From assembly GCA_017506865.1 (NCBI GenBank), contig JAFCMP010000019.1, positions 62,001 to 126,000 on the forward strand: 64,000 nucleotides of DNA, given 5' to 3'. Positions within the stretch are counted from its first letter, which is position 1, and every line of letters begins with the position of its first letter. The position numbers and the translations under genes were made by a program. This DNA is from Tribonema minus (taxonomy: Eukaryota > Sar > Xanthophyceae > Tribonematales > Tribonemataceae). Below, one piece after another: positions 1 to 64,000 of the stretch. The notes beneath the pieces are model-generated. The model ran no database searches. It worked only from the letters and a program-made list of their open reading frames with translations, and had not been told where the DNA came from.

Positions 1-2572
1 AAGTTCGTCGCCGTCGCGGCGCCGGAGGCGTTTTCGCGCCACTCCGGGACGTGCATGATACTCGGCGGCCAGGGCGCGTACGCCGCGGGCCCGAGCAAGT
101 CGTACGAGCTGCGCGTCGGGTGAGCGCGCGCGCGCGCGATATCGCGTAGGTGGCACTGTTTGACTCGCGGCCAACTGTCGCAGCAGCGGCAACCATGGTT
201 ATGGGTGGAAGGCATTTGCTGCTGACCACACCTTGAAACCTAGAGCTCTATGATGTTATGATTCCTTTCCATGTACATATGTCCGTGTCAAGCTCCACAC
301 GGATATCGCGCCGCGGCCTGCTGCGCGCGCTGTTGCGATCGCGCGATCGGGCGTCAGAGATTGAAGCCTGGCTGCGTATATAACGGTGAAGCCTCAGGTG
401 TGTGGGACGTGCGCTGCAGCGCCTCGCAAGCCGCACAGGACGGGTTAAGAGGCACGGCGCCGCTGCGAGACGCCAGGGGGCGAGTCTGCATGGAGGCGAC
501 TGTGCTGCCGAGGATCTGGTAGCTCGTGGCACCTGCAGGCACCGCGTGTGCATGCGACGCCCGCTGCTGGTGCCCTGCCCATCCCTCCTGCGCGTACGTG
601 ATCGCTGCCGCCGCGTGTTGGCAGCGGCGGCGCGGCGGCGAACGAGCCACCATTCGCTGCCACATCGCGCATGTGCGGCTGCCTGTCACGCACCCGCCCT
701 CGCTGCACCATGCTCACTCTGCGCAACTGCCGCCGACTACTCCGCGTAACTGACTCCGCGTAACCGACATCTCGCGCAGGTCGCTGCTGCGCATCGGCAG
801 CGTCGGCGTCGTCGTCAGCGAGACGCACACGGGCCCCGGCGGCGAGCACAAGTGCCTCTCGTGGGAGGAGCTCACGTGCCTCAAGGGCGATATCGCGGCG
901 ATCCAGAAGGACCTCGTGACGGTGGAGGCGCTTACGGCGCAGGAGGAGGGCGGTCTCACGAACGCGTCATCGCCGGCGAGCTTCGCCGCCGCCGCCGCCG
1001 CGGCCGCCGCGGACCGCAAGATGTGCTACATGTGTTTCGACGACGAGGATGAGCCCGCGAACCCGCTCGTCGCGCCGTGCGACTGCAAGGGCGACACGCG
1101 CTACGTGCACCTCGGCTGCCTGCAGCGGTGGCACACGACGACGTCGGAGAACAAGGTGCGCGCCCCGCTGCCGCGCCCGCGCGCGCTGCTGTATCTTGTC
1201 CCCAGTTGAAGTCAGATTTGAAGATGTATGCAGCAGTGCCGGGCAACATGCACCGTGCGACATGACAGCGTGGGTGCGACATGACAGCGTGGGTGCGACA
1301 TGACAGCGTGGGGTGCGACATGACAGCGTGGGAGCAACAAGGCGCGTGGCGCACTGCGAGCGCCGCTGCCTGGTCATCCGGCTGAGCGCTGCTTGTGTTG
1401 AAGTTGAGGTCATGCGCAGCGCCCGAAATTATCCTGCCGCACGTCGTCCACGGCAATGCGTGCATTGTATATCTCAGCGCCCTTGCAGCGATTGTGCACT
1501 TGGCAACGTCTTTGCAGCTCGTTCGATGTGTGCGCTGTCTGATGCTGCTCGCACGCCTGTGGGCAGTTAGGGCTAGGGCCAGTAGTTTGTTGACGCGGGG
1601 TCTGTGAGCCCCCGCGGGTGCCGCCTCCTCCATCTGCGCACTGACAGAAGAGCGGTGCTGCCCCATTTGCAGTAGACAGAGGTGCATACGAGCTCATCAC
1701 CAGTAGGTCATCTCTGTCGACCTAACAGCAATGTGACACACGTTTGCTCAACTGCTGTGTCGCGCCTCACGTGGTATCCGAGGTGCGCATTCCAACCCCC
1801 TCCCCCCCCCCCCCCCCCCGGTGCCAACCCCCCCTTCCCCCCCCTTCAGGTGTGCGTCGTGCTCAACAACAAGGGCGTGCGCGTGTGCACCGTGTGCAAG
1901 TCGCCGTACAAGCCGAGCGTGCGGCTGCCGACGGGCGAGTCCATCTCGCTCTTCCAGTCGCCGCTGCCGCCGCCGTACATCTGCTTCATGGTCGTGACCA
2001 AGCACCAGAACAACGAGGACCTCTTCTCGACCAAGTATCAGCTGTCGTTCTCGAGCGTCGTGAACCGCTCCGGCGCGGGCGCGTCGCGCGGCCTCGTGGT
2101 CGGGCGCTCGCGCCAGTGCGACATGGTCCTCGACTACCGCACCGTCTCCACGCGCCACGCGATGGTCAAGTTCGCCGCGGGCGGCTTCCACTTCTCGGAC
2201 CTCATGTCGTCCAACGGCTCGTACCTGTACATGCGCGAGCCGCTGCAGCTGCCGTACGGCGAGACCGTCTTCCTCAAGTGGGGCTCCAACGTCGTCTCGC
2301 TCAAGGCCAAGCGCTCCATACGCCACAGGCTCAGCACGCTCGTAGGGCGCCGCGGGGCCGGGGGGCGCGGCGGCAGCGGCGCCGGCGCCGGCGCCGCCTC
2401 CGCCGACTTCTCCATGCTGGAGTCGCTGTGCGAGCTGGGGAACCTCAACCTCACCGGGACGGCGGCGGCGGCAGCGGAACCGACGGCAGCAGCGGCGGCA
2501 GCGCCGGAGTCTGGCAGCGCCGGCGAGGGGGGCGATGGTGCCGATGAGGTGTCCATGGTGTCTCTGGACTGA
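1..2572 (+). CDS. FHA / RING-CH (RINGv) / FHA domain protein, 5' partial
   Basis: Exons <1-119, 780-1155 and 1850-2572; joins are phase-consistent and the stop is TGA at 2570-2572. The first exon and the start of the second read like the end of an FHA fold (YELRVGSLLRIGSVGVVVSE). Next comes a RING-CH zinc finger split by intron 2: CYMC, then CDC, VHLGC and a W, then CTVCKSPY after the splice, giving the C4HC3 ligand order. The last exon holds a clear second FHA domain with GR, STRH and SSNGS, the phosphothreonine-binding positions. The tail is Ala/Gly-rich and disordered. RING-CH domains are usually E3 ubiquitin ligases of the MARCH class, and FHA domains read phosphothreonine, so a phospho-directed ubiquitin ligase is inferred. 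No membrane segments are visible, unlike animal MARCH proteins. The start lies left of the window. Intron 2 ends in long C runs before the acceptor. Confidence 0.82.
147..277 (+). repeat. Dispersed repeat, copy 1
   Basis: About 130 bp inside intron 1 of the FHA/RING-CH gene. It shares TTTGACTCG, CAGCAGC, ATGGGTGGAAGGCA, ACCACACCTTG and AGAGCTCTA with two copies in an intron of the MPN gene (near 51165-51300 and 51665-51800). All three are on the same strand and in the same block order. It looks like a small dispersed element, but no transposase or tRNA-like head was seen. Confidence 0.7.
1255..1331 (+). repeat. Tandem repeat, four units of 19-20 bp
   Basis: Four near-perfect units of GTGCGACATGACAGCGTGG, the third with one extra G. 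They sit in intron 2 of the FHA/RING-CH gene, about 100 bases after the donor. Confidence 0.9.
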
Positions 2573-5500
2573 GCGCTGGGGGGGCAGGATTGGGGGTATG
2601 GCAATAACAAGGGGGGGGGGGGGGGGGGGCTAATGCATGATGGTGCGGCGCGCGCCCGTAGACTGGCGTGTTTTTCGTGCGCACCCGCCATGGGAGCGAT
2701 GATCGACACACTGCACGTGCACTAATTACAGAGGGCGCTGGCCGCGCAAGACGTGGCAGCAGCGGCGGCGGCGGCGGCTCGGGTGCCCGCGCCGCTGCCG
2801 CCGGCGCCGCTGCGCGCTTAGGGTTAGGTTTACGGGCCGCAGGACCCTTGTGATGTTGTCATGCGGATGCGGTGGCGCGCACATTTTCAGCAGCGCTCAA
2901 CGGCGGCAGCGTCCGCCTGCACACACGTGCGCTCGGGGGCGGGCGGGGGTGGCTGCGAGGTCGCGCTGCCGCCGCCGCTGCCGCCGCGGCGCTGCTGCTG
3001 CTGCCGCTGCCACGCGCAGCGCCGCGCAGCGCAGCGCTGCGCCGCCTGATTTTGCTGTGATGCTGATCCACAGGGCAAGGGCAACGTCAGAGAAGACTCC
3101 GTGCGTGCAGAAGGATGGGGGAGGAGGGGGGTGGGGGGGGGGGGGGTTAAGGGGGGAGGATGCGCGCTACAGACCCCCTTGCCCCCCTCACCCAGCCCCT
3201 GTTTTCCTCTCCATTCCCATTTCATGCAGCGTATCCCATTTTATCGACCCCCTTTCCTCCTTCGCTTTCCCAGCCGCACACGGCCGCATGTATCTCCCAC
3301 CGCCGCCGCTGCCGCCGCTGCGCCGCCGCCGCTGCCGCGGCACGCCCAGGCAGCAGCGTGCAGCCGACGCTCTCACGTTCAGTGGCGCGTCGGCACGGCC
3401 GTCAAGCGCTGACGCAGAAGCTCTCTTCCCGACCTCTCCCCATGCGGGCGCCGCAGTGTGTATGGCCGCTCTAGCTTGCAAGACCGCTCCTCTCAGATGA
3501 CAAATGGCACTCTCCTTCATGTAGGCCGGCCGCTGCGTTTTGTTTCTGTTGCCGACGTGTTGTTGCTGGCTGCGCTGCTGACAACGCAGCGATTGTCGTG
3601 GCCATTTTCACTGGTTTGCTCGCAGCACCCGGCGCGTTTTGAAGGCTTTGCTTGCGCGCGTTGCTGCGCCATCTGACTCCCGCTGCTGCTGTGCGCATGT
3701 AGACCGGCCATCAGGTGCAGCGACGCCGTGTGTGCGCGGTGCTCTGCTGGGTATTTGTGCACACCGTACGATCATGGCGGTATAATTGGAGAGTGTGATA
3801 GACTTGACGTGTTGGTGCATGTCAGGATGCATCCCATCTGCAGCCATGGTCACAGCACTAGTGCGGCAGAGTTGGAATTGCAGTGTGAATAAGGAATGGA
3901 GTTGGCTTACATGCACAGTCTGTGAGGCCACATGGCGGCAGCACTGACCATGCAGGCCTTATTGCTAACATAGCCGGTGACGTCAATGCATCAGCTGTGC
4001 ATGTGAGGCTTGTCGTGTGTGGCATGTGTTGCCCCCCATGTGGTACATCATACTACTATGTTGGTGGTGATGCAGTTCTCGCGTCACAGTGCATGGCAGA
4101 CTTTAATTGGTGTATGACGCAGTGAAAGCCTTCATTGCGAATCCTAACTCAAAGCCCAGCCCAATCACAGATAGAGCTGCCTGCGGTATACAGAGGTATG
4201 TAGAAGCTCTCAATGCATCCCATTTGACAGATCCCCACACCCCCCCCGGGGGGAGCTGCTTGCTTGGAACATGCAGTACGTTCAGCAGGCGAGACACGGC
4301 CTTCCATCGGTTATCACCTCATTCAGCTGCCTTTAAATGCCTTGCTGGGATCACCTGCTGTCAGCACTTGAGTGTGAACTTGGGACCAGACTGATGTCTA
4401 GCACACTACCAGAGTCTACGCATACCTTGTGACAAAGTGTTTGAATGCTCATTACTGATCACAGATGTGACGCCATGTCAACGCCCCCCCCCCCACACAC
4501 ACACCAACCACATACTCTCTTAACTGCCCGCCCCCTTAAGACTTTGTCAAGTGTCATCCTGTGCAAAGAGTATGCCATGTGGAGCGCTGCCGACAGAGCG
4601 GAGTGTACGCACACCGGTGCTATGTATACCCTTCAAGGCCAGAGGGCTGGCTACTCCAGCCAGTGACAGTATTTAGCTTGCAGCTCTGCTACAACACCCA
4701 AAAGCGTCTGCCCCTGCGCGCCAATGCTGCCGATGGACCCAGTTGCCGAGTGGCAAGTTAGCAGAACTTTTGATCATGATTATTAAACTGGGTGCAACTG
4801 TACAGCTGCATTTGCCTCCCCCAACGCCCATCGGCATCAACGACAGTGAGGGCATACACTCGCGCCATGTCACTCATGGCGTATGTCACGATACACGTAC
4901 ATATACTCCACTCCTAGTCAAGGATACTGCCAAGTCTGCCAGGGGTGGAGCAGTCGTCGCCTGTCAGCCCTTCTAGGCGCAATCAACGATCATCGATCAG
5001 CACTGTCGTGTGCACTGGCGCTGGTGTACACATGGCGGTGCGCTGCTGCAGTCCAGGCGGCAGGCGCAGCGGCCAGTGCAAGCAAGCGAAGTTCACAGCA
5101 GGCGCAGCCGCGCCGTCAGTCCAAAGCTCCTGTTAAGGCACCCTCGCGAAATGTGCATCATTCACGTGCCGGGCGCACTCGGAGGGGCTGTTGGTGTTCG
5201 TGGCGGCAGCGCAGGTGTAGCCATGCCATGGTTAGCGTCTTTCGCGGCAGGCGACTTGAACGCCAACCTGCATGACGTTCCTGAGCATATCCTCTCAGGC
5301 GTTGTGGTGGGCTCATATCATCGCTTGCCAGAGGAGCGGTGACGGCTTCCCATCCACTCTCAGGTCGAGGATGCAGCTTGGAGCTTAACTTCGTCAATGA
5401 CTTGCCTACAGCACGACACGACCGGCGCGAGCGAGACGAGAGCGTTTAGTTTGCGTTAAAGCGGTCACCGGATATGTGGGTTGTGAAAGCAGGGTGAAAT

Positions 5501-5937
5501 TCAGGCGTTGTGGTGCGCTGTTGCCATCAGGAAGCTCGCGTTTGACAGGCCACATCATCCCATTGCCAGAGGAGGGCGGCGACGGCTTCCCATCCATTTC
5601 TCGCTTGTTGAGCCGTTGCAAAAAGCTGCAGCTGAACTCGTGACTCTGCCCACCGGTCATCGTCATCGCAGAACGACCGAGCGCTGAGCGTATGACTTGC
5701 ACAAGTTGGGGGTTTCTAGCCAAGCTACCGCTGTTTTTGAAGTTGAGGCGATGATGCTCACGCTGTTGAACTCTCGCTGATGACGTTTTGACCTTGCAAG
5801 CAGGAACGAGGATCAAGGACGCCGTCCATCACCACTACAAGCAGGTGCATCGGCGTTCGCGGAGCAGTCGCTACTGGTCGTGACAAGGGAAGGAGGGCGG
5901 TGATTACCCACGCACCTTGCGCACTAACAGCAGTATC
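2573..5937. other. Intergenic, no gene recognised
   Basis: Open frames here are GC-driven and resemble no known family. It contains a G run near 2612-2629, G-rich and C-rich stretches at 3118-3190, and a pair of direct repeats just upstream of the dehydrogenase gene (see 5294-5600). The 4000-5000 stretch is less GC-rich, with nothing recognisable in it. Confidence 0.6.
5294..5600 (+). repeat. Imperfect direct repeats upstream of the dehydrogenase gene
   Basis: CAGGCGTTGTGGTG, ATCATC, TTGCCAGAGGAG and GACGGCTTCCCATCCA occur in the same order at 5294-5360 and again at 5494-5600. The second copy has about 35 extra bases in the middle. It may be a duplicated 5' leader or promoter segment. Confidence 0.65.
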
Positions 5938-8900
5938 ATGCGGACAACTATGAGGTGCTGCGCTGCGGCGGTAGGAGCTGTCAGCCTTGCGAGCGCGTTC
6001 GTTGCGCCGTCCAACCGGTTAGCACTCTCGGCCTCGCTGCTCCCCCGCTCTTCCCGCTTCGGCCTGCGCATGGCAGACTCGTATGACTACGATGTGATCA
6101 TCGTTGGTTGCGGTGTGGGCGGACACGGTGCCGCCCTGCACGCCAGAGCTTGCGGTGAGTACCAGCATAAGGTTCGCAGTCGGGTTACATTGTGTCACCA
6201 AGAGCTGCTGTGGGACACTTGTGCTAATTTGCACTAGCCTCATGGCCTCTTGTTGAAGCACAAGCACGCACTGTGAACATCAAGTTCATCAGCAAACTTT
6301 GGATTAGTGCTCTTCCCTGTCAATCTGCGGCTTGCTAATCACAGATTTATCCAGCTGCTGCAGCTTGCAATCACCATCACCTCAGCATGCATGGTTTGTG
6401 CTGTCTTGATTGACCCTCAGGCCTGAAGACGGCGGTGTTTTCTGGCAAGGACGTTGGAGGCACGTGCGTTAACAGAGGCTGCGTGCCATCAAAGGCGCTG
6501 CTGGCGGCAGCAGGACGCGTTCGCGATATGCAGGTGGGCCTTGCTGGTTGCTCTATTACCAACTTCTGTGCGCTGCAAATCTGGACACCCAATCAGTTGA
6601 AGTCGCAGACTTGTTCCGAGTTTGCAGGCACTTCAAGAGCTCGTGCAGTTGGTGTCTGTATATTTCGGCTGTACAGGACTGGCAAGGGCCACATGCAGTG
6701 CATTTTACGCCTGCACATGGTGCAGGACATTCCAGAGCAACATCACCTCGCAGCCCAAGGGTGAACTGTTGAATACCCCAAGTTGAAGCAGCGCTCCGCA
6801 TGCAGCAGCAACCAGCAAGGGGCGCTGGCTGTGCTTCGAAAGTTGCACGACTGTCAAAGCAAGGCCGGCATTGCAAGAACGATGTCCACAGCCTCGACCC
6901 TGAGTGGGGTGCACTGCAACCGTCCTTAGATGCGGGCTTTAGGCGCGGCATCACAGGTTCGCCTTCTGCGCCGCACAGATGCCAGATTTCTCTCTCTCTC
7001 TGTCAGCGTTGGTGGAAGCGGCAGTGGGCGTCTTGCGCATAGACCGCTGGGAACTGAAAGGGACAGCTTCATCATATTACAAGCATCATCGTCAGATTGC
7101 ATTCGTTGATTGAGCCGCATGGTGCATGCGCAGCCAGCAGTGGTCATCGCATGCGTTACAGCACGCTGCAAGTACTGCACGTGCACAGCGACAGCGCGAT
7201 GCCCACTCGTGCACGGACGTTGAGCTGCCACAGCGCACCTGTGCGCGAGAGGCGGAACAGAATATTGCTGTCGCAGCGCTCAGCACTGGCACCGGCTCGG
7301 CGTGGCGGCATTGCGGTTACAGACCTGACGTCGCAGTAGTGACTCCATCTTCTGGATGGTGTGAGACGTGTGCACACACCCACAAGCTGACTTTTGCTGC
7401 GTCATATCGACACACACGACACAGTCGCAGGGCAGATCATATACTGTGTGCCCAGAGGCGAGCCCACCATTGGCGCCAAATGTAGCGTTCCCCCCTGCAA
7501 CAGCGAGCGGCATAGCTTCGTTATCGCCATACAGCCGTCATCATTCGAGGCTCTGTGGTGCTTGGCGGACAAGGGCGGAATTATACAGGCATTCGTTGTT
7601 CAGGTTGAGTATAGCTGATTATATGGTGTTGATCCACTTTAGGGCTCTTTGCGAACCGCGAAGTAACGTCAAGCTGGCTTGCTGCCCACGTGCAGCACGC
7701 AGCACCTGCCAACTCATGGTGTGTATAGTGGCTGCCATAACAACACCTGGCACTGACAATCAAACCATCAACTTCAAACCCAACAACGGCCATGTGATTG
7801 GGCACGTTGCTGCTGTCGCTCCATACGCCAATCTGATAGTGCAGTGCAAGTTTAGTAATTCAAAAATACTATTGCGCTCTTAGGGTTAGGGTTAGGGTTA
7901 GGGTCAGACGGTGCGCGCGTCTGGCACCCCCGGCAGGCACGGCCTCTATACGCACCTGTCGGCCTGTTCCACCAGTCACAAAGTCGCAAGCGGAACCCCC
8001 TGTCCCCCCCAGATTCCTCACCACCATGAGTGGCTCCTGGGGGCACGGGCATCATCATTCATGGCAACGCTCAGCGCCGCGCGCCACTACTCCCATCTTC
8101 ATTGATTACTCCTGCGGACATTTACGAGCACCATCGTTCATGGCGACGCTCAGCTCTCCCGGCTACTACCCCTATCTTCACCATTACTTCTATGGACTTG
8201 ATGATCATTGAAGGCTTGATGCCCCCCCGAACCCCCCCTCAAATCCCCCGCAGAACGAGCACCACCTCGAGGGCCTCGGCATCACCGTGGACGGCGAAGT
8301 CAAGTTCGACAGGCAGGCCGTCGCGGACCACGCCAAGAACCTCGCCTCGCGCGTGCGCGGCAACCTCGAGGCCTCGCTCAAGGGCCTCGGCGTCGACGTC
8401 ATTGAGGACGCGGGCGAGCTCGTGCGCGCGCACACGGTCAAGGGCGCGTCGCGCGAGTACACCGCCAAGGACATCATTCTGGCGCCCGGCTCGCTGCCGT
8501 TCGTGCCACCTGGCGTGCAGGTGCGGTGCGGCGTGCAGTGTGCTGCGAGTCGCGAACGTTGCGCGTGTGTCTGCGCATCGCTGCTGCCGATTGATTCTGC
8601 TGCTGCTGCTGCGGCAAGGGCGCGTCCCGTGAGTACACCGCCCAGGGGACATTATCCTCGCGCCCGGCTCGCTGCCGTTCGTGCTGCCGGGCGTGCAGGT
8701 GCGGTGCGAGTCTGCTGCGCAGGTTGAGAGCGCGCGCGTGTGTCCGTACATCGCCGCCGCCGCTGCTGCTGACTGATTGATTGTGGCGGCTCGCTGCCGT
8801 TCATGCCGTCCGGCATGCAGGTACGCGTGCGCGCGAGCGAACGCGCGAACGCGCCGCGTGTGTGCTGCAAGTCGCGGACGCGTGTGTCTGTCTGCGCAGC

Positions 8901-11900
8901 TGCGGCCGCTGCTGCTGATTGATTGTGGCTGCAGCTGCTGCTGCGGGCGCTGCCGCATGTGCCGACCAGCACGCATTCGCTTTGTACAGCATATTTTGTA
9001 CAGCACCTCATACGCAATGCGTCGCGGCTGGTCCATGCGACCCCATGGAATGCGCCGCTTGCCCACGGAACGAGGAGTTACCGATGATGACGATGATGCC
9101 ACGGCCCCATGTGGCACTGCCTCTCGTGAAGCCCAGAGTAGAGGGCGGCATCTGGCGCTCCCTGCGACTCTCCGAATGGTGATGTCCGCGTGCGCAGCGC
9201 ATGCATGCTGGTCGCCGCGCAAGGGGCGCGCTGCCCGGGTGCGCTGCGCTCAAAAGTGGCGAGGCGCACGCGTCGCGCGCCCGCAGTGCAGGTAACACCA
9301 ACTTCAATCTGAGTCGCGCGCGCGCGGGGGGCCTTCTCTTTTCCGTCTTGAACTTCGATGTGTAGCTTCAACGCGTACTTTGTGCGTACTCACCCCCACC
9401 CCCCACACACACGCAGGCCGACGAGAAGACCGTCTTCACCTCCGACGGCGGCCTCAACCCTCGCTTTCCTGTCCTGAAACTCCAGGTGTAACCTCAACTT
9501 CAACTTGTGTAACCTCAACTTCAACATATATAATCTCAACTTCAAATTGTGATGCGCGCAGGCCGATGAGAAGACCGTCTTCACCTCCGACGGCGGCCTC
9601 AACCTCGAGTTCGTCCCCGAGTATGTCGCGATCGTCGGCTCCGGCTACATTGGCCTCGAGTTCTCTGACGTCTACACGGCGCTAGGCGCGGAGGTCACCT
9701 TTATCGAGGCGCTGCCGATGATCATGCCGACGTTCGACCGCGAGATCGCGCGCCTCGCGGAGCGCCTGCTCATCAAGCCGCGTGCCATCGACTACCGCGT
9801 CGGCGTCTTTGCCAGCGAGGTGAGTGCGAGAAGGGGCACGCCCGAGTAATTTGAGAGTGCGCAGAGTCTGCGTGCGTGTGGTGTCAGTGCGAGTGCGAGA
9901 CGAGAGAAAAAGTACTTGAGAGTACGCAGGGTCTGCACGTACGTGGCTGCGGCGTCAGAGCCCTGCGCATACTCTGCATGCGCTCGGCGCGCGCGTCGGT
10001 GGCGTCTTGGCCAGCGAGGCGGGTGTGCGCGCTACCCGAAGCGAAGCGCACGAAAGCGCGCGGCATCACGGCGACACGTGTATTCTGCGCGCGCTCGACG
10101 TGTGGCAACGGCGCCGCCAGCGACGTGCTTGGCAATGACGCGCACGCGCCCTCAATAGCTATCGTAGAAGCACCATGAACCACAAAAGCGCGTGCTGCGC
10201 CGGCTCCCCCCCCCCCCCCCTATCATGACCTCAGGTAACCCCGGCATCACCATCAAGGCAAGCAGGGGTCCCCTTCTTTTGTTCCACATACTTGATTCAG
10301 AGCTGCGAGAACTTGCTCTTACACCCCACCCCCACCCCCAACCCCACCCCACTCCACCGTCCAAATCATGACTGCAAGTGACCCCCCACATCCCCTCCGT
10401 GAAGCCTGTCACTGTAAAGACAAGCCCCCACTTTTTGTTGTGCGCATTTGTCCAGGGATGAGACTTACACGCACATACATTGACGTTAATGACCCTTATT
10501 AATGACCCTCCTCCCCCCCCCCCCTCCCCCCATCACGACCTCAGGTCACCCCCCACATCCCCGGCGTGAAGCCCGTCACCATCAAGACAAGCCCCCACTT
10601 TCTGTTGCACACGTATTCACGTATCGGTTTAGGGATGGGATAAGAACATGAATTTCAATGATTGACTCCCCTCCCCCTCCAACTCATCACTGCAGGTGAC
10701 CCCCGGCATCCCCGGCGTGAAGCCCGTCACCATCAAGATGATCGACGCTAAGACCAAGGAGCACGTGGAGACGCTCGAAGTCGACGCGTGCATGGTCGCC
10801 ACCGGCCGCGTGCCCAACACCAAGACGCTCGGCCTTGATAACATGGGCATCGAGACCGTGCGTGGGTTTGTTCAGGTCAACGACAAGATGCAGGTGAGAT
10901 GTGACAGTTGCGCTGACATTATGAAGTTGAGGTTGATGGTATGATTGAAGCTGAAGTTGGCGGTGGGGTCAAGCCGGAACTGTGCAGCCATGGCGGTTTA
11001 GAGTTGAAGTTGGCGGTGGAGTTTGTTCGGCAGTAGAGCTGATGCTGCGCACGTCGTTGTGCGGGTTTTACGGAAATGAATCAAAAGATTGGTTTTACAA
11101 AATGCCGGCGAGGCGGCGGCTACGCTAAGATTAACTAAGATTGGCGGTGGAGTTCGGTTTGTAGGGTCGAGATTGCGCGCGGCTTTGTGCGAGCTGTCTG
11201 TCTGCAGGTGAGATGGCCGTGACGGTCTAGAGTTGATGTCGGCGGTGGCGGTTGTTTCAGTAGGGCTGACGCTGTGCGCAGCCTTGTGCGAGCGGACGCC
11301 ACGACGCAGATGACTCTGCAGTTATGGTTGGAGTTAGGGTTAAAGATCAGGTTTGGAGTGTGATCGGGGTTTGGGGGTTGTTTGGCCAGCAACGCAGAGG
11401 CCGTGCTCGGCTCGGTTCAGGTCAATGACGGACATGCAGATGAGGCGCTAGGGTTAGGGTTAGGGTTGGGGTGAGACCGCTCACAGCCTCGTGCGAGTCA
11501 TCAACCAGATGCAGGAGAGGTGGCGGCAAGACTAGAGTTAGTGTCAGCATCAAGGTCTGGTTGTGAGTGGGCAGCTGGGCTGCTCCTGCACACCGCCAAC
11601 ACGCGCCATTGGGGTGAGAACGAGGGCGCAAGTCATCGACAACTAGGGTTAGGCTATGGGCAGGGGGCAGGGGTTGGGGGTTGGGGTTGGTAATCTCGGT
11701 CGCGTCTGCACACCGCCAATCCCATCATCAACTGAGACGGAGGGTTGTGTGCAGCAACGACTCAGGGACTGTGACAGCGCTCTGGCTTTGTGGGGTGTGA
11801 GTTCTGGCTGCATCAGGTGCTCAGCGGCCCTGCGTCATTCACGTATGTGTCACGTAGTCTGTTCATTCATCCCCATTCAACCATGAATTCATGCTTGCAT

Positions 11901-14668
11901 CAGGTGCTCAGCGGCCCCGACGGCGCCGTCGTCCCCACTCTGTACTGCATCCGTGACGCCAACAGCAAGATGATGCTCGCGCACGCTTCATTCATTCATT
12001 CACTCATCCAATGCATTCATCCATGAATTCATGCGCCGCATCAGGTGCTCAGCGGCCCCGACGGCGCCGTCGTCTCCACTCTGTACTGCATCCGTGACGC
12101 CCAGCGGCAAGATGATGCTCGCGCACGCTTCATTCATTCACTCATTCATTCATCCATGAATTCACGCGCTGCATCAGGTGCTCAGCGGCCCCGACGGCGC
12201 CGTCGTCCCCAACTTGTACTGCATCGGCGACGCCAACGGCAAGATGATGCTCGCGCACGCGGCCAGCGCGCACGGCGTGAGCGCTGTCGAGAACATCTGC
12301 GGGCGCGCCAACGTCGTCAACCACAATGCCATCCCCGCGGCGTGCTTCACGCACCCCGAGATTGCCATGGTGAGTTTGTCGCGCGCGGCGGCAGTGAATT
12401 CTACAGGGTAAAAGTTTAGGTCAGATTGAGCTACATACCGTAGGAATGCCATCCCTGCCGCGTGCTTCACGCACCCCGAGATCGCCATGGTGAGAGTCGG
12501 TGGCAGTGGGTTGCACAGAGCGAGGGCTTGGGTCAGATTATGCCACATGCTGTAGGTATCTACTATCACATCATACTATCATACCATGCTACCCCCACGG
12601 CGTGCTTCACGCACCCGGAGATCGCCATGGTGAGATCTTTTCATTCACTTCCGTGAGAGGTGGTTGCGCGCGGCGGCAGTGGGTTGCACAGAGCGCGGGT
12701 TTTGGTTAGATTGTGCTGCAGTCTGTAGGTATGCCATCCCTGAGGCGCGCTTCATGCATCCCGAGGTAGCCATGGTGAGAGTTGGTTGCGTGCGGCGGCA
12801 CTGGGGTGTACAGAGCGAGGGTTTGATTTGGGCGCTGATACAATATGTACCCAATCGGCATGCTTCACACACCCAGAGATCGCCATGGTGAGTCAGTCGC
12901 AGCCACGGAGGGGCTAGGGACAGGGGCGCTTTGCGACACTCCGCGTATGCGGCTGCGCTAGCGAAGTCTGGTCACACTCTTGGTGCACGTAGATGCTGCG
13001 GTATGCTTCACGCACACGTAGATTGCCACGGTGAGTGAGTGCCTTGTCGCGCGCCTTGTGGATGTTGCAAAGCTGGCAGCGCCAGCTGCTGCATCGTTCG
13101 TGCATGGGCTGCATGGCGCAGCGCGCTGCCTAACACTCACTTTTACCCTGAGGCCTCGCCGCCATGTCTCATGGTCGATGATTGGCATTGCACCGTTGGC
13201 GGCGGCGTATTCTAAGCCTCCGGGATTGCCTGTGTGAGACCGCACTTCAGACATCGCAACCCCGTGGCTGGGTAGATGAAGTAAAGGAGCAGGCAGCCCG
13301 CGGCTTGATGCAGATAACTTTTTTTACATAGATGCGCGCGCCACTGCAAACGGTGGACTCTCCGCGCGCTATTAGTTCTCTAGTGCTGCGCACGCTCTCA
13401 GACGGCGTCCCGCAGGAGCTCATCTCAATGTCAACGCAGCATCCATTCATACATACATACCGACTCAGCGCCGCCCCTGCGCCATCGCTGTGCCGCAACA
13501 GGTCGGCCTCACCGAGGAGCAGGCTAAGGAGGACGCCGCTGCTAAGGGGTACGAGCTCGGCAAGTCTGTGGGACACTTCCGCGCCAACTCCAAGGCGCTC
13601 GCGGAGGGCGAGGGCGACGGCATTGCCAAGGTACGAGCGCTGATCATTTGCACACGGTGTTAAAGTTGAAGTTGTGTTGAACCATGGCGATCGCAACTGC
13701 GGCGGGGGCGCGCAGAAAGAGGCGCCATGATGGCGTAGCATCTCACCTTGTCTCGGCGCCACGTCCAAGGCGCTGGCGGACGGTGAGGGCGACGGCCTTG
13801 CCAAGGTACGCGCACCGATCACTTTGCGCTGTCTTGAAGTTGAAGTTGTACTTACCAGAGCCACTGCAACTGCGGGGGGGGGGGGGGGGGGGTACGCACA
13901 GAGAGGCGCCACTGCGGCACAGCAGCACCGGCCCGCATGCACGTGCCTGGAGTATTTCCAGGCACACTGACACTGAAACAGAGGCCTGCGGAACACAACC
14001 TCTGCGCAGGGGTGCGACATTGCGCCGGCTTGCGTGGGGGAAATGTTCAGAACTGGAAGCTGCCCCGCACCTGCAGGGCGCTGGAGCACCTCTCATTTCG
14101 ACAGCTTGACTTTGTGTCAGGCTCGCGTTCATTTCATGGCTGCGCCTCTAGAGCTCTCTTCTTGTATCATCTCCAAGCCGTTGGTGGTGGCTGTGAAGGG
14201 ATAGCCGCAGCGTGCTCGGGCGCAGGGCGCTGCTGTCGCCATTGCACTTGTTGTTGAGGTATCGCCTACGCCCGCTGACAGTGTATGCACAATTTCATAC
14301 TTGAAGTATGCAACGTGAAGAATGAAAACAAAGATCATCACGGAGTCGACATGCGCCCTGATGCACGTTCGCCCTCTTGACGAACCTCAACCCTAACCCT
14401 ATCAAACCCAACCCTGACGCTAACCCTACCCCCCCCCCCCAACCCCGTGTGTATTAATGCGTAGGTGCTGTTCAACAAGGGCACGGAGGAAATCGTCGGC
14501 GTTCACATCATCGGCATCCACGCCGCGGACCTCATCCAGGAGTGCTCCAACGCGATCGCGACGGGCACGACCGTGCGCGAGCTGTCCATGCTCGTGCACA
14601 CGCACCCGACGCTGTGCGAGGTGCTCGACGAGGCGTTCAAGGGCGCGGTCGGGCGCGCCGCGCACTGA
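5938..14668 (+). CDS. Plastid dihydrolipoamide dehydrogenase (E3 subunit), eight exons
   Basis: Exons 5938-6154, 6421-6533, 8254-8520, 9562-9819, 10696-10893, 12178-12369, 13502-13630 and 14465-14668; all phases fit, giving 525 residues. It oxidises the dihydrolipoyl arm of plastid pyruvate dehydrogenase with FAD and passes electrons to NAD+. Visible landmarks: a hydrophobic N-terminus with ASAF|VAP (residues 18-24), the secondary-plastid bipartite targeting motif; FAD loop [11 protein letters not shown] (about 57-67); redox disulfide CVNRGC (C88/C93); NAD loop [19 protein letters not shown]; the second FAD stretch [17 protein letters not shown]; and the C-terminal catalytic HTHPTLCE. The downstream reading closely follows plant/cyanobacterial plastid-type E3 rather than the mitochondrial type. 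ATG 5938 was chosen because it gives the full targeting peptide; ATG 5950 is an alternative. Introns are long (about 270 to 1,700 bases) and packed with decayed copies of adjoining exon edges. Confidence 0.93.
7879..7909 (+). repeat. Interstitial telomere-like TTAGGG repeat
   Basis: About four consecutive TTAGGG units, then a degenerate one, inside intron 2 of the dehydrogenase gene. Similar short arrays lie near 11446, 17000-17065, 50430-50466, 52346, 53160, 55890-55930 and 62360 (reverse orientation in the last ones). Confidence 0.85.
8612..8935 (+). repeat. Tandem decayed copies of exon 3 tail plus donor site
   Basis: Positions 8612-8698 repeat the last ~85 bases of exon 3 (about 8436-8520), including the following GTGCGG donor. 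Positions 8785-8820 repeat only the last ~35 bases, with a GTACGC donor. The intronic DNA after each (TGATTGATT plus GCTGCTGCTG runs) is repeated too, so the unit is an exon tail plus the intron start, about 150-170 bp long. A fainter third copy may begin near 8936. Confidence 0.85.
9417..9459 (+). repeat. Copy of exon 4 start with its acceptor
   Basis: After a CAG acceptor at 9414-9416, the first ~40 bases of exon 4 (9562 onward) are repeated with one difference, then the similarity ends. It reads [14 protein letters not shown] before diverging. Three tandem CTCAACTTCAA-type units (about 9482-9546) separate it from the real exon. Confidence 0.88.
10235..10587 (+). repeat. Three decayed copies of exon 5 start with acceptors
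   Basis: Copies at about 10235-10257, 10378-10420 and 10545-10587 repeat the start of exon 5 (10696 onward; [14 protein letters not shown]). Each follows a TCAG- or GCA-type acceptor-like end and a C-rich tract. The copy nearest the real exon is the best preserved. Two of the three are also followed by the same ACAAGCCCCCACTTT intronic sequence. Confidence 0.87.
11817..12128 (+). repeat. Three copies of exon 6 start with acceptors
   Basis: Copies begin after GCATCAG at 11817 (about 19 bases long), 11904 (about 84 bases) and 12045 (about 84 bases); the real exon starts at 12178 after the same GCATCAG. The 11904 copy keeps an open frame, and the 12045 copy has a frame change. TTCATTCATTC runs and CCATGAATTCA separate the units, so the duplicated unit includes intron sequence. 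Confidence 0.9.
12445..13030 (+). repeat. Five copies of exon 6 end with GTGAG donors
   Basis: The exon 6 tail (CACCCCGAGATTGCCATG followed by GTGAG) recurs at 12445-12489, about 12592-12629, 12731-12774, 12854-12887 and 12997-13030. Each copy keeps a GTGAG donor and each is usually followed by similar intronic sequence (GGCAGTGGGTTGCACAGAG). Divergence grows with distance from the real exon. Confidence 0.9.
13757..13805 (+). repeat. Copy of exon 7 end with donor
   Basis: It repeats the last ~50 bases of exon 7 (ending GGCATTGCCAAG at 13630) and the following GTACG donor with GCACCGATCACTTTGC. The frame still reads GEGDGLAK. Confidence 0.88.
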
Positions 14669-15876
14669 GCAGCGCTGCCGCGTAGCCGTGGTGACCGGCA
14701 CGCTCGGTCGCAGTCGCCGTTTGAGGCGCTAATGAGGTGCCTCGCGGCACCACTAGCGGTGCCCTATCACCAGTGTAATAAGGTGCCCTGAGACACTTAT
14801 ACGGCGCTTTGCGCGCGCGCCTTGCGCGCTGTAATGGATATGGTCCGCCCTTGTGGAGGGGGGGCGGAGGGGGGATTGAATGCTTGAAAAGCTCCCTTCT
14901 GGCACTGAGACATCCCCTTATCCCAAGGGCGGTTGCAGTGCCGCGACACTTGATGCATGTAGCAATGATGCGGCGCCCTCCATGTAGCATTTACATTTGG
15001 CGCCGGCAGCGCGCACACGCACACATTGGCACATTTTCTAGGAGCTTATTATCGGTCACGTTGACGCCAGGGTTGTCATGCATTCATTCGCGAATTGCAC
15101 CCTACCTGATCCACATTTGCACGCCTGCAAAGGCTGGTCATGTTCTGTGTCGGTGTTTGCATGAAGAATGCCCTGCATGTTTGCGTGCTATTCTGCATCG
15201 CGGTTGTCTCTGATGATTGTTCACTGTGCACCCGTCACCATGGTGACGGCAGGTTTGGCAGAGCATTGTCGCCATAACAACGTTCTCGCGTCGCCTCCAC
15301 TGTTCTGTTGCAGTCTCTCTTGCTGTTACTACACTCATTGCTAAATGAAAGTGCAGTGTTGAAGGTCCTGCTAGCAGGCATGGGCACTCTCAGCGAGATC
15401 TCTACCTACTGTATATTTTGAGTCCGACTCAGTCCCGTGGGCACAGGACCTCCGCTCAGGAATCTGCATGCAATTTGTGGGTGCAACATGCCGTGCGTGG
15501 TATGCGTGGGAAGTCATGCGGCCTGGTAGTGTCTGTTCTTGCTTTTTAGAAAGCAGTGGCGTTGCACGGTCGCCTTGGCTGCTTGTTCTCGCCAGTCTCC
15601 CAAACAGCGCAAGTGAGGCTCCCGTAGGCGACGAGTCACTTTTAAAATAACGGACTCCTTGAAGACTCAAGCCGTTCTGACTCGAGACTGACTCAGTCCC
15701 GTGGGCACAGGACCTCCGCTCAGGAACTTGTGCAACCTGCCGTGCGTGCGTCGTCGTGGTGCAGGAAGAGGTCATGCAAGCGGCCCCGCTGGTGACCATT
15801 TTGCTCTACAGAACAGCGGCGCCGCACTGCGCCATCGGCATCCAGCACACCATCTAGCACGCACTGTGGACCTGCA
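14669..15876. other. Intergenic, no gene recognised
   Basis: Holds a direct-repeat pair (15419-15560 and 15683-15815) sharing GACTCAGTCCCGTGGGCACA, GGACCTCCGCTCAGGAA, CCGTGCGTG and GTCATGC in the same order, plus CA-rich stretches. It could hide a 5' exon of the next gene. Confidence 0.55.
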
Positions 15877-18800
15877 ATGTCCACGACCGTGGCACTGGTT
15901 GGAGGCTTTCTGGATTTCCCAGCTTATTCAACTTGCTTCTGGGAGAGGTTGACCAAACAGCTGGAGGCCCGCGGCTTTCGCGTCCTCGTGGTCTCCCCCT
16001 CGCCAGTTGGCTCCCTACACGACAGGTGTGTCTGATAGTCTGACATACACGCATACGTGTCATGATGATTGATATTGACGCTTTAACCCCAACAACTGTG
16101 TGTGTCGGGGCGACACACACAGGCTGTAGGTTTCGTAACGCTTATCAATCACATTCTCCTTCTTGCTGGGTCGCTTGCACGTTAACATCACCGGCCGTCG
16201 TTGTTGCACTGTTGCTTGCAGGGCGTGCCAGGTGTTTTACGAGTTGAAGGGCGGGCTGGTGCAGTTTGGGGAGCAGCACTCGCAGGAGCACGGCCATGCA
16301 CCTACAGGGGCACTTTGTGAGGGGCTGCACCAGGGATGGGACCTCTCAAGTCCCATACACCTTATCGGTGGGACAAGAAAAAAGCCGAAATTGTTCAACT
16401 TCAACGTAGTGGTCACGCAGTTGTGTGTGCACTAGCTCATTCAGTACCACACATCCAGAGTGCACAGGAGCAGTCGCTTGCAACCGCCCGGCCTGGTCAG
16501 TGTTTGTAATAGAGCGCGCAGCCTTTTCGCATCATGCTTATATGATTTTTCCACCGCATCTGTAATTTAGTTGCAGTCCCAACTGCTGAATTTTGTGGTA
16601 GTGATGGTTGGTGATGCATCACATGGCGCACGGCACTTCACTGAAGCACTCGTGATTGTGCTGCGGTGAGATGTGATGCGGCCTCTAAAGTGGTACCACA
16701 AGTTGTTTCGTACATGATCATCAACGCCACGAGCGCTCGCATGTCACATGCAAGACATCAGGTGTTGTGCAGCATGTTGACCGCCGCTCGCTTTCATGGG
16801 ATGCTGTCGCTGAACTTCCCAAAAGCATCGCGGCAACTATTGCACACGCCGTTATTCAACCGCCTTCAACTCACCAAACAGCAGCAAATCACCAATCAGG
16901 CAAACAAGGTGGCTGTCGCCGCCACTTGCACGCATCTGCTGTTTGACAGACAGCAGCGCACCGTGGTCTTTCAACTCAGCTCACGCCCCAAGGACCAGGG
17001 TTAGGGTCAGGATTAGGGTTAATTAATTAGGGCTAGGGACAGGGTCACGGTGAGGGTTAGGGTTACGGCGAGGCTCAGTGCAGTGGTGTCCTTTACACGC
17101 CGCCTCGCCTCCTTTGGCAACATTCCATAGTCGTCAAGACGCTTCGCTCAGCATTGCTGAGCGCTGCTGCATTGTCATCGCCACGCGCGTGCGCAGGCCA
17201 CTCCTTTGGAGGCCAGACCTGCAGGATGCTGCAGCACCTGCTGAGCACTGGTCACTTCAACTGCGCCGCGTACGCGACCGACGCCGGCTGGGTGCGCAGC
17301 CTCACCACCATCAACGCGCCTCTGAACGGGTCGCTCGTGGTGCACACCATGGGCCAGGCGTGCACGGCCACGGCAGCGCTCGCCTGGGGCTCCAAGGTGC
17401 GTAAATCATAGCGAAAAGACTTGGGATGTTTGACCAAGTAGCTGCTGAGTGCATCACGTGTTGCCGGGAACGGGCTAGCGGTACCAGGCACGCAGTTGCA
17501 GCTGCATGCGTCTTAGAGGCGCCTGCTCCACGATCCATGCTTTGCATCAGCACTCAGCAGCAGCAGCAGCAGCGCTCCTGCCTCGCGCGCAGAGCGCAGC
17601 GGCGGCGGCGGCCCGTCGCACGCCTGCGCCCTCGCGCGCCACGTCCCCATGGCAGCGCACGCTCGGACTTGGCGGGCAGGCGGCATACAGAACATCCATT
17701 TCAGGTAGCACAGGACCGCTTGCAGCGGCGTAGAGTCTCATGGTTCGGCAGTCGAGACCCGTTGGTCCGGTGCGCGTCATGTTGTCCTCCTAGTGGTCGC
17801 TGCAGCCACCGTGATGTACAATGACAGTGCCGCATTGAGCGGCGTGCGCGGAGCGTGCTACTGGCTCTGTTGAACAGCGCGCTGCGCCGACGCACGGTCG
17901 GCGGCGGCGCTGCGGATGCCTGGGGCAACAGCACGTCCGCGTATTCCTGCGGCCTGCCGCTGTTCGCGCTCGGGTGAAGTCATCCGCAATTGCTGTGTTC
18001 AGGGGCTCCATTTGGGACTTCAACCCTGAACCTCCAGAGCAATGGCCAGGGCTCGCAGAGCAGCTGCAGAACCCTCTCCACATTAAGCAGGTACACGGTG
18101 CTACTGAAGATCACACCCCACCGTCACCCCCCTCCCGCCCTCTGCACAGCGCACCCACTGCCCTGCCCCCCCCCCCTTCCTCCCCCCCCCCCAAACCCTA
18201 ACCCCAGGGCTTCTGGCTCGGCGTCGCGCTGCACGTGCTGGAGGCTCTAGACGCGCGCCTGCTGCGCGCGCGCGCCTTCGACCCGCAGCTGCAGCACTGG
18301 CGCCTCACGTGGCGCGCCGCGCTGTACGCGCTGCGCGGCCGCAGCGCCGTCTTTGACGGCGCCGACCACGCCGCCTTTGACATGACGCCGGCGCGCAGCG
18401 CAGTGCTCAACAGGGTCTTCCGCACGCACGGCGGCACGTACTACTTCAGCCTGGCGGGCGCGTCGGACAGCGGCGGCGGCGGCGGCGCCGCCGCAGATGC
18501 CAGTACATGCGGCGCACCCAGCGGCAGCGGCGGCGGCAGCGGCGACGGCAGCGGCGGCGGCAGCGGCGGCGGCAGCGGCGGCGGCGGCGATAAATGCGGT
18601 GGCGGCAGCGAATGCGGCAGCAGCGACAGCGGCGGCAGCGACGGCGGCGGCAGCGGCAGCGGCGCCAAGCCTGCGCGGTTGCTGCAGGCCGTCGGCGCCG
18701 TCCTCTACGCGGCGATGGCGCAGCTGCATTCGGAGGCTCGCGCGCGGCGCCACGCGCACGCGGTCGCGCCGCTGTGCGCCGTGCCCCCCGCGCGCTGGTT

Positions 18801-19614
18801 CGCGGACGGCCACGATGGGGTCCTGGAGACGTGGAGCCAGCGCGTGCCCTGGTGCGCCGCGCGCGGCTACGAGCCCTCCCTTCCGGGGGCCCTGGCCGCA
18901 GCGCCTGCGGCACTGGCCGGCGCCGCGCCGCCGCCGCCGCAGCGCAGCAGCAGCGGCAGCGCCGCCGCGACGGGCAGCGGCGCGCCGCCGCTTGAGCCGG
19001 GCGTCTGGCACTGCGAGGACACGGCCATCGACCATCTGTGGGCGCACGTCTTGCCCCAGCGCGCAGACGACGTGCTGTCGCGCCTCGCGGCCGCGCTCGC
19101 GGCGCTGCCGCCGCGCGACGCCGCGGCGGCGGCGGCGGCGCGCGAGGCCGCCGCGGCGACGCGCGCCGTGCACGCGGCGCTGGCGGCGCCGGCGGACGCG
19201 CAGGTCGCGGTGGCAGTGGCGGCGGAAGAGGCAGTGCCGGCGGCAGCGTCGAGCGCAAAGACGGTGCCAGAGGCAGCAGCAGCAGCGCCTCTGGACGCCG
19301 TCGCCGCGATCGCGCCGCACAAGTGCTGCAGCGGCGGCGGCAGCGGCGCCGGCGGCGACGCGTCGTCCGCGCTGGCGACGGCGATGGCGGCGCGCCGCGT
19401 GAAGCTCGCATTTGCGTGCGGCTGCGCGGAGCCCGCAGCGGCGGCGCCGCCGCGTCGAGCGTTGATGCAGTGGCTGGCAGTGCTCAGCGCGCTGCTGCTG
19501 CCGGAGGCGCTGACGCTGCGCGTCTGCCGTGTGCGCCACGCCGCGGCGCTGCTGCTGGCGCTGGCCGCGGGGGCGGCGCTGCTGGCGGGCTGCGCGCCGC
19601 GGCTGATGCGGTGA
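15877..19614 (+). CDS. Alpha/beta-hydrolase, lipase-like, C-terminal hydrophobic anchor
   Basis: Exons 15877-16025, 16222-16367, 17197-17396, 17828-17973, 18003-18090 and 18208-19614; phases agree, giving 711 residues. The GHSFGG nucleophile elbow is formed across the 16367/17197 splice, with HLIG before it and QTCRMLQHLL after it. Upstream, VALVGGFLDFPAY and DRACQVFYELKGG match the N-terminal part of the eukaryotic/bacterial triacylglycerol-lipase-like family, and late blocks (GTYYFSLAG, DGVLETWSQ, PGVWHCEDTAIDHLW) carry its later conserved regions, including the probable catalytic His. Two long Gly/Ser/Ala inserts break the last exon. The last ~50 residues contain an uncharged segment (AALLLALAAGAALLAG), suggesting a tail anchor. 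The fourth exon is the weakest: chosen by phase and sites, not by homology. The start may lie further upstream. Substrate is not predictable beyond an ester or acylglycerol. Confidence 0.72.
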
Positions 19615-21534
19615 CGCGTGCTGCGATTTTTATGCTCTTGAAGTACTATCTTGAAGTAAGGCGAGGCTGCAACAAGTTCTGGCCTACGCGGCGCTTGGAC
19701 CCGCGGCGCTTGGACGCGGCGGCGCATGGCGTGTCGATTGCGGCTGCATATTTAACGGGCGCGCGGCAGCGGGCGCCCAGCTCTGTCCGGCTCATGCCGC
19801 GCCAGTGCATGCGCTCACGCAGTGTCTCGGCTGCATTCCGCACGGGGGCAGCAGCGAAAGCGATTGCCAGTGCACGAGGGCAGCAGTGCAACTGGCGCGC
19901 GCACAACAGCATCAACAACGCTCAGGCGCCTTGCCAATTGTGATGAGGTCGCCAGCGGGGGGTGGCAGCTGCCAAGTTGCTGAGCTGTTCACATGCCCGT
20001 ATGTACGTATAGCACGTGTATTTGTACTGGAATTGTCGCAGGTGGTCGGTGCAGGCGCTATGGCGCACACAAAGTGCCATAGCCTGATGATGCACACACA
20101 CTGTGAAGCGGGTCACGCACCGCGGCAGCGGTGATCATGGTGCAGGTAGGCCGTGTGGGTGTGTGAGTGGGGGGAGGGGGGTTATTTTTGTACAGCAGGT
20201 TGCGCTTGCAATCAAGCAGGCGGCAGTCACTTTGGTGCTGAACTTTGCCACGGTTTTCAAAAGAGTCTGTTTTAGGCGGCAGTGCCCCAACGGCACCCGC
20301 AGGCGCGGCCTCACATGCAGAGCACTGTGCACTAATGTGGACAATATAACTTCAACTTGAAGTGGGACATGTAACTGCGCCGCTGTCTCTTTACGATCCC
20401 TGGCACTGAGCGAGTCTGATCAGAGCATATCGTGCCGGGTGTACAAAAGGTGTGCAGACATTCTTGGCCGTTTAGTATGTACCACAACTTCATTGCCTGT
20501 CATGCAATGAATGAACGATGAATTCATTGGATTGCCGAGGATGTGTACATTGCGTCATGATAGGGGCGGACAACTGTCATCTGCACGTTAAATGCTACTG
20601 CGATGATGTCTTCACGATGGGGATGCACGCTGTGCACAGCACACTGATATGGCGCACCGGCGGAGGTTGCCTTGTGTCTTGGTTGGATACAGTGTCATTG
20701 CCTCTGCTCATGTTTCCGACAGCAAATGGCTTGTTTGCCTTACATGTATGTCAATATACACGGTGTACTGGCCCTGTTTGGAACAGTTCCAAATGCAAAG
20801 TATGAACAACAACAAGATAGCAACAGCAAAGCAGCAAGAACAACAGAAAGGCAGCATGCATTACTGGAAGACACCAATGCCACAACCCTTGCTCATTCAC
20901 CCGTGTGGCAGCGTGCGGAAAAGGTGCTACTGAGCCCACAATGGCAAGCAATGGGCGTGATACTGTCATTAGTGTGGCTGGGGCTGTCCGCACGGCGGTT
21001 GTTCACACTGACTCGTTGACATTCAGAAAATTGCCATTAACAGGACATGCGCCAGCTCAAAGGAATAGCGATGCACACAGCAAGCACCTTACTGCAGCTA
21101 AACGACTACAAGCCCGTGATAATTACGGCTTGCCCTCGTCCTCAGGTGCATCACCCTACCGGTACAACACCCAGCTAGCCCCCCCCCCTGACCTGCCTCC
21201 AAGAGTAATAGATTTGAGGCGCCGTTTAGCGCGCGCGCCGATGTAAGCACTGCTGCCTTGGGAACACCGTTTGCACGCAAGCACGCAGCGAGTGCGCGCG
21301 CGCGCAGCGGCCCGCCCGCACGCCTAGATGCTGAACACGGTGAGCCACAGCAGTCATGGCCGTGACAAACGACGGCGGCGCCAGTCTTCCGTGCAGCCTG
21401 CGAGGCATCAGTGCTCAGGCACTGGTTCCCACGCAAAGCCGCTGGTCGGGGGAGGGGGAGGGGGGGGGGTCCACGCACATTTGCACGCGAGCGCTGCTGC
21501 TTGCAGAGCAATGCTGCGTTGCAGATGCGCGTGG
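19615..21534. other. Intergenic, no gene recognised
   Basis: Nothing family-like on either strand. It contains one AACTTCAACTTGAAG word near 20349 and moderate-GC stretches (20350-21100). Confidence 0.55.
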
Positions 21535-23574
21535 TCAGAACAGGCGTTCAAAAGAGACTTCGGCAGCATCGTCACTGCTGAACACGGAGGCCGCCCTGCA
21601 CATGCCCGGGGCCACGTGCTCCCTCGCACCTGAGACCTCGTCGGCAAACACGGTCGCGAACGGCAGCGGCGGCAGCGGCAGCGGCAGGCCGATCGAGCCG
21701 CCCGCCCACACAACGCGCAGCAGCGGCGGCAGGCGGAGAGCGCATGGCACAGCGCCGCGCGAAGACGCGCTCCAGGTTCTGCGGCAGTAAATATGTGCGC
21801 CAACACGCCGAAGTCGCGGTTCGAGATGAGGTGCGTCCACGAGTCGATGCGCAGCGCGCGCAGCGTCGGCGGCAGCGCGCAGCCGTCGAGCGCGGCGCCG
21901 CGCAGGTCGAGGGCGCGCAGGCGCGGCGGCAGCGCGCGCACGCTCACGCAGCCCACGACGGCGCCACTCGAACTTGAGGTTTAGCGTCGCGAGGGCGGCG
22001 CACGGCGCGAAACTCAAGCCCAGCGCGCCGCTGCATGCGCCGCTGCGGCACGCCCCCGCGTGGATCTCGCACGCACAGTCGAGATCGAGGCGCTCGAGCG
22101 TGCGCGGCAGCAGGCCCGGGAGGTCGACGGCGCACGCGGGCGTGCAGCGCACGGACAGCGCGCGCAGCCACCGCGGCAGCGGCGCCGCCGGCAGGCGCAG
22201 CTTGTGGCGCGCGCCGCCGCCGAGGCTGCGCAGCGCGCGCGGCAGCGGCGGCGGCCGCACCTCATCAAACTCGACTGTATCAACGGCGTAGTGCTGCAGG
22301 CGCGGCGGCAGGGCGTCGTCGGCGGGCCTGGCAGCGAGCGTGGTACAGGGCGCGCAGCGACGGCGGCAGCGGCGGCAGCGGCACCACTGACCGGGGACGC
22401 TGCGTTGCACCGCCGCCGCCGCCGCCGCCGCAGCCGCGTGTGTCCAGGGTCCTCAAGTGCGGCGGGAGGCGCGTCGGAAGGCGGTGGTGCGGCGAGACTA
22501 CCAGCTCCAGCAGGGTATCAGGGAGGGGGGGTAGGGTGTCAGAGCCGGTGCAGGCGCCAAGCCGCAGTGTCTCCAGCGCAGGCGGCAGCGCCGGCGGCAG
22601 CGCGCACGTGTACTCGGCGCCCAGGGCGAGCTCGCGCAGTCCAAGCGGCAGCAGCGGCGGCAGCGGGCCTTCAAAAGCGCCGCCTAGGTGCAGCACCCTC
22701 AGCCCTGGTGGCAGCGCTCCTATCGTCCCCGCCCACGCGCTGTGCAGAGGCTTGCGCTCGTCGTAATCGGCGTCTTCCGCGTCGCCGCTGGGGTGCGTGC
22801 CGCGCAGCTCCTGCAGCGCCGGCGGCAGCGGCGGCAGCGCGCGCGCGAAGGCCGCGCAGCGCAGGCGCAGCGCGCGCAGCCGCGGCGGCAGCGGCTGCCC
22901 CAGCGGCTCATTGAAGGTGAAGGAGTCCACCTCTAAGACGCGCAGATCGGGCAGGCGCAACAGGAAGCCGCGCTGTTGATGATGCTCAGCAGACGCTGCC
23001 ACATGCCCTGATTTCGATTCAGGCTCGCCGAAGTGCGTGCAGCGGAGCAGCCGAAGCTCCTGAAGCCTGGGCGGCAGAGGGCGCAGGCAGCTGACGCTGC
23101 ATCCCTTGGCAGTCAGACTCTCAACGTGGGCCGGGACTGCGATGGGGCATGCAACGCCCTCGACCACCAGAGCTTTGGCGGTGCGCGGAAGCACCTGCAG
23201 CAGGGCCTTGCTCCCGGCCATTTTGGCCCCCAATTCCCAAAAACACCCCAGTCCCCGATGTCGAAGGTCACGGTGCTGACTGACCGCCGCAGTAGCGCGG
23301 TGCCGAGCTGTTCCAATGCGTCCTTGACTGTGAAAGCTTGTACGTGAAGCTTGGCCAGGCGCCACCTGCCTCGTAGCACGGACCGCACAATGCGCCGAGG
23401 AGTAGAAGGAGTGACTTTAAAGGACACCGCGACAGGGGGAGGGTGCATGCTTCTGCACAGGCTCCAGACTGTCGTCTGCAGCAGGCCTCTATCCGCGACG
23501 ATGTGCAGTACCTCAGAAAGCACTTGATCAACGCTCGCTCCTCCTGCTATCTTTCGCTTGCCACGATTTGACAT
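21535..23574 (-). pseudogene. Leucine-rich repeat protein with four frame changes
   Basis: From ATG 23574 the frame gives a non-repeat N-terminal region (about 115 residues, possibly F-box-like) and then, after a frame change near 23225, a long series of LRRs of about 20-23 residues with the consensus LPPxLxxLxL (for example LPPRLQELRLLRC, LPPRLRALRLRC, LPPALETLRLGAC). The frame shifts again near 22335, then near 21960 and near 21790, after which it ends FERLF and stop at 21535. Every segment keeps LRR spacing, and the frame returns to the first one after each pair of shifts. This is either a decaying gene or a real gene with assembly indels. LRRs of this form bind proteins; the partner is unknown. 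No membrane segment was seen. Confidence 0.62.
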
Positions 23575-23604
23575 GAACGCCGAGACCTGCTGAACACGTA
23601 CCAC

Positions 23605-25611
23605 AGACTAATAGAAGCTGCTACGGTATTTGCAGCGCGGCATCTAATGCTAAAGCTCCTCCAGCAGCGCCTGGCCCAGCTGGTTGGCACGGTTTGCTTT
23701 GAAAAAAATGCTTAACGGTTGCAAAACCGGTTTCAACGGTTGCGGCGACACTCGTATCGGTCACGATTGCGATTTTTGTGGCAACATAGCACCGTGACAA
23801 CGATATGAGTGCATTCACGCTGCTGGCTAAAACAGCCATCATGCACTCAGAGAGCGCTCTGTGGCGGTACGCTCGGGCACAGCCATGTAAAGGCGAAGGC
23901 CCTAATTGGGCTCAGCTACTGCATCAGGCAATCAATCAAGCGAAATGGCGCAGACGCTGCGAGGCACAGCTCAAATAGGACAATTGCACTGGAGCGAACA
24001 CTCTCAAGAGTTGAAGTCTGGCAAAAATCATTGTCAACAATGTCAAGTACATACTTCAAGGTACCGACAGCAGAATGCTGACTGAGCCAATCCTTGCACC
24101 AACACGTGCACACTTTCTGATCCGTGCTCGAGTTGTGCAATGGTGCTGCCGTATCACGACTTCAGAATTCATGCGAATGAGTGCAACACTCTGGATATGT
24201 GCAGGCATCTGATTCAAATGTTGCCCTGCCATAGCTCCCATGTGTCATCGCCCGGTATGCGCCGTGCTTGCTACCACGCTGTGACTGGAACTGCGCAGCA
24301 CCGGCACAGGCGCTGAGCGCTGGTCGCACAATCAAATGAAAACACTATGTAGCATGCAACACCGAATAATGACGAGTGCCCACAAGCATTGCGTCATCGT
24401 TGTAAAGGGGAGATTTCAGGATGTATTGGTCGCCATTAGAATCTGCCACACATCCCGGAGGCTGCACTCCCCTACTGACAAATGCCCAGTCAAATCGTCT
24501 GCAGGCACGAAGCTGCTTGTGCTCAAAGCTCCTGCCTGAACAGACGGTATTGGTGCGCAACAGTTCTGGCTGTCTGAAACAGTCGACAATACCCGCCCTC
24601 TAAAGTCTCAAGTAGTGTATGTCGCTCAACAAGGTCTACTTGCATGACTCAAAGCACTCTGATAGCATGGTTAGTAGAGAAGGTCAACCCTGCGCAGCTT
24701 GGCGCATTAAAGAGGAAGCGCGGCCGCGCGGTGGATGCACGCTGTCACACAAGAGTAAGCCAGCCATGAACATTGAGGAATACTGAATGGTCCATGTGCG
24801 CACCTAGTAAACGCGAATCACCTGTGACGCAGTGACACAAGACAAAACCAGCAGGACAATGTGCTGCGCTGCGGCGGCGGTGCCGAATGGTTTCGTGCTA
24901 GCCCCTGGCACTCCCGCTTGCGGCAGCGGCAGCAGCAGCGCTCAGTCACACAAGCAGCGCTCAGCGGATGCTGCAGACTCTGCCAAGGCAGCTGCCACGA
25001 CGCGAGAGCCCAGCCAATGCAGCTAATAGTTAGAGCACTGCAAAAGGTGAGTCAGCACTCCAGCACGGCGGCAGCAGTCCTGCTGAGGCAGCGCGCTCCA
25101 CAGCAGCAGTGCTCTGCTGCATTTCGCCCTTGCTGTGAGGTACCGCGTCCGTACAGGTTGCATGTGTTTTCTGTGGTGTCCAGACCAGGAGGCGTGCTGC
25201 CATCTTGGCCAGGCGCAGCAGCGCTCATCTTGTGCAGAGCGGCGCGCGGCCGGCGGCGCAGCCGCGCTGCAGCGCATGAGCTTGCGCGGAGCCGCACCGC
25301 AGTGGCAGCGCTGCCCGCCTTTCAGCGCCGTCGATTCAGCACGCCGAGCGCGGCTACCTAACATGGGATGCGCGAAGCGACGAGCGCTTTTGAGTCCATG
25401 TGTTTCCATGACTGGCGGCAACACGTACAATGCAACACCGCCACCCTCCGCCGAAGCCGCCGCCCCTGCTGCCGCCGCGCCGCCGCTGCCCCTGCTGCTG
25501 CCGCCACTGCTGCCGACGTTACCAGCGCCGCGCCAGGTCCGTGTACCCCTCAGCAGCGGTTGAACTGCTTCTGCACCGGATCGCCCAGGCTAAACATGCA
25601 GCACGCTCAGT
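23605..25611. other. Intergenic, no gene recognised
   Basis: Moderate GC from 23640 to 24850, then GC-rich with CAG/GCA runs. No frame resembles a known family and no repeat structure stands out. Confidence 0.55.
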
Positions 25612-26228
25612 TCACTCTCCAGCACTGCCGTCGCCGCTGCCGCCACCGCCGGCGCTGCTGCCGCCGCCGCGCGTCAGGCGCGCCGCCCACAGCAGCGGCC
25701 TGAACTGCTCCGTTGCCGTGCTGTCGGGCTCGCCGCGCCGGTACTCGCACGGCGGCAGCTGCGCCGCGCGCAGCACCTCGAAGCCCGCCTCACGCAGCAC
25801 CGCCGTCAGCTCGTCGGCGCTCGCGACGACGCGCGACTCGCGGTGGAAGTGCAGCGGCCCGAGGTTGACCCAGACGCCGCCGCGCCGCAGCGCGTGCGTG
25901 AGCGCCGCGACGTACTCCAGCACGTCCGGCGCCGTATCTAGGAAGAAGCACGTGACAACGCCGTCGAAGGCGCCGCCGCCGCCGCTGCCGCCGCTGCCGC
26001 TGCGGCCGCGGCGCCGCGGCCCGTACAGCTCCAGGAAGTCGCCGCAGTCCCAGGAGAGGCGCCTGCGCGCGCGTCGCGCGGCGGCACGGCCGGCGGCGTC
26101 GGGGAAGGCCACGGCACGGAAACGCGCCTCCGACCGCACGCAGTCATGCGGCGCGTCATGTAAATATGGGTACACGGTGATGCCGCCTGCGCCGCCGCCT
26201 GCGCTGCCACCCCCGCCGCTGCCGCCGC

Positions 26229-26259
<31 letters not shown>

Positions 26260-26275
26260 GCGTGAGTGCGTGCCA

Positions 26276-26306
<31 letters not shown>

Positions 26307-27246
26307 TGCTGCTTTCGCCGACCGCAGCACCAGCGCCGCCAGAGCTGTCAGCGTCAGCGCCGCCGCCGCGGCAGTCACGCAGCGCGCCGCCGATGATTGC
26401 GTGCGCCGCGGCGCACATGCAGGCGCTGCGCTCGTTGGCGCGCACGCGCCACCCGCGCGCCGCCAGCTCCACCGCGAGCCTTCCCAGCCCCGCGCCCGGC
26501 ACCAGAATCAGCGGCACCTCGCCGTCGCCTGCCGCCGCTGCCGGTGCCGCCGCCTCCGCCTCCGCCTCCGCCTCCGTCTCCGCCGCCGCCGCTGCCGCCG
26601 GGGCCGCCGCTGCCGTCGCGCACTGCGGCAGCGGCAGGTACTCGCGGAGGCACGCGAGGATGGGCGCTAGCGCTGCGGCGCGTGCGGCCGCGCCGTCGTC
26701 GCTCCAGTCGCGCACCACGTGGCACAGCACGGCGTAGGCGTCGTCGTAGCCGGGCTCCAGCGCCGCCGCCGCCGCAGCGAAGGCGAAGGGCGGGCAGCGT
26801 GGCGGCGGAGCGGCGCGAGGCACAAGCTGCAGCGCGGCGGCGGCGCCGCAAGTGCTGCGGATGGCGCAGTCGTCATCGCCGCCTGCGCTGCTGGTACCTG
26901 CGTCGTCCTCGGGCAGTACATGAGCGCTGCTGCTGCTGCTGCTGCGGCACGGCGATCGGAGGGAAAACGGCACCGGGCGCAGCAGCGTCTCGAGGGCGTC
27001 CAGGTTGACCTGCCAGCAGGGGGGTATGCGCGCGAGCTTGGCGCGCCACAGCGCCGCGAGGGCGGGGGACCTGCCTTCGACGTAGTCGATCTGCCGCTGC
27101 AGGGTCTGCGCGGGCAGCGGGACGGTGGCGATGGCGTTAACGACGCGACGGGCTTTGCAGCTCAGAAGGGAAGCTGCTGCGTGATGCCCTGTGCCGCAGT
27201 GGTGAATGCGTGGCTCGCCATAAATGCGGCATTCTCATGGTGAGCT

Positions 27247-27281
<35 letters not shown>

Positions 27282-27529
27282 GCAGTCGCAGGAGCAGAGC
27301 AGTCGCACGAGCGCAGCAGCACACCAGCGCCAACGGCAGCAGCAGAAGCAGCGGCAGCCGCGCGTGCACAAGGCAGCGGCACAGAACGTACCTCAACTGC
27401 CGTGACGAGATCTTCGCGAAACTTCTCAAGTCGCAGAGCCAGCACGCTGTTCCACTGATCCACAGTAGGCGGGGCTCGGAACAGCACAGCACAGTCGTCG
27501 CCGTCGTCGCTGGTGGCGTGACTCTCCAT
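25612..27529 (-). CDS. Carnosine N-methyltransferase-like protein (N2227 family)
   Basis: The main exon runs from about 27175 to the stop at 25612. It shows, in order: HVVRDWS; the SAM loop ILVPGAGLGRLAVELAARG; NERSACMCAAAH; YPYLHDAPHD; FPDAAG; SWDCGDFLELYG; FDGVVTCFFLDTAPDVLEY; and GGVWVNLGPLHFH. These are the successive conserved blocks of CARNMT1/N2227 SAM-dependent methyltransferases, which methylate carnosine to anserine in animals; the substrate in algae is not known. Poly-Ala, poly-Gly and Glu/Ala inserts lie in loops between blocks. Upstream, in the same frame, LQRQIDYVEGRSPALAALWRAK fits the N-terminal helical region. A first exon from ATG 27529 to a GTACGT donor (exon end 27392; FRAPPTVDQW) is likely, but its phase does not match the best acceptor, so the 5' join is unsettled. 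The intron carries a CAG/GCA run at about 27245-27280. Confidence 0.85.
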
Positions 27530-28183
27530 TGCGGCACGCGCCGTCGCTGCCTGCGCTGTTCAGCAGCAGTGCTCAGCAGCGTTCATCGGCCACCGCCCTG
27601 CAAATCGTGTGTGTGTGTGGGTGGGGAGGGGGGGGGTCACATGAGGCGCAGGCACCCGATCCAGGCCGTCGCAGGATGCTTCGATACAGCGATGGCGTCA
27701 GATCGCACAGTGTCACGTCACGCTCATCATACAAGCACGGCGAGAGCTGCACCATTTAGGACACAGATGCAGTGGCAGACCGCCTCCACTGACTGGGGTC
27801 AGCGACGGCGGCGGTACCTTGTGCTGCGGATCGTGGTGGAGCGAGCCACTGCCGTCGCCTAGGCTGCAGTGCTTGTGAGCCCGCCAGAGTCTTGGACTCG
27901 GGAGACAGGAGAAGTCGGTGCCAAGGCACCGTTTCAGTTCATTGCATGCTTCCGGCTTTCTCTGAGGCTGCTGGTGGTCTTTGAGACTTGGATGAAACTC
28001 TGAGAGCTGCCATTGATTGGTGGTGTGTAAGACAGCATGTCGAGAGCTTACGTTGTCTAAGAACAACCTACAACTGTAAGAACAACCTACAACTTCAGGT
28101 ACTGGCTTTATTTTGACACATCTACAAAGTGCACTTTGCCTGTACTGGCTAAGACGAAGACACGGTTGCCAGATGCGCCAGCT
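27530..28183. other. Intergenic between divergent genes
   Basis: Between the methyltransferase (-) and the PPR gene (+). It contains a GTGTGTGTGGGTGG / G-run stretch at 27608-27636 and a duplicated AAGAACAACCTACAACT at about 28060-28095. No gene seen. Confidence 0.5.
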
Positions 28184-30385
28184 ATGAGCAGGAAAGTATG
28201 GCCTCCCCAGAGCAGCATCTGGTCCTTCACCGCTGCACCACAACCTCACCTCCGTCTATTTTGTGCTGAAACACACAGGATTGCGCCCGCTGCTGGCCGG
28301 GACGTGCCATGCCGCCTTCTGCTAATGGCTGCTCTGCAAGGTTCAATGAAGACTAACGAAGAACACGCCGCCTCATACTCAGACAACTGTCCTGCTTGTT
28401 TCCGTTCCTCAGGACTTGAAGTTGACAGAAGTTCTTATAGAAAATATGCTAAAAACAAAGCGATGCTGTCGCTCGCGGGGCGACAGGCCTGGCGTGCCGC
28501 CAGAGGGCTCCAAGTCGATGCTGGGCGTGCTGTGAAAGAGCCTCTGTTTCGTCAAAGGATCCAAGGATTTCACCCTGTCGGTGGGATCTCGACTTTTGTC
28601 GCATGCGGTGTCCAGGCAGCCGGCTTTTACGCGCGTCCCATCGATGGTAGCAGAGGTGTCGTACTTATCACGAGCAGTTACCGTGGCTTTGCGAGTGCAA
28701 CACCTGAGAAGGCCCTGACAGCACGCAACGCACCTGACAAAGGGCAGCAAAGCAGAAGCGGCAGCGCAGTCAACATCAGCAGCAGCAGCGGCGGCAACAG
28801 CGGCAGTAGAAGAAGCTGCGCCGGCAGCAACGGCAACAGCGGCGGCGGCAAAAGAAACGGCGTCGCCCGGGACAGCAACGGCGCGGGCAGCGGCAGAAGC
28901 GGCGGTGCTGGCAGCAACGGCGTGAGCACCAGCGGCAGCAGCAGGGACAGCACTCAATCAGGTGACGCGCCTGAGGCTCGTGCGAGCGACCAGCTCAAAT
29001 CCATTGCTCGCCCTTCCACTAGCGCTGGTCAGCATATCAATATGCCCAGCGCCCCAGAGCTACAGCTGCATGCTGAGCCTGCCACCTCATCAGACTGGGC
29101 GCATCTCGTCCGCACACATGTGGCGGCGCGCAACCCTCGCAGTGCGGCGCTCGTCCTCCGCCAGATGGTGGACGGCGGTCACAAGCCTGATGCGGCGCTC
29201 TTCAACGCCGTTCTGCGTACCAACCCCAGATATAGGTCTGCGGCGGATGGAGCCACCGTGTTGTCGCTCATGTCACGGGCCGGGTTGCCGCCCGATGTGA
29301 AGTCGCACAATCTGGCGCTACACGCATGCTGCAGCAGTGAAGCCGTGCAGCAAGCCGACAGGATTCTGGCGAGCATGTCAGCTGCGGGCGTCGCCCCCGA
29401 CAGGCGCACCTTTGCGGGCGTGCTACAGGCGTGCAGGTACTCGCGAGACTGGCGCCGCGCACTCGAAGTCTTCCGCGACATGGAGGCGAATCACCCAGAG
29501 TTTGCCGACGTGCACATGTGGAACCGCCTCCTGCAGGTGCTAGTTGTGTGCACGGTGCCACGAACCACGCTTAAGGTGGCGGCAGACATGGCGGAGCGTG
29601 GATTTGCGCCCACCACTGCCACCTACATGATTCTCTTGCAGGCGCATGCCGCGCTCGGCGATGGCGCCGCGGTTGAGAGCGTGCTGTCGAGCATGCATGC
29701 CGCGGGAGAGGATGTGACGTTCGCAGCGCGCGCTGCGCTCGCCAAGGGCTACGTGTACGGCGGGCACATGGAGGCCGCGGAGGAGGCGCTGGAGGCAGTG
29801 CTCAGCAGCGACAGCGCTGTCAATGTGCGCACGGATGCAGTCACGCTCTTCATGAACGCATGCGGCTCTGCCGGTGACCTGCCGCGCATTGTGCGCTGGC
29901 TGCAGCGCCTGCCGTCGCTGGGGCTGGCGCCGACGCCTCGCATGTGGAATGTCGCGGTGAGTGCAGCGCACAAGGGGGGCGACGCCGCGGCAGCGGACTC
30001 TCTGTGGCGCGACGCCGGCGGAGCGGCGTACTTTGGCCTGTACAAGGTCTTGGTGCCGCCGAAGGGGGGTGCTAGCAGGGGTTGGACGGTGCTGGTGGAT
30101 CATGCCGCAGAGCAGCCGCATGCGATGAGCGTTGCGCTGGACGTCAGCACCTGCAGCGTCGGCATGATACATGCGGCGCTGCGTGCAGAGGTGAGCCGGC
30201 TGCGCACGCAGCGCGTGTCGGCGGTGCTTTACATATACATACAGACCTCCATGCCCCACGACCACGCAATTGCAGCAGCAGAGGTTGCCGCGGTAGTGCG
30301 GGATGTCGGCCTGCATATCTCTGCTGTGCCAGATACGCCCGGTTTGTTCAGGGTTGCGCTGCCCCTATCACCGCCGATGCAATAG
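28184..30385 (+). CDS. Pentatricopeptide repeat protein with Smr-like C-terminus
   Basis: A single exon, stop TAG at 30383-30385. The N-terminal third is a Ser/Gly/Asn-rich linker. From about 29090 there are PPR-type helical repeats: SAALVLRQMVDGGHKPDAAL, then blocks with MSRAGLPPDVKSHNLALHAC, MSAAGVAPDRRTFAGVLQAC, RRALEVFRDMEANHPEF, MAERGFAPTTATYMILLQAH and LPSLGLAPTPRMWNVAVSAA, each about 35 residues. The end (MSVALDVSTCSVGMIHAALR ... AVLYIYIQ) follows the Smr fold pattern but lacks the usual DLHG and the TGRG-type loop, so nuclease activity is doubtful. PPR proteins bind organellar RNA, so a plastid or mitochondrial RNA-processing role is inferred. In-frame ATGs at 28184 and 28325 are both possible starts; paralogy with the copies downstream begins near 28440. 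Confidence 0.78.
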   Translation: MSRKVWPPQSSIWSFTAAPQPHLRLFCAETHRIAPAAGRDVPCRLLLMAALQGSMKTNEEHAASYSDNCPACFRSSGLEVDRSSYRKYAKNKAMLSLAGRQAWRAARGLQVDAGRAVKEPLFRQRIQGFHPVGGISTFVACGVQAAGFYARPIDGSRGVVLITSSYRGFASATPEKALTARNAPDKGQQSRSGSAVNISSSSGGNSGSRRSCAGSNGNSGGGKRNGVARDSNGAGSGRSGGAGSNGVSTSGSSRDSTQSGDAPEARASDQLKSIARPSTSAGQHINMPSAPELQLHAEPATSSDWAHLVRTHVAARNPRSAALVLRQMVDGGHKPDAALFNAVLRTNPRYRSAADGATVLSLMSRAGLPPDVKSHNLALHACCSSEAVQQADRILASMSAAGVAPDRRTFAGVLQACRYSRDWRRALEVFRDMEANHPEFADVHMWNRLLQVLVVCTVPRTTLKVAADMAERGFAPTTATYMILLQAHAALGDGAAVESVLSSMHAAGEDVTFAARAALAKGYVYGGHMEAAEEALEAVLSSDSAVNVRTDAVTLFMNACGSAGDLPRIVRWLQRLPSLGLAPTPRMWNVAVSAAHKGGDAAAADSLWRDAGGAAYFGLYKVLVPPKGGASRGWTVLVDHAAEQPHAMSVALDVSTCSVGMIHAALRAEVSRLRTQRVSAVLYIYIQTSMPHDHAIAAAEVAAVVRDVGLHISAVPDTPGLFRVALPLSPPMQ

Positions 30386-31149
30386 AAGGCAGCCCCCCAG
30401 GCTGTCATATCTGTAACTCATTTGCCTCTTCAATTTTTCGCACCAGGGAACCAGGTTCATGTCCTCCTGTGTTGTCTCTGTTTTGTGCACTGCCATGTTG
30501 TCATGTTGACCCACTGGCACAAAGAGCATTGCAGCACGCCCACGCCTTGGTCTGCCGATCATTGCCCTTGGACGCAAAGGCCAGCTGCTTACTGGTGCAC
30601 CATACAGTAGTAGTAATGCTGTGAGATGCTGTCAACAGACTTTAAGTGGTATTCATGACGTATCACTCGAGTGCATGTGGTAAGGTTGGTTCCTTGTGAT
30701 CGTAGCCACATGTATGCCTTCAGCCCTCGTTGTCGGTGAGCACATCTGTAGGTTGTGTTTAGTTGGCCAGACCTCCCAGCAACCTCTTCAGGACCAGTAT
30801 TGCCAAGTGGGAACAGGGGTGCGCAGGCTGAGGTCTGCAGATCACCATGATACGCAAACACAGTGGCCCTTGTAGCATGAAAAGCAGCAGCGTGGTACCA
30901 TCTGCTGCCCTTGAATAATGTCCAACACAGACGCTGGCTGCTACCGGCGGTGCCACACAGGTCACGATAATCATTGTGATCAGCTCAAAAATTGTGTTGG
31001 CAGCGATGAATGGACATGTGGGGGGGGTAAAGATCATACTACGGAACTGGCGGCCAGAACAATGTCACTCATACATAGCTGGATATTCTACCTGGCCGAA
31101 CTGCCGCCGAGCTTGCAATTTTTTTTGCAGTTCCGTTACATAAGAATTA
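30386..31149. other. Intergenic between PPR copies
   Basis: Moderate GC, no gene-like frame. It separates the full PPR gene from its partial copies. Confidence 0.5.
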
Positions 31150-31159
31150 ATAATTCTCT

Positions 31160-31330
31160 TGCTGCCTTGAAAAGTGCGATGCTGTCGCTCGCGACAGGCC
31201 TGAGTGCCGTCAGACGAGTCCAAAACGATGCTGGAGGTGCTACGAAGCAGCCTCTGTGTCGTCAAAGGATCCAAGGATTTCACCCTGCCAGTGGGATCCC
31301 AAGTCTTGTCGCATGCGCTGCCAAGGACAG
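31160..31330 (+). pseudogene. Fragment of the PPR gene 5' region
   Basis: Repeats the segment around 28450-28620 of the intact PPR gene. GCGATGCTGTCGCTCGCG, CCTCTGTGTCGTCAAAGGAT and CCAAGGATTTCACCCTG are shared almost exactly, encoding QRIQGFHP in both. No PPR units follow directly. It is a partial tandem duplication. Confidence 0.8.
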
Positions 31331-31479
31331 GCGTTCATGCGCTTTTCATCTAGGCATTTCGTACATCTTGCTGGCCCACAGCGGCCACGTGGCGTCTGAG
31401 AGAGTTGAAGGATGAGAGTTCAAACAATGGGTTGATTTTTTTACGTTTTGCAACGCCACAGCCCCTTGGCTACAGTGCG

Positions 31480-32757
31480 GGGGATCAATGTTGAGTTTAC
31501 GGGGCGGCAAGGCTGGCGCACGGTCAGAGGGCTCCAGCCATGTGTTGACCAGACGCTGGAAACGCAGCGTTGCTTTCATGAAAACGCAGGATCCCAACTC
31601 AGTGGGATATCGACCATGGTTCGTGCGCTGTCAAGGGCAGGTGGCTCGCACAAAAACTTGACCAGTTTGAGCAATGCTTGGGTGTGCACCACGAGCATAT
31701 GCCGCAGCTGTGCCACTGGGCCTTCTGAGAACGCCGCAGCTAGCGCCTGAGCACATGTGCAGCAGCAGCGGCGGCAGCAGCAGCACCAACGGCAGCAGCG
31801 GTAGCAAGGCCACCAGCAGCAGAAGTCATGCCCCAGGGCTCCAGCAGCAGTGCTCACGTCAACATTGGTGGCGTCACTACTAGCGGCACTAATAGCGGTG
31901 ACGGCAAAAAAATACTCCAGCTGGTCCGCAATCGCAACTGGAGAGACAGATTCTGCAGCAAGTTCGATCACCTAACAAGCCTTGTCTCGAGCGACGTGCT
32001 TAGGGCCATCATGGTCCCTGCCGCCCACGCTGGCCAGCACGAACTGGTACGCAGGGCCCTGAAGCAACTGGTAGACTCTGGTCGGGCGAAAGACTGGGCG
32101 CACCTCGTGCGCGCGCACTTGGCAGCGGGCAGTATGTCCACAGCGCAGAGCTCGCCCTCGGCCAGATGGTGGACGGCAGCCACAAGTCCACAGCGCAGAG
32201 CTCGCCCTCGGCCAGATGGTGGACAGCAGCCACAAGTCCACAGCGCAGAGCTCGCCCTCGGCCAGATGGTGGACAGCAGCCACAAGCCCAGCGTAGACAC
32301 CTTCCACACCGTCCTGCTCGCCAAAGGCCGCGATTCGAATGTCGCCGGCAACGCGGCGGTGGTGCTACGGCTCATGCCGCAGTGCGGCGCGCCACCGGAC
32401 TTCACGACGTACAACACGGCGCTGCACGCGTGCCGCGGCGCCGGCGCCGTGCAGCAGGCCGATGCGCTCCTGGCGAGAGCGAAGGCCGCGGGCCTCGCCC
32501 CCGACAGACACGCCTTCGAAGGCATGCTGCGCGCGTGCACGGTGGTGTCATTCATTCATTCTTGGCTGCAGTGCGCAGGAGGTGTCATGGCTGCAGTGCG
32601 CTTAAATCTACAGCGCGCCCGCGACTGGCGGCGCGCGCTCGCCGGCTTCCGCGACGCGGAGCGTATCACCCCCCGCCTTTGTCGACGCGGACATGTGGAC
32701 GTGCCTCGTGCAGGCGCTCGCCATGTGCGGGCAGCCGCGGCGCCTCACCTGATCGAT
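31480..32757 (+). pseudogene. Degenerate PPR paralogue
   Basis: 31490-31650 is a diverged third copy of the same 5' segment (GRQGWRTVRGLQ, SGISTMVRALS). From about 32070 it parallels the intact PPR gene: DWAHLVRAHLAAG, LALGQMVDSSHKPSVDTFHT, APPDFTTYNTALHAC, AVQQADALLARAKAAGLAPD and RARDWRRALAGFRDAE. Three differences stand out: two extra 50-bp copies before QMVDSSHKP; a 72-base insertion (32542-32613) with GT...CTACAG ends, absent from the intact gene and reading like an intron; and a shift in a C run near 32670, after which the paralogous frame (FVDADMWTCLVQALAMCGQP) ends at TGA near 32753. It lacks the later PPRs and the Smr-like end. Probably a truncated, possibly transcribed copy. Confidence 0.72.
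32137..32286 (+). repeat. Three tandem 50-bp units at an exon-start-like site
   Basis: Units at 32137-32186, 32187-32236 and 32237-32286, each starting TCCACAGCGCAGAGCTCGCC, with only one or two differences. Fifty is not a multiple of three, so each unit is read in another frame; only the last reads the PPR sequence. A GTATGT at 32132 and CAG in the last unit could splice out the first two. Confidence 0.9.
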
Positions 32758-33258
32758 TAAAAGCATCAACCGGATCCCCCATTCCTAGCACAGCTGACGC
32801 TGGCCGCATGCGTTTCGCATGAATCTCAATGCTTCTGTTAGATTAGGTGCAGTCAGATGATGTCGCAGGTCCGGAAGCCTACGGCTGTGCTGGTCACGTT
32901 CCGGTCTGTTTGGCAGTTGCTGAAGGAGCTGATCACATCAAATACCTTTGAACCATAGTACTTCAGCACCTTTACCTCAGCTGCTGGCGTCTGTGGAGTC
33001 AAGTACGTGCTGCTCCAATTTAAAGATGGCAGCAGCACCAGCATTGAAGCGGCCATGCATCGGATTCGCGGCGACTCTGACTTGTCTCTGTCAAGACCAA
33101 GAGACTCCACTGCGCCCACATGCATCTGCACCTCAGCATCTATCCTATCAACCTGTCGAGGCTGGTGTCTTGCACGAGCGTATTGCACAGCAATGATGTG
33201 CCATGACCGCATTGCTTAGAGCACCCCATGTACTGACAGGAATGACGCCGGGGTATGC
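32758..33258. other. Intergenic, no gene recognised
   Basis: No family-like frame on either strand between the PPR paralogue and the hAT element. Confidence 0.5.
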
Positions 33259-33266
33259 ATTATAAA

Positions 33267-34074
33267 TAGGGATGTGCACGAGCGTATAATTTCAAAAAAT
33301 ATACTGCGTATAACGTATATTATAACCCCTTATAATGTTATACCACGTATACAAACGTATAATTAATGGCAAAACATGAACTTCAACTCCGTTTCAATTA
33401 ATTTTTCTTTATGCATTGTAGCATCAATCGCAGGCGTTGCAGAACAGGCACCAGAAGCGAGATCCAGATCAAAGCAAAAACGCTGTAGTGATTACAAATG
33501 CAGGCCTGCCACGTGGCATCTGTGTGTTCTCAACCTACATGAGCACTCTACTTCTCAGCCAGCAGAGACAGCACGACCTCCTCCTCTGACCTGCGGTGCT
33601 CAATGTTCTTTGCATTCCCCCTCATCATTACCAGCTTCTCAGCGCGCTGTAGTGCAAGTCTGTTGCGGCCCTTGACAAAAATATTCCCCCACAAAGACCA
33701 GTTGCGCTCAGTGGCACAACTGGTCACATGAAACGACAACAGCTTGACCGCCACCTTGGCCAAGTGAGGAAACGCTACCTCCACCATATCCTCATCCGAG
33801 TCCGTCATTTCTCTAGCTAGCACAGAGCACACTGCTGCAGCAGCAACAGCAGCAGCTACAGCCGGTAACCATTGCGACGTGGCCAAGAGACGCGATGTCA
33901 GAGGTCATAGAGTGGCCTTCCGATGATGTGGCAGGTCAACAGAACCCTGAAAAGCCGAAATAATGACGTTTTAGCGAAACGTATAGAGCGTATAGGCTTT
34001 TCGCATTATAACGTTATATATACGCCATACATATCTATACGTTATATATACGATATACGCTGCGCACATCCCTA
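33267..34074 (-). mobile_element. Non-autonomous hAT DNA transposon, about 0.8 kb
   Basis: Terminal inverted repeats: the left end TAGGGATGTGCACGAGCGTATA (22 bases; core TAGGGATGTGC) is matched inverted by the right end TATACGCTGCGCACATCCCTA. It is flanked by 8-base duplications attataaa (33259-33266) and attatagg (34075-34082), six of eight identical. Subterminal DNA is AT-rich with many TATAACGTATA palindromes, unlike the rest of the window. The minus-strand frame 33548-33886 encodes the C-terminal hAT dimerisation region (CATERNWSLWGNIF and AEKLVMMRGN), without the catalytic domain, so the element cannot move on its own. Confidence 0.87.
33548..33886 (-). pseudogene. hAT transposase C-terminal fragment
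   Basis: About 112 residues. The region ATERNWSLWGNIFVKGRNRL followed by AEKLVMMRGN matches the hAT dimerisation domain pattern (S/TxERxxS...NRL...AExLVxxxxN). The upstream part is an Ala-rich stretch plus an acidic patch (DSDEDM). The catalytic part and zinc finger of a full transposase are missing. Confidence 0.8.
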
Positions 34075-34082
34075 ATTATAGG

Positions 34083-35371
34083 CGAGGGATCCCCAGGATC
34101 GAGCGCGAGCGAGGTCCGGCGGGGGGTCCCGGAGCCAAACTAGATCGTGTGTGCGTGTGTGTGCGTAAATTTTTGCACACCGGGGCCCATTTCTCGGGCC
34201 ATCGGGTCGATGGTGAATGTGCGTAACTTCAACTAGGCAAATGCTGATCGCTCAGAAAAGGAAGGTCGTGCTCGCCGCACAGCGCACTTCAGGCGGCGCT
34301 GATCGTCGGAACGACTCCGCTGCTGTGTGTACTTGCTGTATCTACCCTGACATCGTCATCTCATGCTGTGGCTGTCGTGAACGCAGCATCTATGTTTTGA
34401 ACTTCAATAGGCAGAAGCGAGACACGCAGCAGCAAAGGGCAGCAGGCAGCGAAAGGAACAGCACAACAGCAGTTAGCAGCAGCAGGAGCAGACCTTGCGG
34501 TAGCAGTGGGCACAGCTAAGCAGCTGGCTTGCCGCCATCATCATCAAGTGCAGCAGCAGCAGCACCGGCCCTGTCCACCTTGGCTGCACTGCTGAGGAAC
34601 TATATGCTGCCAAAATGCTGCATCTGTTGCTTGCACACGCTTTGAGCGCAGCTTATATGCTTCACACTGCACGCACGCACTACACGTCGGCACATTACAG
34701 CGCAGCTTACACACCACCGCAGATAGACCTGTTGCATTGATCCCGAGCCCACCCCCCTCTGGGGGGTCACACTGGTAAATAATAAGTGCATCTTTCCCCC
34801 AATTCACAAAATGTCTTGGCAATACATCCACAAGCGTTTATAACCTGAATGACGAATACATCCACAAGCATCCATAACCTAAATGATGAAGCAACGCTAG
34901 CACAGTTCCATGACCGCAGCAGCAGATTTGCAAACACAGCATGCAAGCTCTTGAACTCAAGCGCATAACCAGCATGTTGCTGGCCCCGCAAAGTGTGCAT
35001 TGACTACAGTATTGTACGCACGCCGCCGTGCTCAGCAAACAAGACATCAAGTACGCAGCAGCAGTCGCAGCACTGCTCATACACACGAGGGCACGTGAGC
35101 ATCTCTCATGCCCAGCGCTGGCCCTGACCTTCCCTAATAAACTCCGTGTTCCCCTGTAGACATACATACCCCTTGGCACGCTTGCCGCATATGTCACGAG
35201 ACTTATAAAAAGCAAGCTGCGGCAGCAAGGCACCACTAACTGCGTGGCTTACCGCCACGACCTGCCTTACAGCACAAGGACGTGTCAGCGTGCGACGTTG
35301 CGCCTGCCGACGTTGCTGCCGCCGCCGCCGCCGCCACCGCCGCTGCAGCCGCTGCGATGGTCCGGCGTCTG
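34083..35371. other. Intergenic, no gene recognised
   Basis: Lies between the hAT element and the 3' end of the PHD/AP2-like gene. It contains GCAGCAGCAGC patches and a duplicated CATCCACAAGC(A/G)T block near 34827-34875. No gene seen. Confidence 0.5.
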
Positions 35372-38300
35372 CTAGCTGGTTGACCAGGGGACGCTGTGAG
35401 CGTTATATGTGCCATCTGGCATGAGCATGGGCCCCTGCTGCCCGCCGCTCCCCCCCCCATGCTGGCTGAAACGCTGCTGCATGTTCATCTGGTGTTGCTG
35501 CAGCGCGTTGGCGGCGCCCTGGTAGCCGCCGCCCGCTCCGCCGCCGCCGCCGCTGCCGCCATCATACTCGTTGTACACGTGCATGTTCGGCTGCTGGTGG
35601 TGCTGCTGGTCGCCGGCGTGTTGGTAGCTGCCGCCAGCGCCGTAGCCGCCGCCGCTGCCAAAGCCGCCGTCGCCGCCCTCGTACTGCGCATACCCCTGCA
35701 TGCTCGGTTGCGGCGCCCACACGCTGCCGCCGCTCGGATAGCTGGCGGCGCTGGCGCCGCCGCCGCCAGTGTTCCAGCGGTGATAGTCACCTGCGCCACC
35801 GGCTGGCATCATCTGCTCGTGCGGCGGCAGGGGGGGCGGGGGGGGGAAGCCGGGGCCCCCCATGTTCCCCCCCTGCCCCGACATGAGTTCAGAAGGCTGC
35901 CACGGCACGCCTGCCATGGCTGTGGCGCCCCTGCTGTTGGTCCTCATGGTGGATCGGGCCTGTGGGGAGGAGTAGCGCCCTGTGGCGGCACCGTGCTGCG
36001 CCGGGGACTGCTGGCGCGGCTGCGTCCCCTGGTACGCGTGCGCCGCCGCCGGGGTGTGCACGCGCAGCGCGCCGCGGTTGTGCACGCCGGCGTTGCTGCC
36101 GCGATGCTGCTGCTGCTGGTGCGGCTGCTGCTGCTGGCGGTGCTGCGCCCCGCCACGGCCGTACTGACGCACCAGCGGCGGCGAGCTCGTGCCGCCGTAG
36201 CGCATGTGCGGAAGCTGCTGCGGCTGCGGCGGCGGCGGCGGCAGCAGCGGCGCCGGCGGCTGACCCCTCGGCGCGCCGACGAAGCCCCCGCCCGGTGCAC
36301 CCCCTGCCCCGCTCTGGGAGGCTGCCAGCAAGTTTGTGCCGAAAGCCTGATGGTTGCCAAAAACGCTGCCCGGCACGTGACTGCCCGACAGCACCGCAGC
36401 GTGCGCCCCTGGCCCTTCCGCTGCCAGTTCGCTGTCCGCGCCCCCATCGTCGAGATAAGTGATGTGCGGAATGAAGCCGACGTCGCTGTTGCCGCCGCTG
36501 CCGGCGCCCGCGTCTCCTCCGACGTCAGCGGCAGCAGCGCCCGAGCGCTCGATCAACGAATTCACCATCTCCATTTGATCGCGGTCGAGCATGGACTGCT
36601 GCTCACCCCCCGCCGGCTGTGGCACAGGTGGCGCCTCCATGGGCGCCGCCGCCGCCGCCACTGCCGCTGCCGCCGCCGCCGCCGCCGCCGCGGCCCCCTT
36701 GGCGCTGCCTGCACGAGGGCTGGCACCTTTTCTGCGTTTCCTTGGCTGTGGTGCTGTCTCGCACCACAGAGCATCATCCCCCGTGTCTGCGTCGCTGCCG
36801 CCGCTGTCGGCAGCATCGTCGCTCGGCACGCCTTGCGGAAAGGTCAGCAGCACCTGCGCAAGCTGCGCGGCGGCGCGCGGCGTCCTCTGTGCCGCAGCGC
36901 CGCCGTTGGCCTCGGTGGCTTCGCGGGTCCCTGCAGCAGCACCCCTGGGCTTCTTGGCGGCGCGCTTGCTGCCGCCGCTGCCGCCGCCGCCGCCACTGCC
37001 GCCGCCATCAGCACCACGCTTATTCTGCTGCTTTGCTGCAGCGCCGCTGCGTGCCGCTGCCGCCGCCTCATCATCCTCTGCTGCTGCTACTGCTGCTGCT
37101 GCTGCTGGTGATAGTGACGCCAGGACTGCTGCCACGGGCTGCGCTGCTGCTGCCGCCTGCTGTTGATGCACCTTTCCCACCGCATTCTGTACTACCATCG
37201 CCATCTCGAGGTTAAGCTGCGGTTCACGCACGGGAGAGTGGGCGGGCGTCCCCTGCTTGCGCGGTAGCGACAGCTGCTGATCGCCCAGCCGCTGCCGCTG
37301 CCGCTGCTGCCGCTGCTGCTGCTGAGCAGCTACCGCCGCCGTACTGCTGCTGTCCTCGCACAGCGCGGCACTGGAAGCCCGCTCCTGCAGCACCCTCAGG
37401 TTCGCCTCCCCAGACTCGGTTGCTGCCAACTCGGTCGCCATCACATCAACCGCATCGTAGAACTCGGTGTCGGAGGCAGGGTCCTGTGCGGGACCGGCCG
37501 CCGATGGCGCCGCCGCCATCGCCCCCAGGGCTTCCTTTGGCGGCGCGTCGAAGGGGGGAGCGTCGCTGACCCCCATGCCACCATCAAGGCTGGTTTTGGC
37601 GGTAGCCGCAGATTTCGTTCTTGTTGCTTCAAGCAAGACACTGAGGCCCGGAACCGCGGCACTGCTCGCGCCGTGCCGGCTGCTGCTGCTGCTGCCGCCG
37701 CTGACGCTGCCGCCACCGTTCCTGGCACCATGTTGAATACCACGGCCGCCATCGCTGCCGCCGCCGCCATTGCTGCCGCCGCCGCTATGGCCGCTGCCGC
37801 CGCTGCCGCGGCTACCGCCGCTGCCGCCAACGCCGCTGCCGCCGTCGCCGCCGCCGCCGCTGCCATGGACGCTGCTCGCCAGCTCCTCCATGCATGTGGC
37901 AGGGGAAGATGGTGCGGATGTTGCGGCGCCAACCGCGTCAGCTGTCACTGCGCTGATCGCTGCTGCCTCTGCTACTGGCGCTGCGGCAGCGGACGCTGCG
38001 CCAAGCTCTGCGGCAGCAGCTGGTGTTGTGTCTGCTAGTCGGTCGTCCAGCAGCGACTGAGCGCGCGCCGCCGCTTCCGCAGTTGACTCGTCGCGCACAG
38101 CTGCTGGCGGCTCCGCGGCAGCGGACGCAGCAGCAGCAGCAACCGCTGCCGCCGTTATCACAGCCATGGAGGCGGCGGCGGCGGCGTCTTCGCCATGTGA
38201 ACGCATGCTTGCATCTTCAGCTGCCGCAAGGGCTGCTGATGGCGCAGCCTCTAAGTCGCCAGCTGCAGCTGCCGCAGCTGCTGCCGCTGGCATCTCTGCG

Positions 38301-41300
38301 TCCTGTGGTGCTTCCACCTCAGCAGCAGCAGCAGCAGCAGCAGCAGCGTCATCAGCAGCAGGAGCGCGGGCGCCCGCCTCCGTCGCAGCCCCCGCTGCAG
38401 CAGTTGAGCCCGCTGCCGCAGCTGCTGCCGCCAGCGCCGCCGCGGTCGGCACAGCGCGCGCGCCTGCCGCCGGCTCCTCTACCACTGCGAGAGTACAGGT
38501 TGCAGATGGATCAGTGTCGCCCGACTCCGCCTCAGCAGCGCCAGCAGCAGCGGCGCGTGCTGCATCGGCATCAGACCCGCGAGCAGGGCTGCGCGCCGCT
38601 TCCGCCGTTGAAAATGATGGCTCCGCCACAGACAAGGCAGCGTCGTCCTGCTCTTGGCTGCTGCCGCCGCCCGCAGGTGTCGCAGCAGAGTCGCAGGCGG
38701 CGGCAGCTGCAGCATCTGTGCTGATGCCGTCGGCGGCGCCGGCGCGGCGCTGCGCGAGCGGCGCCTCCTCCGCCGCCGCCGCGCGCTCAGGCGCGGCGGC
38801 GCGCGCATTCGCCTGAAGAGCTGCTGCCGCCGCGAGCTCCACCGCCGCCCGCGCAGCACTGGGCTCAGCTGCGCCGTGTCCCGCGGAATCCGCACTTGCG
38901 CTGCGGCTGAGCGCTGGCGCCGCCGCCGACGCTGCCACCGCGGGCAGCGCCACAGGGCGCAGCACAGCGCCACGTGATTGAGCCGACACTGCCATCGACA
39001 GCGGCGGCGCTGCATCGGTGGCAGCAGGAGGGGCGTCCTCTTGCGCGTCACCATCCGCCGGCGCTGGCGCCGCCTGTGCGCTCGGCAGCGGCACTGCTGG
39101 CGGCAGCAGGCTGCTGCTGACGGCGCCATCAGCGCCGCGGCATGTGCAGCTGCCGCAGACGGTCCCTCCGAGACTGCAGCTGCAGCCGCCAGCGCTGCCA
39201 TCGCCACCGCCGCCGCATTTGTCGCCGTTCTGCATGACGCCGCTGCCGCCGCCGCTGGACGCGACGGGCTCCGCCGCAGCGGCAGCTGGCGCAGCGTCGC
39301 ATGCGGCGCCAGCGGCAGCGCACGCTTGCATGGCTGCAAGTCCATCGGCAGTGGCGTGCAGCTCTGCCGCGGCCGCAGCACCGGCGGCGGCCGCGTTCGG
39401 CTGTTCCAAGCTGCGTATGATTGACTCCGGCCCCCACGCCGGGTGCTGTGCGACGCGCTTCGCGAACTTGCTGCCCTGCTGCTGCGTCGCGTGCGCCAGC
39501 ATCTCGCGGCGGATGCCGTCGTGACCCGGCTGCGCGCGCGCGTGCCGGAAGCCGCGCAGGTACGCGCAGCCCGGCGGCAGCGGGTGGTTGAGGCGCAGCG
39601 CGTCGATGGCGCCCTCCTGCCCAGCGGCAGCGCTCAGCACGTGCTGGTCGTACGCGTACGCCGCCTGCCGCGCGTCGGCGAAGGGGCCGTACAACGTCAC
39701 GCCGTCGCGCGCCGCTGCGTCCTTCGCCTTGGCGTAGTACCCGTCCTTCTTGCAGCTCACGCCGAGGAGGCCAGCGACGTGGCCGTATTTCTGCTGCTTG
39801 ACTGGCGCAGCTGCCGCTGCTGGCGGAGCGTCTGCTGCCTCGGCGCCGCCGCGGCGCCGCTTGCCGGCTGCACGTCTGGGGCCCTCGTTCTCCGCAGCGT
39901 CTGCCGCCGCCAGCGCCGCTGCTGCCTGCGCCGCTGCTCCTGTGGCAGCCCCCCCATCGCCGGCGTGCGCCTCGTCGTCCGCGGCAGCACCCGCGCCATC
40001 GCCGATCTCCGCAGCAGCGGCGCCGCTTTTGCCGCGGCGCTGCCGCTGAGAGCTTCGCGCAGCAACGCCAGGCGCCGCAGCGTCTGCTGCAGGCTCGGCA
40101 CTGCCCGGCAGTGCGCGTGCTGCCGCAGAGTCTGTGACTGCCGCCGTATCCTCCGCCCCAAGCGCTACTGCCGGCTGCTCTGCGGCCGCATCCTCCGCCT
40201 CCGCCTCCGCCTTCGCCTCCGCCGCTGCTGCTGCTTGTGCCGCTGCTTCTGGAGCCTCTGCTGCCTGCGCTGCTGCAGCGTCCTCGGCAGCTGACAGCCT
40301 CTCGGGAGGCCGCCGGTTTCGCGCCACCCGTTGCCGCGCAGGCTCTGGTTTTGTAGCCGCCCTCTTGCCGCCGCGCCGCGCAGACCTCTGCGCCGTGGCC
40401 TTCCGCAGCGTGTCCTTCGCCTCAGCTCCACCAGGCGCCGCTGCTGCTGCTCCAGCTGCGTGTTTGAGCTCTGCGCTTGTGGCACGACCGCCGCCCGCCG
40501 CCGCCTCTGTGGAGTCTGCTGCCGCCTCAGCAGTGGCCGCGGCACCAGCACCAGCGCCAGCAGCAGCAGCAGCAGCAGCAGCAACGGCGGCAGCTGCATC
40601 CTCGACCTTTTCACCGGCGCTGCTTGTCGGCCATGCGCTGCCCTTCCCAGCAGAAGTGGCGCTGGACGTGTCAGCAGCAGCACCAGCAGCGGCAGCAGCA
40701 GTCTCCGCGCCCGAGCTCTCACCGTGTTTCGGCGCCGCACCTGCCGCAGCCGTTACAGCATCCTCCACGGCAGCGGCGCCCTCTGCTTCCGCAGCAGCGG
40801 CGGCGGCCGGCACCTCCGCCGCAGCAGCCGCGCCGCTGCGCACCTCCCCGCTCGCGCCGCCGACGCCCATCTTCGGCGACATTACAATCAGCCCGGCGGC
40901 GGCGGCAACAGCGGCCGCCCGCTCAGTGGCGGCAGCTTTATCTGCAGCGGTGTCGTCGGTGCGCGAGGCCTTCGCCATTGCAGCAGGTGCCGCCGCCGCC
41001 GCCGCTGCCGGTGCCGCTGCTGACTCCGCTTCCTGCGATAGGCCGGAGACCGCCGTATCAGACCTCCCAGCTGCAGCGTCGGCCGACAGACTGTTTCTGG
41101 GTGCATCTGCCGCCGTAGCCGTCTCGCCGCCAGCCGCCGCTGCCGCTGCTGCAGGCGCAGCCTCAGCAGCGGCACAAGCAAGATCTGCTTCATTCGCGGC
41201 TGCCGGTGCAGGCCCTGTGCCATCTCCAGCTGCGGCGCCTGCAGCTTCCTGTGCTGATGGCGCAGCACCAGCCTTGCCGGTGTCCTGCGCTGCCACTGCT

Positions 41301-41849
41301 GCTGCTGCTGCCGCCGCTGCTGCGCCCGCCGCCGGCGCCGCAAGTGCTTTGTCCTTGCACTGCTTGCACTTCCATGCGGAATTCTTCGTCTTCGACTTCT
41401 GGGTTTTTGGAGTGAATGCGCACACGATGTGGCAGCTGCACGCGCACCCGTCGCACGTCACACGGCCCTTGCTCTGCTTGCTAGCCGTGGTTGCGCCGCA
41501 CACGCTGCACGCCACGGGGCCGGCGGCGGCTGGCGCCTGACGACACGCCCGCTTCGCACCCGCCGCTGCGCCTTCCGCCACCTCCTCCGCGCCAGCTGCA
41601 CCAGCAGCGCTGCCTTCACCGCCAGCGAGAACCCCTGCAGCTGCGTGGCCGTCGGGTGCCGGCTGTCGACGCTCCGCTGCAGCTCCGCCTGCAACAGCAG
41701 CAGCAGCGCCCGCTGCCTCAGCGCCTTCTGCTGCTGCGTCGCTGGTGCCTCTGCTTGCTTCTGCCGCTTTGGGAGCCGCGGCGACTGCGGCGCTGCCAGG
41801 CTGTTCGCTGGCTTGCGCTGCTGCGTCCGCAGTGATTGTTTCGCCGTCG

Positions 41850-41886
<37 letters not shown>

Positions 41887-42616
41887 GCAAGTCAGGCGCA
41901 GCATCCTGCTGCGGCGCGCCCTTGCGCTTTGAGGATTGCGCTGTGGCTCCGCGGTTGATGTGCCCACACTTTGTGCAGGTCGTGTATCCGGCATCTGCAT
42001 CGGCGCCGAGTATACCAGCATCCGTCGCCAGCGCCGCAGCTGCTTTCGCTTTGGCAGCGCGGCCCTTCTGTGCACCCTTTGCTGGTATCTTGCCTGGTGC
42101 ACCACAGTCCTTGTGGTAGAATGCGTCGCAGTTGGCGCATTGAACGACGGGCCCAGCATCGTCATTCGCGTCGTGCCGCTTACAGACAGCGCATACCGGA
42201 GCTTGTGGTAGACCACCGGCATTATCCGCGCTGCTGGCGTGGACTGCCGCTGCGCCGGATGCCTGAAGGTGCGGCCAGAAGACGGCGACTTGGTCGGCAG
42301 CGAGTTGCACCATCTGCGGCTCAGGCGGCGCGGCACCTCCCCGTCTGGCAGATTTCCTCGCAGTCTTTGTCACTGCAGGCAGCGCAAGCAGCCGGCGACA
42401 ACAGAGTGAAAGGGGTGCCGTGCCATGGAAACACATATGAAGTGAGCCAAAGAGTGGCCTGCACACCCGCTGGCTGCAATGGATCTTACCTGTTTGCTGT
42501 GCCATTTTGAGTGCTTGCAATGCAGACGCCGCCTCGAACGCTGCATCTCGGCTCTCGAAAGGCCCTTGTATAATGTTCCCAAACACCGGATCTCCGTTCA
42601 ACCTCGCAGCCCACAT
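35372..42616 (-). CDS. Giant PHD finger / AP2-like low-complexity nuclear protein
   Basis: Two exons: 42616-42490 and 42372-35372, about 2,375 residues. The 117-base intron (AACAG|GTAAGA ... CTGCAG) is a multiple of three without stops, so it could also be retained. The N-terminus (FGNIIQGPFESRDAAFEAA) resembles the strand-helix part of an AP2-like fold. First PHD finger at about residues 103-185: CAVC, CANC, YHKDC, CTKC. A second, about 150 residues on: CSVCG, CDGC, CHIVC, CKQC. An AP2-like domain near residues 900-980: GVSCKKDGYYAKAKD then TLYGPFADARQAAYAYDQHV. The rest is Ala, Gln and Gly repeats; the C-terminus is Gly/Tyr/Gln/Pro-rich. PHD fingers read histone tails and AP2 folds bind DNA, so a chromatin-bound transcription regulator is inferred. 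ATG 42616 may not be the true start. Confidence 0.78.
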
Positions 42617-44010
42617 GATGCCCCCCCCGTCAACCTCACGGACTTCAAGTTTTTTCTGAATGTTTGAAGTTTGAAGTTTGAAGTTGGGTGTGAGAGTCTG
42701 GCCTGTAGCAAGTTTTTTGTTTGCGTGGCGCTTCTACTCCAGAAACATATCATGTTCCATTCTTGAAGCTGAAGACGCAAGCCAGCAAGCCAGCATTTGT
42801 AACATTTCTTGGCTGTGTGAGACTTCGCCTGTAGTCCTGAGCTTCACACTTACACACACCACCATTGCAGTGTTGCACTTGCAATTCGTTAGCCAACGGG
42901 CCTGTTGACACAGTATGAGTTGTTCTGCTGAGCACATTGAGGCTGATCAATGAGGGATACACCGATGTTGATGTATGTAGGGGATGTAACTAGTAGTCAG
43001 CATCATGGTGCTTGCATTGAAACTGACCATCAAGGAAACAACAAACTTTGGACACTTGTAATGCGGCACTTGCAGCAGAAATTTTAGCGAGCGCTGAACA
43101 TCGTACGTGCATATGTGGTTCTCCCGTGTTCTGCTGCAACAGGCAAGGCCTTTGCCGTATGGCTCTGGAGCAGCACATGCTGCCGCCTTATCTTCAACAA
43201 GGTGGCTCGTCAAGGCACACAAAGAAATCATCACAAGGGCAGTGCGCCAGTCATGCGGGTGGCTGCAAACACTGCTGAAAGCAAAGCGGCATCTGCGCAC
43301 TGAGGTGCAACGTGTCGCGTACGCTTATGGTACGCACAAACGCAAGATTTCAGGAGCTGACAAGGGTATAGCTGTGCGCTCGCTGCGCTTGCTGCATCTG
43401 CAAAAGTCACCCCCCACGCACTCGTGTGCACTCATCTTTGTCACAGCAACCGGTGGTCCATGCTGACAGCATGCTCTGATCAAGCAGGTGCTTGTTGAAG
43501 TTTGGGGTGGTCTGCATTTGACTAGAAGCAGGGCAGAGCTCCAAATCTTGCTGGACTCGCGTGCAGAGTGATGTCCTGACTACGATAGCAAATCAATGCA
43601 TACTGAGGTCCTGGTCCCAATTGCTGCAATTCGTTGCGCACTGCAAGACGTGCAGCCATCACACAGAGCGATCTGAACAATCACGGGTGGCAACACGCGA
43701 TCATATATGATCATGAAAAGTGTGGCAGCAGTGCACGTTCCGGAGCCGAGTCAAATGACATTTTACAACACGAGTGTACATGGTTGCTGATTTGATTGCA
43801 ATATGCCTAGATAAACAGCGCACTACTGCCGCTGCACTATGCGAAAGGGCAGAATACAAACTTCAGAGTAGAAGCTCAACAGGTACTTCAACGACCACCA
43901 CTGATTACTTTCCACCACACACGTCTTGACAAGGGTTTCCCCTGATGCTTGTCAGCTCCCACGGTCACACGTCAACCCGACGGCTGGTATACAGTTGCTG
44001 TACATTACAA
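42617..44010. other. Intergenic, no gene recognised
   Basis: Lower-GC DNA with a TTTGAAGTTTGAAGTTTGAA run at about 42664-42686. No frame matches a known family. Confidence 0.5.
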
Positions 44011-45225
44011 TTACGCAACAACGCGGAGCCTGACCGTGCGTGCTGCCAACCTATCCGCAGCACCGCCGTCCGCTGCTGCCGCCGCCGGCGCCTCCTGCTG
44101 CTGCGCCAGCTTAACGTATTCCCGCACGTCATCCCCGGCGCTCTCAAACAGGTCCCGCAACGTGTCCTGCAGGCGAAGCAGCACAGTATCCTCCGGTGTG
44201 ATGTCTGCGCCGCTGCAGCCTGCCAGCGGCACAGTCCTCGAGCGCTGCGCCGCCGCCGCAGCGGATGCAGCGCAGCCCGTCGTCCCAGCGTGCTGCGAAG
44301 TCGCCGCCGCCGCTGCTGCCGCCACCGCTGCTGCCGCCGCTGCCGCCGCGCGCGCCTCCGTGTACTCCTCCACCGCCAGCACGTTGTGCGGCATGTGGCG
44401 CATCTTGGCGGCGCTGTCGTCGATCACGAGCGTATTGGCGGCGCCGAAGCCGTGGCCGGGCTTGCCGCGTGCGGTCCACACACGCGCGAGGTCGCGCTTC
44501 GTGCTCCAGGGGTGCGCGCCGAGGGGGTCCGGTGCGTTGTACTCGCGCGCGTAGATGAGCGCCTCGAGGCCCTCCTCGCCATCATCAGAGGAATCCGAAG
44601 AATTCGATGAGGCGTGGTCAGTGTCAGAGAGCTGCCTGCCATTTCCGTTGCCGGAATCGTCGCCCCTGTCGTGTGCATCAGCGGTCTGCTGGCTGGCACG
44701 GTTCACCCGGAACTTCACCGGTGCACTGCGCCTGCCGGCATTTTTGGCCCCAGCACCGTCGCCGCCGCCACCGCTTTCGCCGCCATCGTTGGCGCTGACC
44801 TCGCTGGCAACACCGTCATCTGCAGCAGCAACTGGCTGGCGTGTGCGAGCCGCCGATGCGCTGCCGCCGCCCGCGCTGTCGCCGCCAGTGTCGCCGCCGC
44901 CGCCGCCGCCGCCGCTATCGTCGCTAGCACGCATGACGTACTCGACGGCCGGCAGCGCGTTCTCGAGGCGCATGGACGTGTAGAAGGCGAGCGTGACGCG
45001 CGCGTGGCCGCGCAGGAAGCGCACGAGCTCCATCGCGTGCGGCCGCAGGTAGTAGTGCAGGCGCATCGGCGTGCGCGAGTCCCTGCCGACGAGGTGCGTG
45101 AACGCGGCGGGGCAGCCGCCCAGCTGCGCCTTGGCCCTGTAGACGATCGTGCCGTTCATGTCCAGCAGCACGAGGATCTTGGACGCTGCCGCCTCCGCTG
45201 CGCGGCGCTTGCGGGAGAGGAGCAT
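44011..45225 (-). CDS. NIF/FCP1-type HAD protein with DxN in place of DxD
   Basis: A single exon of 404 residues from ATG 45225. HAD landmarks: motif I ILVLLDMNGTIVYR (D22, N24); motif II AFYTSM; STKRDLARVW around the motif III lysine; motif IV NTLVIDDSAAKMRHMPHN. Their order and spacing match the NIF/FCP1 (CTD-phosphatase-like) group. Between motifs II and III lies an acidic, Gly/Ser-rich insert of roughly 100 residues, and after motif IV a poly-Ala stretch. The usual DxDxT/V acid/base Asp at the +2 position is Asn here. Related DxNG proteins occur in plants and algae, so this may be a subfamily trait rather than damage. Catalysis by the usual route is doubtful; a phosphopeptide-binding or altered phosphatase role is possible. 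Confidence 0.82.
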   Translation of the reverse strand: MLLSRKRRAAEAAASKILVLLDMNGTIVYRAKAQLGGCPAAFTHLVGRDSRTPMRLHYYLRPHAMELVRFLRGHARVTLAFYTSMRLENALPAVEYVMRASDDSGGGGGGGDTGGDSAGGGSASAARTRQPVAAADDGVASEVSANDGGESGGGGDGAGAKNAGRRSAPVKFRVNRASQQTADAHDRGDDSGNGNGRQLSDTDHASSNSSDSSDDGEEGLEALIYAREYNAPDPLGAHPWSTKRDLARVWTARGKPGHGFGAANTLVIDDSAAKMRHMPHNVLAVEEYTEARAAAAAAAAVAAAAAAATSQHAGTTGCAASAAAAAQRSRTVPLAGCSGADITPEDTVLLRLQDTLRDLFESAGDDVREYVKLAQQQEAPAAAAADGGAADRLAARTVRLRVVA

Positions 45226-45938
45226 GGCCGCCGCTGCCGCCGCGGGCGGCTACTGCCGGCTGAGGAACAGCAGAGCTGCAGTATCTGAACGCGCGCTGGC
45301 TGGTGAGGCAGGGATCGTCTGCGGGGGCCTGCAGCAGCAAAACGGGATGGGATCAACACTTGGGGTCATCGTGAGCGCTGGACGCACAACTGGGTGTTTG
45401 ACCTGTCCGCGTGTGCAAGCCCTGCTTCTGCAAAGGCTGCCCATACCGTATTCGAATTGTCTGTTTTGAGTATCTGTGCTGGCCCCTTGACAGCCCAGTA
45501 TAGAGGCGCAGGAGGCCAAGGTGCTTAGAGCGCACTCAAGACAGCTGGGTACTCCACCAAGCTTGAGGATCGCATGGAGTCCATGACATCAAGCGTGGCA
45601 TCACATGCTTCAACGACGTTGCTGAAAGTACTTGCACAAACGATTAGGGCCATGATAACAAGCGGGTTTGTTTGGTACAAGCTGTACAGTGAGATGCGCA
45701 TGAGCTTTGTGCTGCATGTTCGAGTTGACGCACCTCTGCGCTGGACACAAGCAGGAGCCGGCGCCAAATGCGAACGCCACGGGTGTGCGACAGCGCTGGG
45801 CTAGCCGAAGACGCAGAACTCTCGAGCGCGATTTTTTTTTTTTAAATTGTTGTAGACTTCAACTGCAAGTCTGAGTTGAAGTTCAAATCGTGATGGCGTA
45901 GACTTCAACTGCAAGTCTGAGTTGAAGTTTAAATCGTG
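45226..45938. other. Intergenic between divergent genes
   Basis: Between the HAD gene (-) and the MPN gene (+). The right end holds two 46-bp repeat units (see 45852-45943). No gene seen. Confidence 0.5.
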
Positions 45939-45943
45939 ATGAC
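45852..45943 (+). repeat. Two 46-bp units with internal inverted repeats
   Basis: Units 45852-45897 and 45898-45943 are almost identical. Each contains ACTTCAACT, then AGTTGAAGT, as inverted arms around GCAAGTCTG, and ends AAATCGTGATG. The first ATG of the MPN gene frame (45939) lies in the second unit. Confidence 0.9.
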
Positions 45944-48900
45944 CTTGGCGTTTAACAGCGAACAGGGCCAGTCGCAGGGGTGTCAACAAGATACAGTGCG
46001 GTGTAATTTCTGTGGTCTGCAGAAGTCTGCAAGCGCCGATCAAGGCAGCACAGCCTGGAGCTTGATTAATCTTCAAAACAGTGCCGGGAGCGCTGGCGTG
46101 GTTTTTGCCATGGTGCTGCGGATGGTCTGGGCATGCTTGCCTCCGCGAGATGAATCGAACCGGCGGGTGTTCTGGCCGGCGCTGGAGCTGTCACGCATGG
46201 AGGATCTTGCCTTATTTCAGCTTCCCATGTCAGACACAATCGCTCAACTTCTCCGGGAAGGCGCCACAATCCCCGCTGCAAAAGCGATGGTGTATTTTCT
46301 GATGTATGAACAATGCTGGTTCTGCAACCGAGAAAAGGAAGTTCAGGCATGGGACGCGAGCCAGGCTCCTTCCCTGATGGCAGCCGGGCGGGTCGCCGAG
46401 GACTGCGAAGTGCTCGCAGCCTGGACCGAGGGCGTCTCAGTGGCCTCAAGGCTCGCCGCTTGCCTGGCCGCTGACGATGAGAATGGAGACTGGGAACAGC
46501 TTTCTGCTTCGGCGGCCGCCGCCATCGCTGCCTTACTGCCCGATAAACCCCGGCAGATCGAGAGCGCATCGCCGGCGCCGCTGCGGAGCGAGACGCCGCC
46601 GCCGCTGCTGACGCCGAGCAAGACCCGCGGCCGCGGCCGCGGACGGGGAGGACGCGGACGCGGCAGCAACAGAGGCGCGACGGCAACGCCATTTGGCGCG
46701 GCAACGCAGGCGCAGCCGCACAGCCCGCAGAGCTTGAGCGAGGAGGCAGCAGGCCTCGCGGCAGCCCTGGCGGCAGCGTCGCTGGAGGACGGTCACGGCG
46801 CAGTCAAACGCGCCGCAAGTGCTGCTCCGGTCGGCGCCGATGAGTCGGCCGCCATCGTGAAAGCGCGGAAGAAGCGGCGGAAGGTCGAACCGAAGGTAGA
46901 GCCGGAGGCAGCAGCAGCTGCGGATGATGCCACTGCGCAGGCTGCGGGACGTGCCGCCGCTGCTCAGCATCGCGATGCTGACGACAGTGGTGGTGCTGCC
47001 GGCGCGATCCCAGCGGCGGCGGCGGCGGCAGCGGCGGCAGCGGCGGCGGCGGAAGCGGCGGCAGAAGACGACCCTCGTATTCTGGACGGGCGGGACTGCG
47101 CGGTGGATCTGCGAGAACTGCTGCAGCGCGGAGTGCTGAACACCGACGCCGATGCCCTCGTGGTGCGCAAGCCAAACAGCAGCGCCGGCGGCGCGACGGT
47201 GGCGCTGCTCGACACTGGATCCGTCAAGAAGGGCAAGGGCAAAGTCCAGGGCCTGCAGGAGTGCGTTGTAAGTGCTCGCTTGCGCTCGCGTGTCGTGCCG
47301 CGTCTTTGGCCGCGCGCTTGCGCGCCGTGCTGCGCGCAGTGCATGCTGTCTAGCACCACTGATGCTTTGCGCCGGCATCATCTCGCGCACGAGCCGGCAG
47401 GCGGGCAGCGGCGCGATTGTGCTGTTCGTGCGAGTGCAGGCAGCAGGAGCGACATGCCCTTCTTGTGTCACGCTACATTTTGTGTGATGCTGTATGACAC
47501 AAAAAAGGCATGTCACTTAAGCGGGCAGGTGTATAGTGCCGCCGCGTTGCGCCTTCCGACAGTCGTGTATCGGCGCAACGCAATTGAGCCATGGCGCGCG
47601 TTGGAATGGCATTCCTCGTGATCTGGCTGCATCTGCAGGTTCCGTAGTGTCCTTAATGTGAGTACTCCGTAAGCACGCACGCGCACTATTTCTCTTACGC
47701 TTACAGGGGCGTAATGCAGCCAGTCGGGCACTGGTACAACACTGCTGCGGCGGCAGGGGGATAACTGAGCCATGCCCCCCACCACCCGCCCCCTCCCTAC
47801 AGAGATGCTGCCTCAAGAGACCTCCCGGCACTGTGCTGCCGCTGTCGATGTGCTACGAGTACACGACATTCAACGACGTGAGCCTCGGCGACCTCGTCAA
47901 GACGCACCTCTTGTGCAGACCTGCATCAGCGCCGCCGCCGCCGGCGGAACCGCAGAGCGCTGCCTCAAAGGCAGCAGCACCGTCATTACCGGCTGCTGCT
48001 GCCGCTGCCGCCGCCGCTGCTGCCGCGGCACCCGGCGCCAAGCCCGCCGCCGCCGCAAAAAAGTCGCACCGCCGCAAGAAGGACGCGGCGCCGGCGCTTT
48101 TGGCGGTTGTAGAGGACAGCTCGTCCGCCACTGCCGCGGAGGCGGCAGCAGAGGCTGCCGCGGCTGCGCGTGCCGCTGCGGCAGCGGACGCGCAAGCAGC
48201 GCCTGCGAATAAACGTGTTCGAAAGCGCAAATCGGTGCGCGCGGAGTCAGCGGACGAGGAGAGCGATTACATGCCGGAGGAGGCGCTGCAGCCGTCACAG
48301 AAAAAGCGCGCGTCCGGCAAGCGCAAGTCGGCGGCGTCCGCAGCAGCGCCGGACGGCGCGGACGCGCCGGCGGCGGCAGCGGCGGCGCCGGCAGCAGCGG
48401 CGGCGCCGGCGGCAGCGGCGACGGCGAAGCCGAAGCCGAAACCAAAGGCGGCGCGCGCGCGCACGAAGGCAGACGCGGCGCGCACGAAGGCGGACGCGGC
48501 GCAGGCGCAGGCGCCGCTGCCGGCGTGCGCGCGCGTGAACGCGCTGGAAACGTTCGACCGCGCGCTCGCGGCGCGCGCGCCGCCGCCGCCGCAGGACCCG
48601 ATGCCGAAGGCGTGGACGGCGCTGCGCGACGACGGCGGCGTCGCGATGCGGGCGATGGCGGCGGAGGCGGCGGAGAAGGCGGCGGCGGTGGAGGCGCCAG
48701 AGGCAGCGGCGGCGGCGGCGACGGCGGCGGCGGCGGCGGCGGAGGTGGCGGCCTCGGTCGCGACCACGCGGCGGTTGGTGTGGTCGCCGCGCTACTTCCA
48801 GCCCGTCAGCGCGCAGCTGACGACGGCGGCGGACGCGAGCACGCGCCTCGGCAGCGGCGCGCTGCTGGACGGGTCTGTGTGGGCGGCGCGCGTCGCGGCG

Positions 48901-51900
48901 GGCGCGCGCGGCGGCGGCGCAGCGCGCGCGGCGCGGCCCAAGGTGACGTCACGCGACGCGCTGCGCCAGGCGCTGCTTGACAAGAGCATGAGCGGCCACT
49001 CGCTCGTGACGTGCGAGGAGTACGACAGCCTCGTGCGGGAGGACGAGCAGTGCGACGGCGGCGGCGGCGGCGGCGGCGACACCGAGGAGGTGAGCGCGCG
49101 CTGCAGCGCTCAGCACGGTGCGCCCGGTGCCGTGTCACGGCACGTGCGGTGCCCGTGCGCACGGTGCTCGCTGCCATGCGGCGGGGGTTGTCATGCGTAC
49201 AGTGCAGCAGCGCTCGGCGCAGATGGTGCAGCAGCGCTCAGACCGTACGTAGCGTGTGCAGTGCTCCGACCCCCTGCTGTGTGCTCATCCCCCCCACACA
49301 CCCGTCTCCAACGATTACGGCCGCAGGGCGAGGATGGCGTCACTCCTCCTTTGTGTGCAGTGCTCATCCTCCCCCCCTCCCCCCCCTCCTACCGTCACGG
49401 CCCGTAGGGCGAGGACGGAGATGACGCCGGCTCGAGGCGGCGGGTCCGAACCTTTCACAATGAGCAGCCGTTTCGCGTGGTGGTGCATCCGGACGCGGCG
49501 TTCCTGTGCGATCTGCACGTACACCTGTCCACTGCAGAGGTGATCGGCATGCTTGCGGGGAAGTTCGACAGAGAGCAGAGGTGAGTAAGGGGGGGGGGGG
49601 GGGGGGGGCAGAAGGGGGAGCGGGGGGGGGGGGGAGTGCTGTCAGAAGGGAATGGGAATGGTTGGTGGTGACCAGGGAGGGGGGGGGGGGAGGAGGGTAC
49701 TATGAGAAGAGAATTGTTGGTGGTGACCAGGGAAGTGAGTGGGGAGATTTGCAGGTGGTGACTGCGGAACATACACGAGACAGCAGCACTCATGAGGTTG
49801 ACATCGTAATGGCCTTGAGGATGCGCCGTGACTGCTGTTGTGAATATGCAAGCCAATTTTGTTACGTGGACTATGCAGGAAGAGGGAATGGTGTGCTGCG
49901 ATACTGTTTGTGCGCTGTAGGCAGCTGCGAGTATAAAGTGTGCCAGTCTGAATTGTAGAGGCGACTGACCAGCCCTATGGTGTCTGCCGTGATCGACCAT
50001 GTGCAGCGCGACGGCGCTATGCACAACAGTTCCACCTGCTGTCCTCTCGGACTGCTGAGCGTCGGCGCCAGGCTTGAAGTTACCGCCGTCAGCTTGAACA
50101 AGAATGCCGTAAGTGGGGCACGTGTTCCCATACATGCATACCCACATGCTGATATACCTACCTACATACCCCGGCTATACACGCCTTACGAGAACCGACA
50201 AAAGTATGCGCGCCTGGCCATGATTCATCTTAGAATACTCTCTACGCCCATCGCCGCCACCAATGTCTGCTAGCTGCGTCAGCAATCACTGGCTGCCCGG
50301 GTAGGTATCGATCGCACGGCAATGACAGCGCACGCCAGGTGCCTCCCCCGTGTCGACTACCGGCGCACTTTTGCACAAACTTGAGCGCTGCTGCCACCCT
50401 CGCGCGCCCGCGCTCGTTTGTCTGTGCGCGGGTTAGGGTTAGGGCTAGGGTTGGGGTTAGGGTTAGAAGGGGGTCCGAACGCGCTTGCACACACGCACAC
50501 ATACAGTGCCTCAATGGTGTTCAGGCGGCAAACTTATCTGGTGCCTCTCTGCTACAGGGCGAATGCGTCTGTAGCCACTGTCATATACTCCGACCAGTAG
50601 TTCCGCGTGCAGCCTTGCGCACCAGCCCCTCCTGAACGCGCTTCCCCCGCTACAGGGCGAATGCGCCTGTAGCCACTGTCACCTACCAGTACTTCCGCAT
50701 GCAGACCTGCGTCACCGGCCTGTCCTGAAAGCCCCCCCCCCTCTCGCCCCCCCCCCCGCCCCCCCCCTCCCGCCGCAGCGCGCTGTACATACAGGCAGCG
50801 TACCCGTGCCGCAGCGTCCTACTGGCTGACGGCGGCGACACCGACGTCGAGATGGAGTTCAACTCGCAGCTCGAGGCGAACGAGGCCATACAGAAGCGCG
50901 GCCTCAAGGCAGTGGGGTGGTACCACAGGTGGGTAGGTATGTATGCAGGGTTGCGCAGCGCTCAACGCGTCAGCAGTTCACAGCGCTGCTCAGCAACGCG
51001 CCATCGAAGCCACAGGTGGGTGGGCATGTAGCTGCTGAACCTCTGTGGTGAGCTGCCGGCTGGAGCTCTCCTGCCGAACACGTGAGACCTTTCCACCCTG
51101 AACTTCCATGCCTCAAACGTTGGAAAGCTGGCACACAGAAGCCTTTTTGTCTACTGTGCATATGGTGGCACGTTTGTCTCGTGGCCGATGGCTGCAGCAG
51201 CAGCGACCACGGTCATTGGTGGAAGGCATTCAATATGACGGCTAACCACACCTTGTCACCTACAGCTCTACGATATATAGATTCATTTCCATATACTGTT
51301 ACAGGTGGGTAGGTTTGTAGGGGAGGGTGCACAACGCTCAGCGCGTCGGCAGCGCGCGTGGCTGCAACGCGGTTCGCGGGCGGCGCCGCTCGGCAGCACG
51401 CCTTCGAGGCTGTGGGGGTGGTATATCTGGAGCCTTCCATGTCGCCGCATGGATTGGTTCAAAACCCGCGTCATCACCTTCTACACGACGCGCATTCAAG
51501 AGCGCTGTCACTAGCTGCTGAGCATTCAAGAGCGCTGTCACTAGCTGCTGAACCTCTGTGTTGGGCTGCCGGCTGGAGCTGGCCTACTGAACACGTGAGA
51601 CCTTTCTAATACTGAACACCCATGCCTCGAACGCTAAAAGCTTGCACACAAAGTCTTTCGACTGGTGGATACGGTGGTACTGTTTGACTCGTGGCCAATT
51701 GCTGCAGCAGCAGCGACCACGGTTATTGGTGGAAGGCACTTGCGGCTAACCATCCCTTGTCACCTAGAGCTCTACGATCTTTTGATTCGTTTTCATATAG
51801 TAATACCATACTTCAAGTATACTGTTACAGATGGGTAGGTATGTAGCGTAGGGTGCGCAGCGCTCAGGCGGCTCAGGTCGGACACGCGCACGTGGTCAGG

Positions 51901-52309
51901 CGCATGATTTCTAAACAATGAAAATAGCTGATGACGCCATACGGCATGGCGAACATGAGGTCGCAATGCTCCCATGTTGATGCAGGGCGGGGCTGCGTTG
52001 TCACACGGGGCCCTTGTACGTAGCGCAGAGCGCGCGGAATCGCTGCGGCCGTGCGCGCTGGAGGCGCTTTTCGCGTGCGTCCAACGCGTCTCCTGACTCC
52101 TAACTCTCCATGTTGTTGACGGTGACATCTGCGTTACACTTGCCGTCTGGCCTGACACCTGCATGTTGGCACGTGCAGGTGAGCATCAGCCCGCTAACCT
52201 ACTCACCTGAATCCAAGACCAAAACTGTTACGAGTGGTTACAAACGGTGATGATCGGCGCGTGGCTTGGCGTCAGCGCGTGAACCTCACTCCCCATCCTC
52301 GCTTTCAAG

Positions 52310-52340
<31 letters not shown>

Positions 52341-55300
52341 GTCATCAAGGGGTAGGGTTAGGGTTCGGGTTAAGACAGGTCCCCCGGACCTGCCCCGCCG
52401 CTGTTCCTCAGCATCTCTGCGCAAACAGCTCTCTCTGTCATCAGGGGGGCTACAGGTCCCCCTTGGACTTGCCCTCACGCCGCTGTCCCTGAGCATCGCT
52501 GCGCAAACATCGGCAGCGCCGCTCCCAACTGCCTCACCCTAACCCTAAGCAGCACTGCATACCTGCCCTTGCGGCTCGCGCTCCTGCCATCCATCCCTTT
52601 TGCAGAGCGCCGCGACGCGCTGATCATCACCGCGCACGCGCGCTGCCACCCGGAGTGCGCCCGAACCCGCTGATCGGCGCGCTAACCCTAGCCCCAAGCA
52701 CCACTGCGCATGTGCCCTTGCGGCACGCGCTCCTGCCAATCCCTCTGCTGAGCGCTGCAATGCGCTGATCATCATCACCACGCCTACGACTGTCGCTCCG
52801 CTTTTGGCGCGCGTCCGCAGCCACCCGGAGTTCGTCCCGAACCATTTGTTTCCCGAACCTTTTTTTCCCCCCGAACCTTTTTTCTTGAACCTTTTTTTTG
52901 CGCGCGCGCGCAGCGGGACGAACCCTTTTTCTCAAACCTTTTTTTTGAACCCTTTTTCTTTTGCGCGCGCGCGCGCAGCCACCCGGAGTTCGTCCCGAAC
53001 CCCAGCATCGTGGACATCACCAACCAGACCAACTACCAGCGGACGTACAAGGACAATGGGCCGCAGGTGGGGCTGATCGTCGCCACGTACGACGCCAAGA
53101 CGGAGCGCTCGTGCGCCGACTGCACCAGCGTCTTCCGCTTCTTCCACACCAAGGTGAGACGAACCCTAACCCTAAACCCTGACCCTGATCATCCCCCGAG
53201 GCCTGGGACACCAAGATGAGACCAACCCTACTCCTCCCCTAGCCCTACCTATCTGTAACCCTACCCTGCTCCTGAGGCGGGGGGAGCGGCGTCTTGCGGG
53301 CGGTGTGACCATGGGCGGGGTATGCATTTGCTTCAGGAAGGCAGGAGGCGCCACCAACAGGGGTGTTGGGGCCTCGAGGGGGTCTTCAGCTTCTCCCACA
53401 CCTTGGAGAGGATCCCCCGGACAGATACCCCCCCCCCCCCCTCTCCCCTCCAAAGGAAGACAGATTCGACCGCTGTCGCAGCGCGCCCCCCCGGATGGGT
53501 GTCAATGCAAAACCCATGTGTGCACTCCAATGTTCTTGAAATACTCTGAACTATGAACCTGTATGCGACAGGCGATGCGAAGGAGTAGGGGTGGGTGGTG
53601 TAGAGATTGGCGTGTGCCGCGTGCCGTGTTGTGTCAGTGGCGTGCGTGCTGTAGGGTTAGGGTAACGCTAACCCTAAGATTGAAGCATCGTGTGTACGCG
53701 GTGGGAGACAAGCAGCCATGCCTGGCCGCAGGCGCCTCGAGCTTTGAGAATAAATAGACATATCTTTCATTCGCAGGCATCGTTCGTCGTTGTCAGCGGT
53801 GCCGCTGATGGTGATCCATAACAGACGGGGCGCGGTGCTCCTCGACACACACGGCAGCGAGCTCGGCTGCGCACTGCTGGCCGACATTTCACTCCCAAAA
53901 TACAGCAAAGTCCTGTACAGGGGGTACTAGACTAGATTGTTCAAGAAAGTGCTGGAACTTGCTGGAACTTGCCAAGGGGAACTTGCCAAGGAAGACCCCC
54001 CATGGAACTGGTGCGTGCCCTGCCCCTACGGTATGCATTGTGCATCGGACCATATCATATTCCACCAGCTTGCACGCGCTGGAACTGTCGAACGCCTCCG
54101 CGCAGCCCTGGCACTGCGCGCGTAGCATCCTACTGCATGGCGGAACCCCTGAATCACCACAGCGATCACACGTCAAAAAAGTGTCAGCATACTCATACTC
54201 AAATTTACCCCCCTACCCCCCACCCCCCCACCCCCCCACCCCCCCGCCAGCCCGAGCAGTTCTCCGGCAAGACCGTCGACGTCCCGATCCGCCTCAACGC
54301 TCAGGTCCTGCAGTGCCTGCCGCCGGGCGGCGCGCCGCAGCCCACCCCCTCGCCCGAACAGCAACTTCAACAGCTCGCAGTGCAAGATGTCGCGAATCGC
54401 GCGCGCCGCGCCGCGCTGCGCGCCGCCGCCGGCGTCGCTGCCCCGGCAGAGCCCTCCGGCGGCGGCGGCAGTGGCGGCGGCGGCGGCGGCGCTGCCGCGC
54501 GCGGCGGCAAATCGAAGAAGCGCGCACGCGTCAAGGAGGAGAACGGCGCTGGCGATGCTGCCGCAGACGCCGCGGCGCCGCCGCTGCCGCCAGCGCGCGC
54601 CGGCCTCGCGCCTGCTGCGGCAGCTGCGGTGGCGGCGGCGGCGCTGGAGGGGCAGGTCGCGGCGGCGCAGCCGGCGGAGTGGGGCGCGCTGGTGTGTGCG
54701 GAGTGCCAGCGCGAGGGCGCGTCGCTGTACGCGTGCCGCCACGAGCGCGCTCACGCCGTCGCCAGCTACAAGGCCCTGCCGTGGAGCGCGCCGCAGGGCT
54801 GGGACCAGTACGTGGCCAACGTGCGCAGCGCTGCTGCTGCCGCAGCTGCCGCAGCCGGTTCTGCGGCCAGTTGCGGCAAGCTGGAGGCCGGTGCTGGCGG
54901 CAACGGCGCCGCCGCCGCCAACGGCGCGCCCGGTGAGAACGGGGGCCTGGCCGCGTTTGCGAATGGCGGCGGCTCGGAGGCAGCGGCGGCGGCGGCGGCG
55001 GCGGCGGTGCCGCCATCGACGCTCATGACGGAGGCGCCGCAGGACCTGGACGCGCTGTGCGAGGCGCTGGAGGCGCAGCTGCTCGCGCCGCCGCTCGTGA
55101 GCAGCGCGGACCTGTGGAGTGTGCTGGAAGGGCGCTACGCGGGGCTTGAGGAGCTGCTGGAGGGCGTCAGGCAGGTGGGTTCGATTGCGCGGGGGGGGGG
55201 GGGGGGGGGGGGTGAGGGGCACAGAGCAAGGCGGCGCGCGCGGTACACACGTGCAGGGGGGCGGGGCGCGCGCGGTGAGAAGCACAGAGCAGGGCGGCAC

Positions 55301-56020
55301 GCGCGATACGCACGCACGCACGAAAATGCACACTCACACGCCTGCTTTAATGGTCGTGTTACTGCTGTAACTGCCGAGGAGCTTCTGCAGGGCGTCCGGC
55401 AGGTGGGCTCGACTGCGGGGGAGGAGGGGGGGGGGGGGCGACGCGCGCGCGGTAAGAAGCGCAGAGCAGGGCGGCACGCATAGTACACGCGCACGCAAAC
55501 GCACTCCCGCACGCTGCTTTACCGTCGTGCATTACTGCTGTAACTGCCGAGGAGCTGCTGCTGCGCGTTGAGCAAGTGGGGTTTACACCGTTATTGTTGT
55601 GTAGCTGTCATTATGCGGGGGGGGGGGGGGGGGAGGAGGGCCTACCGTGCAACTGTAGCTCAACAGCTGCAACTCATAGAGAGGTAGGTGCTACTGTGCG
55701 TTGAGCAGGTGGGCCCAGGAGCCCGCAGCTCGTCCGGCGGCAGAGCGGCGCAGCAGCGGCGGCAGCGCAGCGGCAGCAGCAGTGCGGTACCATACTCAGG
55801 GCACAACAGCCCACATGTCTTGAATGTTTGTTTGCTTTGTTTACAACAAGCCATGTCATTCATGCGTGCGGTGCGTAGGAGTCTCGTCTTGGGTTTAGGG
55901 TTGGGGTTAGCCTAACCCTAGATCTAGGGTTAGTCTCGCGATGCACTCGTCCAGTCAACACGATCTCTCTTTCACCCGCTGCACACCAAGGCTGTACAGC
56001 AGATTTCCCTGAACCCCCCC

Positions 56021-56051
<31 letters not shown>

Positions 56052-57437
56052 TGTGCCTTCCGCTGCTGCATAGCACAGCTGGGGCTGTACTACGCCACGT
56101 ATGACCGCCGCGTCTCGCTGCGCGCCAAGTGGCGCAGCGGCAGCGACGTGCTGCGCGGCGTCAAGCTGGCGCGCTCGCTGGCGCACTGGGTGCCGCTGCT
56201 GGCGCTGCCCGCGGGCGACGAGCTGCGCTTTCTCAGGGACGTCTGCCAGTACGTTCAGGTGGTGACGCCCCTCCCTCACTGAAACTTCAACTCTGCATCA
56301 CTCTCGAGATGCCTCAACTTTATGAGGAACGTCTGCCAGTACGCCCCCTATGACAAACTTCAAGTCTGTATCACTCTCGACCTACCTCAACTTCACGAAG
56401 AACGTACTGCGTACTGGGTGCCGCTGCTGGCGCTGCCCGCGGGCGACGAGCTGCGCTTCCTCAGGGACGTCTGCCAGTACATTCAGGTGGTGACGCTTCG
56501 CCTTACTGTAACCCAGACTCTACATCCTCAAGGACCCGTCTGCCAGTACGGTCAGCTGGTGGTGGTGTTGGGAATGATGGACATCAGCATGCCGTGTCGC
56601 AGGAAAGTGACGACGGCCCATGCACGCGCGAGTGCAATAAATGTCAAGTCGTCGGCAGCGCGGGACTGCAACCAGCCCAAAGCGGCCGCAGGAGGCCCGA
56701 CAGGGGCACGGGTGCAAGACTGCCCCCGCTCCGCGTCTGCACGATTACGTAACGTAGTTCAGCCCATGCGCGCCACGTCGCCCGAGCCGTGCTCGGGCAC
56801 GCAACACCGTAGGCATTCTGACGGAGTATGACATCTACGCACCCTGCTTGCATGTGCCGGTGCATACCTACAGAACACAGGTGTCTCCAATTATGGGAGT
56901 TTCTCCTGTCAGTCCCCCACCGCATATTCCAGCACCAGTCCAGTACTGTTCCGCCCGTGACTCAGGGCCATCCATGTGTCCGTTCGCACAAGCACCTGCA
57001 CAATAACAACTTCTCTGCAACCCAGCCTGTCCAGGTCAAGTGCTGTTCTGCACTTCTGCACTGGGTCCACCCTGGGTGTCCTACTCTTGCCACCGCGTGT
57101 GGTTCCATCGCATTCACGCTGTGACTCGCGGCCAGCGACGCTGCCTAACCCCGCACGACACTGACGAGCGCCGCCGCCGCCGCCGCCTTACGCTGCGCGC
57201 CGCCCCGCCCCCCCGCAGGCGTGCTTCGCGGAACGCCCCGCGGCAGACGGCAAGCGCCCCACGCGCAAGCCCGCCGCCGCGCCGCCGCACGCCTGTGCCG
57301 ACGGCGCAGCCTGCCCCGCACACGGCGCCCCCGCTGTGGCGTCGCTGCCGCCGCCGTCGCCGCCGCCAGCTTCGGACGGCGGTGAGGCCGGCGACGGCGA
57401 TGGCGGCGGCAGCGGCGGTGATGCCGAGGCGCGATAG
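45939..57437 (+). CDS. JAMM/MPN+ deubiquitinase of the MPND/MYSM1 type, eight exons
   Basis: Exons 45939-47267, 47803-49089, 49408-49580, 50779-50928, 52979-53153, 54251-55174, 56079-56258 and 57219-57437; every phase agrees, giving 1,478 residues. The MPN domain spans exons 3-5: VVVHPDAAFLCDLHVHLS, TAEVIGMLAG with the catalytic Glu, and GWYHSHPEFVPNPSIVDI, which carries the complete zinc-binding JAMM motif HxHx7SxxD, split in HSH by an intron. The best family match is MPND/MYSM1, histone H2A deubiquitinases or chromatin readers. A stretch before it (DLRELLQRGVLNTDADALVV) may be a RAMA-like domain, as in MPND. An RGRGRG block, Lys-rich segments (KKRRKVEPK) and poly-Ala suggest nuclear, nucleic-acid-near function. 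Exons 6-8 make a family-specific C-terminal part of unknown role, with ALVCAECQREGASLYAC as a possible zinc site. The start is unsure because ATG 45939 lies in a repeat. Confidence 0.85.
49327..49345 (+). repeat. Copy of exon 3 start of the MPN gene
   Basis: After GGCCGCAG, GGCGAGGATGGCG repeats the start of exon 3 at 49408 (GGCGAGGACGGAGATGACG after GGCCCGTAG). The flanking GTGTGCAGTGCTC and C-rich tract are also duplicated, so the unit is about 80 bp. Confidence 0.7.
50510..50730 (+). repeat. Tandem duplication in MPN intron 3
   Basis: CTACAGGGCGAATGCG, CTGTAGCCACTGTCA, CAGTA(C/G)TTCCGC and TGCGCACC/TGCGTCACC recur about 100 bases apart, at 50557-50625 and 50650-50720. They resemble nothing in the coding exons. 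Confidence 0.75.
50929..51900 (+). repeat. Large tandem units in MPN intron 4, with the dispersed repeat
   Basis: The exon 4 donor context (CACAG|GTGGGTAGGTATGTA, then GCGCAGCGCTCA) recurs at 51301 and, with ATGGGTAGGT, at 51827. Between these, CTGCTGAACCTCTGTG, GCTGCCGGCTGGAGCT, GAACACGTGAGACCTTTC and the ~130-bp dispersed repeat (copies 2 and 3 at about 51165-51300 and 51665-51800) appear twice in the same order. The intron grew by duplication of units of about 380-530 bp. Confidence 0.85.
52646..52843 (+). repeat. Copies of exon 5 start of the MPN gene
   Basis: CCACCCGGAGTTCGTCCCGA (the start of exon 5 at 52979, encoding the HPEF of the JAMM motif) recurs exactly at 52821-52840 after a CAG acceptor, and in a diverged form at 52646-52668. 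TTTTTT and poly-C blocks and GCGCGCGCGC tracts separate the copies. Confidence 0.9.
55375..55708 (+). repeat. Copies of exon 6 end of the MPN gene with donors
   Basis: The exon 6 tail (GAGCTGCTGGAGGGCGTCAG then GCAG|GTGGG) recurs at 55375-55401 with a GTGGGCTCGACTGCG donor, and in weaker forms at 55547-55576 and 55688-55708. G runs follow the donors in the first copies, as after the real exon. Confidence 0.8.
56022..56051 (+). repeat. Uninterrupted run of 30 C before an acceptor
   Basis: It ends 27 bases before the CACAG acceptor at 56078. It serves as the polypyrimidine tract of MPN intron 6. The same intron begins with G runs just after its donor. Confidence 0.85.
56324..56552 (+). repeat. 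Copies of exon 7 end of the MPN gene with donors
   Basis: 56412-56486 repeats the last ~75 bases of exon 7 with one silent-type and one coding change, followed by the same GTGGTGACG donor; it reads YWVPLLALPAGDELRFLRDV. Short copies of only CGTCTGCCAGTACG-like sequence lie at about 56330-56343 and 56538-56552. Confidence 0.9.
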
Positions 57438-58628
57438 CTGCACAGAGTGGCGTGTTATTGCGCGTACATCAGCGGTGCGCTTTGTTAATGGTGGCTGTGG
57501 CGGCAGCGGCGGCGGCGGCGCTGCCGCGGTGCGACAGCGGCGCAGCATATACACGGTGTTGCTGCTGTGCATTTACTCGGCGCGCACGCGTGGCAGCTGG
57601 CGCGCCGCGCCGTCGAGAGCAGCGCGCTCGGCTGCGCTACGGTGACGCGCTGCTGCGACGTTGGGACGGCGACGGTGCCGCCGCGGCGGTGTTGCCACGA
57701 GCCGCCACATCTGATTTTCTTGAGCGCTGAGATGCAGCGCTTGTGACTCCCGTCGGAGCCGTGCCACATGCATGTGTCTGCTGCGGCGGAAGCGGCGCGC
57801 AGCGCGCAGCTGTCGCAGCAGCTGCGGCCGCAGAGCGCTGCCGTGTTGCTACAAAACGGCGTTTGGCGCGCCAACTTCGCGATGCAGTCTTGCGCTGATG
57901 CGGCGGCGCCGCGCTCCAGTGCTCAGCAGACAGCGCTCGACCGCGTGCAGCAGCACTGTGCGTAGCGCACAGCGCCGCATGAGCGGTGCTGACGCGCGCA
58001 CGCCGCCGCAGACGGTTTGTATTTTTTGCACCATTTGGAGCGGGAGTGAAGTGGCAGGGATTGTTTGCCATGTGCACTCTCTCCTCGTCGGTCTGTGAGT
58101 CGATGATGCCAGTGCATGATCTGGTCGCTGTTGCCTCCGCTGTTCAGAAGTCGCCACCTACTAATGGAGTTTGACGTGACTTGATATGATGGTCTTCTCG
58201 CTGCGTTGGTGCTTCTGCTGCCCAGCGTATTGCACATGCAGTGTTCACGAGCAGCATATTGCACATGTGGCATGCACGAACAACTCGTTTACAGACACGT
58301 GGTGCGATGGTGGCTAATTCATGCTTGAACCATGATGCCGTTCCGCAAGTGCTGACGACAGATTGTCGCAATGGCATCTGATGCAGAGAGGAAACACCTT
58401 TCTGTGCATACGTAGCGCTCAGAGCGGCGCTGTTAACATCGCAATGGAGACTGCCGCTAAATCGCGCCATCGCACATAGTTGGCAACCACAACATTACAT
58501 CCGTGACACAACTTCACGACGGACAGAAGATGCGGTAACGAAAATCGGGTGAAAATGTACAAGATGTTTACATTTGGATGATGGCATGTGCGAGCAAGCA
58601 CAGCTTCACGCGGCGCACAAGGACTCCG
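57438..58628. other. Intergenic, no gene recognised
   Basis: GC-rich in the first half, moderate in the second. No family-like frame on either strand between the convergent MPN and RSPH14-like genes. Confidence 0.5.
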
Positions 58629-60427
58629 CTAAGGCATCCACAGCAGCGCCGCCTTTGCAATCTTGGCGTGCTTGGCGAGCATTTCGTCGCTGCTCCCCTC
58701 CAGCTCTTCTATCGCTTGCAGGCACTGCGGCTCCGCCTTGAGCTGTGCGCGGATTTCTGTGCAGCGAAGAAGACAGGGTGGCGCATGCGTGTCAAAAAAA
58801 CATGAACGCTGTGCATTCTGTGCCAAAGCAGAGGGCAGAATGCTCTTGCATGTCACCTGTGTGTCTTGCCAGTTAAGCCACGCTGCATTCATCAGGGGCA
58901 GCGTGCCGTCAATTATTCCGCAGCGACGCGCTGGCAGTGAGCAGAGCGCTGATGCCGCGCATGGCAGTGCGCGCGGTGTGGCCATCAATGATAGTCTATC
59001 ATCGATGCCATGGCTTCATGCATTGCTGCTTGATGTCCATCTGCGCCCACCGAGCAACCATATCGCTCATCATGTGCAAAAGTCTGCGCCCGCTCCAAAA
59101 CCCACACAACAACAACACTCTTCTGGCGAACTTCAATTCCGAGTAGCTCTGACACCCCTCTCGACTCGGCCGGCCTCCAAAGACACTCTCAACTCGGCCC
59201 GCCACCCAAGTCTGCCGTGCGCGCGCCCACCTACACCTACCTGGATGCGCGACGATACTCGCCACGAGCTTGAGCGTGTTGAGCCGCGCCAGGCCCTCGC
59301 GCGCGCCCAGCGCGTCGACGACGCACGCCACCGCGCCCGTTGCGAGGAATGCGCGCTTCCCCGCGTCCACCGTGGTGATCGTCATGAGCGCGCCGAGCGC
59401 TGCCGCGTGGACGCCGGCGTCGCCGCAGCGCAGCAGCGCCGCGAGGCGCGCGACGCCGTCGCACTGTATCGCCACGATCTTGCCGATCTCGCTGAAGCAC
59501 AGCTCGCGCAGCGCGGCGGCGGCGCCGCGCAGCACGGCGCACGCGGCGGCGGCGGCGGCACCGGCGGCTGCGGCGGCGGCGGCGGCGGCGGGCCCGCCGA
59601 GCAGTTCCACGAGGGCTTCAACGGCGCTCGCTGCTAGCGCGGCCTCGACGCCTTCGCGGCAGTGCACGACGTTGCAGAGGACGTCGAGCACTGCGGGCTT
59701 GAGGGCGTCGGTTTCGTCGCGCGCCTTGGCGACGAGGCGCTCGGGGTACCCCGCGTGAACTAGCGCGCGCGTGCCCGCGGGCATGCGGGAGGTGCCCTCT
59801 AGGGCCTCGTAGATGTTCGCGCGGACCTCCGGGGACTCGTCGTCCAGCGAGGGGTACACGGTGGTGAGGAAGCCCACTCGCAGCAGGGCGTTCCTGCCGT
59901 TGTAGTCGCGGGAGGCCAGCGCCAGGGCGCGCGAGGATCGCGCTCGCGTCACCTGACTGCTGGACAGAGTGAACGCTGGCAGGACGGTGAAGACGTTCGC
60001 TCTAGCGCACGAGGCAATGCTCGCGGGGTTGTGGAACTCCTCGCACAGTGCCTTCAACGCGTTTTGGCATACTTCAGGGTCCTCCGATTGCACCTGTGAA
60101 GCAGCAAGGGGATACGTCGAACACGCGTGAAAACACAATGCGCTCGCAACGGCACAGGGAGATGTACATGTCGCCACCACTGCCAACTGGGCTCCAAGTG
60201 AGAAGGATGCAAGGTGAACAATTGCAGCTCCTGGTGTACATTGAGTGCTGTAAGCATCAAAGTCGGCGTCGCGAACAAAGTCCAGCGTCAATACTACCAA
60301 ATCGTACCTGTTCCACCAGCTTCGGGCATTTTCCGAGCCCGTAAGCTTCCACTATCGTCGATGACCCTTTTGCTGACGGATTCTCCTTTGCTTCATGTGA
60401 ATATATCGCCGCCAGAGCAGCCGACAT
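58629..60427 (-). CDS. Radial spoke head protein 14-like armadillo protein
   Basis: Exons 60427-60308, 60093-59241 and 58756-58629; phases agree, giving 366 residues (animal RSPH14 is about 350). The N-terminal block VEAYGLGKCPKLVEQ|VQSED and the following NALKALCEEFHNP align with the RSPH14 opening. Armadillo-type helices follow: SSRALALASRDYNGRNALL, LDDESPEVRANIYEAL, DVLCNVVHCREGVEAAL, GVARLAALLRCGDAGVHAAA, ALMTITTVDAGKRAFL and ARLNTLKLVASIVAHP. The end (MLAKHAKIAKAALLWMP) fits the family's terminal helix. RSPH14 belongs to the radial spokes of motile cilia/flagella. A run of Ala/Gly (about AAAAAAAAGAAAAAA) interrupts one repeat. ATG 60427 fits the family start; ATG 60484 is in frame upstream. 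Confidence 0.88.
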
Positions 60428-61026
60428 CCTCAAAAGATGGTGCTGCCTCCTCGTTCTCCCACGGAACAACAGCGGTTTTTTCATGTTCTCGGGGGAAGCA
60501 TCATAGTCCCGAGAACTGGCATCTCAACGCAGGTTGTTTGTGAGGGTGAGCAAAGTAAGCCTGTTTGCCCTTGGGGATAAGATTTTATTATCCCCAAGGT
60601 GTGCCAGCAAAGGTGACAAGCAGCGTCACTGTGCACATGTATCCGAGCTCAGGCAGTGTAACAAGTCCAAACGCTTACAAGCAACACGACGCGAGTTGCA
60701 GAACACGACCGAGAAAGCGCCCACGGCAGTTCAGGAGCTTGATGCTGATATTTTTTATTTTAATTTAAAAAGCAGGCAGGTGCAAATCGCCACGGAAACG
60801 CCCATAGTGGCGTGGCCACTGCAAACCACGCACCGGCAGAGATGCAGAGGAATTAAGCAAATGTCTGCGCACACGTCGCAGCCCTCAGCCAGCTGCTGGT
60901 GCGTCGTTCGCACTTGTGCGTCCTCCGCCGCATGCATGATGGCTGCCCGAACGCTCAAGTCTTGCACCAGTCTCTCTTGAGTCACAAGTCTTGAGAGTCA
61001 GAGTCATGAGTCATGCACATCCGCTT
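60428..61026. other. Intergenic, no gene recognised
   Basis: Moderate GC, with a TTTTTTATTTTAATTTAAAA patch near 60750. No gene-like frame. Confidence 0.5.
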
Positions 61027-62688
61027 TCAGCGTCTGCGCTGCACTCCGCGCAGTGCCGTGCACAGCGCCGCCAGTGTCAGCGCGCCCTGCCCCTCAGCTG
61101 CCGCATCACCCAGCGCTTGCAGCTCCCGCGCCAGCGCCTGCTCCCTGCAGCACACGCCTCAGCTGCTCCGCCGCGCACGCGCACACCCCCCGCGACACCC
61201 TGCTCCGGTGCCGCGCACTCACTCCGCCCCCCCAACTGCACCCAAACCAACCATCATATCCTCCCAAGTGCGCGTCACCGCCACATGCTGTGCGCCGTGT
61301 CACCGCAGCTCTCCCCACTCGCTCCCCTGCCCCGCTGCTGCCCCCGCCCCCACAGTTATGGTTGCCGGCGCCGCGACCCCTGCCTCCGCCGCCGCGCGCG
61401 CAATGTCGGCCAGCGTGCCGCGCGTGACGCGCTGCGACGGCGTCGCGCAGCGCTGCACGATGGCGACGGGCGTGTGCGGCGGCCATGCCAGCGGCGGCGC
61501 CGCGAGCGCGGCGCAGATGTCGCCGAGGCGCGCCACCGCCATGAGCAGGATGAGCGAGAGGTCGGGGTGGTGCGCGGGGAGCGCGGGGACGGCGCCGGCG
61601 GTGCCTGCGGAGGATGCAGTTCAAGTTGTGTGTGCGGCTGAAGTTTGTGTGCAGTTAAAGTTGTGCGCATTCAGCTGTGTGGGCGTTCAAACTTCAACTT
61701 GTGGAGATGATGGAGCTGAAGGAGCTGAGGCGCCGCTGCAGCGGTGCACGTGGCGGGGCACTCTGCTGGGATGAATTGAAGTTGAAACTGTAAGTCGAGG
61801 CTCTGAAGGTGCAGGCATCGATCTCATGTTCTCCTGTGCACGACCGCGCGGTGCAGTGCATGCATCATTGACGATGGAAACAGGCGTGCCTGATTTGGCG
61901 CACGCGTACCCCTGCTCAAAACAGTGCTCCAGTTTAGTCATCGGGGACAACATTCGGGTGACAGCAGCGAGAAGGATGTGGCTTTGAGACAATTCATCTT
62001 TGGCAATCTGGCACCAGATCGGTCCAGTGGTGGTCGGGCGGCTTTCATGGGGTGTGTGTATGTGAGTGTTTCTGTGCGTCTTGTGCACGATTTAGTTCTG
62101 AAGTACTCCAGAATACTATGAAGCACATGCTTCAAAGTATACAAGCGAGGGACACCGCTCGAGCACAGAGCGATGACCGGGCGACAGCCGCGCCCGCACG
62201 TGACACCTGGCCGCGACTGCTGGCAAGCTGTGAGCGCCGTGCTGCTGCCGCGCTCCTCTCTCCGGGCCCAGGAGCTCTCACGCAGCATTCAACACAATAG
62301 ACACACCGCCGCCTTGTGAGACCCCTACAGACTGCTGCACGGCATCTGCCGCCTCACCTAACCCTAACCCCAACAACTCACCAAACCCCGTCCCCAGCCA
62401 CACCTGCGCCGCCGGCGTCGCCGCGACAGGCACGCCCGCCAGCAGCGGCGCCGCGAGCGCCGCAGACAGCCCCGGGATCACTACCGGCTCCACGCCATAC
62501 TCGCGCGCCTCCAGCACCTCCTCGCCGCCCCTCCCAAACACAAACGGGTCCCCTATCTTGAGCCGCGCGACGCGCAGACCGCGCCGCACGCCGTCGCCCA
62601 CCCACGCGCCGATCTGCGCCTGCGCGGCGTCCATCGCGCCGCCGCGCTTGCTGCGCGGCACGCGCAGCACGGCGCCGCCAAAGCCGCT

Positions 62689-62750
<62 letters not shown>

Positions 62751-63997
62751 GCACGAGCGCCGTCACGGAGGCGTCGACGAGGCGGTCCGCGATGACCAGA
62801 TCGGCGCTGGCGAGCGCTGCCACGGCGGCCTCTGTCAGGTGGCCCGCGTCGCCGGGGCCTGCGCCTATGAGCGTTATGGCGGCGGCGCCGGGGGGCGGCG
62901 GCGTGCGCAGGAGGTCAGCGGCGCTGCGCGGTCCTTGGTTCACCGCGCCCATCCATGTGCCTTGGGGGCAGTCACAATGGGGGGGGGGGAAGGGGGGGGG
63001 GGGGCGGCGGGGCGTTGCTGAGCGCGCGCTGGCGAGCGTTTTAACAATGAACTGATGTGATCATGCAGGATGCATATCTGCCCCTCCAGTTGACTGTACG
63101 CAGTGACGGCGGCGCCCGCCGCATGCGCCTTCAGATTGCGTGTACGAGCGCAGCAGCGGAGGCCGCGGAGAGAACGGCCGGGCATGGCAGGCACCAGGCG
63201 CAGCCGCCCACATGGACTGGTTGACCGCTGCGGCGCACAAGGATCCGCGTGTGCAGCGCCTGCGCCCCAGTGCAATGAACTGCTGCACTCGCAAGCACGT
63301 TTCTCGGGCCGCAGGCAGCTGCACCAACCATGCATCGCGACGCCCCACTCCATGCGTCGCGGCGCCCCACTCTCACCAGGGTGCAAAACGCGCACGCAGT
63401 CGCCGAACACCAGCATCGCCGGCTCCTGCGTGGCGTGCTCCGCTGCCAGCCGCGGCAGCGCGGCGATGCTGCCGATGACAACGTGCTGCGCCTGCGTCCC
63501 CGCCGCTTCGATGATGGCCGCGGGCGTGTCTTCCGACCAGCCGCGCGCTGCGAGCGCGGCGGTGATGCCATCTACGTGCCCTGCCGCCATCATGAACACC
63601 AGGCTCAAGGAGGGGTTCGGCACGGGGAGGGCGGCTCCGCTGTCGCGTGCCGCTACCGCTGCGTCGAGAGAGAGCCACGAGCATCAGCCAGGAGGTTTTC
63701 TTGTTATCGCTGACCAACTTAAAGGCAGGTCAGGTGTATTATGCTCCTGGCAAGGTGTAGTGGGTGCGGCAGTTGCACCAGGAAGCAGGCGGCCGGTCAA
63801 CGCGGGGTACCTGTGCCAATCCACACCTGATCGGCCACGCCCCTGTGCGTGAGGGGGATGTTCGCCAGCAACGGTGCAGCGAAGGCAGATGATATCCCCG
63901 GGATTACGGAGGGAGGAGGTCCCAGGGAGCTGTACAAATGGGCTTCCGCATCGGTGTCTTCAAACATCCACGCATCGCCTGCCTTCAGCCTCAGCAA
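61027..63997 (-). CDS. Tandem-domain uroporphyrinogen-III C-methyltransferase, 5' partial
   Basis: Exons >63997-63811, 63634-63377, 62960-62382, 61604-61304 and 61144-61027; phases agree. SUMT uses SAM to methylate uroporphyrinogen III to precorrin-2, the first step to siroheme (and cobalamin). Two SUMT/CobA-type domains lie in line. Domain 1 (partial): LRLKAGDAWMFEDTDAEAH, VIPGISSAFAAPLLANIPLT, HRGVADQVWIGTG, then LVFMMAAGHVDGI, DTPAAIIEAAGTQAQHVVIG and MLVFGDCVRVL. Domain 2 (complete): ITLIGAGPGDAGHLTEAAV, ADLVIADRLVD, RLKIGDPFVFGRGGEE, VIPGLSAALAAPLLAGVPVA, QVWLGTGFG, then LILLMAVARLGDI and TPVAIVQRCATPSQRVTRGT. Domain 1 keeps THRG but lacks GRGGEE; domain 2 keeps GRGGEE but lacks THRG. 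A poly-Gly run of about 18 sits in a domain 2 loop. A short helical exon (EQALARELQALGDAAAEGQG) ends the protein. Plastid targeting cannot be judged because the N-terminus is outside the window. Confidence 0.85.
62690..62752 (-). repeat. Coding (CCG)n / poly-Gly microsatellite
   Basis: An uninterrupted CCG run encoding about 18 Gly residues inside SUMT domain 2, in the loop between the DRLVD helix region and the conserved RSKRGG turn. Its length is a multiple of three. Confidence 0.9.
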
Positions 63998-64000
63998 ATA

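Follow-up and report, generated by a model that had tools for sequence, protein, structure and literature searches.

Introns are usually considered to lengthen through mobile elements, and in some algal genomes introners add intron sequence. Minisatellite or tandem-repeat expansion also occurs within introns, and internal gene duplications reportedly add either coding sequence or whole introns. In intron gain by tandem genomic duplication, which PMC3443670 reviews (the Rogers model; Hellsten et al., 2011), an exonic segment containing AGGT is duplicated, whereupon a new intron arises between the two copies. The potato RdRp gene is given as a case of such gain in PMC4974935, which also describes duplications inside genes, some of them carrying whole introns (Gao and Lynch, 2009, as cited in PMC4974935).

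The exon-edge echoes reported here, in which the edge of an exon recurs beside the real edge together with its splice site and adjoining intron, can be set against each of these systems. As in the AGGT model, a local intragenic tandem duplication adds splice-site copies, one pairing of which keeps the mRNA; unlike in that model, the echo unit holds a pre-existing junction together with intron sequence, and it is an existing intron that is lengthened. With internal gene duplication the echoes have in common that they are duplications within genes, but they lie silent in the intron, are one-sided and sometimes serial, and decay. Intronic minisatellites likewise consist of direct head-to-tail copies, of similar length and in 2 to 6 copies, but the echo unit includes a functional exon edge that is fixed by selection, so that old copies stay recognisable. 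One-sided echoes arranged in series and lengthening an existing intron are not described in the accessible text of PMC3443670 or PMC4974935, and no prior description of exon-edge echoes was found among the matches listed in the open-licence literature, at the level of titles and abstract openings.

The gene from which these observations start occupies 5938-14668 on the forward strand of the window, by which we mean the whole 64,000-nucleotide stretch of Tribonema minus DNA that was analysed. Its eight exons (5938-6154, 6421-6533, 8254-8520, 9562-9819, 10696-10893, 12178-12369, 13502-13630 and 14465-14668) splice to an open frame of 525 residues, and its seven introns, 266-1720 bases long, are all GT-AG. 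The best PDB match of the product is the dihydrolipoyl dehydrogenase 6bz0 (phmmer, E 2.4e-74), and we infer a plastid-type dihydrolipoamide dehydrogenase (LPD), plastid targeting being suggested by an N-terminal extension alone. Short telomere-like TTAGGG runs occur in two LPD introns (7880-7904 and 11449-11472) and again at 50430-50466, and repeats of the AACTTCAACTT or TGAAGTT type recur in the window at 9486-9551, 42657-42685 and 45852-45941.

The original prediction for this gene held that exon edges are copied into the neighbouring introns at six boundaries. The copies are real, with self-BLAST and shuffle-tested alignments agreeing on their coordinates and counts, and direct repeats uniting an exon end with its adjoining intron are evident from self-BLAST. 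All six boundaries hold; six was an undercount, the edges after exon 4 and after exon 5 having now been added. Each edge was aligned to its own intron and compared with 300 dinucleotide shuffles of that intron; at 8 of the 14 edges a copy outscores every shuffle, and 16 copies in total exceed the shuffled 99% level. At the remaining six edges (the exon 1 donor, both edges of exon 2, and the acceptors of exons 3, 7 and 8) no copy rose above the shuffles.

Following the gene on its forward strand, the donor-side array after exon 3 (8521-8946) contains two echoes of the exon's 3' edge, with donor GTs at 8699 and 8821, both above the 99% level. One acceptor-side echo precedes exon 4 (9412-9463, exon copy from 9417), its exon half identical to the exon at 42 of 43 bases, with a single change, and its intron half barely alignable. 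A decayed donor-side echo after exon 4 (9992-10019), in which GT has become GC, and another after exon 5 (11397-11444), in which it has become AT, are each the only copy above the level at their edge; both were matched by 0 of 300 shuffles, and both were absent from the original prediction. Between them, the acceptor-side array before exon 5 (10204-10695) has exon copies beginning at 10235, 10378 (AG changed to AA) and 10545, two of which exceed the 99% level while the one at 10235 falls below it. The array before exon 6 (11811-12177) has three copies above the level, beginning at 11817, 11904 and 12045, and is read by TRF as a 133 bp unit in 2.8 copies; the array after exon 6 (12370-13036) has five, with donors at 12490, 12630, 12775, 12888 and 13031; and that after exon 7 (13631-13881) has one, with its donor at 13806. 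GT or AG has been lost in 3 of the 17 LPD echoes, namely 9992-10019, 11397-11444 and 10378.

If the exon edge is written e and the adjoining intron i, the donor arrays read exon-[e i][e i]...-intron and the acceptor arrays intron-[i e][i e]...-exon. That the repeated units span exon and intron, as first proposed, is confirmed by the alignments, and repeated local tandem duplication, also proposed, is upheld by the head-to-tail, same-strand arrangement of the copies in TRF, self-BLAST and alignments (antisense copies, 0/263 edges in the sample described below). By eye, the join at which an exon copy runs back into intron is common to the echoes of one array before exon 5, before exon 6 and in the LHC locus L010, and such common joins look like the amplification of a single unit. 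The two long echoes before exon 6 are 0.90 identical to each other and 0.87 and 0.81 identical to the exon, with common changes that the exon lacks; since they are closer to each other, at least some of this array's growth came from copying an echo rather than the exon edge.

Two further elements of the original prediction fare less well. Copies were said to be more decayed farther from the exon, and the trend is present but weak: at the 10 junctions with at least two measured copies, tallied by our own reading of the divergence rows, exon-half divergence is greater in the farther copy at 6, smaller at 2 and equal at 2 (sign test P 0.29). The statement that introns are built from such copies went too far, for the stretches from exon to outermost echo in the six arrays first noted make up 2,353 of 7,153 LPD intron bases (33%), and detected local copies across the sample account for 14,225 of 120,235 predicted intron bases (11.8%). 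Assemblies are well known to go wrong at tandem copies, but that the echoes are an artefact of assembly or sequencing is hardly credible when the copies differ from one another by anything from a few to more than 30 per cent, carry private indels, occur on many contigs and have a uniform polarity.

Echoed edges are not peculiar to LPD and are seen in several gene families. The sample in which we looked for them consists of the window, 16 arbitrary 10-kb stretches (mean GC 57.8%), 25 LHC loci and 3 mitochondrial-carrier loci, together 331 kb of a 158-Mb genome (~0.2%); the "arbitrary" stretches were set at round coordinates on contigs revealed by the LHC search, and are not random draws. Genes were called with our own two-strand gene finder, trained on LPD, on LHC exon matches and on two long frames. 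It reproduces LPD, a member of its training set, exactly for exons 2 to 7 but with misplaced outer limits for exons 1 and 8; exons beyond LPD and the LHC and carrier matches are ab initio predictions. Exons scoring below 8 and genes scoring below 30 were excluded, which removed LPD exons 1 and 2, as were redundant or overlapping LHC loci (L007, L020, L029, L030 and L031) and L001, L040 and L041; L003 and L009 overlap by 375 bp. Two echoes predicted as exons, L012 2915-2974 and L051 446-610, were left out of the edge, antisense and divergence counts, the one at L012 2915 being retained in the stricter-count scan and the array census mentioned below. Short psaA/psaB-like fragments, eleven in all and five of them with stops, were encountered on 10 contigs (L040, L041 and others); they are probably pieces of plastid DNA in the nuclear genome, and the best matches of one psaA-like fragment are PsaA of 9ygv and 9m4f. 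These matches and the LHC proteins are consistent with an alga of the red lineage; a search for the cryptophyte phycoerythrin alpha family gave 0 matches, though it gave none in the control genomes either.

This left 153 usable exons, for which 60 bases at each edge were compared with the adjoining intron. Copies were found for 35 of 263 predicted edges, about one in eight: the last 60 exon bases were matched in the downstream intron at 19 of 126 edges, and the first 60 in the upstream intron at 16 of 137. In 32 of these 35 the copy extends to within 3 bases of the junction. Control searches of one random other intron per edge gave 0/126 and 0/137, antisense searches again 0/126 and 0/137, and searches on the wrong side 0/113 and 1/101. 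The polarity claimed at the outset, in which the echoes of 5' edges lie upstream and those of 3' edges downstream, thus stands, just 1 of 214 edges being matched on the wrong side. By set, echoes occur at 5 of 12 edges in LPD, 4 of 40 in the rest of the window, 10 of 112 in the LHC loci, 11 of 75 in the arbitrary stretches and 5 of 24 in the mitochondrial carriers, with the reservation that one counted edge, at window position 32216, may be a coding tandem repeat rather than a splice edge. Two examples elsewhere in the window, both on the forward strand, are an acceptor-side echo at 52801-52843 of the predicted exon 52979-53153 and a donor-side echo at 56409-56526 of the predicted exon 56079-56261. 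An earlier and stricter count over the first 225 kb found 31 of 223 junctions echoed, with 42 of 44 hits directed outward and the 2 inward hits explained by a mispredicted exon; by that count a second batch of arbitrary stretches had 1 of 25 junctions echoed, and echo density therefore varies.

Repeats of other kinds, and one long open frame, were met in the same DNA. An arbitrary stretch, L033, carries at 6212-7209 a unit of ~132 bp repeated about seven times, with copies ~90% alike; the window frames 28061-30385 and 31744-32760 have common diverged repeats ~2.7-3.2 kb apart, the first frame having PPR repeats; and on the reverse strand, 35372-42733 is an open frame of 2,453 codons whose sole Pfam match is one PHD finger.

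Introners are known from algae, and one might suppose that introner-like mobile elements, or some other dispersed repeat, compose these introns. Unlike the dispersed family insertions of introners, each echo derives from its own neighbouring exon, and edges match their own intron and not one random other intron each (0/263). Window positions 9000-10000 match only themselves genome-wide (a single stretch, searched by a method that carries a caveat on common words), and five echo probes from the paralogous loci L010, L021 and L014 gave 0 hits each in 166,321 bp elsewhere. A dispersed origin accordingly has next to nothing to recommend it.

Paralogues provide before-and-after views, in that echoes are present in one and absent in another. 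The LHC genes L009 and L010 are ~90% identical over aligned coding exon, while their introns are hardly alignable. Counting the real edge, L010 has 3 copies of the acceptor edge and 4 of the donor edge, as against single ones in L009, where the donor edge is partial. The intronic half of the acceptor unit occurs once in L009, without an echo, and twice above the cut-off in L010, in which the acceptor-side joint falls in a run of C. Here, too, the unit differs from the wholly exonic one of the AGGT model: units hold intron sequence on one side, and in L009 that intronic half stands once and echo-free. Donor edges number 2 in L021 and 1 in its neighbour L028, and edge copies number 3 in L014 and 1 each in L005 and L006. 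L014 also has an intron, 1844-2510, that contains echoes of the edge of its upstream exon and is missing from L005 and L006, where the exon is continuous; the donor of this intron does not have the appearance of copied exon sequence.

A different account would have duplication biased or targeted to splice junctions, introns growing from their ends, for instance because transcription- or chromatin-linked breaks near exon edges are repaired by copying ~100-200 bp across the junction. We regard this as rather unlikely, though the placement of the arrays gives it some purchase. A census of 305 kb returned 76 arrays, 30 of them across a predicted junction, 19 within introns, 17 in other non-coding sequence and 10 overlapping coding sequence in part or in full; the middle 90% of periods is 65-249 bp. 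The raw junction-to-intronic ratio of 30:19, where random placement predicts ~1:3, is a fivefold enrichment that falls to about twofold once exons are masked. Much of the raw excess is a matter of detection, because an echo beside a conserved exon remains recognisable, whereas both members of an intronic pair decay, and it is inflated further because the low-complexity filter strikes introns harder.

With exons masked, arrays abutting a junction were 13 of 39 intronic arrays under the strictest filter, against 22% expected, which is compatible with chance (P 0.06), and 21 of 56 and 21 of 58 under laxer complexity filters (P 0.006 and 0.005). Set against all non-coding arrays, for which 10% is expected, they were 13 of 64, 21 of 88 and 21 of 91 (P 0.013, 0.0002 and 0.0002). 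The masked excess is thus 1.8- to 2.1-fold relative to intronic arrays and 2.2- to 2.7-fold relative to all non-coding arrays, with P from 0.06 to 0.0002, the abutting class being somewhat over-counted because it includes arrays merely within 15 bp of an edge, and introns being assigned from the gene-finder predictions. Against targeting, 36 of the 76 arrays lie wholly within introns or other non-coding sequence.

The length of the exon halves speaks to the same question. They are confined to 20-83 bp in 31 rows (KS P 2e-4; one row is the mispredicted L012 exon, and later insertions may inflate the periods), exon-side breakpoints lying nearer to the junction than a uniform distribution would place them, within ~85 bp. 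In exons of at least 200 bp, an echo of bases 61-120 occurs at 1 of 125 edges (1/69 and 0/56) and one of bases 1-60 at 18 of 125, whereas uniform breakpoints predict ~6.5 for the former (P 0.004 binomial, 0.012 Poisson). The original prediction had set exon edges against exon interiors, and the sample, with 35 of 263 edges and none of 125 middles (0/69 and 0/56) echoed, is in keeping with it; yet the zero says little and adds no evidence, because a uniform-breakpoint simulation of exons of at least 200 bp, where 18 edges were hit, expects only ~1.8 hits in the middle. Nor do the echoes have the form of tandem exon duplication or mutually exclusive exons, in which a whole exon is copied with both splice sites, given 0/125 for the middles and 1/125 for bases 61-120. 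A modest junction bias in duplication is possible, and a splice-anchored mechanism is unproven. Targeting, chromatin, or selection against decoys that bring more exonic enhancer sequence with them could each account for the short exon halves and the junction excess, and such selection could limit the exon half just as well as targeting.

The echoes' divergence was measured in 48 copies at 33 junctions. Exon halves are changed at 206 of 2117 bases (9.7%) and intron halves at 390 of 2466 (15.8%), a ratio of ~0.6, and exon-half divergence at codon positions 1, 2 and 3 is 9.3, 6.9 and 13.0%. These values are close to those expected if the real exon alone is constrained, with positions one and two conserved, and the echo is free. 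The splice dinucleotides of the echoes, changed at 4 of 96 bases, are neither clearly retained nor purged. Selection maintaining the decoy splice sites was considered and dropped on that last figure, and coding constraint on the echoes on the 6.9% divergence at second positions.

The original prediction also described the gene as full of decoy splice sites, and LPD indeed appears well supplied with them: of the 10 intronic GT sites whose score equals or exceeds that of the weakest real donor, 8 belong to echoes. The 8 echo donors scored reach 5.6-7.4, against 5.3-8.8 for real donors, which were themselves in the training set of the matrix, and the score of the weakest real acceptor is attained by 6 of the 7 echo acceptors scored, and by 57 intronic AG sites in all. 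By score, then, the LPD decoys are strong. It could be argued from the similarity of donor scores that echoes serve as alternative or regulatory splice sites or as cassette exons, and the echo before exon 4 does contain 69 nt of open frame flanked by a good acceptor and a GT, which early versions of our gene finder called as an exon (the final version did the same with echoes at two other loci). We nonetheless think a functional role very improbable. Exon halves are changed at all codon positions, the second included, roughly as they would be without coding constraint; the rate of dinucleotide change is not clearly below neutral; and GT or AG has been lost from three LPD echoes, while paralogues do without echoes.

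Direct head-to-tail copies of constant polarity, found in several gene families, present in one paralogue and absent from another, and diverging in a nearly neutral manner, are probably explained by generic small tandem duplications, of which those straddling a junction are kept by selection for normal mRNA. Small direct head-to-tail duplications would arise at many sites in the genome, through ordinary slippage or unequal exchange with, we infer, little or no link to splicing, and some would be amplified to 3-6 copies in the manner of a minisatellite. A duplication straddling a junction would give exon-[e i][e i]-intron at a donor and intron-[i e][i e]-exon at an acceptor. Such alleles would be tolerated because the splice-site copy joined to the intact exon still yields normal mRNA, whereas duplications within exons, or alleles using the outer site, would presumably be purged by selection. 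The redundant outer copies would then decay within the intron, leaving echoes, decoy splice sites that are likely to be mostly unused, and a longer intron. Polarity needs no further cause, because duplication keeps the proximal donor, or the distal acceptor, on the intact exon. The suggestion that a novel kind of process is needed therefore finds no support here: polarity follows from tandem duplication together with selection on the mRNA, and the echoes evolve near-neutrally.

For annotation, the echoes call for caution with gene finders, which can mistake them for exons, as happened with one in LPD and at two other loci. It is doubtful that the introns of this lineage grow from their ends by junction-biased duplication, repeatedly copying outward tens of bases from the exon and tens to hundreds from the intron; were this so, a large share of the intron would be fossil exon edge, and splicing would constantly be choosing among near-identical sites. 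On the preferred reading, small tandem duplications held in place by selection for normal mRNA seem to lengthen introns and to leave decoy splice sites behind. Since a conserved exon provides a reference for dating small duplications across a junction, these offer a way to measure how fast introns grow and decay. Should the frequency seen in the sample apply to the whole genome, there would also be many natural experiments in splice-site choice, the strong decoys being nearly identical in sequence to the real sites and separated from them by 60 to several hundred bp.
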